Below, in pieces: positions 1 to 64,000 of a DNA stretch of 64,000 nt (position 1 is its first letter; the number at the start of each line of letters is the position of its first letter). The DNA comes from Ceratodon purpureus. Its lineage: Eukaryota > Streptophyta > Bryopsida > Pseudoditrichales > Ditrichaceae. The translations under genes were made by a program, and so were the position numbers. Location of the stretch: positions 6,120,630 through 6,184,629 of the forward strand of contig CM026430.1 in assembly GCA_014871385.1 (NCBI GenBank). The letters are read 5' to 3'. Under the pieces are notes generated by a model, which made no database searches, was not told the origin of the DNA, and saw only the letters and a program-made list of their open reading frames with translations.

Positions 1-851
1 GGATTTTATATATTGCCTTAACCTCACTTTACTCTACTTCTGTGTGAATTTCTCCACAGGCCATATGTTTTAAATTGACTTCATACATGATTGAATCATA
101 AAGATGTTTTTAGAAGTTGAACATTCCTTGGTTACAGCTAGAAGGCATCACAATAAAATGTGGTTTCCTTAAAACCTTTCTCATGTATTTTTCTCTTCCC
201 TATTATGCAAACACCGCTAGTAATTACTTGGGGTACTTGGGCACCCCTAGTAATTACTTAAGGTCCTCTACGAACAGAAATCCCAAGTCGGTTTAAGGAG
301 TAATTAACTCTCAGCTAATTAATTTTGCACCTTTAAATCAGTCATCCACCAATTGGATGAAAACTTATTCATCCCAGAAAACTAGAAGCCACATTCATCT
401 GCAATAGCCGTTCCCTAAAACCGTTCTTCACCTTTTTTTGTTTAAATTTTTTTTATCTTTGTTCTTTCTCTTCTATATGTATTCATTCATTTTTTTTAAT
501 ATTTTTTTATTAATTCCTTTTTATCTTTTATCTTTAATTTTGTTTATATTTATTTTATTTATTTGGTGTTTTTCTGCTTTTATTGTTTTATTTATTTTTC
601 TTTCTTTTCTTCTTATTTGCCTTCATTTTTTAATTTCTTTTCCCTATAATCCTTTTAATTATTTATTTTTATTTGTTTTTCTTTCTTTCGTTTATTTATT
701 TATTTTTCTTCTTTTTTAAATTTGTTTTCCCTCTTGGTCTTCTTGGCGTGGAATTCATATGATATATGAAAAAATAATCACAATTTATACTCATATGAAT
801 CGGGTGTGAATTTCTACATTTTACAATTTAGAAGCCACTCTTTTTGGAATT
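1..851. other. AT-rich intergenic DNA, no gene seen
   Basis: I see no gene here. A strongly T-rich stretch occupies about 425-720; it stays open in one frame only because TTT and ATT codons avoid stops, and it would encode an almost pure Phe/Leu/Ile string. Confidence 0.6.
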
Positions 852-2011
852 TACCCTAAAACACTTTCCACGGTCATAGGTCCTATATATGCCATGTCAT
901 TCAAAATCATCTCAAAATATCAAATAAATAGTCAAAATATTGAAAATTTAGTGCTCACCGCTCACTGCTCACCGCTCACCGCTCACAAGATAGCATTCAT
1001 GGGCTTCCTATAAGTCAAATTTTACCGAATGTGGTTGTAACTTTAGCACAGCATAAGAAATTGTCATATCTTTCTAACAAGACCAAATTTTACTTTCACC
1101 GGGCCCGTAGTTAAGAAATAATTCGTGTTTAAAGATCAAAATTCAATTCAGGGCAGCTCGGGCACATTTGGAGTGGTGTACCAAATCTGTAACACTCTAT
1201 AGTGACTTCCAAATGATCCTTTCTGAAATCGTTTCACGATTGTTTTTAAAACTTGATTTTGAGAAATCGAACCGTAGGATCTTATTTAGAGCCATCCAAT
1301 TAGTCTACATACCAAGTTTTGTAAAGTTTGACTATGCAGATCTTGAGATATATATAGTCAAAGTTCCAAGTTTTATAAAAACTTTCAAACAGCCTCGTCA
1401 CCCATTTTTCCTTCACCATTTTCTCCTCCTAAACCACAGTACATGCTGTAAAATTTATATCTATTTTGGATTTATTTATTTTTTGGATTTTTTTCCTCTA
1501 CAATTTCTTCTCCATACAAATGCATGTATACACCGTTCGGATTTCAAAAAATAGATGATCTTCTTAGGCATTTGTAGTGTGGAAAAAGATGTAGTGTATA
1601 TGCATTTCATTTGACTCTCGTCACTGGAAGTGTGGTTTTCCAATGCTTTTGTGTGTTGTATTGTCTTCAATTTTTTTGAGCATACTTCCAATTCACTTTA
1701 GAATCCAAAACTGAAGAGCCTCCAACCACACAATCTCAAAAAATTGGCTGTTTCACTCTCCGAAGGGTGGCTGTTCGTGCCGGGCAGTACCAAAAAAAAC
1801 TTTTCCCTCAAGTTCAAACCTTATGATCTTCCAAACGGTAAGGAGTTACAATCTAAAATTTTGTGTACACATACATGTACAAGTTAGGTACTAGATCCTA
1901 CGGTTAGTTTCTTTAAAATATGTTTCAATTTGCATAATTTTGCCTTGAACCCTAAACATGGCAGAATTGAGGCAGAATTTGGGAACTTATGGCCAAATGC
2001 TTTAGGGGTTA
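852..2011. mobile_element. Diverged TA-flanked ACCCCTAA-type element, copy A
   Basis: The right end reads GCTTTAGGGGTTAA (2000-2011) like the other family members, and the left end is probably TTACCCTAAAACAC at about 851. Internal blocks match copy E at 23.6-24.8 kb: the stretch around 1000-1110 (GGCTTCCTATAAGTCAA, then TCTTTCTAACAAGACCA) and the stretch around 1790-1910 (AACGGTAAGGAGTT, ATACATGTACAAGTTAG, ACTAGATCCTACGG). There is no coding capacity. A short GCTCACC-type tandem lies at about 951-988. The left boundary is uncertain. Confidence 0.5.
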
Positions 2012-2325
2012 AATACAAAATTTGTACAAAGTGTACCATATTTTTTGATACATAAAACAATATAATGACTTAATAAAATAAATAATTTTACTAACCATAT
2101 AAAGTTTATTTGTGATTAAGGGATATTACGTCAAAATAAAAATCTTATACAAACTTAAATTCTTGATTTATGAAAAACAAAAGAGTTTTTCATCACATAT
2201 GTTTGCATTACATACATTTTCATTACATATGTTTGAAAAATCATGAATTTAAAAATTCCATCATTCATTAATCAATATCTTAGACTTGAGTTTTTACTGT
2301 ATATTATATTTTAAATTATATTTTC
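2012..2325. other. AT-rich spacer
   Basis: Low-complexity AT-rich sequence between two related elements; nothing recognisable. Confidence 0.6.
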
Positions 2326-3150
2326 TAACCCCTAATTGGCCAAAGTCCTAGAATGGGCGTTTTTGAAATTTGGGCAGGTTCCTAAAAATTCAAATTTACT
2401 TGAAATTTTTTGAAATTTTTTGTGGAAAAAGGTTTTTTCAAAAGGTTTATGGGGATATTTTTATTTTATTTTTTTTAGATGAAATGAGCAAAAGTTATGC
2501 TCCTCTGAGCATAAAACGCCCTTCCACAGGCAGGCTCTCAGCCACTGTGAATGCAGCAATTTCTGCCCGAAACTGCCCAAAACTGCCCAAAACTGCCTAA
2601 AGACAAAACTTTGAAATTCCACCAAAAATCGAGATTTTAGGTTTTTCCAAAAATAAAAATTCTTGTATGTAGAAGAGCCACTAGAGCATTTTTCCACCGT
2701 TTGGATTTTTAATCCAAGAATGTTTCATATGCTATTTTTATTGTAAAAGAACGGCCTTTGTATGTGAATTTCAGCACACCCCCTTGTGGAAATTGATGAT
2801 TTTCTCAAGGTTCTACACCTTGCATGGGTATGAGATTTTGTAGACATGTACCTAACTCACCTAGGAACAAGAATTTATAGAAACGCCATCCAAATGTACC
2901 CAAAAAAATGGTTTTTTTGGACCTCAAAATACTGCTGTCCTCTTTTTGCAGGGTAAGAAAAACTTTTTTTTCAACTTTGAATGTTATAATCTCTCAAATG
3001 GTAAGGAATGAGAGTGTGAGATTTGATATGCACATAGACATAGAAGTTAGATACAAGATCTTATGGTTGGAAGATCTATCGAGCTTGCTTTCAAAAGGGA
3101 CTATTTGGTGGCAGTTTTGAGCAAAAACATCCTTGGCCAATTAGGGGTTA
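2326..3150. mobile_element. Non-autonomous TIR element, copy B (TA target site)
   Basis: The element begins ACCCCTAATTGGCCAAAG after a TA and ends CTTGGCCAATTAGGGGT before a TA. The terminal inverted repeats are therefore about 17-18 bp with a TA dinucleotide duplication, as in Tc1/mariner-like MITEs. It is nearly identical over its length to copy C at 7601-8447, differing by a roughly 30-bp indel near the 3' side and a few substitutions. The short open frames inside it (about 76-78 codons) are preserved only because the copies are nearly identical; there is no transposase. The superfamily call is inference from TIR and TSD form. Confidence 0.8.
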
Positions 3151-3918
3151 AGTAATGAACTTAAATCATCAATTTATTTTATCACAATTACTTAGAAGTA
3201 ATACAACATTTTTTAATATTCAAATTGAAAGAAATTTTAAGTGATTGAGAATAATAAATTGATTGTTTTTCATTTGAATTATACCTTCTAAAGATTGTCT
3301 AAATTTTTATTTGAGATACTATGTCATTTATTAGATAAACTTGTTTTTTCTTTTACTCATAAGTATATGTTTAGAAGACATTATAGATTAATGGTGCAGA
3401 ACTATTGCACTATTTTATGACTAGGACATGAACATGGTTTAGTGAGTAATAACCATAATATAAAACAATAAATTCAAGAATAAATATTTTATACTAATAG
3501 CATGTATTATTTTTCTTCAACCTTCAATTCATTATAGATTGCAACTAAATATTCTTCTTGAACTTCTATTCTTATATACTGTATTTGAATTTACAAATTT
3601 TTTAAAAAATTGTTTAATTAAACATCATTGATATCAAATTATATAGTAAATATTAATTAGAACAATTTTCATCATTTAGATTATAAAGTTTAAAGTTTTG
3701 TGTTATTTCTTAAGGTAATTGTTTTTGTCTATGACTTAGGAAATTAACATGGTTTATTCATGGGGTATTACAATCATGCTCATTAGATTGTATTGAAAAA
3801 TTCTCCCAAACAATTAACAGGTTAATCATTGGAATTTTATCAATTTTTGAGGCATCTATACAAAGAACATGTTTTCAAACCAAGATGGTGTTCAAAAAAT
3901 CATATTTCAATACAAAAA
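3151..3918. other. AT-rich intergenic DNA
   Basis: Very AT-rich; no ORF, repeat unit or RNA gene that I can support. Confidence 0.6.
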
Positions 3919-4711
3919 GCTCATGTAACAAACCTCCCAACAGGTTTGCCACCAACTCTCAACAAAAAGACAAATAAGACAAGGGAAAGATAAAAACTCA
4001 ATAGAACTACAAAGATCAAAATATATTGACTGAAGGCTCACCACCCAACCATAGAGAAGTGATCACGCGAGAAGTGTCTCACCAACTCCCCCTCGAGCCT
4101 TTATATATGAGTTCCTTCCCAAAAGGAACTACAGTCTATCTTAGGCTATGTCCCAGAGTCTAGCCTATTCATACATCATTCTATCTCCTTTACTCCTATA
4201 TCTGGAGTAAAGGTAATCCACAAATCCTTCTAGGTTCTTCTATCTCTTCAACTCAGAGACTCTTCTAGATCTTTCCATCTTCTTTACTCCTATATCTAGA
4301 GTAAAGATAATCCATAGATCATTCTAGATCCTTCTATCTCTTTAACTCAGAGACTCTTCTAGATCTTTACTCCTATATCTAGACTAAAGATAATTCACCA
4401 CTATCTTTACTCATATATTTAGAGTAAAGCTAATTCACTACTATCAGTAGTCTAATTCTAGTGTACCTCATCTTGAGTTGTTTAACTCTTGTACACATGT
4501 TCTCAATCTTGGAGTGGTGTCACTCCAATGCACTAAATATAGAGCTGTGTAACTCCAGTGCACATGTTCTCAATCTGGAGTTGTCTGACTCCGGTCCATC
4601 CATTCTCAACTGGGAGTTGTCTGACTCCTTTCATCCTCTGCTTAGACACTGTCCAATGTGATTAGAAGATTTCATTCATCCATCTATCAATGTAAGTTAC
4701 CTTACAGCTCA
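3919..4711. mobile_element. Solo LTR with 5-bp TSD
   Basis: A TG...CA unit (3924-4706, 783 bp) begins TGTAACAAACC and ends TTACCTTACA, so the tips TGTAA/TTACA are inverted. It is flanked on both sides by the pentamer GCTCA (3919-3923 and 4707-4711), the expected target-site duplication. Inside are several imperfect repeats of a TTTACTCCTATATCT / AGAGTAAAG type (about 4190-4435) and later CTCCAGTGCACATGTTCTCAA-like repeats. No internal retrotransposon region or second LTR is present, so this is a solo LTR left by LTR-LTR recombination. Confidence 0.72.
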
Positions 4712-7600
4712 AATATGGCAAAAACCAATACATGATTACTTAAGTTAATTGTAATATACTTAAGTCACCTTCAAATAAAGGGACTAAAAACTAAAATTAC
4801 CTACTTCAAATAATTATAGCTTATTCACACAATGCCCAAATAATGATCCTTAAAGTATTGTAAAATTAGACACATTTTTAATTTTTTGTTAAATCACAAC
4901 ACTAAATTTTATCAAATATAGCCAATTTCAACTGCTTTAAAGTAAAAACCAAAAATATTGTTGGTTTAGAGAAGGTCCATCTTAAATGTTAACAAATGAT
5001 ATGATGCATGATAAAACTACTCTTGATAAAGTTGTATTTAAATATGACTCTAATTCTTATTCCTTGAAACCTTAAGTAAATTCAAATTTGTTCAAATACA
5101 AATTCTAGCAATGATACTTATTCTCTCATACATATGTATATACAAAAAAACATTTGCTTTATATTTTAACTCTATATATATTACTAGGGCTTTGCTACTC
5201 TTCGCATTACCAGTGATGATTGATATTTTACAATAGATTTGTATATAATTGAAGAAGATAGTTGGTATGTATATAGTTGGTATCACATAGTAGTAGTATG
5301 TATATTTGTAATATATATAAATGATATATAGAGGTGATGGAATTTTTTTGATGAAAATGGTTCATATATGTTGTGAATGTATTATTCATTAATCCATTAA
5401 TGTGGTTTTTGGAAAAGGTATTAGTTTTGATTGTGTAATGCAATCTTGTAGATGATGTCTCATATTAGGTATATTGTACATTGATGTTTCAGGATTTCAT
5501 GAAAATGCAAAAATATGTATCATGAAATTTGTAATTATCAATTTTATAGAAAATTTCAAAGTGTAAAGTATTTTGTGACCCATTTCTAACTTAGAATTTT
5601 CAATGAGCAATAACAGTGGTCCTCAATTTTGCTCACCATTGAACCCAAAACTGTATTCTATGATTGTGAGAGTTTACCCACTAGCAAGGTGACCAATAAG
5701 CAAATTAGGCCTCCAAATGAGGACTGACAATTCGCTTTTAGGGATTCTCGAAGTTGGTAGGATCGTACTCAGGCTGGTGATTTTGGAGGATATGGTGATT
5801 TTAGGTGCGCATACCATAAGGATGCTAAATTACACCATGATTCGGCCAATTTTCACTGTACTATCTTGCTTTGGTGAAACTGTTCTTTATATTTTGATTT
5901 TTGATGTTTGCTTGATATTGGATTGTAGAATGAATCCAAAACTTCAAGTTTATGGATAAGAAAGAAGTTTTATTCTTGTTTTTGATTGTTTATCAATTTT
6001 ATTTTATTTTATTTAGGCACAGCTATGAAGACAAGAATTTAATTCAGAGTTTCATATGTATGTTTTGTCATAGATTTTTTGACTTCTAATAAAGTCCAAC
6101 TTTATTTTGTAAAATTATCATAATATATTTTTAGTTAAAAATTTCAACTAATTTAATTGATGATAAGCAAATTTGAAGTATACAATATTTAATGAAATTG
6201 ATTTTCTGGTATTGTTGAATAAACTTGGGAGGTTAAATGAAATGAAAGTTTAGTATTGACCTTTACATTCATCAATTTCTTTACTTCAACTTGTTCACCA
6301 CATTATCTTTGAGATCTAGTATACAAGGTGCTAGCATGGTCTCTTTTCATAGTGTAGAACGTACATTAATAAAGAATGCATTTCAGTGGTGTAAGGGTTT
6401 TCAAGCCAAATGCAACTAATAAATTTATTTTTCATAGGAACAACACAATTTGATAAATTAAATTATAAGAAATTGAAAAAACACATATCATAATCATTAT
6501 CTTGTGAGCCTAGAGGTTTATTAAGAATTTCAATATACAAATCTAATATCTGATGAATTTTTCAAAATGACTTGCTATAATATGATATGCAAAAAATTAG
6601 AATTTATTACAATTTCTTGAATTTTCATCATAACAACATCTATTGTTTATAATGAGAATATGGTTACACTTTCCAAGTAATTTACATTATTATATCACAC
6701 TGTACATGTCATTAAAATAGACCAAAAAAAATTCAAATTTTCATAGTGTGCCAAAGTTATTTTGCATCGACTATGTCAAAGCTAGATTCAAATTTTATAT
6801 TTCTTATTAGTCATATAAAATTCAAAGTAATTTCTAAGATTTAAAGAGGTGATGAATGTGTATTGTGAAAATCTATTTAAAAAATTAAAATAGTGTCATA
6901 CAATTTTTAAAACATAAAGAAACAACTACAAAGCACATATAAAAAAGCCTTCAAATAGCAAACAAGTTGAATGTTTTAGATAGATGCATAAATTACATCG
7001 CACATAAGGTTTTATGTGAAGTTGGCTCCTAATTGACTTACAAACATACAAAGACAATTTTTCTTAATAATAGAGGTATACCAATAATTTATTTTTCAAT
7101 AATCTGATTTATCCTTAAATGATGATACCTATAACCATGGACAAGGCGGAAAACTTCATACTTTATTCTACCATCGTAAAAAAGAAATATTCAACATAAT
7201 AAATGTTGTAAATGAAGGAAAGTATCTATTACAACTGATTAGAAAAACTTCAAATTTTGCTGCTAACTTGGAACTATAAAAATTATTTGAAGTAGTTTAG
7301 ATGAAAAGTCATATTAAAGACATTATAGAAATATATATATTTTTTACCATTGAAATAGAATAGAATGATCAATATCATCTTGAATAAAAATAAATTCTTC
7401 CACTAAATTTTACAAAGATAGTTTGTCCATAGTAATATCTACTCAAACTACAAATACATGAGAATGTTCAATCACAGTAGTTTCTATGGAATATCTATAA
7501 CACAAAAAGAATCAAATTTAGCAAACTTCATTGACTACTTAAGTGTGAATGTAATGAAGGTTGTTTCCATGGTGTAAATGAGTGTTTGCTAAAGCAATCT
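4712..7600. other. AT-rich intergenic DNA
   Basis: About 2.9 kb of AT-rich sequence. I see no coding potential, RNA gene, or repeat with definable ends. Confidence 0.55.
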
Positions 7601-8447
7601 TAACCCCTAATTGGCCAAAGTCCTAGAATGGGCGTTTTTGAAATTTGGGCAGGTTCCTAAAAATTCAAATTTACTTGAAATTTTTTGAAATTTTTTGTGG
7701 AAAAAGGTTTTTTCAAAAGGTTTATGGGGATATTTTTATTTTATTTTTTTTAGATGAAATGAGCAAAAGTTATGCTCCTCTGAGCATAAAACTCCCTTCC
7801 ACAGGCAGGCTCTCAGCCACTGTGAATGCAGCAATTTCTGCCCGAAACTGCCCAAAACTGCCCAAAACTGCCTAAAGACAAAACTTTGAAATTCCACCAA
7901 AAATCGAGATTTTAGGTTTTTCCAAAAATAAAAATTCTTGTATGTAGAAGAGCCACTAGAGCATTTTTCCACCGTTTGGATTTTTAATCCAAGAATGTTT
8001 CATATGCTATTTTTATTGTAAAAGAACGGCCTTTGTATGTGAATTTCAGCACACCCCCTTGTGGAAATTGATGATTTTCTCAAGGTTCTACACCTTGCAT
8101 GGGTATGAGATTTTGTAGACATGTACCTAACTCACCTAGGAACAAGAATTTATAGAAACGCCATCCAAATGTACCCAAAAAAATGGTTTTTTTGGACCTC
8201 AAAATACTGCTGTCCTCTTTTTGCAGGGTAAGAAAAACTTTTTTTCAACTTTGAATGTTATAATCTCTCAAATGGTAAGGAATGAGAGTCTGAGATCTAA
8301 CATGCACATAGACATAGAAGTTAGATACAAGATCTTACGGTTGGAAGTACCAAAATTGGTTTCAATTTTGCACTATTGAGCTTGCTTTCAAAAGGGACTA
8401 TTTGGTGGCAGTTTTGAGCAAAAACATCCTTGGTCAATTAGGGGTTA
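7601..8447. mobile_element. Non-autonomous TIR element, copy C (TA target site)
   Basis: Second near-identical copy of the element at 2326-3150, in the same orientation. It starts TA-ACCCCTAATTGGCC and ends TCAATTAGGGGT-TA. It retains an extra segment near 8347-8380 (ACCAAAATTGGTTTCAA) that copy B lacks, so B is probably an internal deletion derivative or C has an insertion. High identity implies relatively recent mobility or gene conversion. Confidence 0.8.
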
Positions 8448-9861
8448 AGAATCCAAAATACATTGCACATTGAACTATTTTTATTACTTTTCTAAAAGTT
8501 ATAGCTTCATACATAAATTTGAAAAAAAAAAACCTAACATCTTCAATTCTACATCAAAAGGTAGCACCATATTTCTAAAAGCCATTTACATTACATCATC
8601 ATCAATTTGACAATTGTGTTACCATTTTAAAATATAGTGGCCTCAAAATTGACTTCCACTTTTATTCACTTTCTTGAGAATAATTTTGAAAACATTTGTT
8701 GCACTAAAACAAATAAATACTCAACGCAAAAAAAAAAAATACTGCTAGAAACATAGATCACCTCACCACCACATCACTGGCCTAGAAAACAAGGGACATC
8801 AAATTCCTACATGAAAGACAACATTGCCATCCTTCAAAACAAACACTAAAACCCAACCCAAGAATGAGAAATCATGAGCTGCCATCTCCAACACCAAACT
8901 GCAAACAATCTCCTAAACCCTAGCTCAAACCTGACACGACTCCCTCCACATCCAGATTCTCCCCTGCACTGCCCAAATCAGAGAATCTGACCACCACTCC
9001 CAACACCCTCCGAATCATCCTCCACAACCCAAACCCCAAACCCCCGCAATCACCCCAACAACTGATTCACCTCTATGGCCTAAATCCCACAACGAAACAC
9101 AAGAATCACACAGTCACATATCCTTCTCCCATTCCCCCAGAAAGGATCCGAATGGCTCCAATGCCCCAACAGTCCACGGCAGCATGGGAATGCGGCAACC
9201 AGATCAGGGAGGCGGAAGGATGGGAATCATGGCACCATTTGACTTACTCGGAGAGCAGTGGGAGTGGCATGCTGGGTGGTGTGTGCCTACTTTGTGGGAT
9301 AGGGTAGAAGTACCTAAAACCACCCGCACCCTCAGAACCAACCTGCAGGTCTCGCCCATAATCGCAACTAGGCTGAACTAGCATTGTGAGAACACTCAAT
9401 TCAAACTGACCAATCAAAACACTCCAAAAACTCGTGATTTTGGGTTGGATCATGAGTGAAAATTAGTACTAGCTAGGTGTGATAATGGAAAAAGTCTACA
9501 GATTAGTTTTAGATCACCGAGTACTTTTGCCTTTAAAAATTAGTACCTATTTTTGTATTGGAAAAAAAATTTGAAATTTTTTGATGTCTATGAGAAAACT
9601 ATTTTTCTACACGTGAAAATTACACCCAAAAATAACCCTAAAAAAAGGCTCAAAATCCTTAAGTTGGTGGTATTAGGTACTTTTACTTTACTGCTCAGTG
9701 TTGTTAGAGTATCGCCACCGATTCCCCCCAACGCCAACGGGGAGGGTTTGGATGGCGTGGGCCGGCCACTGTGCTGGGGCAAATCCCTTGCACGTTGCCA
9801 GCCAGCCCAGCCAACGGCCCGCCAACCGTACACCTGGCCAATTTTGGAGAAGGGTCACTGA
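8448..9861. other. Intergenic DNA with C-rich stretch
   Basis: AT-rich to about 8750, then a C-rich, T-poor segment at about 8860-9080, and a more GC-rich block at 9700-9860. Short ORFs on both strands overlap one another and show no family I recognise. No gene is called. Confidence 0.5.
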
Positions 9862-10129
9862 CAAAGTGTCACGACTCCATCCGTCATGACAGCTGGACAT
9901 AGCAGTTACAAGGCAGTTACAGGACGGTTTCAGTTTAGAGTCCTATATTAGCTGGTAGCAAGAATGCTTTCGTCATCTGGCATTTTGTAAAACTCTCTAA
10001 TGTTTCTACTTATTGAATGCAAGGCTCATCAATCCGGTTTACAGGCTATATGAATTCTTGTTGTAACGAAACGCTGAGTGATATTGTAGTAGAATGTGAG
10101 CTGCTTCGTTATCGATTCATGACACAAAG
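9862..10129. mobile_element. Small solo LTR with 5-bp TSD
   Basis: A 258-bp TG...CA unit (9867-10124) begins TGTCACGACTCC and ends TTCATGACA, with TGTCA/TGACA inverted tips. The pentamer CAAAG flanks both sides (9862-9866 and 10125-10129). The dimensions and ends fit a solo LTR of a small LTR retrotransposon or TRIM-like element. There is no internal domain. Confidence 0.72.
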
Positions 10130-11677
10130 CCCCCTTCCTTGTGCTTTCCACCATCCTCCTCCTCTTCCCTACACCTTCCTCTCTAACCCTCCTTTCCCTC
10201 CTTATTCTTCCCCTCCCTTATCAGTGCTCGTCGAAACTGTAAGTACCTTGTTTTTGGCACTTTTGCAAGGAGTTTTGGTTGTTTATTTTCAGGGGATTGT
10301 GTGAAGTTTTTGTAATAAGTTTCAGGGTTTATGTTGGAGGAATGCAGGGGTGAGATTTAGAAAGGTTTTGGGATATTTTAGAGAGTTTCAAAGGATGTTT
10401 ATAGGTGTTGGTGAAGCACTTTTTAAAGAGGTTTCGGGAGACTCTCTCAAATTTTTCTTATAGATTTTGTGGAAATATTTGGGTGGATGTGGGGACATTT
10501 TAGAAGGATTATTGGAAGGAGCCAAAAAGTAAATCCAAGAGCCCATCCAATTATACAAGTAAAGTTTTATTAAGAATCTTTCCTGGATTTTAACAGTTAT
10601 AATTCATGGAATGTAACAAAGTAAAGTAAGTGATACAAAGAATTGGTGATACAAAGAAATGGTGATTCTTTAACAATTACAAATAAATTTTGATTCTTAT
10701 ATAGCCTTTTTTTAGTTTTAACCACTAAAGGACGGAGGGATATTTCCACAGTTTTTGAGTACCTACAATGCCATTCTTGTATTTTCCAAAGTGAGAGAAA
10801 TTTGAGAATTACCATAAGGAATTTAATCGTAAGATCTTTGAAAGTAGTGGGTTATCCAAATGTATACCAAATTTTGGGTTTGGAGAAGCAACGCATTAAG
10901 AGATAATAACATGTGAAGTTTGGAAGATTACTGAATTTCTGAAATACTAACAGTGAGTTTCCATGGTTGACTGAAATTTGCTACTTCAAAAATTTATAAA
11001 AACTTGGCAACTAAAGTTGATTCTTTTCTCTAGTATGTTAGGAACATGCACATTTTTTTTTAGATTTTTCCAAGTTACCAATTTGAAGAAAAGGGGTTTG
11101 ATATAAGTCTCACTCTGAATTTTAAAAATTTCAACATGGCACCTTTTGGCAAATTCAAAAGGGTTTTTGATAAATCCAAAACGGTGAAGCCATTAAGTAG
11201 TGGTCATACAAGCATTCCCAAAAAAAAAATGCTTAAAAAAAAATCCACAAGCAGAGATCTTCATTTTAGTGCACAATGTGCTCAAAGTATAGTTGAAACA
11301 TTGTCTCTCTAGAAACACTAACTTCACTGTAGAAACATAGGACCGACCCATGTTCTTTTTTTTTTCTAAAATCAGGGTTTCACTTTTTCACTAAAATTTC
11401 AGCGTATTCTTATTGCCAACTTGATTCTTAATAGGTTAGAAACAAGAAACACTCAAATCTGACTCTTCTAGGGCATTTTACTGCGGTTTCTATTTCTGGC
11501 GCAACCCAAAAGTGGTTGCTTCGTCCTTTAGGGATTAAGTGAGTTCGAGAGTTTTTACGATTTAAAATTCCTAGAAAGTTGTAACAGTGTCCAATGGTCA
11601 CAAAACTTTACTGGAATATGTATTGCATGGTATTGAAACTCTATAAAAAAATTAAGAAAATAAAGGCTTTTTGTTTG
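10130..11677. other. Intergenic DNA
   Basis: A CT-rich tract lies at about 10131-10215 and the rest is AT-rich. No gene or element with definable ends is seen. Confidence 0.5.
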
Positions 11678-11776
11678 AGAGTTGAAGAAGATTAAGTAGG
11701 TTGTGACTAAAGTGACAAATGCCCAAAAATGGCATTAGTTTCATTAGTCACAACCTACTTAATCTTCCCCAACTCT
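11678..11776. repeat. Long perfect-stem hairpin
   Basis: The arms GAGAGTTG..GAAGATTAAG.. and their reverse complement pair over about 33 bp with only an AA/GG mismatch pair; the innermost 23 bp (ending TTGTGACTAA) is perfect. The loop contains a smaller hairpin (AATGCC...GGCATT). The size suits a foldback MITE or a small-RNA precursor; nothing in the sequence decides between them. Confidence 0.7.
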
Positions 11777-13237
11777 CATATGTTTGACTCACACAATATA
11801 TTCAAAGCATTGATAATCTTCTAATGGATAAAAGAATACTTTAACATAAATTGTACAAATTATACGCATATTTGAAAACTTCCCTTGTACGTATGAATAT
11901 CAAAACAATATATTACTATAACTAATAGCATCCAACTCAACTTATGGGGTTGAGTCTAAAAACAATTAAGATAATAGAAAAATAATGGACGGTGTGAATG
12001 CTAGAACTTTTTCTTCTAAATTAATAAGGACTTTTATAAAGATCCAAATTCATCTCAATTTCTTTTGCAATTTCATGTATGTTTTGCAATGTCATTTTCT
12101 CAAGTTCAAACTCATTCAAATTCTTTATAATTGTTTCAATTCCAAGACTTTTCTTGGCTCCCCTTCTAGTGATCCCATTCCACCAACTTGCGTGCCAACT
12201 TGTTCCCTCCGACCAGCCATTATCAAAACCTCCAACGATGTCATTCTAAAAAGTCAAGATTTGGGAGGGGAAAAAAATTTCACACCAATTAAGTTGCCGT
12301 CTAAGGCAGCTAGGATGGTGTGACCAACATCGGATTTGAGATTACCGGGAGGGCGGTTGGCTGCTCTACCGGGACTCACCCCAGCCACCCCTCGTTGGCG
12401 TGGCCGTTGGGAGGAACGGTGGCGATGTCCTTACTCTCCACTACGGAGTGAACCCTTCATTTCTGCCAGTTGAAAAGGAGAAGAAAAATCCCAAGTGGAC
12501 GTTGGTTTTGGTTGTGTTTGTTTTATTAGGAGATTGGGATTGAGATGTGGAGTGGGTTAGGTTGTTATGTTGGGATGGGTTGAAGTGGGGTTATTATTTT
12601 GGGTTTTTGTAATGATTGGAGTGAAGTTTATCCACATGTGAAAGAGTGTGGATGAAATGTAGCCTATGCGGATGAAAATGAGTATGTTTGAAGGAAAAGG
12701 CAGATATTATACAAATGTAGGATATGTAAGGTGTGATAATGTGGACATTTTAGCTTGGAGTAAAAATCCAAAAAGGACACAACATATTAAATCAATGCGG
12801 TGCATTACGGGTGCACTTTTGCATTGTAAGTTATTTTTGTTTTAGTCAAAGGTTGCATTGTAAATAAGAACCATAACACTTGTGTTGCATGTTCAAGACA
12901 CTTTTATTTATGTGCATATGTCTTATATTTACATTGTGGCAAATAACTTTGCAACATTGTGGCAAATAACTTTGCAACATTTTTTGAGTGAGAACTGTAT
13001 ATGATTCATTTCATTGATTTATAGAAGAACGTATGCATGAGTAATTGGAAAAAAATAAACAAAAGAGGAGGGCTTAGGACTAAAAAAATGATACTTGGAT
13101 ATGTATAGAATAAGACTATTAGAATGACGTCAATATGCCATAATAGTTTAATTCATAAATTTTTATGATATTTCAATACATCAATTCATGATGAAACTAA
13201 AGTAATTGCAATTAAAAGGCCAATGTGAATGATTTAT
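11777..13237. other. Intergenic DNA
   Basis: Nothing supportable. An open stretch at about 11985-12323 has no recognisable motif. GC rises at 12150-12460, and GTGGCAAATAACTTTGCAAC is tandemly doubled around 12945-12980. Confidence 0.5.
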
Positions 13238-14992
13238 TAACCCCTTGAGGTCCTTAAGACCCGATTCTAGTCGCAACACTTCTTGACAGGCTATTATAAG
13301 GTTTCATAATTTTATTATTTTCTGAAATTTAGACTATACGTAGCTCTCAACAATAGCTTTCCAATGGCGCAAATTTCAAAGCATTTGGAGTTACAATGCA
13401 AAAGTTATGAATTTTAGAAGAATCGGCTCTAAATTCGGGCAGCCAAGAGAGAGAGAGAAACTACCGTCTCCGGAGGAGATCGAAGTGAATTAAGTGTCTG
13501 TTTGATCCACCCCCAATCCAATGCCCACAGGACAAAGGTATGGAAGTAAAGATCTACTCCCCCCCTTTCGAGAGTAGACACTTTAGTCACAAAGTAATCA
13601 GTAACAAGTAACAAGAAACAATAATGATTATTTTTTTAAGATTCATTTAAGAATGACTTTGGACACCAAGCCATGAGCCCATTGTTGGTTGGAGGTGAGC
13701 GTTTGTCTCGTTTATCTGGTTCGGGTTCAAACCCCGATGGACTCGTTTGAGCGGATGTGGGGATGAAGTGGCTTGGTACTTGCTGAGTGAGCGATCGCAG
13801 GTAGAAAATAAGTGGTGCCAACCAACAGCCCCCTTTGCGAGAAGTGACAAGAGACTTAACACTTGTATGCTAACATTTAAATAAAGTAGCTTAAGCTACT
13901 AAAATTTTTATTTTTATTTTTATTTTGATCTAAAGTTTTGACTATGGGGGGTCCAATATTTCGGGTAATGGTTGGTGGTTTTCTATTCTTCTTTTATGGA
14001 GAAGAATAGACATGGACTATTGGAAATCTCCCATTCTTTGCCCAAGTTGCCCGTCATTCGACAAGCCAGAAAGTGACAAGACAAATTTTCAAAGAGTGAG
14101 CACTTGCAAAATAATGGGCCCAATATTTTTTCATCCATACACATTTATGACGGTTATCATCATCCAATAGAATTTTTTCATCTAACTAACAATTTCCATC
14201 TAAAAAGGTCGCTAATTGTTTTCATCCAAATGATAATTATCATCCAAAGTTTAGTTTTCATCCAAAATCCATTTTTCATTCATATAAAACATTTCACCCC
14301 ATCTTCATTTTTCATCCAAACTTACAAAATTTCATCATGTATCTATGACGTGGCAGGGGTCCATCCATAGGACCGCCTCTTACCAAAACTACCCTTTGAA
14401 ATAAAAAAGAAACGTACAATTTATACTTCAAAAAATTCTAGAAATTTGAGATCTACTCCGATTGGATTGAATTTTTTTGTGGTTCTCTCCCCTATTGACT
14501 TCAACATATCTAGTGTTTGGATTTCCATTCAGACATTTTTAGACTACCCTTTAAGTAGTTTTAATTTTGGAGAATATAAGGCAATTTTAGCACACCCCCT
14601 TTCACAAAATCAAGGATTTTTTTGCCTTTCCCAGCCCGTATGAGGCTCAAACTTGGTGAGCTTATACCTAACTTCCATACCTAAGGGGATTGATGATCTT
14701 GTATGTATCAAATGCGTTTGCAAAGTATAGCTTTTGGGCATCAATACTTAGGTATACTCACGGGGCAGTATCTTAAAAAACTTTTGCAGGGCCTTCTAAC
14801 ATTATAATCTTGCAATCTGTATAGTAGATTGTTCTCAAAATTGGTATACACCTTTTTTAATAAGGTAATTACAAGATCCTACGGTCGAATATTCAATTTG
14901 ATGTCTGAATTTAGAAATCAGTGAATTTCTATTAGTAGAAGTATGTTTTTAACAGTCTCGGCTCCAAAAACATCAATGGCCTTTAGGGGTTA
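13238..14992. mobile_element. Diverged ACCCCTAA-type element, copy D, interrupted
   Basis: The right end GGCCTTTAGGGGT-TA (14979-14992) and internal blocks at about 14560-14900 (AGCACACCCCCTTTCAC, ACTTTTGCAGGG, TACAAGATCCTACGGTCG) match copies B, C and E. A matching left end, TTAACCCCTTGAGG, lies at 13238. The interior is longer than in the relatives because it contains a SINE-like insertion and a stretch of repeated TTTCATCCAA words (14130-14340). The left boundary is less secure than the right. Confidence 0.45.
13637..13915 (+). mobile_element. Possible tRNA-derived SINE
   Basis: The segment contains GGGTTCAAACCCC (13723-13735), which matches the pol III B-box consensus GGTTCRANNCC, and ends in TTTTTATTTTTATTTTTATT. 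This is the layout of a tRNA-derived SINE. I could not define a target-site duplication with confidence (GATCTA occurs at 13551 and 13917). It sits inside element copy D. Confidence 0.35.
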
Positions 14993-16095
14993 ATCAATCA
15001 CAATTGTTATAGTTGGATTTTGGAGCTAAAAGCATGTATGCTTTAGATATGACATAATCAGTTATGTAAAGAATGATACATGTTTAGATTTTTGACTAAT
15101 GAGACTAGAAGAACTGCAAACATACAAGATACATAGCCATATTGACATTGGCTGTATTTTATATGTTAAGTGGAAAATGTATTATCTTTAACTTCAACGT
15201 GATATATACTTGAAGTAATCTTTTTATAAATTTAGATAACAATGACAAATAATATAAACCATTTTAATTGCTCAAGAAATATTTTTTATTGTTGGATAGT
15301 ATATACACTATACTTCATACATATCTTTATTTCATTTCAATAACTGACATACTAAATTAGAAATCTTATACATTACTATTGTAATATTTTGATTGTAGAC
15401 CATAGTAATTTTACATTATATTATTGTTTATATTGAAGTTCAACTTTGAAAATTAAACATGTCAAAGTATTATTACTCTATAACAAAAAACCATTAGTGA
15501 AATCAATAATTTTGATTCGTTGAACAGTGGATTGTCTAAAAAATTGTGAAGTTTAATACAAGAACCAACAATATAATGTTCATTATTTAGACACTAAAAT
15601 ATTGTAAGATTTAAAGATTGCTACGTCAATCATGACTTCTTAATACACATTAAAACCACATTTGTCAAAACATGTGAAACAAAATACAACTCAAATAAAG
15701 AATATTTTAATGAAGTGCAAGTATATAAATAAAGGGAATTTCAAACAATGTAGATCACAACTAATAACATAGTTGAAATAAGTAGATTAAAAAGTTTCAA
15801 AACAACCTTAAATGTTCAAAATTGAAAAATCTAACCGCCTTGTTGTGATTCTTGTATTAGAGGAAGCTTTCCTCATATGTAAGCAAAGGTTTTATTTGTT
15901 GATGCAAAATTAATAAACAATCACATGACCTAAATACAAAAATAACTAATTGTAGAATGCAAACAAGATAAACTACATTCATTGCAAGCATGCAAATACA
16001 AAGAGATACTCACATCAAAGTGAACGAAGAGATACTCACAATGAGTTGAAACATGGATTACAGCTGCAAGGTGAACAATTAGTTCCAAAGAGTCG
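14993..16095. other. AT-rich intergenic DNA
   Basis: No gene, repeat end or RNA gene is recognised. Confidence 0.55.
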
Positions 16096-16301
16096 AAAGT
16101 AAATCAACCGGACTTGGGTACCATCGCTTATTGCCGGGGTGCTAAGAGGTTGGCGGTTCGATTCCAATCGGCTGTTAAATCCCACGTGTACTGGATGGAA
16201 AACCTCGGCGATGGGTTGCGAAAAGCAACTTGTCCACTTGTCGCAGATTGCGAAAAGTAATCCGTGTGCTCCAATAAAAAATAAAAATAAAAGTAAATCA
16301 A
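16096..16301 (+). mobile_element. tRNA-derived SINE with 12-bp TSD
   Basis: A 182-bp unit (16108-16289) contains the B-box-like GGTTCGATTCC (16155-16165) and ends in AATAAAAAATAAAAATAA. The 12-mer AAAGTAAATCAA occurs directly before it (16096-16107) and directly after it (16290-16301), which is the hallmark of target-primed insertion. It lies only about 30 bp downstream of the stop codon of the NLR gene on the opposite strand, so it may supply part of that gene's 3' UTR in antisense. Confidence 0.75.
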
Positions 16302-16333
16302 TCCTTACCCGCCAAAGCAAATGTGTTAATTAA

Positions 16334-19300
16334 TTACATAAGTTGCCATGGCCTGTGTCCGAACTTGTCATCCCAGAGTTTGATATTTGGAGGCATCTTC
16401 AGATCCCTCTCCTCTTTAACAGCACCACCCGCATTATACTCTTCCTTCAGCACCCTTCGCTTGACCACATCCACCCTAGTGCAACGGCCAATTTTAAGTG
16501 GACACAGCTTGGGCAACTTTGAGAGCATAACAATGTCCTCCTCTCCCAACTCCATCCCTGTCTCCCAAATGTAGAGATCCTCCAGATTTGTGCACTTGCT
16601 CAACTCTGGCAACCGCACCAACGAACGACACCCCCAAAGATTAAGATGCCGCAACGAAGGAAGATCACCCACACCTTCCAAACCAGTCAACTTGTCGCAC
16701 CCAGATAAGTCCAAGCGACGTAAGTGCTGCATTCCGCTCAAGCTGGACAGCTCACTTAATTTCCGCAGATAACGACAATGCAGCTCGCGAAGCTTTCGAA
16801 GACTACCAAGACCCCGCAGTTCTGTGATCTTTCCACAATCTGCAATCTCTAGAGTCTGCAAATCGGTGAGCTTCTGCAGATTGGGCACCTTCTGAGAGGC
16901 ATACTTAGGCCCAAGAATCAACTCTCGTAAGCCAACCGAGTGCTCAAATCCAGAGGCATCCCTCAGATCGGCGCAATTATAAATTTTCAGTGATTGTAGA
17001 CACTCTGTTCTGAGTCCCGTCAACTGTTGTAACCCTTCAATTAACGTAAGATCAAGAGTCAGCAGAGATGAGCACTGCCCGAAATCGATGCCATCGTGCG
17101 CTCGAATGTCCTCAAGCTTCAGATTGCACAATTTGGTGCAACGAGCAAACACGTCTCTCCCTACAGTAGCACCAACTCTGTCAACTCGCAGGACCATGAG
17201 AGACCCCGGTAACTGTCCCAAATGACGTGGCCTGACACCACCATTGGAATTCCACTGAAAATTGGTGAGGTTGTTCAGGTCATCGAGCCCCTCCACTCCA
17301 CCAAGTGCAAACAGGTCACGTAAGTCCAAGCTTCTTAAACAGTTAAGACCCTTCAAGTTCAGCACTCCTTTCAGATATTCTAATCCCCAGAGCTTCAACA
17401 CAACCACGTTTGAGCAGTGTTTCCACTGAATTCCCTGGAGGCTCATAATACCACCAGCCTTATCTTTATCCCACTTAGTCTTTTCCTCAATACCCACTCG
17501 AATCAAGTTCTCCCAAACCCCACCAGATGGCATCATCTCCAGCTCAGAAGGATGTGAATACGCATAAACGAACCTTCGGCTCTGGAAACTTCCACTCTCT
17601 AGCTTCCCTTGCACTTCCAAGTTTGCGAACTCCCGGTAGAGATCATGCATGCTGAATTCTCCAGAGGTGACGTCCACATCCTCCAACAAGCCCTTGTCCT
17701 TCAGTCGCTGCAACTGCAGTTCCCAAAAATCCAAACACAAACCCGTATATTATATCCTCAACCCACTAGACGACTCAACATTCACCAAATGTTACTAGTC
17801 TCACTTTATTAGGCAGGAAAGATGGATCATGCCCAGTGCTACCTCACAACCACAGATCCAGTTTGAACCATCAGGAGGGGTGATATGACTGTACCTGAAC
17901 TCCAACCTTTTCCCACTTTTTCCGGTAAACAAGGCCCAACCACTCTCGCAAACTGGTCCAGTACTTATCATTTTTGACATGTGGATTAGAGTATGGGTGA
18001 TAACAAACGATGTCGATGAACAATGCTTGTTCCTCTGGAGATAAGCGATCGTAATTTAGTCGGATCACCCCAAATACTGGATTCTCCTCTGGGGAATGTA
18101 GATCGAAATCTCTTACCCTCGGTAAGCTCTCCAACCACTTCTTCGGATCACTTCCCAAACTACCCATATGCATGCCCAATACCTTCACAGCTAAGGGGAG
18201 ATAATGACGCCCCTGCTTCTCGCTCTTCCGAAAATAACACCGTGAAACACACTCATCTATCATGGGGATATCACCCTTGTCTACATGTTCTCTCTCCTTC
18301 GCTGCATGATACAGAAACAAGTTCCTTGCATCCGCCCTCGACAACTCCGGCACCTTAAAACACTGCGACTTATGAATGCCAAGATATTTAAGTGCCGTCA
18401 AAGTTCGAGCTGTCACCATCACTATACTCCCTTCACGAAAGGCTGCGTGGTGCAGAAACACTTTGGCATGCTCAATCGATAGGGAATCATCCCACAGATT
18501 ATCCAGTGCTAAAAATGCCGGTTGCTCCCATGAGACCCTTTTACATAGAATGTCCTTGCACTGCAAACATATGATAATGTTGTATGATCAGAAAGCCTGC
18601 GAGGATTACACTATGCTCCTTTGACATATTTGTACATTGTAGGATACAGAGTAAGTAGACCAACCATAAGCTGTCAACCCTGCAATGCTATAAAACTGTA
18701 AATGGTATTTATAAAAAGTGTCCTTTGATACTATCTAGAGGGGCTGCAAAAAGACAAGATCAATGATTTGTACACATCTGAAAATCATTGAAATGCGGTT
18801 ACATCCATCAAACCCTTCAATGTTTCCCAACTTCATATATCATCAAAACAAGTTCATATTTCCCGACTTTCTAATATCATCAAAACAAGCTGGTTACGTC
18901 TTGTATGCACGAGATGTGAACTTCTCACCTTGCCCTCATCGAGATCCCGTAGAACTTCCTCACTTGTCCTTGTCAACTTCTTCAACACTTCGTGCAGGTG
19001 CCACAACTTCAGATCTGAACTTGGATTTGGTGCCAATTCGATATGACACACCTTTTCCTCAAACTCCAATGCCAGTTCATTGCACAAGACCTTGCACATT
19101 GTGGTCTTGCCCACGCCACCCACTCCGTAATACCCAATTACACGAACTTTATATCTCCTTGATGGTTGAATACCTTTAATCTGCTTTCGATACTCCTGCA
19201 GTTCATCATGAAACGACCGGATGGACACAACATGAGCTTCATGCAGCGATTTTCAAACAAAGGTCATGAAATATATATGTAGAGTACACAAAACTATATA

Positions 19301-21642
19301 TACTGGAGAACCTCAAACTTCGACAAAGAATCATGATGAAACATTATATAACTTTTGACATGCATACCTTACAAATATTGCTGCTTCCTTGAACATGTGC
19401 ATCATACCACTTCACGTCTGGTGAAACTAACTTGCATATCGTTCGTACCACATTCTTTTGAAAAGAGGCCAGTTTTCTCATATCTTGATCGAACTGAATG
19501 CCATTGAATGCCTTCACCTCCTTTAATGCCTCCTTCCATTCAGCAACACTGGTTCTCGATGGATCTTCCTCAGCCCACTCAGCCCACTTTCTAAACCAGC
19601 CCTCTTGTCTTGTTTGATCACTAAACTCAATCACCGACAATCCCAGGAATAAGGGTAGAATCTTCAGATTGGGATTCTGTCCTGACTTCTTTGCTCGGAC
19701 AAATTCAACCAGCTCGATCATTGGCCACTTGGATGTGAAGTACTCCTCCGACACAACCACCACTGCCAAACGGCATTGCTGAGCAGCATTGAATATGTGC
19801 TCCGGGAATCTCTCGGCCATTGGCAAGGACCAAATGTCAAGAAACGGGTTCCGATGGTGATTTAACAAGTCCGTATACAAGTTCTCGACAAAGTTCTTTT
19901 GCGCACCACTGTGGCTCAAGAAGATCTTGTGTTTGGGCTGCGATGTCGAAGGAGGCTCTGCTTTAGCGCTTGATCTGTGTGTGGGCTGCGATGTCAAAGG
20001 AGTGTCTGCTTTAGTGCTTGATCTGTGTGTGGGCTGCGATGTCGAAGGAGGCTCTGCTTTAGCGCTTGATCTGTGTTTGGGCTGCGATGTCGAAGGAGGG
20101 TCTGCTTTAGTGCTTGATCTGTGTGTGGGCTGCGATGTCGAAGGAGGCTCTGCTTTAGCGCTTGATCTGTGTGTGAGCTTCGATGTTGAAGGAGGGTCTG
20201 CTTCAGTGCTTGATCTGTGTGTGGGCTGCGATGTCGAAGGAGGCTCTGCTTTAGCGCTTGATCTGTGTGTGAGCTTCGATGTTGAAGGAGGGTCTGCTTC
20301 AGTGCTTGATCTGTGTGTGGGCTGCGATGTCGAAGGAGGCTCTGCTTTAGCGCTTGATCTGTGTGTGGGCTTCGATGTTGAAGGAGGGTCTGCTTTAGTG
20401 CTTGATCTGTGTGTGGGCTGCGATGTCGAAGGAGGCTCTGCTTTAGCGCTTGATCTGTGATTGGGCTGCGATGTCAAAGGAGTGTCTGCTTTAGTGCTTG
20501 ATCTGTGTGTGGGCTGCGATGTCGAAGGAGGCTCTGCTTTAGCGCTTGATCTGTGTTTGGGCTGCGATGTCGAAGGAGGGTCTGCTTTAGTGCTTGATCT
20601 GTGTGTGGGCTGCGATGTCGAAGGAGGGTCTGCTTTAGCGCTTGATCTGTGTGTGGGCTTCGATGTTGAAGGAGGGTCTGCTTCAGTGCTTGATCTGTGT
20701 TTGGGCTGCGATGTCGAAGGAGGCTCTGCTTTAGCGCTTGATCTGTGTGTGGGCTTCGATGTTGAAGGAGGGTCTGCTTCAGTGCTTGATCTGTATGTGG
20801 GCTGCGATGTCGAAGGAGGCTCTGCTTTAGCGCTTGATCTGTGTGTGGGCTTCGATGTTGAAGGAGGGTCTGCTTCAGTGCTTGATCTGTGTGTGGGCTG
20901 CGATGTCGATGGAGGCTCTGCTTTAGCGCTTGATCTGTGTTTGGGCTGCAATGTCGAAGGAGGGTCTGCTTTAGCGCTTGATCTGTGTGTGGGCTGCGAT
21001 GTCAAAGGAGTGTCTGCTTTAGTGCTTGATCTGTGTGTGGGCTTCGATGTTGAAGGAGGGCCTGCTTCAGTGCTTGATCTGTGTGTGGGCTGCGATGTCA
21101 AAGGAGTGTCTGCTTTAGTGCTTGATCTGTGTGTGGGCTTCGATGTTGAAGGAGGGCCTGCTTCAGTGCTTGATCTGTGTGTGGGCTTCGATGTCGAAGG
21201 AGGGTCTGCTTTAGCGCTTGATCTGTGTGTGGGCTTCGATGTTGAAGGAGGGCCTGCTTCAGTGCTTGATCTGCAACAGAAACGAAGTTTTCAAATAGAC
21301 ATGCAAACAATGTCACCTCAGCTAATGCATAGGTTTCTCACGTGTAAACCGCTCCTAAGAAAGAACATGAGGAACACTTTAATGTAAATATAGGCTAATG
21401 ATTTACTAGAATGCGTGGCTTGCTAGTACGATGAAGAACATCAAAGCAACCATGGTATGCCTGGTGCAAGAAATTTTTCTGGTATCTTAGTACTAGAGGC
21501 CATTCTAACCAGCCTCCAATTTATTGCGTGTACGGATAATTGCTTTGTGTTTAATATCGAACTGTACACTGAAAAATATACCCTCTCACCTGTCATTCTC
21601 GGCAACTGCTTCCATAGTACACCTCGTTGCCTCGTCTTTCAT
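16334..21642 (-). CDS. TIR-NB-ARC-LRR immune receptor with N-terminal 28x16-aa repeat
   Basis: Predicted intracellular NLR receptor of about 1,434 aa. The model has five exons: 21642-21590, 21270-19373, 19236-18929, 18560-17895 and 17713-16334. All junctions are GT-AG and in phase; exon 1 (ATG, 53 nt, ending phase 2 before GTGAGA) is the least certain. Residues about 19-466 are 28 tandem 16-mers of the type SSTEADPPSTSKPTHR. A TIR domain follows (IFLSHSG start; candidate catalytic Glu in SKWPMIEL, about residue 537). NB-ARC motifs: P-loop GVGGVGKTT (688-696), kinase-2 FLALDNLWDD (Asp about 773), GSIVMVTAR, LPLAVKVLG (GLPLA variant, about 874) and MHD in SMHDLYREFA (997-999). About a dozen leucine-rich repeats follow to the C-terminus. 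By family knowledge it should sense pathogen effectors and signal through TIR NADase activity. All key motifs are present, so it looks functional. Decayed relatives lie upstream on the same strand. Confidence 0.85.
19927..21270 (-). repeat. 48-bp coding minisatellite, 28 units
   Basis: 1,344 bp made of exactly 28 units of 48 bp, all in frame with the TIR exon. From about the eighth unit on, two unit types (SSTEADPP/SSTKADPP and SSAKAEPPSTSQ) alternate regularly, giving a 96-bp higher-order period; the 5'-most units (SSTEAGPP, SSTKADTP) are less regular. The opposite strand is also almost free of stops (19927-20460 and 20461-21387) purely because of the repeat. Such arrays mutate by unequal exchange, so copy number is likely polymorphic. 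Confidence 0.9.
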
Positions 21643-22596
21643 CGCCTGTTTACCAGACTGCAAACACATGGACTACCTCTGTTTCAGGACGTTACAAATG
21701 TAGGCTGTTGCAACGGTCACATGTGGTGTGGCTATAGTTCTACTATACCGGTGCAACTTGGATAATATGTTAACAGGGATGAAATGAAATATCTAAATTG
21801 CAGCTGTGGACCTTTCTACACGATTCAACGAATTCGTTTTTTAGAATGACAAAGCTGTATAATGTATGCGTCAAGGACTAAAACGAGAATGAAAAGTCGA
21901 AATGAGAAATTCACATACACCAAGATGTAAATATTTGCCAAAAGCTTAAATCTTTGCCCAAACCCTGTCTATCTCGACAGCAAGATCCAGGAACCTGCAA
22001 GACGCAAAGAATTTTGCAGATTGCATATTACTGCTTAGAAAGCAACCAGCTCTGTCTAACAATTTCTAGACTAGGCTGTTCAAGCACAATGTTCAATATG
22101 TCTCATCGATACCGAAGGTAACCGCTGTCCAATAAAGTCAACAACGCTGTCAAATGCTGCACTAGTAAGCAAACATCTTAGAATTGAACGCACAGAAATA
22201 CGAAGTGAATTTTGTCGGTGAAACGTCCCAAACAGTCGCTCGAACTGCTAAGAACCACTAAACAACAAACTAGAACCACTACGACCTTAACACAACGAAA
22301 TAAATCACACGCTTACAAAACGAACCCCACATACCAGTCTCTACACGGTCCTCTCCCTCTCTTCCTCCCAACAAAAGCACCCAAACTGGATCCAAAGGAA
22401 CAGATACAACACGACCTCTATACGCTCACAGATCCACCAACAGCACTAACACAAGCGCAACATCAGAACTCCCAAAACAATACGTCTAAGGAATCCCTGC
22501 CAAAAAGTGGGGTAAGTGCAACAGTGCTTACATACCGACCTGGTGTCACAGTTCGTGGGTCCGACGAAGTCCTCTAGTCTCAGTCAGCTTCATCCG
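21643..22596. other. Region upstream of the NLR gene
   Basis: Probable promoter and 5' UTR of the minus-strand NLR gene. An acceptor-like TTTGCAG precedes the chosen ATG, so a further 5' exon is possible. No other gene is supported. Confidence 0.45.
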
Positions 22597-23335
22597 TGTG
22601 CTTCTTCAAATCAAACCATTGTCAATAGCCACTGGAATCGAGTTCTCCCAAACTCCGCCTGATTGCGTCATCTCCAAATTAGAAGGGCATGAGTGCCGAC
22701 CAGAAACAAACCTCCGGCTGTTGAAATTTGCGATTCCACTTCTGCTAACTCACGTTGAAGGTCATGCATGCCGGATTTCCCGGAGCTGATGCAAACATCC
22801 TCCAGTGAACCCTTCTCCTTCAAATTAACGCTGCAACTGCGTTTGCAAAACCCACACAAGCACACTGCACAGCGCCTCACCAAACCTATCAAGATTCTTC
22901 GACACTAGAGTACTGTATACCATTTTAGGATCTACAAACATCATAGAGCACACATCCACGTCCGCATCTATTTTACCTCACACAGACAAATCCAGTTTCA
23001 AGACTGCTTTTGGTTACATAATTGTACGGTCTGAGAAGTTCCAGTCTCTTTCCAACTTTTGTCTGTAAACAAGTCCCAACCACTCAAGGACTGTCCACGA
23101 CAGGTGCCCGCGATATTGCCGATTCAAGGACGCTGGGTGATAAACAACCATGCCCAGAAACAATGATTTTTCTCGTTTCATAATTTAATCTGATCATGAC
23201 TTACCCCGTAAACAGGATTCTCGTCTGGAAAATGGAAATCAAAATTCCTGACCCTCGGCAAGCTCTCCAAACACTGCATGGGACCATTCCCCAAACAACC
23301 CAAATGCAGGCATCATCAGACCGCTACCATGGGCT
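22597..23335 (-). pseudogene. Decayed NLR fragment (NB-ARC end to MHD region)
   Basis: Plus-strand blocks align with the intact NLR. 22597-22840 matches its 17470-17715 (LKEKGSLEDV...SGMHDL, versus LKDKGLLEDV...FSMHDL in the intact gene, with ENSIPVAID replacing ENLIRVGIEE). 23030-23320 matches its 17900-18170 (conserved ACCCTCGGCAAGCTCTCCAA). Frames are broken and the intervening sequence does not maintain an ORF. Order and strand are those of the intact gene, so this is a remnant of a tandem NLR duplicate, cut off shortly before transposon copy E. Confidence 0.75.
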
Positions 23336-23619
23336 CCCTATGTAGAACGAAAACAGCAAAATTTGCTGAAGCTATCAACAGAAGGAGATTAATACATGAG
23401 GTGAGCTTCGTTTCGAAATTCATCTGCTCAATTGATAAAATTGTCAATAGATTTAATAGCTGGGGTTGGCTGTTTTAGTACAACCTATTGGAGTGTGAGG
23501 ATTTGGTTCAGCGTAGTAGTATTTTAGCTCCTCTAAGATATTGCATGAGTAGTTTGTTGTTGGTACAAGTCTTGCAATTTGCTTGCCCCTTGCTGGCTGT
23601 GACGATGCATTCAAGCATT

Positions 23620-24822
23620 TAATCCCTAAAGCATCAACTCAACAAAAATGGTATGATTTAGGGCTGGTGAGGCTTCTCATAAGTCAATTTTTACAGGATG
23701 AAATTGTAATTTTGGCACAATATAGACAATCATCATGTCTTTCTAACAAGACCATTCATGCTTCAAAATTCCTCATACATTATGAGATATCCCCTGTCAA
23801 AGTTTGCACTACTAAAATCTGTCCAAAATTGCACTACATACTCAAAATCTGCCCAAAATTAATTAGATCACAGAAACTTCAAAATTTCACCAAAAAATGA
23901 GATTTTTTTTTTTGAAGTTCTATTTTTTATACAAGTAAATATAATTTGAAGGTATGATCTCAGTGCTCAGATTTTCAATCCGATATTTCTCCATATGCCT
24001 TTTTACTATCATAGATGGCCTCTGTATTTGAACTTCAGCATACCTCCATGAGAAAAATCAAGCATTTTTTTAGGTTTTAAAGGTCCTATGAGCCTGGAAA
24101 AAAGTGCATGGACATAAGGTCAAGGCATTCATAGCCGACCAGATACCCATAACTGATTAGTATTTCTCCATTTCCAACCAGTTTTCAAATTCAAAATCTT
24201 GGCAGATCTAGAAAAAAGTATCAAGCATGATTGGTAGAGAGGGAATCATATGGTAATATTCTAGTAGTAGCACAATGATCAAGTTTTGGTGTCATGGTGG
24301 TCGGTTTTAGGTAGGTCTACATATCGGACCATAGGTTATATGTATTACAAAAAAAAAAAAAATTCTAAATTCATAGTGAATTAAATATTGAAGTAAACAT
24401 GACATTTAAAGTTGCATTCCTCCTTAAACCTATTTCCCCTTCAAGGAAAAATCTCCCTCGACTTATACACATCCAATTTTAGTGGAAATTTTTTAACTGG
24501 TTAGTTACAGGTGCCTCAGCCTTATTCTTAAGCCACCTAGGAAGAAGAATTTGAAGAGCCTCACATCAAATCTTGAAACCCATTTTGCAACAAGGGGAAA
24601 AAACTTTTTTTCCAACTTAGAACATTATGATCTCACAAACGGTAAGGTGTTTGAATCTAAGATTTGGGGTACATATACATGTACAAGTAAGGTACTAGAT
24701 CCTACGGATTATTTCCCCCCAAAACAAATCAAAACTTGAAAACTTACACCTTGTATTGAAAGAGTCTAGTTTTGAGGGTTTTTGGCATTGCCAGTTTTGA
24801 GGCCTTTCAACTTTAGGGGTTA
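23620..24822. mobile_element. Diverged ACCCCTAA-type element, copy E
   Basis: Left end TA-ATCCCTAAAGC (23620), right end CTTTAGGGGT-TA (24811-24822). It shares internal blocks with copy A (GGCTTCTCATAAGTCAA, TCTTTCTAACAAGACCA) and with copies B and C (ACTTTTTTTCCAACTT, AACGGTAAGG, ACTAGATCCTACGG). About 1.2 kb, non-coding. It separates two decayed NLR fragments, so it probably inserted after the NLR duplication. Confidence 0.62.
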
Positions 24823-24906
24823 ACGTGATCGCGACAAGTACAACAGTAACTGAACCAGGGTACAAGTCAAGAATTACAACTCTTCATTAGAGTCATGGCA
24901 CATAGA

Positions 24907-26830
24907 TTACAGATTGTTTGTTTGAGTATTTCGACACTCTAAACTGGTTTTAGAGAGATGTCCTTCAAATTTCTCTGCATGAACTTTAAGTGCAGCCAGG
25001 TCTTGGTGCAAATCTTGCAGCCTTAGTTCTGTCATTACAATCTCTTCCTTGATGTGGCGCGCTCTTCTTTCCAACCACCCAAGCATTTCTTCCCTTTCAG
25101 AACCCCCATAACGGCTTCCCATGCTGAAAGCCTCATAACTGTTGTATGCAACGGGTGCAGGTTTCGCATTTGGAGACCACAAGAGTGTGATGATAATTCC
25201 AACCTGTGCTTCCCACAGCGAGAACTGCCACAGCAGACCATGATCCCAAACATCCAAGTGTATTTGACGAATAACGTAAGAGAAGTTCCAGAAGTATCAT
25301 TAACAGGAATTTGACCATAATCAAGGACTTAATTACCTGCACAGAGACAATAGCGACTGCAACTAACATGAACAGCACGAGCTTCATATGCTTTTTCCCT
25401 GCTCTCCAATCCAAAGCAGATAACTTCTCAACAACATTCTGTACAATAGAGGACGCTTCTGGAGTTGCTTCTGGAGTTCCATCACCCCTTGACTGTGTGA
25501 AGTGTTCTTTGCAGCACTAGTGTGAACGTTGTCAATATTGTTTAGCTCTTGACGTGCTTCTGAGGGTACTTCAACATGGTCTTCACGGTTCACCTCATGC
25601 CCTGCGGCATACAAATACAGTAAGCGGAATGTGACACTCTCCAACTAAATATCTGTGTACAATCTCATGCTGTGGCATTACTAGCATCACATGACCTCCA
25701 TATCAATGCAGAAACCAAGAACCAAGTGAAATCATTTTTTGATGAACAATAGATTAAGCAATACCTGCAATTGATTCTGAAGTCTCGTTCCCATCCTGAT
25801 TCTTGGCAGCCGATGACTTCATATTCTCTAGAACTCCTTGCACCTGCGAAATTACAACAGGACAATATGGGATGGTTAGAATGATGCTATATGAACAAAG
25901 ATTCATCCGTAGCCAGCCAGTATGTCTAAAAAAATAGATTCTGCAACGGTATCAAAACTCAACTGAAAAATAACAAGTGAATTTTTTAAATGTATACCAA
26001 TTGAATCCACCTTTTGTATGCCCCTTTACTTTCATCGTAGGTTCCTTGCTCTATTTTGCCTGCAAACATGCGTCACAATCAAATTAGTCTCGAGTTAAAC
26101 GCAAGCAATAGGTCACAGTAGATCCCACAGATCATAGTGTCACAAGATAAAACTTGGAGATGGATGAGGGGAGCAAAATCGGCATAATACTACAGACAGA
26201 AGTTCGAATTTTTAGAGCATGGTTACCTGCCATAAACTCGGCTTATACACCCAAATCTTGAAAGTTGGCCGCGACTTCTTTCGAAGAAATTAGGCTGTGA
26301 AAACTGGGCGCCTTCTCCAAACCCATACCTTGGATATCTAATTCTTCAAGGTTACGCAGATCAGGTAACTTTGGAAGCTGAAAGCAGCAATTAACAGAAA
26401 GATCCTTCAAAAGTCTGCAAGAGACTCAGAATCAAGACTGCAATTGTCTGCAGCTGTCTGCAACATCTCAGAAGCGTCACGAGCTCAACCCGCTCAAGCC
26501 GACCACCAAAAATATCCCAAAACATGTCCGCACGCATCCAAAACATTCTTCTCATATCCGGCAGTTGTCATCTCCGTAATTGACAAATCCAGGTGCTACA
26601 ACTGTTTGAGACACTCAATCCGCATTACAAAGTCCTCCGCTACCTCGGAACCTGACCGCCAATCTTTCGTTGAGCTACAACTACAAAATCTAAGAAAGAC
26701 AAGGCCCAGGCTTGCAAGGCCTTGCACGACTGGCTGGTTTAAATGGAAAGTCTTGAGAAATCTACCACAGGCTCCAATTCCCGTCCGGAGTACTGAAATT
26801 TAACACGGTAACTTGGGAAAGTGAGGAAAG
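24907..26830 (-). pseudogene. Decayed LRR gene with C-terminal TM and coiled coil
   Basis: Exons can be traced with matching phases at 26377-26227, 26059-25998, 25843-25765, 25601-25337 and 25224-24907. The first encodes LRR sequence (LPKLPDLRNLEELDIQGMG). The last two encode a hydrophobic segment (KLVLFMLVAVAIVSVQ, then FSLWEAQVGIIITLLW) and a charged coiled coil (LERRARHIKEEIVMTELRLQ). Lesions: an in-frame TAA at 26245-26243 and a one-base frameshift at the GGGG run near 25485-25488. Degenerate LRR codons with a further stop (CLKQL-stop-HLDLS) extend to about 26830. The intact neighbour lacks this membrane tail, so this was a different architecture. Loss of function is inferred from the breaks; an assembly error at the homopolymer, or use of the acceptor-like CACAG at about 25494, could explain the frameshift. 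Confidence 0.6.
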
Positions 26831-27351
26831 TTTACTCATACCAAACTTCTCGACTCACAATCGCAGTGTTACCTAGATACCAACGTGTTACTGCCCCAAT
26901 ATCACCCCATTATTACATGAGTATTCAAGGAAGAAATGATTAGTCAATATCCGCCACATTAGTCCTTGGACAGAAGCGTCCGAAGTTTACACTATTCAAC
27001 GACCCTTCCAGAATCCAGAGTTGAATATGATCTAACCTTTGTTGATTAATTCCCGCGGCCTCAGTGGACTCCACAGCCGCCATTTCTCAGACTTCTCAGT
27101 GGCCTTGTGCTTGGAGTTACATGCGTTAAAACCACACTTGTTTCTAACAGTACATAAGGCCCTTGAACCGTTCAAGCTTCATTGAACACACGCTCATATC
27201 GATCAAAGAGCGCAATTGGGACTATTGCGTCAAAAACTCAAGTGGGCTTCGAGACTCCCAGAGACCAGCTCGTGATCAAGATTTTATTACAACCACCTTA
27301 AAGAACTCATTCTAGTCAATTACCGAAGCTAGATCGACTTCTGCTAACAAC
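26831..27351. other. Intergenic DNA between NLR relic and small ORF
   Basis: No gene recognised; GC is higher than in the transposon-rich parts. Confidence 0.5.
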
Positions 27352-27714
27352 ATGGTGCAGGAGCCGATTGTAATTGCGGTTATTGTGATTATAAATTTTG
27401 CAACCATTTATGGATTATTCAGACTCAAAAGGTTGCACATGGCCCGCGCCCATCTCTTGCAGCATAGAGGAGGAGGGGCACTAGGCGGGGGTGTAGAGTT
27501 AGGAGTGGCCGGAGGCGGTAATGGGGGAGGATTTTTTGGAGGGGATGGCAGGGGATATGGAGGCGATGGTGGTGGTGGAGGATTTGGAGGTGGTGGTGGT
27601 GGGGGTGGAGATGACGTTGGAGGTGTGGTGGTGGTGGTGGTGGTGGAGGGGGAGGTTGTTAGGATTCAAAAGTATGGAGAAATGAATTACCGAGATCTAT
27701 TGCTGGTGACCTGA
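27352..27714 (+). CDS. Hypothetical small Gly-rich protein with N-terminal TM
   Basis: A 120-codon frame starting ATG. It encodes a hydrophobic N-terminal helix (residues about 6-24, IVIAVIVIINFATIYGLF), a basic stretch (RLKRLHMARAHLLQH), then a Gly-rich domain of GGG/GGD runs (about 39-90), a run of valines and a short charged tail. I do not recognise a family. The layout resembles small plant Gly-rich membrane or secreted proteins, but GGT/GGA repeats can stay open by chance, so the gene status is uncertain. It lies between the NLR relics and the P450 gene. Confidence 0.35.
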   Translation: MVQEPIVIAVIVIINFATIYGLFRLKRLHMARAHLLQHRGGGALGGGVELGVAGGGNGGGFFGGDGRGYGGDGGGGGFGGGGGGGGDDVGGVVVVVVVEGEVVRIQKYGEMNYRDLLLVT

Positions 27715-28622
27715 ATCGGAGCTGGAGAAGCTGGTGGACTTGTAATATTCAGGTGGAGTTTCGACTCTACCTCAAGAAGCTCTTACACAAGAAACCGAAA
27801 CTACCTCTCAATTAACTTGGCAGCGACATTCATCTGGCATGTATGTTCTCAACTGTTGTAGATGGTGTATCCCACTACTGTACACGCACAGCTCGTGTGA
27901 GTTACAGATGTTGCAGAGGCTACATGTAATTGATTGTGGGAAGCTTGCAACGGTTACCAACGAGGTTTACTCTGGAGATGCAAACAACAATTTTAAGTAG
28001 ATGCCAGCACTGGAAAGCAGAGTCTGTCAGTTGCAGGTCACTTAAACGTGGTGGCTATAAGCATTGCTTCTGCAATATGTGTAGAAGTGCTCGTGTGTGT
28101 GTGGCGATTTTCATTTGTATATTACAATTTGTTGATACCTACAAGGTTTCATCTCCTATTGCTGCTGTACTTTTCAAGAGCACGTTGAGAATGTTTGTCA
28201 GAACAGTCACGTATCTGATTTCTATAAGACTGATGAGAAGTTAAAAGAATCTAAAATTCCAGGCTAATTTGTTGCAAGCTTGGAACAGAGAAAAGTCCAG
28301 TTATTATGTTCTACCGTTCAAGTTTTTAGGTTGATGATAATCTAGTTGTTAATCTCTATACTTCAAGTATTCCCTACCCAGGATTACTATCAGTGAGTCA
28401 ACTGCACTTCTACTTCATATCCACCCAGACTACAACAAAACCTCATACCATAGATAGTATATTTACAGACTCAGCAACCAAAAACCCGAAGCCAACAGTT
28501 TTACGAAACTTGAAAACCGGTCAGTTTAGAAGCCGGATCAATCTTTCTACTCTCAACTCCTATTCATGTCCTGTTCATGAGCAAGTATATATACATCAGG
28601 CCGAATGTGCAGCTGCAACTCT
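27715..28622. other. Intergenic DNA
   Basis: No gene supported; it includes the presumed 3' UTR of the minus-strand P450 gene. Confidence 0.5.
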
Positions 28623-30739
28623 CTACAGAGCTTTCAGAATGATGGGCATGCCATACTTGGGTCTAATCAGTGCCATGAGTGTGGTTGGGTGATGCTGGTA
28701 ATTTGGAGACGGAAGCAGCTGAAACCGTCGCAGCACCCTAGACACGATGATCTTCATTTCCATCATTGCAAAGTTGTTACCAACGCAAAACTTGGGCCCT
28801 AGCCCGAAAGGAGCAAATGCTTGCGGATGTGAGCACGCAGCCGAAACACCGTTTGCAAATCTCTCCGGGTTGAACTCCGCAACATCCTCACCCCAGTACT
28901 CCTTGTCTTGGTGCACTGCAGTTATTGCAAACTCGACTGTCAATCCCTTCGGAATGAACAATTTCTCGAGCTGCAAATCCGTGGTTGCCGACCTCGTCAT
29001 AACTGGCGCAGGTGAGAAGCATCGCAATGTCTCCTTCGCTACCATTTCCACCTTCAAAACAAAAACAAAACACGAACTTAGCACGAGGTTTATATTGTTG
29101 TACCTTAATCTGTGAGACCTGTGATCGTGTTATGGAAAGGATAGCTAAGATGATCTACCACTTTCAGATGAGAAAGCATGCCGACATCGACATGCTCCTC
29201 ATCGCCAACGACCTCCATGACCTCCTGGCGGGCACGGTCTTGCCATGTAGGGTGGAGAGCTAGCATAAGCATCATGTAGAGGATTGCGTTTGCAACGGTG
29301 TCTTGGCCCGCGAAGTAGAATAGCTTGCAGTTGTTGAGCACTGAGGCAAGGTTGAATTCTTCCTTTTCTTCGTTCCATCCCTCGCCTGCAGCCTTGAGCA
29401 TGCGACCTAAGAGGTCATTGCCGTATGAATTTGCTTCTCCATTGCGAACTGCTTCCAGCCGACCATTAATGAGTTCAAGCAGCAGAGCGTCAATTTTGGA
29501 AGCCATTTTGTTCATGTACCTGTGCTTCTTTGTCGGAATATCTCTGCCCAAAGGTTTAAGCATTACGTGTGTTAGAAATCGAGACGTGAATCACAGCGTT
29601 TACATTCACTTGAAGGCAAGTATGGCAGATGCAATCCACTTGAGCTTACCTATACCGCGGAATGAGCCAGAATCCTATAGACCGAATCATTTTGTAGTAC
29701 TCCGAGGCGATCTCTTTCTGGAGCTCGTAGACCGTCACCCCTCTTTCATAGTCACCACTAAACGCTGTCAGGGACAAGATTCGCCCCGAAATCTTGTGAA
29801 CATCTGGCTCCATATCGATTTCTGCTGAACCCCCTCCTTGAGCTACCATTTGCTCCCATTTGTGCATCTCCGTTTGCGTTCCCTCCACCATAGCCTCCAC
29901 CATGCCCTTCAAGGAGATACGAGCACAAATTCGACGCGGTCACTACACCATTGGCTCTCTTCATGATTTTGCAAAGACGACATGTTCCGGAAACGATGAT
30001 TCTAATCTTAGGGTTGTGTAGCGAACCTTGAGTGCGTCGTGGTGGAAGAAGGGACTGATCGTGCGCCTCTCAATGACCCATTTCTCTCCTGTGTGAAGGA
30101 GCACTCCTTTCCCAATTAATCTGGTGAGGAATGGGTCCTCAGGTAGAATCCTCCTCATGGATGCGTGGTTGGTGATAAACACTTCCTTGGCAATCTCAGG
30201 ATCTCGCACCACCAATCGCGAGGACTTTCCCCACCAATACAAAAAGTATTTCTCGCCTGCGCAAACTTAATCAGAAATTGGTCGGAAGTACCATTATTAT
30301 TGTAACATTGTCGCTGGTAGCCTGTAAACAATTTTCGAAATGGCGACGGACTCATACTCTAGCGCATACACATCACATCGCACCTACAAGAGCCAGCCGT
30401 TCATGTGAAATTCATACCTGGAAATTTGGGAAAGAATAGGGCATACTGGGGCGTGACAGTCGGTGACAAGTCGGCGTAACTGTCGAGAGGCACAGCGTCT
30501 GGGAACGAGTCCCGGTACTTCCACATCTCATGCAGCTGCCCGACGAGGAAACGGAACGGCGGTCCCTTGACGCCTTGCTTCGCCATGATGCGACGATATC
30601 TTAGCGGTATCCATAATCCTTTCCACAAAAGCTTATGCACAATTGCACTCAGCGCCACCGTCACCACAAACCCCACCAAGGAGCTCTTGACGTAACTCCA
30701 CTGAGTTGATCCATCGCAGTAATCCTCCATAGGCGTCAT
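28623..30739 (-). CDS. Cytochrome P450, CYP72 clan
   Basis: Heme-thiolate monooxygenase of about 540 aa. Five exons are joined by in-phase GT-AG introns: 30739-30418, 30256-30027, 29906-29650, 29543-29159 and 29051-28623. The ATG at 30739 is the first in frame; upstream codons continue open but without ATG. An N-terminal membrane anchor lies at residues about 20-40 (SLVGFVVTVALSAIVHKLLW), so it should sit in the ER facing the cytosol. Diagnostic motifs: I-helix AGQDT (348-352), ExxR as ETLR (405-408), PERF (460-463) and heme loop FGLGPKFCVG (480-489, ligand Cys487). The segment HDALKGMVEAMVEGTQ and overall layout fit the CYP72 clan, whose members act on hormones, terpenoids and fatty acids. 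The substrate cannot be told from sequence. All catalytic residues are present. Confidence 0.88.
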
Positions 30740-32052
30740 GATCCTGGCCACGGCTAGCTCGTGAGCTGCACAGCCTGCCGGAGCAAAACTTAGAACAACC
30801 CTTGTTGTCAAGCTAAACAGGGAGTAGGTGAGTGAGTGAGTGGGTGATAGAGTCAGTCAGTCTGGACTCTGCAGTATGGTAGAACGACCAAAAATGGGGC
30901 AGTGCCGAAAATGGAGCTCTAGTAATCTTCCCTCAGAGGTACATAATAGCTTCCCCACCCAACAGTACCATGTACTGATGGAAAACATTACAGGGTGCCA
31001 TTTTAGGGCGCCATTTTAGAAACACCTATGAATCCATCTTCAAAAATTCATAACTAATTGTAGAAGAATACAAAAATGATGATTCCACTTGTTCCAACTT
31101 TTTAATTAGTTTCCCCATGCATGAAAATTATTTGCGCTGCTAATTTCGCAGTATATTCACCAGGCTGAAATTTACGCCATTTTTGGTCTTCTACCATAGG
31201 GCTAGAATATCTAGAAAATTCGGTCGTGTATCTGGCGAGTATCATAAGTGGTGTTGGGAGGGTATAATGTTTGTGTTAAATTAAGAGTGCTTCCATGGTG
31301 GGCCTCATTTCATTTCTAGCTGCAGACACCGATAATCGTTGTTAGGCATAATTTGCGTAGGATTTGTATTATATTCTGCGTTTCTTTGTGAACAAAGTAA
31401 GTTGCGCATAGATATCAGATTTTTAACTCCCGTAGAATATCTTTGAGGAAACGATCTAAAGTGAAAGTCACAGAAAGCTACAGAAAGCTACAGAATTTGA
31501 TATTCTTAGACGCCGGATTGAAAGTTTTCCAGATGAAGTCTCAGTCCCACCCTGAGTCGGCCGAACTTTCTAGTAACGACGATTAATTTGTAGTAGTGTG
31601 CCACAGTCTAGTAAACCAGTCACAAAACATGTATGTGTTTTGAAACAATCTTCTGTTATGATTGCCAACTTTGTCAATGTTATCTCCGACTGACCAAGAT
31701 GAGACGGCACCGTACATGGCACCGTACAGCTGGTCGATTGTTTTTTTTTTTTTTTTTTTTTTTTCCTGGAGTACTTTCGTTGTGTTTTAGAAACAATTGA
31801 AACCCGATGTCTGTAGCTAGCCTGTCATAATATAAACGCTACTTAGTTTTGAGGACTCATGGGAAGATTCACGTACTTACGTCAGTTATGGATTGGTGTC
31901 TTATCTCAGCCGTTGTTTGTGAGCTGATTGAGAGAGAATTTTGAAACTGGCTAAGTTAATCTTACAAATCACCGGCGACCCTCTAAGGCATTGAAATGGT
32001 TTTCCTGCATACTGGGGATTCATGGGGGAGTGTTTTGGGACTGAAAGGAATT
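30740..32052. other. P450 upstream region
   Basis: Presumed promoter and 5' UTR of the P450 gene, followed by host DNA up to the left end of the giant element. It contains a 24-nt T homopolymer at 31741-31764. No other gene is seen. Confidence 0.5.
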
Positions 32053-32105
32053 AACCTCATATTCGTTTATTTGGGACTATTCCACAGATTTGGAACTCCG
32101 ATTAA
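32053..32105 (+). repeat. Left terminal inverted repeat
   Basis: 53 bp starting AACCTCATATTCGTTT, pairing with 55819-55870 with no substitutions and one extra C near its inner end. The similarity stops abruptly on both sides. Confidence 0.9.
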
Positions 32106-34678
32106 GTCTTATATGTCCAAGAATTTGTACTAAGAGTTGTGAATTATTCACACGTGTATTATGAGATATGGTGTATTTCGACAAATAATGTATTACCTTC
32201 ATCAAGTTTTATGATGAAGTTTTTTAACCAATTAACTAATTCAAAATTGACTGTTGGGAATACAGTTTACCTTTAAATGATCATGTTTTATGTTCTACTT
32301 CAATGAATAGTTCAGTAGGCACAAAATACAATGAAGCCAAAAAAAAAAATGAAACAATATTCCCATTTACAGGATAAAATGCAAAATGAGGTGATGCCTA
32401 CACTACACCTTACTTCCACTACAGTTTTTATATACAGTTCATATAAATTTAAATTAACAGTAGGTACACAAACTAACAAGGTGTACATAATATGTACCTC
32501 CAAACATATTAATGTATGATTAAACAAAAATGATCATTAATGTTGAGCTACATGAACCATGGAATTGAAAACGTGATTGGAAAGTATTAAGGTACATGCA
32601 TCTACAACGGATAACTTAAGCATTTCAGCATGGTGTAGTTCTGGTTATGAAGAAGGAGGTATAATGGGTTTGAAGAAAAATAAGGTTCGGGTTTAGGGTA
32701 AATTGTTTTCTAAAAAATTAAGCAAAATTGAAATTACTACAAATTTTTAAGTGCAAAAGCGGATCAGACCCAGAAGCAACATATAGCTTCACCCATAAAG
32801 AACAAAACCAAGAGTAGTGAAGGACAAGGCTTCCATTACTTAGTGTTGCTGACTTTTGCAGTCACAGTCGCATTCTATTAGATAATGCATTTTGAATCTA
32901 CTGTTCATCAATGTTCATCAATTATCCGCTACTGGTTTTCCATTGTTCTATAACCAAGAAGCCTACTTATTGGTGATGGGCAGTTATCCGTTATAGATGC
33001 CTGTCCCTTATAATTCTATCACTAAAGCTTTAAAAGCTGGAGTGGTTGGATTCTATGAGAGTTATCCAGTACATGTTGAATTGTTTCCTACAGATTCACA
33101 TTAAGAATCTATATTGAAGAACACATATTGTTTATACTAAAAAATGATACTAGACTTTATCTCAATTAAATAAATGTAAATCCGTTCAATAACCTTACAC
33201 AAAACCAAATCTAAACATGGTCTCAAATCATAGGGAGGTCTTTAAATTATCTTAAGGGTAATTTTATGCGTCAGCAAATTCTTCTATCCTCCTCAATGTT
33301 TATTTTAACACAATCTTGTTATAGCGTGCTTTTATATATTTTCATGTAATGCACATTCTGTGTGCAATTTTGTGTATGGACCTTAAACATATTGAAAGCT
33401 AGAAAACTACATAAAATCTTATATATTTTAAATCGTCAAAAATTTAGATTAAAACATACAATGAATGGTAAGATTTTTTGGTAGAATATAGAAGTTTTAT
33501 ACATTTATGTGTATTTTTTCATGAAATGTACATTTCAATATTCCTTTATGGCTTTTCTTTAATCATAAAAAGTTTTATATCAAGTAAAATAAGTAAGTAA
33601 TGTTTTATTATTTTATTATAATATAAAATGATTAGACATGTAGTTACATTGACAATAAAAAACACTGAACACAATGGATGTTTCACTTCTTTTTACCATG
33701 TTGTTGATTAATAGCTAATAGAATTAAATTGCATTGAAAGTATAGGGGCCAATAATTTCGGATGGGCTGTACAGAAATTAATTATCTATTTCATATGAAT
33801 ATATTAAACAAAGATTAGAATTAATAATGGAAATTTTGTGGTTAATAAAAAATGAAACATAATCTCCACCAATCAGACAGAAATTGTAATTACCAATGAG
33901 GTCTATTTAATAATGAAGAACTAAAACATATCATGAAAGTGATTTTGGATTTAGAAAACTCACATGGGCCTCATTTTATGAGAGTGAAGCTTGAATTTAA
34001 TATTAAAGACGCAACACTGTTTCGGCACCAAGAACACTTAAAGTACTTTAGAGTCATTGGTAGTAAGTCTGGAGCTGAGGACAAATTTTAGATAGTGCAC
34101 ATTTGTAAAATTTGTCAAGTTGAGGATGCTTAGAAGTATCAATAATAAAGGCCAAATTATTTGAATTGTTCATAAATCATTAACTGATTTTAATTTTTCA
34201 GCGACATTGCAATTAAATACATAGACCAATTACATATTGAAGATAACAATGTCAGTTAAATACAATACTACAAGCATTGTGTTGTTATCTACTTAGATAA
34301 ATTACAATTTATTTTTTTGTAAACATTAATTTGATTCAATTCTCCGGATTGTACACCAATTAGATCTTATATTATTGTAGAATAAAAAAATTTACATTAT
34401 CTGTTCTATCCATAACTTTATCCTATAATGTTCAATGCTTATTTGAATTTATCAATGCTTTTCTAAATTTATCTTAGCAGTCAAAGAAGCATCTTATATA
34501 AAATTGCACCACTCTTTTTGTACACAAGAACATTATAAATTGAGAAACAACCAAAAGAGAGAGGTACAAATGGATGTTGCAATGTAAATTTTCCTTGAAT
34601 AACATTGTTGACACACGTGTACAAGAGGAAGTGTAAATCATACAGACACTGCGTCTAAGAAAATGTCTCAGAAAATTG
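32106..34678. other. Left arm of the giant element
   Basis: 2.6 kb of AT-rich DNA with no ORF over about 80 codons and no recognisable subterminal repeat array. Confidence 0.5.
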
Positions 34679-37600
34679 CTACTCACTATCAGAACCACTT
34701 GCAACTTCAGGAGCATTTGGCGCAGCTCTAATGCTGTAAGCTATTTTGGCTAAAGCTAATATAATATGACGTTTTGGAATTTTAACAGCTCCTGTAGGCG
34801 AAGTCTTTGGTTTCCATGCTGTTAAAATGCTATCTGTGCTTGTAAATTGCTCGTCGTACGTGAGGTCTGGTTCCCACTTGAAGTTGCTTGTTGTATCCCA
34901 ATTATGATATGGCATCGACCTTGTACAAGTTTGGATGCAAGGTCTATACCATTTCACCTTGATTTGTTTATAATTCACATGACCAAATGATAAAATTGGG
35001 TTGGATGTGGCTTCTGCAAGCCATATTGGAGCTTCACTATCTACTGCGGGTCGTAGGAGTAAGAAATGTCCTTCATGACAATCACGTCCTACACGAAAAG
35101 GAGTTGGACGAAGGCTCCTTGGTCCAATATAGTGGTCATCCTCTCCAAATTCATCTTGTACTTGTCCATTAGAATTGTATAAAGTTTGAACATCAAATGT
35201 TTGACGAGTTCGGGGCCAGAAGCCCATACATAAGACATCAACTGCTTCCATCTCATCATCAAGAAGAGCATCTTTCACACCTGTCCAATACTGCACAAGG
35301 TGTGCATGTTGACGAGTATATTCTCCAGAAACATCCGCAATTCCAACGTTTATCCAATGTTGGATGAAACCATTAATTCCTCTCACAATTTCAGTATGTC
35401 CTTTCATTGCGCGAGGGAGGACAGCTCTAGGATTTCCATGAGGGAGTTTTGGCTTTCCATCGTCGTTTTCTTTCCACAATTTTATACCTTCCTCTGGTCT
35501 CCATTTTTCATCTGTGCATCGCAACTTATATTGCATTAGAGGCCATCCATTAGCACCTCTATAAAATCGAAATTGTCGACCCCATGAATGTCCAATAAGC
35601 TCATCTTCACTGATGTATTCTTCAATAAAGGATTTAAAATCTGGAACTTCTTCAATTAGAGCAGGAATAACGGGTTCATCTTCAAGATCCATATAGGATT
35701 TCATCAACAAAGGAATGGTTGGATAGTCATTTTCGCGTAATTTCATGCTCCATCGTCCGAAAGACGCATCTATGTCATCATGAGTATGTCCTACTAAGAG
35801 GAAAGAAACCTGAATTTCCTCAAATATGCCTTTTGCAACAAGGAGGGACCAGAAGCACATGACATGACGGCTTTTATTGTCCTTCCAACAGTTATCAAGT
35901 TGTATATGCAAAATAGGCGGTAGTTTAACAAAGTCCTCTAAATTCGGTAATGAAGGCTTCAATGGTACGGAGCTAATGCATTGCTCTGAGCCTACAAGGA
36001 CTGCTTGATACAATTCAGTTGAGCCAGCACCTAAAAAAAGAGAGCTAGGATTTGAAGACTTCGGAGGATTTTCTAAATCGCGAAGAAGTTTGGCGATGGA
36101 TCCAATTGTTTGGTTACTGTCTGCAGGATAGAGGTCAAGAGTGTAGTGCGCATATTTTTTATCGCCGTGTCCATGAGCAAGCATTCCCGTTACGGAAACC
36201 GGAAGCTTCATTAAACCATCAATTGCTTTGCTTTTTGCAGCAAAGCAAGGAGAAGATGTCTTCGAATGATCCATCTTGTCGTGCATAATGCACAATACTT
36301 GTAACGGGCGATAACATGCTAATGCTCTGCTCAAGTAGTAGAATGCGCGGCATGCTTCTTGCTCACGGAGATGAATTTCAAAGAGTTCCATTGTGTGAAT
36401 AAAACTACGAGAACCATAAGCTTGGACGTCTCGAAGTTTAGTAAGTTCATCACATCTTGCACATCGAGCAAAGCCATCTCCACGGCGCTTTATCTGATAC
36501 TCTGAAAAATGTTGTTTGCGATATTTACTACAAGATGACTGAGAAATCAACTTTTGTCCGCACTCTTTTTGTACCTGTGAAGAAACAAGGCATATTTGTG
36601 AAATTGTTTTAACTATGTAAAGCACGACATGGTAAATTGGAGGAAAAAAAGTGATAGAATTACTTCAACGTGAAAAAGAATTGAAGAGGCATGTGATGAT
36701 ACTTTACTTTGTTTACTTCATCTAATATGTGCTTCCACTTTGTTCCGCTAGGAAGAATTTTCTCAACAACCTTCTTCCCCTTTAACAGCCCAGACTTTTT
36801 AGTATGAGATCTATTCGGCATGGAATCTGCCTTTGAAGAGAGGATCATCGACATTGTTTGTATAGCTTGTGCAGCACTAATTGATGTCTTTTTCTTTCCT
36901 TTCCCTCCATGGTATTGAGGACGTCGACCGAGTGCTGCATATTTTTGATATCGATAGAAATCAGTCTTTGACACACCAAAGATCATTCGCCATGCTTGCA
37001 TGCACACTGCTCTTCCTTCAACAATGCATATCTTCGAAGATGTCCCAGGCCTATAATGGAAGTTTCTGTGAACGCCAAGTTTAATACCATCTTTGAACTT
37101 TGTATCTGAGTGGTGCATCTCATATCGAAGCGTTTCTACCAAAGTAGTGTTGAATTGACTCAAGCACTCGCTTTTGCAACATGTACCACTTAATGTTTCA
37201 GTAATTGACATCTCCTCAATAAGTATATCTTTTCGCTTTTTGCGACCACCTTCTCGAACATGACGTGATGAAGAATACTTGCGCCACCCAAGTCGCGCAC
37301 CAATGCGAGCCACATTTATAGACATTTGCTGATTGTACTGACATTCTTGATAGAAAAGACTAACACCTTCAAATAAGGTGTTCCTAATTGGCCAACGACG
37401 AAGTGTACGCGGTTTAAGCGAACTTCCATCTTGTAGGACCTCACAAACGACAACACCTACGTAATCAACTCCAAGCACTGACCGTCCGTCTATAGATTGC
37501 CATTCTTTTGCAAATTCGACGTATGCATTAGCCACAGCCATCCCAACATCATCCACAAGGCAAACTTCTTTCTTACACCACTTGTCTCTACTCAAGCCAT

Positions 37601-37685
37601 TGCAAGGAGGAATTGGATTGTCCTCTTCTGGAAAGAGGATTACATTTTCTATTTCATCGTCGTCTTCTGAAGTGGAAGTTGACTT
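34679..37685 (-). CDS. Transposon-borne DUF7869-like protein, candidate DDE recombinase
   Basis: Two exons are certain, 37685-36708 and 36574-34679 (AAA|GTAAAG and TTCACAG|GTACAA, phase 0), together about 957 aa. The 5' part lies upstream: the exon acceptor TTTGTAG at 37686 requires at least one earlier exon, perhaps at about 39170-39110 (LTKRTPLQLDTLISQ). Visible features are basic and Cys-containing N-terminal segments (SGTCCKSEC, GFARCARCDEL), then three conserved-looking acidic stations: IMHDKMDH (Asp about 425/428), HIQLDNC (Asp about 553) and GHTHDDID (588-595). The LDN...GHTHxDID signature recalls the widespread eukaryotic family annotated as DUF7869. Spacing of a first Asp, a beta-strand D-N and a later D-rich helix fits an RNase-H-like nuclease, but that is inference. 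Together with the divergent ParB/methylase-like gene it is the likely mobility gene of the element. Confidence 0.65.
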
Positions 37686-39480
37686 CTACAAACACCATCC
37701 AACATGTTAACCAAAAATTAAAAAGGTAAAATACTTGTAAAAGAATGTATGTAAATGCATAACATTGGAATCAGCTCCTTGGCTTACATTTCATAAATAA
37801 AAGTAGCTTGTATCTACTTCTATTGAAAGTGTTAAATGTGCCAAAGAAGATTTGTACCATCTCAATATGCTCTCTATTTTTTCCCATTTCAACATGCGCT
37901 CCACCAGTCTCGAATCAATATTGTGTGAAGACTGTAAAGAAAATCCTGAAATATAATTTTTGAAGGATTTAGACAAATGAAACATGTTCATCAAAACTTT
38001 CAAATACAAATAGTTTGTCAAGAACAACTGAAATATGTACCTTTTTGACTCGAGAGAATTGCAAATGCCAATTGTTGAGAAACCTATGAATTTTGAAGGA
38101 TGTATGATTAAAGGGGATGGTGCATACATTTCAATTCCAACCAAAAACATACGATCATTTAACAATTATTTTCAAAAAGGGTAACATGCACTACCATAGC
38201 ACATACTATGTTATGACATCTCCACATTGACAGTTATGTCTGATCAACCATGCGCATGAGTCCAAAGTATTAAGTTTTTCTAGGACTTCGTAGAACTAGA
38301 AATTCTTCTACATATCAAATTGTATTGAAAGACATGAGTAGATGAAGTAACGTTACATTTAATAACGGAACTCTTCAATACGAGTACATGGAAAACATAA
38401 CATATATAGGAGAACAATAAATCAATAGTAGTGCCTAAGCGTAGCATTTCATAGTACTGAAATGTAAACACAAAGTTTTTTAAGAGCACTGTACCAATTT
38501 GGCAACAAAGGATTACATAATCCAAATAATGGATGCTATTGGAACTTGTTCTGTTCTAGTAATACTCAATGTGAATCATTAATCTCTTTATCTAGATAGG
38601 ATCTCCGATCCAAGTAAGGGCCGGCGTGAATACAGCGTTTACTCATCTAGGTAATGAACCAATGCTCACCAGACAAAGGATCACTAATACCAAACTACGC
38701 ACCCCTTTCAGAAATAGATCTCTTTTTCTACTATATGTATAGAACCAAATTCTACATTTGAGGCATCAATCCAGTAGTCAATTGACTACTGGAATCTGGT
38801 GCTCTGTAGAAGAGATCCAAGTACACGATCTTATTTATACGTATTAGTTCCATAAAAGCATCGTAGATCAGACCGTAGGAATAATTTCAAATACATTTAA
38901 ATAATTGAAAAGAAGTAAATAAGAGATCCGAAATTATATCGAGATGGATAGCATAGTAGAATTTGAAGCACAATTCTGTCTTTCACGATGATGATGATAT
39001 CAACGTCAATGTAGACACAAAATAGACAGGTGAAACAACAGAGACAGTGTAGTTCATAACATTGTCGAGGCTCTCTATATGCAAACCAAAGTGATTGCTT
39101 AAATTGTACCTGATGGTAGATGCGTTGTGATATAAGCGTGTCCAATTGAAGTGGAGTGCGTTTTGTCAAGGAAATCTTCTACAACTGAACATTTTGTTAG
39201 TACTCAAGCGAATGTGATTCAAAGAATTTGATGCAAACAAAGGAATGTTGCTATTGAGTACTAAAGAACTATCCAATAAGCTAGGGGCTAAAAAACAAAT
39301 ACATTCCGAGAAAGTGTGAAGAAAAACAACGCAGATCAAAAACATTTAGTGCCTAAAAGCATTGCAAAGGAACACAAAATGAGTAGCTTACAAACCTCAA
39401 CAAAGAACGTTTTGCTTGAGACGGCAAACCCGCAGGAGACACGAGTTGCTGCAAAAATCGTCAGGGCTATAGAAAACCAG
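37686..39480 (-). other. 5' introns, leader and promoter of the left gene
   Basis: Contains candidate upstream exons of the minus-strand gene (39170-39110 ends CATCAG before GTACAA; about 39470-39420 ends GTTGAG before GTTTGTAAG) and one perfect 22-bp palindrome at 38771. The first ATG exon could not be fixed. Confidence 0.4.
38771..38792. promoter_or_regulatory. 22-bp palindrome, site 1 (perfect)
   Basis: Half-site CCAGTAGTCAA is followed immediately by its exact reverse complement. It lies in the upstream/intron region of the left gene. A binding-site role is inference from repetition and position. Confidence 0.7.
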
Positions 39481-40444
39481 TGGTATGAGAGATGAGATTG
39501 GAGGCTACAAAAATCGAACTATACTCTGCTAACCCTAAAATGATACAAGTTTCAACATTCGCCTATGAAGTGTTAGATATACAAGTGCAAAGTCTGCAAC
39601 CTAAATGATTCACAAGTTAACAAAAACTGCGACAGAAACAAGCTATGGTGATGCAAAGAGCGGGCATACGCACAGAGAAGCATACAAAGAAGAGGGAGAA
39701 GGAAGAAGAGTGACGAATGAAGGAGAAGGGTGTGGGAAGGAGGGGGTGGTTTGGCGGCTACAGCGTACAGCATTTGATACTTATGTCAACTTAACATTTG
39801 GCGGCTGCAAACCCTGTCATTATTTAAACTTGACAGTTGGCGGCTGCAAACGATCTATTATGAGGGTAGGGCTGTCCTAGCTAGTTTGACCTAATCAAGG
39901 CAGACTGAGTGGGTAGATTGGATAAAGTTGGTGGGTAGATTGGAGAAAGTTGGTAGATGTCCGCTCAAAGGAGAAGAAGGGGGTTACTAGATTCTAACAT
40001 GTTTAAAAACATTCAAAAAATAAATTTTTAGATTCATGATGAGAATATTGGAATACCAAAATACTTATAACAATTTCTAGATTCATGAATTTCTAGTTTC
40101 ATGATAAAAATATTGGAACACCTATTACGTCACATAACATGAACTTCACATCCTTAAATAAAACTTACAAATTCATTTCATATTAATTGCACATTAAAAT
40201 TTATCTACAAATGTTTTGAAAATAATCATTATTTTATGCATCAAGATTGAATCCAAATAGCATATTCTAATTCATTTTCTTACCTTGGATTTAATTTGCT
40301 TTTTAAGTATTTTATTGGATTATTAGAAGTGTCAAATTTCTATATTTATTCTAGAAGTTTTCATGTAGACTACATTTAAACTCTATAAATATGTAGGATT
40401 GCAAAATTAATATTTGTGAAATTAGAAAACCAGTGACATGGACC

Positions 40445-40493
40445 ATATATATAGTCTAACCTTGGACTTAGTTTGGGTGACATTATCAAGGTT

Positions 40494-40551
<58 letters not shown>
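40445..40551. repeat. Hairpin followed by (TA)n microsatellite
   Basis: ATATAGTCTAACCTTG (ending about 40464) pairs with CAAGGTTAGACTATAT (from 40487) around a 22-nt loop. The right arm runs into about 27 TA repeats (40498-40551). The hairpin is absent from the second copy of the internal duplication. Confidence 0.8.
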
Positions 40552-42084
40552 TTATTTTTTTTTGATGAATATATATTTATATGTATTGTGATGCAATATA
40601 TAGATATATTGCAATACATATACATACATCATCAATTTCATATGTAAATCAATTTCCTTAACAAGCTTTAAGCCATAATTCATATCCAATAAATGAAGTA
40701 ATATTTAGGAGAAGTCATAGTTACTAGTTTCTCTGGAAAATTCTACATCTTATTCTAAATTACATATCGAATGATGATGAGAAATCAAGGTTAAGTTTAA
40801 TTAATGTATAGTGAAGACTCTCAAGTCATTTTTACACAGAATATGTTCACTCAAAAAGTGTAGAGAATTTTCTTGGACCATTTATTGTAGATAAGATTGT
40901 GGATTTCTAAAAGATTCACTTCATAGGATAAATTTTTACATATTCCTTTTAAGGTAATGCGATAATTTATGATGTTCAACATTTATTTTTATAAAGGTAC
41001 TCAAACTATAATCTAGAGAAGTGAAGGTATTATTTTTAAGTTTACACAGAATAAAATCAAGGTTTTATTTCATATGTATAGAATATATGTTTCAGTCTTG
41101 TTTTAGAAACACTTGTTATTTGGACTATGTAAATGTTCAATACCATGACTTTCAAACTTACCATGCTTGCATCTTTTACTATTCAATACCATGTACATAT
41201 TAACACATGATTCATGTATTAATTCTTAATTAAAAATTAATTAAGAATTGTATTAAATTTATTAATTTATTAATTATATTAAGATTATAAATTAAATTCG
41301 ATTATAAATCAAATTTTGGAATTATAGATATAATTTATAAATCAATTTTTTAAATTAAAATCATAAATTATAAATTAATTGTTGAATTAAAGTTTGGAAT
41401 GTATTCGTGTTTGAAATATGGATAACACTCAAATATTAATTATTAAAACCAACAATAATTATAAATATAATATGATTTCTATCTTCAATGCTAAATGTAC
41501 AATTTAAATATTATCTAGTCATATATAAATATCTTAGGAATTTAGGATATTAGCATATTAAAGGATATTATTTTCATGTTATACCAAGAACATGTAGTAC
41601 CACTAAATTATACACTAATACTTGTACATGTAAGTGTAAATATTTAGGTGATATTAGAATTAATTAAATTATTATCTTAATCATTGTACATGTTGCAACG
41701 TATATAAATCTCAAACATTATTTATGTAAATAGAATGTTCTAAAAAGTATGCAAATTATTTCAATACATGATTACCGAAAATATTTTTTGAATTAAAAAA
41801 GAAACTGTCATTTGATAAAATTTTCATTAAACATGCTTCAGAGATTTTGAATGCTTAACATAGATGATTTAAATATTTAGAAAACAATTTACTCTTGAAA
41901 AACCAAATTTTTAAAAGTCATTTTAAATTTTTAGAACACGATTTATTTTTGGAATTAAATCAACTTGACAATAAAAGTTGGACAAAAAAAAGGAGAAAGA
42001 AAATAGAACTGAGAATGTAAAAGGAAAAAGTAAAAATAACTGAAAACGCAAAAGGAAAAAGTAAAGTTTTTGCTGCACCGAAAA

Positions 42085-42306
42085 TAATGATGTTGGCTTG
42101 GGGTCACGTCAACACCAAATCTAATATCTCGTGTGGATTCCGACGCTGGGGTTGCTCTAGACTTTGGAAGCATCGCTTGCGTCTGGGGTTCGGGAGCGCG
42201 TGCTGGGTTGAGTGCGAATGGCCAAGAAATTCAGCCTCCTCCACCGTTCGCTGCGGACTCCACCGGCGGCACCTTCTTCTGCAGAGGTGCTTTTTCAAAA
42301 TCTAGG
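42085..42306. other. GC-rich islet 1 inside the giant element
   Basis: A sharply GC-rich segment (GGGGTCACGTCAACACC, then CGGGAGCGCGTGCTGG) within very AT-rich DNA, placed directly after copy 1 of the internal duplication. Short ORFs on both strands have no recognisable product. It could be a regulatory island or captured host DNA. Confidence 0.45.
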
Positions 42307-43702
42307 AAATGAGATTTTCATGTAGACTACAATTAAACTCTATAAATATGTAGGATTGCAAAATTGATATTTGTGAAATTTGGATAGTTCCAACAAACTG
42401 TTTGACATAAGATGTTTATTAGTGAAATCCAACGTATCTACTTCCTTTACACATAGTTAATAGAAATTTGATATGTAATTCAAAAGTTATCAATGGTTGA
42501 AGGTTTTAAATCTAAATGTAGGCAACAAAAAACATTTTCAAATATATTCACCAAAATATATATATACATACATCATCAATTTCGTATGTAAATCAATTTC
42601 CTTAACAAGCTTTAAGCCATTCATATCCAATAAATGAAGTAATATTTAGGAGAAGTCATAGTTACTGATTTCTCTGGAAAATTCTACATCTTATTCTAAA
42701 TTATATATAGAATAACGGTGAAAATCAAGGTTAAATTTAATGAATGTTTGGTGAAGACTTTGAAGTCATTTTTTACACAGAATATGCACTTGCCCACTAG
42801 AAAACTATAGAGAATTTTGTTGGAAAGTTTATTGTAGATAATATTTTAGTTTTCTAAAGGATTGAAAAAAACCTGTTTTAGAAGTTTAGGCAAAAATTAC
42901 TTCCGATTGATTTTTCAAATTCAAGTTTCAAATGGAGTTTACCATCATTCAAGGATTAAAAATATCTCTGGAAGTTCAAGTTCTTTTTTGTTTATTGATA
43001 TTAAGTAAAGTCGATCAAGGTTTTTGATTGTTTTTTCATACACTGATGTGCTACAATTACTGTGTTGGTTCAGATTTCTTTAGAATAAAATACATGGCGA
43101 TAAATTGATTATTTAGTGCTTGAAGAGAGATTGTAATTATTTGATGTGGGTTCTTCAACTGTAAAAATAGAGCCATATTTTTTCAACTGCAACATCAAGT
43201 ATATAAATGTACTTTAAACAACTTGAGTGATCACATTTTAATGTTTTCATGTCTTATTTTTCAAAAATTTGGGAATAAGATATAATATTTGTACCAATAC
43301 ATAATTCATGTTGTTAAGTTTTCAAACAAGAAGTTCAGTGACGATCGTTGTATTTTTTTAAAAACTTTTATACTTCTCAAATGAGATGTTTAAAAATATT
43401 TATAAATGAAATCAAAAATTATAATTAACAATACAATTTAAATATTATAAATCTATGAATTAGTAGTTTTAATATAATTTAAAATTTTAAAATTCATAAT
43501 TTGAATTTTAAAAATTGTAATTTTAATATATAAAAAATTATAAATTATAATATGTAAAAATTCATTTATAATTTCAAATTAATTTTTGGGACACTATCAT
43601 TTACTAATAAACCCACCTAGTGGTCAAGCAAACAATTCACTTATGCAACAAGAACTCTACTATCTAGATAGGAAGATCCAGATGGGACTTGTTAATCATC
43701 AC

Positions 43703-43804
43703 TGATAATCTCGTGCTTCCGTCGTGGCATGAAAATAAGTAATTATCATCTTCCTTGATAATCTTGTGCTTCCATCGTGGCATGAAAATAAGTAATTATC
43801 ATCT
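43703..43804. repeat. 53-bp tandem duplication
   Basis: Two adjacent units, each TGATAATCT..GTGCTTCC..TCGTGGCATG.. and ending in ATTATCATCTT, differ by about three substitutions. They lie in the 1.6-kb segment that interrupts the second copy of the larger duplication. Confidence 0.8.
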
Positions 43805-45529
43805 TTACTCAGTCTTTGATATGAAGGAAAATGAGAGTTCATTACTATTGTATAACTTTGTAGGTAGCTGATTTGAGGATTTTCACTCTCTGACGGAAAT
43901 TCAAGTCATTACATGAGGTTGCAGAGGGCAACACATAACATGCTAACATACGAAGTAAGAAACGTTACTAAATTATCACCCAACGCGTTTTGGCATTCAT
44001 CAAACATGCATTAGATATATTCTTTAATTGGAATTATAAATTTTAATATAGAAAAAGAGAATTGAATAATAAAATCGTGAATTTTAAATTAATTCATAAT
44101 TTTTTGAATTAATATCAACTTGAGATTACTTCCTTGATTATAAATTTTAATTAATTCAATGAGTCATAATTAATATATATTTCTACATATTATTTTAAAT
44201 TGATTCAAAATTAAAATTTTATATTCAACCTGAATTAATTTTTATTATTAAGTTTGAATTAATTTCTACAAATTCACCTTAACTTATATATTTATTCAAA
44301 ATCAAATATTTGTTGTCAAAAGGCAGATAGTATACATACATGACTTGTTAGAAGTACAATATATCAAGTAGAAATTTTGTACCTACGATAAATTGATTAT
44401 CATTCTGCAAGTGATATTACAAAAAGCAATCTAGTGACTCAGGTTGACTTTGCTATTTCGCATGTTATACAATAAAAGATTCTCTTCATATGATAAATTT
44501 TTACATATTATTTTTAAGGTAATGCGATAATTTGTTGTTTTTTTCAAATAGCAGAATGAGAAAAGGAAGTATGTATATGATGTTCATCATTTATTTGTAT
44601 AAAGGTCTCAAATTAGAATCTAGAGAAGTGAAGGTATTATTTTTATTTTATACAGAATAAAATCAAGGTTTTATTTTATATGTACATCTTTTACTATTCA
44701 ATACCATGTACATATTAACACATGATTTATGTATTAATTCAAAATTAAGAATTATTTATAAATTATATTAATTTATAAATTATATTAATTTATTAATTAT
44801 ATTAAAATCATAAATTAAATTCAATTATAAATCACATTTTTGAATTAAAATTAGAATTTGATGCATCAATTTTTGAATTAAGGACCAAGGTTTGAAATGT
44901 ATTTGTGCTTGAAATATGTATAACACTCAAATTTTATAAACCAAGAATAATTTTTAATATAATAAGATTTATATCTTTAATGCTAGGTGTAGAGTTTAAA
45001 TATTATTTACTCATATATAAATATCTTAGGGATTTAGGATATTAGTGCATGTTAAAGGATACTATTTTCATGTTATACCAAGAACATGTAGTACCACTAA
45101 ATTATACAGTAATATTTGTATATGTAAGTGTAAATATTTAGGTGATATTAGAATTGATAAAATTATTATCTTAATCATTGTACATGTTGCAAAGTATATA
45201 AATCTCAAACATTATTTATGTATATAGTATGCAAATTATTTCAATATATGATTACTGAAAATATTTTTTTTTGAATTCAAAAAGAAATTGTTATTTTATA
45301 AAATTTTCATTAAACATGCTTCAGATATTTTGAATGCCTAAAATAGACATTTTAAATATTTAGAACATGGTTTACTCTTGAAAAACTAAATTTTTAAAAG
45401 TTATTTAAAATTTTTAGAACACGATTTATTTTTGGAATTAAATCAACTTGACAATTAAAGTTGGAAGAAAAATGGAGAAAGAAAACAGTGAGAATGTAAA
45501 AGAAAAAAGTAAGAAAGGTTGACTTTGTT

Positions 45530-46240
45530 AGGGTGTGAGCTGGTAGGATAGGGAGGTGATGCTTACTGCGGGGGAGCGGTGCTCGGTGGCTGGGATGCGG
45601 TGCTCGGTGGCTGGGGTATCGAAGCGTTACTACGGGGGAAGCGGTGCTTGGTGGCTGGGGATGCGGTGGTTTAGAGCTAGCGGACCGAGCAGTGTGTGTG
45701 CGAGGGAGAGTGTGTTGGGCTGTGAAGCGGTGGTGGTGCGTTGGGCTGTGAAGTGGTGATGGTGTGTTGGGCTGTGAAGCGGTGGTGGTGCGTTGGGCTG
45801 TGAAGCGGTGATGGTGTGTTGGGCTGTGAAGTGGTGATGGTGTGTTGGGCTGTGAAGCGGCGGTGGTATGTTGGGTGTGTTGGGCTGTGAAGCGGCGGTG
45901 GTATGTTGGGTGTGTTGGGCTGTGAAGCGGCGGTGGTATGTTGGGTTGTGAAGCGGTGGTGTTAGTGGACTCGCACTGTAAGGAAGCGGCTGCATCGAAG
46001 CATTCAACAGGTTTGAGGCTCCAGGCGGTTCCTTTTGAGTTTTAGTTTATTTATTTCTTTTGCTCCGGAGGTTGATACAGGCGGGCCGTAACTCTTGGTT
46101 CAGATCATTTCGATCCTTGCTCAGGTGCTCGTGCAAGCTGTGAAGCGGTGAACCAGTCCAAGTTTTCCGGAGTCTGAAGTTGGTTCGGTGACTGGAGTCA
46201 AAGGAAGGAGCGGTGGTTAGTGCGTTGCTTTGTTCAAACA
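45530..46240. repeat. GC-rich islet 2 with GGGCTGTGAAGCGGTGG minisatellite
   Basis: At about 45690-45965 a unit of roughly 22-40 bp built on GTGTTGGGCTGTGAAGCGG is repeated at least eight times with variation. A related GCGGTGCTCGGTGGCTGGG repeat precedes it at 45577-45665. The block keeps a minus-strand frame open (His/Thr/Pro repeats), which I regard as an artefact. It follows the second copy of the internal duplication and lies about 1 kb upstream of the right gene, so it may belong to that promoter. Confidence 0.7.
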
Positions 46241-47012
46241 ACCAAGCAGGTTCTAGCCATTCAGGCCATCTTGTGTGTCTATGGTAGTTTGTTTTTTTTG
46301 TTTTGTTATTTTCATGTTTGAGAAATTATTGGATGTGAGCTGTAATTCTCTGATTTGGTTGTTTTGGACTGAAATTGAACGTTACTTTTTACATGTGATT
46401 GCACATTAAGATAAAAGATAAAAAATCAGTAACTTTAAGCGTTAAAAATTCTAAATTACGACGTAAATTGAATGAGTTAAAATAAAAAGTAATTATGTAA
46501 CTTAAACCACTTAGAGTTAATAATAAATTTGAGATAGTAATTATTTAGTTACTGAGGTATTTAGGGTCTGTAATTACTTAGGGTTATGGTAAAATTTATT
46601 TACCTTTTGCCCTAAAAATATTTACCTTGATAATTTTTAGATTTTTACCATAAGTAACTAAATTTTTACCATAGGACAGTAGGCCAGAGCCAACTATTTA
46701 GAGTTGCGCTTTTCTGGTTTACACAAGACACTAATTCTTTGTCTTATACATGCAGAGGACAAGCCCATCCAAGTTTTAATTTTGTCTCACATCGAACCTT
46801 TTAAGACAGCCTTTTGCAACACGAGGTATGTGATTTTTAAAAATAGGGAATTATCTAAATACTTGGAATAATTATTGAAATACTTGTCTAAATACAAAAC
46901 ACAACATGTATAAAATACATAATTTAAAGTACGATTATATTCCCAAGTATATATACAATGTATAGTTAGAGTAGTCATTGTTACCTTGTCGTATCATAGA
47001 GTTTTATTAAAT

Positions 47013-47034
47013 CCAGTAGTCAATTGCCCACTGG
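47013..47034. promoter_or_regulatory. 22-bp palindrome, site 2
   Basis: CCAGTAGTCAA-TTGCCCACTGG, two mismatches from perfect symmetry. It lies about 210 bp upstream of the ATG of the ParB/methylase-like gene. Confidence 0.7.
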
Positions 47035-47077
47035 ATTGGCCTCTCCTTTCGGTGAGAAAAAATTTTAGACTTCAAAT

Positions 47078-47099
47078 CCAGTAGTCAATTGCCCACTGG
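47078..47099. promoter_or_regulatory. 22-bp palindrome, site 3
   Basis: Identical to site 2 and spaced 65 bp from it start to start, with flanks AAATCCAG (here) and TAAATCCAG (site 2) also shared. Two sites in tandem immediately upstream of the gene suggest an operator-like arrangement, which is inference. Confidence 0.7.
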
Positions 47100-47225
47100 A
47101 CTGTGCTTTATTTTGATTTTGAATTTGTTCCATGCTTTTGTCAAACACAAATGTTGTTCTAATCTTGAAGTTATGAATTCATTCTACTTACATGTACTAA
47201 GTTGAATTCTGTTTTATTAGAGGTG

Positions 47226-50200
47226 ATGGCGCCACACAAAGATCGGGAGAAAGTGCCTGAAATTCCTTACTCCGGCGCGTTGAAGAAATTATTTGAACAA
47301 GTTGAAGATGTCAATTTCCCATTCAATGAAAATGATGTGAATGTTGGAAAGAAATATTACATTCAACGGAAGATTGCATCCCCTCGGCTCTGGTATTTGG
47401 AATTGCACAAGCTTCCTAGAGATGGTGGCTTTGCCTTTCGAGTTGCAGTGAATGGGGTGCTTCCACCTGAAACAAATCCAGCATTTGCAACAATCTCAAA
47501 TTTGATTGTTACTCATGTCAAGGTAAGTCATTCACACATATTTTTATGGGTTGAAAATGCTTCCGGAAGTGTTGCAAATTTAATCTTCAACGAAGATGAG
47601 GATAAGTTCCAGGCACGCTTGTTTACGGAGGGTCTGGTAGTGCACGAAGAAGCAATCAAGGAGATGATTGATGGACCTCTTCTTTCTACTGAAGATATTC
47701 GAGATTTGAACAGAAGTGCCGAAAGCATTACTCGTGTTTTGAAGCATATTCTTGCAACGCTGGAAGAGGTTAACAAACTATGTATGACAAGGGCATCTGA
47801 GGCATCTGGGAATCGAAGAACGAAGAAGACCGTAGTTCCAACTGTGATTATACCTACTGCTCCAAGTCGAGATAGATGTATTAAGGAAACCAAAAAACTT
47901 CCTAAATCCATTAAGGTGGCGGATGGAGAAGTAAAGGAAGGCATAGTACGGAGCGGTGGTGCTCGAAAGCATATAGGGACTGTAGTTGGTATAGAGGCTG
48001 ACAACGTCGATAGAAGAATTCCTTCATCTCACATTCAGACTACACTATTGGAACTCCGTGGAAAGAAAAAAACACCAGACTCTAATAAAGGGAGACATCA
48101 GCCGGAGGATGTTATGAAGCCACCATCTCCCGATACGAAGAGAAGGTTGGATATTGAGTTTCAAGGAGCATCCGGATCTGAACTTGTCCCTGCCCCTCTG
48201 AAAAGGAAGTTGAAAGAACGTATACATCAGCATCCAGTGAAGACTCTTGAAGGAAAGAGAATTGATTTTCAGGATTTTCAAGCTGAGCTCATTCAGTTTA
48301 AGGAGCGGAGTAAACCAATGTATATTTGGGGCCAAGACACGTTTCATATGATATCTGTTGATGCTATGCAGATAGCCCCAAATGAACTCAAGTACCGACC
48401 GTTTCATGAGTCGTTACTGAGAACTCTGACACAAATATTTCTCACCGCATTGCATCCTCAGAAACAGACTCTGACATTGATGCCGGCTTGCAAAGTAAAG
48501 CCGAAGTCATTTGAAGATTGCAAGGACGGGCCTTTCTATATCATTAATGGGCAACATACCTTTGCTGCGGCAAAAACTATCATTTCAAATCCTGATGTAC
48601 ACGAGGAGCAGAAAGAGAAGCTTCGATATTGGAATTGTGATTTTGTTTGGACAGAAGATCTTGTTCTATTGTCAGAACTTTCTCGTCGCACAAACAATAC
48701 TAATCAGCACGTATGGAATTCCCCAGAGTATCTTCTTCACATTCAATACACCCGGGATTTGTGGATAAACTATGATAGACCGGAGATGCGCCCTGGAGTA
48801 AAAGTCAACAGTAAGGAGCATAAAAATTGGAAGGTACACCTTATAGACTATTCTTGCCTTTGTATTTACTTTTATAATTTTTTTTATTAACTACTATCTT
48901 CATCCGATAGTCAATTGACCACTGAATTTTTACAAATATCTCGTGGTGTAAATCTAGGAATTCCAATTAAAAGCTGTTGAGACTTTGAACTCCATGAATG
49001 TGAAAAACCAAGGAAAAACAAGCAAGGAATATCAGGGAGAATTCAAAGTCATTTGTGCGGATGATGAACTTTATTCGAAGATCATGAATGCTTTCAAATG
49101 GTATGAAAGTGGCGACCTTTTAAATCCGGACACTGGGAATAAGTGGCGACATGAATCAGAGGCCTTTGACAACAAGGAGTGGACTCCAAAGCACACGGTG
49201 GCGTATACATTTAAATGTATACGATCTCTGGGAAGGGATAGTCTTCTTGAACTTGTTCAGAAGATCACCAACGGACTCGATGAGAATGGTAATCGTATTG
49301 AAGGAGGGCTCAAATATCCCAAAGTTATGTTGGGTGGAAGCAAGCCCAAAAAGAGATACACTTGTACTCTGAAGGAGTGGACAGACAGGAAGAAAGCAAA
49401 AAATGCTATAGTTCGATGGTTTGACCGCAAATATCCAAGGGAACTTTGGAATGGAGATCTGAATACTGAAGAATGGAAGGCGTTCAAGGAGCAGTTGGGA
49501 TTTACAAGTGCACATATGGATGAACTGATTCGAAGGGCAACCAAGCAATATCTTGCCAAGTTCATGAAGGTTAGTGATAAGCCAAAACGACAACAACCTC
49601 CTCCACCGAATGCCTTCCTTGCAGAAATGCAACGAATTCTGAAGAGGCGCACACCTACAGTTATTTTTTTTGCCCCTGTTCTTTCTTTCCTTCAAAGAAA
49701 TGGTACTATCTCTGAGTTTGCAAGGGCTAGAACTGATGGTGATTCTACTGATCTTCCTGGGCCCGTTGATGACCCAACGAAGTGGGTGACTGTACCACCC
49801 CGTGACTTCTCATTTGCTGGGGGAATCATGGATTTCCGTCAAGTTGACAGCTTCCTTGAGGAAGAAGAGACTGAGCTTCCTCAGCCTGCAATGAACTACA
49901 TATCTCTTATGTCCAATTTGGCGGTTCCACCCAACATTTTGATGGCCCCTCCATATTGGATGATAATTGCACACTCAAACCAGTTCAAAGAAGTGGAATT
50001 ATTCATTGAACACTATTTTCCTAATTGGATAGTTTCTGAAAGTCGTTATGTTCCAGCCGCCGGAGAAAAACATTTCTTCTCCAATTTTATCTTGAAGAAA
50101 GGAAATGGTGTCTTGGTTTTTGTTTTGCAAAATCCAATGTATCCTTCTATGGATTGGGGAAAACAAGTGGTTTCTGAGGAGCGGGAGAAGAAGATTGGTG

Positions 50201-52851
50201 AAGTTCGGGAGTTTCATATTCTTGAGCATGAGTTGAGAATGGAGGTTTATCTAAACTTTATATTGAAAATCAAGTTCTTGCTTGGACCACTCACTCCACA
50301 TGGTGACATATTATGCGTGACTGCAGGACGGAAGCCAATGATTGCTTCAGTGGTAAGTCTCTCAGTAGTCAATTGACCACTGGATATAAATTTGAATTCC
50401 CTCAATTTTTTTCTAGATGTCATTCTTTATAATGTTTAACAATGTTGTCTTTTCAGATGTGTCAAATGCGCCCTGTGGCTGTCACTCTTTTTGGTGGAGG
50501 TGATGCTACGGATTATTTGCGCTCCCATACTATTGGATGCTATCTCCAGGGCTTCAATCATTTGTTTGATCCATCTTTAAGGACGGAGGATACTATTGAC
50601 CCTGAGGGAATTTCACTTGAAGATACAGACCCTCTATCTCAATCTGACAATGACACAAGACTACAAGAAATACGTAGTAAAAAGCGGGCTGATAAAAGCA
50701 TCTTCGAAGATGAAGAAGTTCACGACCTTTATGAGTTCTCAAATGACTCTTCTGGAGAATCTAATGAAGAGTCTAATGTGGAAGTCGAATCAGATGATGA
50801 GGCTGTTCCACTACTCAAAAAGCTTAAGAAAGCTCCCGTGCCTTCCAACGCTCCAATCGATCCAATTATAGCCCCTATCAGGCCTCAGATGACAATGGGA
50901 TACCAGCGTCACTCTCGAGCAGCAGCCACACACGAGATTGACTCAAACCAAGATTTCCAGATATGTGGAGAATCCCCGGCTGGACAACTGTTCAAGAAAT
51001 CTTCATTTGCAACGTGTAGTTCTGGCATTGAACACATGTTGTTGACGGAACCATGTGGATCTGATAAAGGGACACAAGCTTCATCACCTTTCCATGACAA
51101 CCTTGTTGAAAGTACGATCTTTGAGACTCCATCTCCGTTTAACATTTTGCCTCATGATTCTAATGTAGTGCAAAATCCAATCATGGTGTCAACAGGTATG
51201 GACATAATAGGAGAACATGTTGGAGGAGAGGAATTTCCGCAGCAAGAAGACATTGATGCCAATGTGGAAATAACTCCATGTGTAGCACATGTTCATGAAA
51301 AATTAGTGGTAACCCAACCGGATCTTACAGTGACTTCCAGAGATGATCAAATTCTGGCACATGGTCGAAATGTGCCTTTGGCAATGTTAGAAAACAGAGT
51401 TGTGAAATCTGAACCACTGGATGATATTCTCACGACCATACCATTGAAATCTAATGAAGATGATCCTATCCTTATTGAGAGCGATGAAGATGATCATATT
51501 ATAAATACGGCTTGGAAGATGTATCCTTCAGAGTCCGACTCTGAGTTATCTGATGAGGCAGATAATTCTGTGGACAAAGTAATGACTGATGCAAAGGTGT
51601 CACAAGACAAGGCGCTCAGAATCCAGCTCCAGAAAATATCAAAAAGCAAACTTTCTGTCAATAAGACGAATCGGCAGAAAAACCGGGAGTTGGTGATGAA
51701 AAATCTAAGACTTATGCAGGAGTTGACGAAGGAGAGAGAAAAATATCAGAAATTGATGAGCAGTGGGCTATTTATTGAGGCACCAATCACAAGTGATAAT
51801 CCTTCAATTTCAGCTGGTCCAAGCCACCAAGCGACTACATCTATTGCGTCGGCACCTGAGTTGTCTGTATCTGAATGTGACCCTCATCATCAAGCAGATA
51901 CCAATCTTGTTGGACGAGCCCGAGAAGACTATATTCCTGCTACTCAGGTTTAATAATTTCTTTCCTTGTATTTGTATTGGCTTCTTCTTACATTACATTT
52001 CTTTTTTATGACAGCCAATCTAACTTCCTTATTGATTATTTTTTAGGAATCTGTGCTGAAGAAACAACGTGAGGCAAATATAAAGGAAGGCATGCCTCCT
52101 AATGAAAGCAAGGTTAGTATTTCTGACTTCCTATAAATCACGTGAATTAAAAATTTCTGTATAATTGGATGTCTTTGAGTCACACTCACTATCGTACGTA
52201 TTTGTGCCCAAATTAAATGAAGGGCGATGTCTGTGTATACAGGAAATATGAGTGACATCATAGGACGGATTGCGTTGTTGAAGACTAGGGCACCATCCAG
52301 AACAATATCAAGAGTACTAGTTTTTTTACTAAATGCCGTAGGATAAGTATTACGTATGTAAATGTCTAGAAAGTGGATGTCTAGTACCCATTTCGGACAT
52401 TAATTTTGTAATTGATTGCCAAAAAGTTTTTATAAAGTATTATCTTTATTTTACAGGATGTCTTTATTGCAATGGCTAGGACCATGAAGCATAGTTTTTC
52501 ATTGCAAACCTTTTAAAACAAAAATATATCATGTCCTTTTTACATTGAGTCTTTTAATTTTATGTAGTCAAATTAATTATTTATCTATACTCATCTATGC
52601 AGCATCAAACTCAATTTACTCATGTACACAAACGGAAAAATTGCTTGTACAAGGAGAAGTACGAAGGGTATTTTTCTGATTTAGAGTCTTCAACCGCTCA
52701 AATTACCAAGAAAATTTCTAAGCCACCTGAAGGTTGCCGGACTCGCCTCCTCCAAAAATTAGAAGATGTAATTGGAGACGATATTGATGAAGTAACATCA
52801 TTACCACATGTAATGTTGACATCAAAAGACATAGTGATCCCTCATGAGTGA
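47226..52851 (+). CDS. ParB/DGQHR-like plus beta-class methyltransferase-like fusion protein
   Basis: Predicted about 1,604 aa from five exons: 47226-48833, 48958-50352, 50457-51947, 52047-52112 and 52597-52851. All junctions are GT-AG and phase 0. The ATG at 47226 follows an acceptor-like TTTTATTAG. YIINGQHTFAAAKTI (Asn about 441) resembles the DGQHR/ParB nuclease motif. Later, a hydrophobic strand before NPMYPSMDWG (928-937) looks like motif IV (D/N-P-P-Y), and GDILCVTAGRKP (985-996) like motif I (GDxVLDPFAGSG). Motif IV before motif I is the order of beta-class N4/N6 DNA methyltransferases. ParB-methylase fusions are well known in phages and bacteria. Motif I lacks the FxGxG core, so catalysis is doubtful. 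The C-terminal third is acidic, with a possible SUMO-interacting motif (ILIESDEDD, about 1339) and a coiled coil. Domain calls are by eye. Confidence 0.62.
48904..48925. promoter_or_regulatory. 22-bp palindrome, site 4 (intron 1)
   Basis: CCGATAGTCAA-TTGACCACTGA, within the 124-nt first intron of the ParB/methylase-like gene. The central AGTCAATTGAC core is intact. Confidence 0.65.
50362..50383. promoter_or_regulatory. 22-bp palindrome, site 5 (intron 2)
   Basis: TCAGTAGTCAA-TTGACCACTGG, in the 104-nt second intron, 9 bp after the 5' splice site. Confidence 0.68.
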
Positions 52852-53883
52852 TAATGAAGTGGTTTTAGATCAAAGAAAAGAATGTACTATTTGCTAGGAT
52901 GTAGTACAATTTTCTATGATTTCTAGGAAATCAAGTAAACAATGTATTTACCACTATAAATTTGATATAGTTAGCTGACATACAGTTTTTTGAAAATGGA
53001 AAAAATATTATTCCAATTCAGAAAACATAGAGTTTAGGCATAGGAATCATTCAAGTTTTAAAACTGTACACTTAGCAACATGTATTAGTTATGAGGAACA
53101 TGGATAAGTACTAGATTTATGTATTTATTTGACTACTAGAAGCTTCATAGAGGACCTGGTCTTATTTACTTATATTACAGGACATTTTATAGATACAACA
53201 AAAAGTACAATAAACAGGACAATTCAAGGGCTTATCCAAATTTCTTTTCTAGCTGCATTACAAAAATTACTTAAAAGTAATGAAAAATGCAAGGAATATA
53301 ATCTGTTTCACCAATACATATTCTCAACTTCAACTTCCCTTCTTTCCTCTGATGCAAGCTCAAACTTATGTAGCTGCTCCATCTCCTTTCACTTCATTTA
53401 GTAAAGATTGCACGTTTTTGTCTGTGTATATCGATTTTTCTCATGGTTGGATTGGTGCGTAAAGGCATGATGATATGCCAAGTTGATCATTGCATAGTTA
53501 CAGTAGAGTGTTTTGCCTTCCCTTCTTATAATTCATATAATGGATTCCCCTTTGAATTTTAGATTTTGCCTAAACCTTGCTACACCTTAGATTATACATT
53601 CAAGTACTATATTTAGACATGAAGGATAGACAATGAAGTTTAATTTCTTTTAAAATAATTTTTATTTTTTTAACAAATTTATGCAAAAATATTGTTTTTT
53701 AACAACTTTTAACTGTACCAATTTTTAGCCCACCTACAAGCCCGAATCCGAGGTCAAAATCCGAAAACAATTAATATCTTGGAAGACATTAAGTCCACTT
53801 AATATTTTCAGGAAACAAAACAGTCATCCAAAATAAATGAAAACATACGGATGAAAATTTGTAGATGAAAATTATGGCTTTAA
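52852..53883. other. Right arm of the giant element, part 1
   Basis: AT-rich sequence after the right gene; nothing recognised. Confidence 0.5.
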
Positions 53884-54138
53884 GCTGTGAAGTACCCGCT
53901 CGCAAGTCTAGGATATGAGACCATGTACGACATTATTGTGAGAGATGTCAACAGAGACTTGTCAGCTCATGCGCAGGCCATCTTCTTAGGAGTTGCAAGG
54001 GCTTTGATTGTAGCCTACCATGCAAACAGAGACCCGTTGAAGAAGCAGGGTTTGTTCACACGAGACTCCCGTATTGTAGAGAGAAAGAAGTATGGTCTGA
54101 ACAAGGCTCGGAAGGCACCACAATACTCCAAGCGTTAG
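53884..54138 (+). pseudogene. Captured 3' fragment of plastid ribosomal protein uS9
   Basis: A frame of about 84 codons without a start ATG encodes the C-terminus of organellar uS9: YPLASLGYETMYDIIVR, then LGVARALI, then PLKKQGLFTRDSRIVERKK and KARKAPQYSKR at the stop. The C-terminal TRDSRxVERKK...PQ(Y/F)SKR block is highly conserved in bacterial and plastid S9, which binds the 30S head. Upstream is a TAA at 53881 or, alternatively, an acceptor-like TTTAAG at 53884, so this corresponds to the last exon. The N-terminal half is absent, and the usually Gly-rich SGQA segment is changed (DLSAHAQA). About 400 bp of 3'-UTR-like sequence follows. It lies inside the giant element 1.7 kb from the right TIR, so it was probably captured from the host. 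Confidence 0.75.
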
Positions 54139-55818
54139 TTTGTCAATGCAGTAGAAAGTTTGGTGGCCATTTAGATCAAGGTTGGGTCCCTTTCTTGTAT
54201 TAATTTTAGAAATCTGTTGACATAATATTAATGCTCATTTTTTTGGCTTCTCCTGTTGTGAGAGAGTATCATTAAGGTATGGATATCTTTTTGTAAATTA
54301 TTTTGGTCTGCTCTAGGTACAGTATGATGCCATCTTGCTTCTATCTGTCACGAGGTTTTTACTATCTGTACGCATCTACGATGCCGAATGTGCTTGGTTT
54401 ACAGTTTGAGAAGAATATTCGTGTAGGATTGCCGAAGGTGATTGTAGAATCTGACAGTAGGATTGATGTCCATCAACATTGTTTTTGTCAACTTTATTCT
54501 AATTTTAAACATTGGTTTGAAACTCATACTGTAACTTGAAGCTAGGGGCTAATAAACAAATACATTCCACAAAATTAAGCGTGTGTTTTCAGCAATTGCA
54601 ATTAAAGATATTCATTTCAACCCCTAACTTTCTTTGTGTTCTTGAAAGCCTAGAACCTCGAAACTGCGATTGTTTACTCGTATGCACTCCCAAGGGTGTA
54701 AATTATTTTTTAAATCTTTTTTAAAGACTTTCAACCGTAAGATCTCGAATGTAAGCCTTTTTATAGATATAGGTGCAAAACTGACCATAGATTGATTATT
54801 GGTTTCAAGTTCGTGACATTCAAATTTCGTGTACAAGTTTTTTTGGGCATTCCTTTCCAAGCACTGCTTCCACGGTGAAATGTGAGACTTGAACATTACA
54901 GTCATATTTTTTCTCATGTAGCTAAATAAATTTGGTGTGCTCAAGCAAAATTATAGGGACTGAAAACGCTTTTCAATCATTCATGGAAATTATGTTCTAT
55001 ACTAAAGAATGAAAAACACAAATAGTAAAACACAATAACAATTTGTGAGGTAGGGATAAAGTGACCTTTATCAATTTGTGATTTTCCAGTAACAGAATTT
55101 TTAAAATATTAAAATTAAAAAAAACTCGCAAACACTTACAAATTTCTAAATGAAAAACTAAAAAATTCGTGGACACTTTGAAGCTTCTCTTTGTAAGTAT
55201 TGGAGGCTGCCTTTCTGAAATTGCTAAACTTTATGACTTGGGTCACTATGGGCTTTTAGTATTGACTTGGTTATGAACATATTTATTTTATTTTAAAAAT
55301 TTTAAAAAGCCTAATTTTAGACTGGCTGCCACGGATTTGAAACCTAAAATTTCTAGATGAAGGTTCAAAAATTTGAATTGGGCTTCAAATTTTTTACTGC
55401 ATAGACCTTATCGCCAAGGAAGAACCTAGTAAAAAATGAAGCAAAAAATATTACTTTTAATCTCTTCATCTAGGATGGCTGAAATTGCAAAAATCCATTT
55501 TTAGTTTTAAGGATAGTTTGCAGTCAAATAAAATCCTCTAGCACAAATCCTATAGCTTACAAATGTATTTGGTCTATGACCTAAGATATACATAGAAGAT
55601 ATTTGAGATACAATTACTTCATTTTTTTTCTCTCACATGGGGAGGTCTTTTTATTTTCTGAGCAAGTTGCAAGGATATGTATAGAATGCGGAATAGTTTA
55701 TGTAAAATGTAAAAAAGTTAAAATTTCTTCTTCAAATAATGTACTTTCAACAACTCATTTATGATTGACCTCGGGCTTTTACTACAAAATATTTACCTTG
55801 AGAATGCAAATTCAGAAA
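54139..55818. other. Right arm of the giant element, part 2
   Basis: Begins with 3'-UTR-like sequence of the uS9 fragment. At 54541-54568 a 28-bp sequence starting GCTAGGGGCTAA directly repeats one at 39280-39307 with a single mismatch. The rest is AT-rich without coding potential. Confidence 0.5.
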
Positions 55819-55870
55819 TTAATCGAGTTCCAAATCTGTGGAATAGTCCCAAATAAACGAATATGAGGTT
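55819..55870 (-). repeat. Right terminal inverted repeat
   Basis: 52-bp inverted copy of 32053-32105. The outermost six bases read GAGGTT on the plus strand. Sequence outside (CATTGAAGAAATGAG) does not match the left flank. Confidence 0.9.
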
Positions 55871-58800
55871 CATTGAAGAAATGAGCGTCATGATCTAGAT
55901 AATCATAATCCATGCGTGTGTTTGTAAGCTTTGGATATCAATTAAAGATGATTGTGTGTGGACTGATAAAGTGAGCTCAATTTTCACGGTCTTCCCCAAG
56001 TTATGTCAAACTGTCACGGAAGATGCGTGTCCATCAGTGAGGCCAGTCGGAGAAAGTTTATTCGCAGCCTGACTGGGGGAGTTACTAAAGAAGCTGACAG
56101 AGCCAACTTTGGTTGTCGGAACGTCAAATCATCCTATATAACAGCCAGGAATGTACTATTCACTTTCCTCTTATGTGTTGGTTGTAATCACCGTAGTCCT
56201 GATTCATCCACATATTGTAGTGAAACATGAATCAAAACTGGAACATGAGTCATCGCACCTGAAAGTTGAAATATCACGTTAATAGATTACTGGCAAGGTT
56301 CAGATCATCTGTGACATGATTATTCTTCATTCGAGCGTGAAACGTCACCGTAAAAGCATGTTATAACTAGTTCTCAAACCTCGTCAGTAATTTGTAGACT
56401 ATCTGGTTGTCTAAAGACATTTAAGTATTCAAAACTATACCTCTTTCCAAAACACGCAACATCTGTACTTGCTGTGATAACTTGCACACCTGAAGCTAAA
56501 CAATCACCAAGTCGATTAGCATAATGCAGGTGAAACTTGCATGACCCAGAGTAGAAGGATAAGTTGCATCAAGTTGGAGAGTGCATTATGGTCCGCACAA
56601 GATGTCACAATTGTAAATTATGCAGTACTTAGTCATAGAATTACTAGAAGACAAAGAATGTGCGTTGGCAGGCACGAAGCCAAGGCCGTAGTCTTGCAAA
56701 TTGATCACAATGCACATTGCGCTGACAGCGAGAAGAACCGAGAAGAGAATCCGCCATAGCTGAAGTGCAGCAGCTTAGGAAAGAAATGTGCTAAACCGGT
56801 TTCAATTATTCGCAACAATCTGACAACGGCTTCTGAAATACACTAGGAAATCAAAATTTGCAGAAACTGCACTCTCACATGTAATCGCGTAAAACACTTC
56901 AGGTGTAGCAATCAGACAACATGGACTCCCCATGCTTAGTTGTCTTGCAAAGACACACCTAAATCATCTTCAATTGATAGTGAACTTAAGTGTTGTCTTG
57001 CAAAGCAACAAAAATAATCATTTGATAATGTACTCAATAATTTACAATTCAAGTTCGCTGAAACTCAAGCAAACTTGGTGAATCAAGTGTCCATAGCAAG
57101 TCCCTGTAGTCTTTCTAAACAGGGACGCCCAGGGAGACCACGATTCTAAAAGCGTTGCAGATTATACACTGGTTGCAACCTACACGAAAATTGTGTTCAA
57201 AAGAATGAGAATTCTCGAAGCAATCGGTGCACAACTCTAAAGGTCTGTGATAAAATACTGAAATGTAGAGAGGCAACTTAGCCATCATACGGTAACCCTC
57301 TGAAACTCCGAATATGTATGCATCCGGAGGAAGCTGGCAATTACAAGAGAAGAACACTGTGCCGTCTTGCAGTTTCGAAACGAGGAGACCTCAAGCCGAT
57401 CCATGCGCCCAATCATTGCAGCAAATCTTTCTGCACCACAGCTCCATTAGCAGAGCCCACATACCCTCCACTCCGAGCTCCGCTCCACATAACCCCATAG
57501 CTGGGTCTCTTCCTCTTCGGACTCCAACACTCACCACACAACGTGGTTGTCATCACCATCGTCGCCTCGAACAACACCACCCCCACCACAACCGCCACAA
57601 ACGGAAGCACCATCTTCACCAAACTCCCAGCTTTCCAAAGCCTCCAACACCCAGATCCTCCAAACACCCTCCAAAACAAACCCACTCCAACAATGCCTAC
57701 AACCAACACAACACTCTCTTGAACACAATCACTCCCCCAGTCACCATCTCCCCATTACCACCCGCTCAGATAATCCTCCCCCTAATCCAACTTCCAGAAC
57801 CTTCCACCACTAAACGTGAACTCCACACACACTTATCTCATGCACCGTAATGAATCATTAACACAAATGATCAATATCCAGCTCAATCGAAATCTCTAGA
57901 TCAGCACTCCTGCTCCTAGAATTGGACCTCTTCTAGACAGTGATACTGAACTAGTGATTGGAGCTGATTGAGCTGAAGCTCTTGAAGTAAGCTGTGAGTT
58001 TGCACACACTGAGAGTGTGGTGTACTCTTAATCATGGAGTCGTGGGAAGCAACTGGCGATGATGTCTGCAGTGATGAGTTTGATTGCGGCTGCCAATCAA
58101 GTGGGCGCAAGTGCAGCCTGGAAGAGTTGGCAAGGGAGGGATCAGCTGTCAGGAATTGTCTGCGAAAGTGTTGGGATGGGTGGAGGCGGGGAGTTTCGGG
58201 GAAGGGGGGCCAAAATGTCGGACGGAGCTTCGTGGATGTTGGTGTTGGTGTTGGTACTGGTAGGTGGGGGGCAACAACGGAACCCACCTAATAGTGGAAT
58301 TCATTTAGTTGGATTTATGAGAGTTTTACTCCAACACTTTCTAAAAATTCACTACTAATCCAATTTTTATTAAAAAAACATGACTGATTGATCTTCACAA
58401 ACCTTATTTTCTTTCAACCAGAAACGTTGGATATTTCATACAGTAATTGCAAAAAGGTTGCATAGCAAGTATTGTGGTGGTCATGTGCTGATTCAGCTTA
58501 TACTGTACACCTTTTGAAGCTTCAAAGCTGTGCATATTCCACCCAATTTCCGAAATCTTACAACCATGCCGAGGAAAAATCTACAACTTGGGATATCTCA
58601 ACTCATAATCAGCTTCTCACCTAACTGAATCAGTAGGTGCCGGTGCTTCGAAACAAAAAAAATTTGTCGGAACAATTCAACGTAGTAGGTAAATGATCCT
58701 TTGAAAGCTGCAAATATCTGCTGGTTGAACTGAGTTGTGGAGAAATATCTTTATGCACACTGTACCCCTCTTCATGTGTATAAATCAGATGATCTTGCAC

Positions 58801-59597
58801 ACCACATTTTAACATCTGAAATGTCTAACAGCTCTCGATCGAAATCATTCGACGTCGATTGGTGCCGAGTCTGTACATGTGTTGATCTTGACGTCCGAGG
58901 CTGGAGCTCGTGAAACTTAGCTGGAGAGTAGGCTGTAGTGATCATTTGGAGCGTTCAATAGAGGCTGTAAACCCCACTTGCAGCTGGATTTAGTCAGGTT
59001 TGTTTCTCCTCTGTTGCAATTAGTGATAGTAGTCGTCAATTTGATTGCCACTCCACACAGCCATGGTGTCAATATCCGTGTGCTTTCTTCAGCTGCAGTA
59101 GTGTGGGTGCACTTGCGACCACAATATTTTGTCTTGAACGGTGATGCTCATCAGTCACAGTGTCTATGTTCTGCGTTCTTTGGAAGGAATCAAGTCTTGC
59201 ACCATGCTGAATAATATGATGCAAATACACAGTCTGTCATTGATGATGTAGGAACAAGTCCATCGATGAGGCATCAGAGGCATTGTCTTTGTGATTGGTG
59301 ACTGATTCAACAAATACCAAAGGTGAGCAGTGATACGAGTATGACAGTGTTTCTAATGCATCAGAAATCTGTTCCTAGAAGTTCAGCAACATTTAGTCTT
59401 GTCTGAAGTCCATAAGTGCAAAACGTGTTTTACATCTTTAAACAATTTACGTTCGTTTTGAATTTTCCCTCGGTACTTACAGCAACAAGCTCTCACAAAA
59501 ATCTGTGGACATGTTTATTTATGTACTTCAGGTTGTCGGAAATTGGTGAGCAAATAAATCTACAACTTCAGTTGGAAATCCTGAAATTCGCAGAGAG
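55871..59597. other. Host-like intergenic DNA
   Basis: GC is higher than in the giant element. C-rich/G-rich asymmetric tracts at about 57430-57850 and 58060-58290 hold several overlapping short frames on both strands. I cannot support a definite gene apart from the weak candidate at 57413-57709. Confidence 0.45.
57413..57709 (-). CDS. Weak candidate: small hydrophobic protein
   Basis: A 98-codon frame with an internal start, MVLPFVAVVVGVVLFEATMV, forming a strong hydrophobic segment, followed by TTLCGECWSPKRKRPSYG and a Gly/Ser tail. It looks like a small secreted or membrane protein, but two other frames over the same G-rich strand are also open and I recognise no family. Treat it as a candidate only. 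Confidence 0.22.
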   Translation of the reverse strand: MLVVGIVGVGLFWRVFGGSGCWRLWKAGSLVKMVLPFVAVVVGVVLFEATMVMTTTLCGECWSPKRKRPSYGVMWSGARSGGYVGSANGAVVQKDLLQ

Positions 59598-60014
59598 ATG
59601 GGTTCATTCATCAGTGGACTCAAGAGCTCGGCCAGCTCCAAAGTAGCTGAACCTGAAACTACTGTGATCATCAACCGAACTTCAAACCCCCTGGAGATGA
59701 AAATGGGGAATCACCGCTTCTTCACAAACTTGGCAACCGTTGCGAAGAATGACAGCTACGCAGTGAAGGCAAACTCCAACGACACCTACCAAGAGTATCG
59801 TCTGGAGGCTGTTCACAATTCGAGCGGTAACTCGGTGATAGTGAACTCTGATGAGTGCGTCGACAACAAGACAATCATCATCAAGGAGGTGGAAGGGAAG
59901 CTGCAGGTGGAGAGGGAGCCAAGGGAGCTCCCTCGTCTGTCATCAAGCTCTGCCATTCCTGCGACTCTCGAGGACGAGAGCGTCAAGAAGTCCAAGTGGT
60001 TACTCTGGTGGTAG
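59598..60014 (+). CDS. Small uncharacterised plant protein, possible N-myristoylation
   Basis: A single-exon frame of 138 aa with a well-placed ATG (AGAGATGGGTTC). It begins MGSFIS, which satisfies the N-myristoylation pattern (Gly2, small residue at 6), so membrane attachment is plausible. The middle (TTVIINRTSNPLEMKMGNHR, then YRLEAVHNSSGNSVIVNSD and KTIIIKEVEGKLQVERE) is beta-rich and hydrophilic; the C-terminus is KKSKWLLWW. Codon use and GC are like the PGDH gene and unlike the transposons. From memory it resembles a short land-plant family annotated only as a DUF (possibly DUF7748), an assignment I cannot verify. Function unknown. Confidence 0.65.
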   Translation: MGSFISGLKSSASSKVAEPETTVIINRTSNPLEMKMGNHRFFTNLATVAKNDSYAVKANSNDTYQEYRLEAVHNSSGNSVIVNSDECVDNKTIIIKEVEGKLQVEREPRELPRLSSSSAIPATLEDESVKKSKWLLWW

Positions 60015-62283
60015 AAATTTTGTTGCCAATAATGTTCCATATAATCTGAGTAAAATTAGGTCGTTTCAGAACCTCTAAGGTTGACAGACGACTTCGACTA
60101 CTGTAGTTTTTACTGCTGCAAGTTGGTCTTAGAAATTATTCTCTGTTCAAAAATAGTGTGGAATGTTAAATTGGTGTTCCTTGCTCCACAACAAAACTCC
60201 ATATTACCGTCACTCTTCCGAAGACTCTCACAAGTTTAGCTTCGAACTCTGTTCAAGCAAATACACGCGAAAACAGGGAACTCTGTTATTGTTATGATGA
60301 GAATAGCCGCTGTCCGGAATAAGTATATTTCGTATCCTGACTTGCAATGACACATTGCAGATCGACAACCACGTGGTGGATATAACATGTTGCAACTCGG
60401 GGAAGAATCGTTTGCAGCAAGAATCATTTGTTACTGTGAGTACAGGAAGTAGATCACTGTACCACTTGCTGTTCAGTTTACTGTACCTGATAACTTGATA
60501 AGTATTTGCACTGTACAGCTGTTTGTTCTTAGCCGACGCTGAATACTTCAGAATCTGTTCGAAGCATCTCGGATGAAGATGGCCGTTGCCATGGCCCCCC
60601 CACTCACTTGAAGAATCTCGGCATCCAACACTAGGCACCTTCCAAATGCACCAGACTCCAGAACTCCGGTAATGAACGACGTCGTGATCCGATTCACACG
60701 ATCCTACACATTGTGCTCTTCGAAATGTGTGGAACACACCAAGTACCCAGTCAGTTCAAAGATCCTGTTTCTGATATTAGTAGCACATTTGCGGCCGGTG
60801 TGTGCATGTAATAATTATCTTCAGATTTTCAAAAAGCACTGTTCAAACCAAACCGAAAACCAATTTTCCACAGGCTTTGTACCACCCATGGATGGTGAAG
60901 CATGTCATCATGTCTAGTGAGAGTGTATTAGGTCTGCAGCATATGATAAGTTACTCTTCATATCAAATATATTCAAACTGGAGCAGCTGCAGCAAACTCA
61001 TCATTTCAGACCTGATTCGTCATTTGCACTTCCGGCGTGGGCTTCTAATCATAGTTTCCTAAATGACATTCCAGAATTTATGACGTTGAATCATCCTTGT
61101 TTCTTGTGAGGCTAGGTTCACTAAAGATGCTTTCAGTCATATGACTGTAATGCAGTAACCGTTTCTTTACTTCTTTTTCACCAGAATCTGCTTGTAGCAG
61201 ACAACGAATCATATCCTCACAGAACTAGACTAGATAATTATCAATGCAAAGAGATTAGGGTATGAATTAGCAATCCTGTTCTCATTACTATGAGCATGTC
61301 AAGTTTGCAGTGAGACGGAGAGGGATCTCTGTGACACAAACGGCCAAGCGATGCACATTGATGAACGGGGAAGTGGAATCCTCTTTTGCAGCAAAACCAG
61401 TACTGCTTTGGAATCAGGTTTGTAGGATTTAGATAGACCGGGGTTGCAAACAGAGAAGAAACCTCCGAGCTTCACCCGTTTGACCTCGAAGTGCCCTACA
61501 GCCAAAGAATCACCGCAGTTAGGGATTTTTGGCAATAATACCTCCGTTTATTTAAGGCTCAAGTTACAATGTGTGTCTCCTCAAGCAATGTGCAGACGTC
61601 CAGACCAAAGGATGAATTGCGAGGTATCGCGAGGCTTTGTGCTGGGAATGGCACACTGGAGAGAGATTCAGGAAGAAAGAGTCAATAGAGTGAAGAGTCC
61701 GAGGAGAGCGTTCTTTCGGATGGTGATGAGGCATATGCCTTTCTTGACGTATACGCCAATTGAACTCACGGGCATCACTTGCGGAAGTCAACCAGATACT
61801 CAAATTAAGCAATCAATCAAACTCGTCCCCTAACAATCTTCATCACGATGAAGACCGTACACAAAGGCCATAACCTGGAAGAAATCAAGTTTCTTATCGC
61901 ACAGACAAGGCATGAGTCAGCAATAAGAAGAGCTGCAGCCGGTGAAACAGATCCATTCAAAGAGCATGCACACACCGAACACGATACACTACTCCCGAAA
62001 TGAAGAAAAGTAACAGTATTTGACAAAATTGTTGATCTCAAGGATCCAGATATACAAGAAAGAGCGTCCAGCATTAGCCTCCCAACAGCATGATGCACAT
62101 TCCTGGCGCATTGACGCATCTGAGAATGTTCGACGAATTCTACGCAAGCACAGCATTGACACTACGTCTCTTGACTGAACACAATCAACGATTGCATCAC
62201 CAGCCTTAATGGCACAATGTGATACAGAGACCTTACCTTGAGCTTGTTTATCATCAACCCTAAGAAAACCTAATCCTAATAAC
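60015..62283. other. Intergenic DNA
   Basis: Contains an open minus-strand frame at 60737-60228 (169 codons, Cys-rich start) and a plus-strand frame at 61444-61833, neither with a family I recognise; both may be chance. The last 50-100 bp should be 3' UTR of the PGDH gene. Confidence 0.45.
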
Positions 62284-64000
62284 CTATAGCTTCAGGAACA
62301 CCAATTCACCGATGGCAGGAATGTCCATCAATTTCTGGAGAGCCCCCTTGCTCACGTCCTCATCTGTGCCGATTGCGACGATGGCATCCAAACCGCGCAG
62401 CGTCCGCCCCACGCTCATAAATGAGATGTTCACGTTCTCTTCTCCCAGAATTGAGCCCACCTTTCCGATCATGCCCGGTTGATCGACCTGCCGGTATAAG
62501 ATGATGCTGCCCTCCAAGCTCACATCCACGTTGAAGTTGCCCACCTTCGAGAGATGAGGAACACCGTCCTTCACTTTCCCTTCCAAAGTGATGCTCCGGG
62601 TGGGATTGCCTGTTGCACTGGCGAACCTCGTCTCTACGTCAAAAATTGTCACCGATACACTCTCGAGTGGCGCCCCGGTGGACCCATCTGCCCGCTCCCT
62701 CTCCTCGCTAATCTTCAACCCACGCTGCTTGGCGACATAGTCAGCATTCACGAGGTTAATGAACGCGCTCGACACGGGCTCGATCAGGCCCTTGGTGATC
62801 ATCGCCCTCAGGAGGCGAGTGTCCAAGTCGCCATCGTCACGTGCAGACTTGTACACCACCTTCACTTGCTTGACGCCTGCGCCGCCGGACACCAGCTGCA
62901 CTGCGAGGCGGCCCAGCTTCTCGGCTAAGACGACATACGGGGTGAGCTCCGCAATGACCTCCGCGGGGACCATGGGTGCGTTCACCGCGGTCGCGGCGAG
63001 CTCGCCTGCGAGCGCCCCCGCGACAGCTTCCGCGATCTCCACTGCCACGCCTTCCTGGGCTTCCACTGTGCTCGCTCCCAGATGGGGAGTGGCGATCACG
63101 TTCTTGTGCTGAACTAAGGCATGGGAGGAATCTCCTTCCTTTGGTGGCTCCACCGTGAACACATCCAATGCGGCTTGGGCTACATGTCCAGATTCCAACG
63201 CGCGCAGCAAGGCTGGCTCGTCGATCACACCTCCTCGTGCGACGTTTATGAGACGTACTCCTTGCTTGCACTTTGCGAAGGTGTCGTCGTTGAAGATCTT
63301 GTCCGTGGTGGGAGTCAGTGGCATGTGCAGGGAGATGAAATCTGCACGGGCGAGAGCTTCATCGAAGCTGACGAGCTCGACTCCGACAGCGCGAGCGCGA
63401 TCGGCCGACGCGTAGGGGTCATGGGAGATCACGTGCATTCCAAGGCCCTTCGCCTTGCGTGCGACTTCGGAGCCCACTTTGCCGAATCCCATCACGGCCA
63501 AGGTCTTGTCGACGAGGGAGACGCCGACGTACTTGCTGCGCTCCCACTGGCCGCTCTTCATTGACGCATCTGAGGGCGCGACATTGCGCACCATGGCCGT
63601 GAGGAGAGCGATTCCGTGCTCCGCAGCGGCCACAGTGTTGGCAGTGGGCGCGTTCACGACCAAGCATCCCAATTCAGTCGCGGCGTCAAGATCCACGTTG
63701 TCGATCCCCACGCCTGCTCGGCCGACCACCTTGAGGCGCCCCTTGGAGGCCTCGAACACTTTGCGGGTGACCTTCGTGGCGCTGCGCACGATCAAGGCGT
63801 CGTACTCGGAAATCTTCGCGCAGAGCTCCTCGTTCGTGAGGTTATAGATGCAATCCACGTTTGAGACCTTGCGCAGGAGGTCGAGTCCGCCATCGCCCAG
63901 CTTCTCAGACACCAGCACGGTTGCGAAGTTAGGGTCGCGGCTTGAGCCCTGCTCGGAGGGGGTCTTGGCTACGGCGGCCGAGGAGTTCGAAGTAGCGACG
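62284..64000 (-). CDS. PGDH: D-3-phosphoglycerate dehydrogenase, plastid (5' end beyond window)
   Basis: Catalyses NAD-dependent oxidation of 3-phosphoglycerate to 3-phosphohydroxypyruvate, the first step of the phosphorylated serine pathway. 571 codons are visible without intron. The frame stays open to the window edge (VATSNSSAAVAKTPSEQ...), so the start and most of the transit peptide lie outside; the Ser/Ala-rich visible N-terminus fits a plastid transit peptide junction. The GTG at 63918 is an internal Val, not a start. Domains: substrate-binding fold beginning LVSEKLGDGGLDLL; NAD-binding GFGKVGSEVA (visible residues 171-180); NVARGGVIDE (active-site Arg region), FTVEPP and HLGAST (catalytic His); the intervening ASB domain; and a C-terminal ACT domain (RQVDQPGMIGKVGSIL...IGELVFLKL), the usual site of allosteric control by serine and other amino acids. 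Length and motifs are complete for the visible part. Confidence 0.95.
   Translation of the reverse strand, partial: VATSNSSAAVAKTPSEQGSSRDPNFATVLVSEKLGDGGLDLLRKVSNVDCIYNLTNEELCAKISEYDALIVRSATKVTRKVFEASKGRLKVVGRAGVGIDNVDLDAATELGCLVVNAPTANTVAAAEHGIALLTAMVRNVAPSDASMKSGQWERSKYVGVSLVDKTLAVMGFGKVGSEVARKAKGLGMHVISHDPYASADRARAVGVELVSFDEALARADFISLHMPLTPTTDKIFNDDTFAKCKQGVRLINVARGGVIDEPALLRALESGHVAQAALDVFTVEPPKEGDSSHALVQHKNVIATPHLGASTVEAQEGVAVEIAEAVAGALAGELAATAVNAPMVPAEVIAELTPYVVLAEKLGRLAVQLVSGGAGVKQVKVVYKSARDDGDLDTRLLRAMITKGLIEPVSSAFINLVNADYVAKQRGLKISEERERADGSTGAPLESVSVTIFDVETRFASATGNPTRSITLEGKVKDGVPHLSKVGNFNVDVSLEGSIILYRQVDQPGMIGKVGSILGEENVNISFMSVGRTLRGLDAIVAIGTDEDVSKGALQKLMDIPAIGELVFLKL

Follow-up and report, generated by a model that had tools for sequence, protein, structure and literature searches.

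Transposons of the Sola1 superfamily generate 4-bp target duplications, and the account of an accessory gene in one giant member, Sola1-1_Ec32 of Ectocarpus, reportedly draws on Iyer 2011 and Petroll 2025. In this 21.5-kb element from a brown alga, the accessory gene lies on the strand opposite to that of the transposase and encodes a protein described as a combination of a ParB-like domain and a DNA methyltransferase with 4mC or 6mA as its predicted product; accessory proteins of this kind are also ascribed to transposons of green and red algae (passages of PMC12477816). Sola1 is also listed for the moss Physcomitrella (PMC9033089), and 4-bp duplications are given for Sola2 (PMC3627910). Genes of the TET/JBP type are carried by fungal KDZ, EnSpm, Plavaka, and other transposons, and the same source assigns 8-bp duplications to Zisupton and duplications of 2 to 5 bp, with mostly 5'-CA..TG ends, to the CMCT clade (PMC12730594). 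A bacterial fusion of a ParB domain to a methylase is found in Bce_0392 of Bacillus cereus (PMC5512222).

The locus described here lies in a 64,000-nucleotide stretch of the Ceratodon purpureus genome (referred to as the window; C10:6120630-6184629 in a 362.5-Mb assembly of 151 contigs). It is a block of 23,818 bp (window positions 32053..55870, no strand assigned), delimited by its end repeats, by copies of these ends elsewhere in the genome, and by the reading of target duplications, and is very probably a giant cut-and-paste DNA transposon of the autonomous type with two genes. Its closest published relative, by layout, appears to be Sola1-1_Ec32, which has a similar size, an accessory gene opposite the transposase, and the same ParB-like plus methyltransferase account in the passages that describe it. 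The two differ in their hosts and in that a 4mC/6mA methyltransferase is predicted for the alga, whereas the moss domain is putative and has APPY at the position of the catalytic tetrad. The passages on Sola1-1_Ec32 contain neither a palindrome array nor a capture of ribosomal protein S9, both of which the moss element has; the palindrome, with sites upstream of each gene and within two introns, is new relative to these passages.

The Sola1 entry for Physcomitrella has in common with the present element a moss host, the Sola superfamily (likely in our case), and 4-bp duplications as judged from the Sola2 value. The fungal TET/JBP transposons, as far as the cited passages describe them, likewise combine a DNA transposon with a DNA modification gene (putative here) but differ in their duplications (8 bp in Zisupton and 2 to 5 bp in the CMCT clade versus 4 bp in the moss element) and in their ends (5'-AAC here). 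Bacterial and phage ParB proteins of the Bce_0392 type would share with the second gene a fusion of ParB with a methylase, putative here and judged by motif, and a search of exon 1 of this gene against phage records gave no sequence match. The sequence-only reading could not assign this gene combination to any named superfamily. That statement holds in part: the layout closely matches the published giant Sola1 of Ectocarpus, and membership in Sola1 is likely.

Ends, copies, and target duplications

The terminal inverted repeats, located by self-alignment and by reading of the ends, occupy positions 32053..32105 on the plus strand (beginning with 5'-AACCTCATATTCG...) and 55819..55870 on the minus strand. 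They are ∼53 bp long and start with 5'-AAC, and the left repeat holds, as seen by eye, two tandem TATTC...GG blocks. With the flanking bases included, the segments 32049-32105 and 55819-55874 align in inverted orientation and differ by a single mismatch and a single indel (self-BLAST E=3e-19); the inverted repeat with one indel had been recognized in the sequence-only reading at exactly the same coordinates. The flanking 4-mers, read as the two copies of a target duplication (no strand), are AATT at 32049..32052 and CATT at 55871..55874 and agree at three of the four positions, that is, the duplication of the window copy itself is imperfect.

The left 88 bases have at least 26 matches in the assembly, with at least 10 facing pairs and at least 6 unpaired ends (all three counts are lower bounds). 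The facing pairs are found on C10, C12, and C2 (two on each) and on C1, C11, C6, and C13, with spacing from 8.7 to 59.6 kb. Perfect 4-bp duplications (AAAA, GGAG, TTAA, TCTG, and TCTA) flank 5 of the 10 pairs read. The C2:22.05M pair is flanked by GGTA on either side once an additional A at the left edge is allowed for, the C13 pair (ATGA/GTGA) resembles the window pair in having three of four bases in agreement, and the flanking 4-mers of the C2:17.46M and C12:13.33M pairs do not match. Two properties of cut-and-paste DNA transposons with terminal inverted repeats, a target duplication of fixed length (4 bp) and facing pairs of ends at several loci, are therefore both seen here. The element family has transposed with a 4-bp duplication, and the mobility that had been inferred from the window is borne out by dispersed copies with duplications of variable sequence. 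A search of this one assembly with the joined flanks, representing an empty site, matched only the two flanks themselves, which are unique.

A duplicated TTAA is characteristic of piggyBac, Kolobok, and Sola3, and TTAA-like targeting had been suggested for this locus. This suggestion fails because the 4-bp duplications differ in sequence among the pairs, TTAA having been seen once beside AAAA, GGAG, TCTG, TCTA, and others; in addition, in the 10 pairs read, the terminal AA belongs to the repeat and not to the target. The 4-bp length agrees with the usual value for Sola1 and also with that published for Sola2 (PMC3627910).

Four of the paired copies (C2:17.46M, C2:22.05M, C11:14.68M, and C6:89.85M) have the subterminal sequence of the left side at both of their ends and are apparent inverted left-left dimers. 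The C11:14.68M and C6:89.85M copies contain two inverted transposase matches each.

The DUF7869 gene and its sister families

The minus-strand gene has a main exon at 34679..36574, which contains the DUF7869 domain and the motifs HDKxDH, DN, and GHTHDDID (Pfam and family alignment), and an upstream exon at 36708..37685 (splice sites assigned by eye, phase 0), beyond which no 5' end was found. Its product matches Pfam family PF25273 (DUF7869) with E=9.9e-46; nothing else in Pfam scores above the cutoff, and no other transposase appears at E values up to 1. None of the papers searched mentions DUF7869 by name. In its own genome, the domain has at least 69 matches, many of them open frames with 50-63% identity (67 of the 1317 first-look candidates were scored). 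The HDKxDH, DN, and GHTHDDID motifs are invariant across three aligned families and could represent the DDD/E triad. The transposon flavor that the sequence-only reading had attributed to one of the genes is accounted for by this DUF7869 gene.

Besides the family of the window element, two diverged families were examined. Family 2, represented by one copy at C2:9.2M, has the ends AACACTGTATTCGG and AACGGGATATTCGG with TTTT on both flanks (read by eye), the length of the duplication being uncertain because TTTT is a homopolymer. Family 4, the distant one, has the ends AACACCATATTC and AACATCATATTC and also shows the 5'-AAC...TATTC end; its 25-base end, allowing up to 3 mismatches, occurs at 276 sites, versus 0 for the reversed control. 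Of 10 fetched family 4 pairs, 9 have perfect 4-bp duplications, all different (AATA, CATG, GAAG, TATT, CTAG, TATA, AGTG, ATAT, and ATAC), and 1 has none. In three diverged families, a DUF7869 gene is associated with ends of this kind, and the domain, the terminal 5'-AAC...TATTC sequence, and a duplication of 4 bp travel together. Since a distant family has both this end and 4-bp duplications, DUF7869 very probably marks the transposase, and an unnamed Pfam domain becomes tied to defined transposon ends and to a 4-bp duplication. In the proposed mechanism, the DUF7869 protein would act as a transposase of the DDD/E type: after recognizing both tandem TATTC...GG blocks of either end, it would cut the element out and join it to a target site opened by a 4-bp staggered cut.

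Among the 67 DUF7869 matches listed (two short matches on C11 were left out), 36 are located on C6, which, at 110.5 Mb, makes up about 30% of the assembly and is perhaps a sex chromosome. At C6:84406883-84413288, three DUF7869 matches are arranged in tandem with a spacing of 2,312 bp.

Two explanations of the block dispense with a transposase. A non-mobile host block that happens to lie between inverted repeats of chance or segmental origin would fit the imperfect duplication in the window and the unique flanks, but is extremely unlikely in view of the 10 or more facing pairs that share these ends, with perfect 4-bp duplications at five of them, and of the perfect duplications in 9 of 10 pairs of the sister family. 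An integrated virus or a Polinton-like element, with which the size of more than 20 kb, the inverted ends, the prokaryote-flavored gene, and a Carlavirus C4 profile listed for the transposase with E=0.18, below the cutoff of that profile, would agree, is scarcely more probable: no viral Pfam family scored above the cutoff in the window proteins scanned (open frames in part), and three proteins compared with PHROGs gave no viral family above the cutoff. Searches with single exons found no relatives in viral contigs (three exons) or in phages (two exons), and the 4-bp duplications also argue against such an origin. A cut-and-paste transposon mobilized by the DUF7869 protein thus remains the preferred reading.

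The second gene and the cargo

On the plus strand, the second gene comprises five exons, 47226..48833 (with the ParB-like stretch near its end), 48958..50352 (with the start of the methyltransferase-like stretch), 50457..51947, 52047..52112, and 52457..52516 (with the stop codon), the first three from the translation, together with a genome search for exons 1 and 2 and an alignment for exon 2, and the last two from splice sites assigned by eye. The introns are in phase 0 (splice sites by eye), and the product has 1539 amino acids. The presence of two divergent multi-exon genes in the block, as originally proposed, is confirmed by the translations and the exon analysis. The prokaryotic flavor ascribed to one of them is supported at the level of motif resemblance: inspection by eye suggests a likeness to a ParB/sulfiredoxin domain, with IINGQHTxAAAK, at the end of exon 1 (conserved stretch 48186..48833, plus strand, RPFHESL ... 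YIINGQHTFAAAK) and to a permuted N4/N6 methyltransferase in exons 2 and 3. Searches of the second gene against Pfam, NCBIfam, PHROGs, and PDB returned nothing above the cutoff, neither ParB nor methyltransferase. The catalytic tetrad of N4/N6 DNA methyltransferases is [DNS]PP[YFW]. At the position aligned to DPPY, the window has APPY, and the three other families compared have VVPR, NVPY, and DPEV; a diverged C8 copy of the window's family has the canonical DPPY. The second protein may consist of a ParB-like and a methyltransferase-like part, and could act on the element's own DNA, either in regulation or in protection from silencing. If so, giant transposons that are equipped with an accessory gene of ParB-like character extend from algae to a moss.

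The second gene has at least 63 matches in its own genome, with identity down to 27% (44 of 688 candidates scored), and several copies show stops. At no fewer than 10 of 24 second-gene loci (grouped by hand, with two short DUF7869 matches on C11 left out), a DUF7869 gene lies within 60 kb, in divergent orientation in nine cases and on the same strand in one; the other 14 loci have no DUF7869 neighbor among the matches listed. The second gene thus accompanies the DUF7869 gene, usually divergently, and both genes are found together again in other families, at about 27-40% identity; a 21,657-bp family 4 element with both ends carries a second gene at 27% identity (E=2e-19). In eight exon comparisons with the diverged C10b, C7, C1, and C8 copies, dN/dS ranges from 0.28 to 0.58; against the near-identical C12 copy, from which few changes are available, the values are 1.05 for exon 1 and 0.26 for the other comparison.

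These data bear on two further alternatives. The second gene could be a passenger that contributes nothing to the element, as the 14 loci lacking a listed DUF7869 neighbor and the stops in several copies might indicate; the recurrence of the pair at 27-40% identity and the dN/dS values between diverged copies make this improbable. It is less easy to set aside, though still somewhat unlikely, that DUF7869 elements form a superfamily separate from Sola1 that independently bears a similar ParB-like accessory gene. The likeness to Sola1 comes from a published description, and accessory genes may pass between superfamilies, given the algal reports (passages of PMC12477816). Against such a separation stand the size and the opposite-strand layout, as in Sola1-1_Ec32 (PMC12477816), the 4-bp duplications, as for Sola2 (PMC3627910), and the listing of Sola1 for Physcomitrella (PMC9033089), so far as these sources describe them. 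A probable affiliation with Sola1 is the reading that we favor.

The host gene fragment noticed earlier in the block is the C-terminal exon of ribosomal protein S9, captured at 53884..54135 on the plus strand (PF00380, E=4.4e-21). This fragment is present in six copies of the window's family, four with paired ends and two near unpaired ends, and in three further loci, with 85-86% identity, that may be host genes; its capture probably predates the spread of the family. Families 2 and 4 have, 3' of the second gene, a frame for a NIF/FCP1-like phosphatase (PF03031, E=1.4e-8 and 1.5e-13), which has no match in the window. The two genes of the window element are separated by an AT-rich spacer with internal direct repeats (40358..45516, no strand; composition, self-comparison, and repeat scan), and a repeat scan also found a 26/78-bp minisatellite in the region between the genes, at 45710..45961 (no strand).

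Outside the element, the genes of the window look plant-like by eye (P450 and NBS-LRR). A 48-bp tandem repeat with 28 units at 19923-21273, open in several frames, begins an apparent TIR-NBS-LRR gene (by eye), and an ∼850-bp direct repeat, 96% identical, occupies 2326-3156 and 7601-8452.

A palindrome of the window's family

A scan of the window for the 20-bp palindrome CAGTAGTCAATTGACTACTG (no strand) found a perfect site at 38772..38791, upstream of the known transposase exons, two sites with 2 mismatches each upstream of the second gene (47014..47033 and 47079..47098), and sites in its intron 1 (48905..48924, 3 mismatches) and intron 2 (50363..50382, 1 mismatch), versus a chance expectation of 0.00 for the window. 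Genome-wide, 53 forward sites have up to 3 mismatches, compared with 4 for the reversed control. Among the 50 of these 53 sites that were listed, all 23 with 0 to 2 mismatches are in or beside copies of the window's family (20 inside paired ends and 3 adjoining copies of the family's genes); of the 27 listed sites with 3 mismatches, 12 lie within or next to family copies, and the remaining 15 do not. A single copy was inspected for each of families 2 and 4, and both copies lack the array.

Of the 13 intron sites that could be read, 12 retain the core TCAATTG, the exception being intron 2 of the C4 copy, with TCAGTTG. Comparison between copies revealed no conservation of the sites beyond that of the surrounding intron or promoter sequence: identity in the palindrome and in its surroundings is 17/20 versus 79/92 for C8 and 15/20 versus 69/88 for C4, and the intron 2 palindrome of C7 has changed more than its surroundings (16/20 versus 70/72). 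The palindrome array is ancestral to the window's family, and selection on its sites is not supported.

The palindrome is a candidate target of the second protein in the window's family. A tentative extension, which we regard as unlikely, is that the element brings along a system for epigenetic control or against silencing that is sequence-specific, in which the second protein would recognize this family-private palindrome with a methyltransferase part turned reader; that the sites show no extra conservation lowers its probability slightly. If it were true, the palindrome would be the target sequence of a transposon-encoded ParB/methyltransferase-like protein. In either case, a candidate target for a transposon-encoded DNA-binding protein makes the idea of self-modification testable.

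Another palindrome-like sequence, CAGTAGGCAATTGGCTATTG, is scattered over eight sites that lie apart from the listed copies of the window's family (C2:8482642, C4:1098002, C4:3367915, C5:4766160, C6:7680570, C9:14537325, C10:8119756, and C12:13423896).
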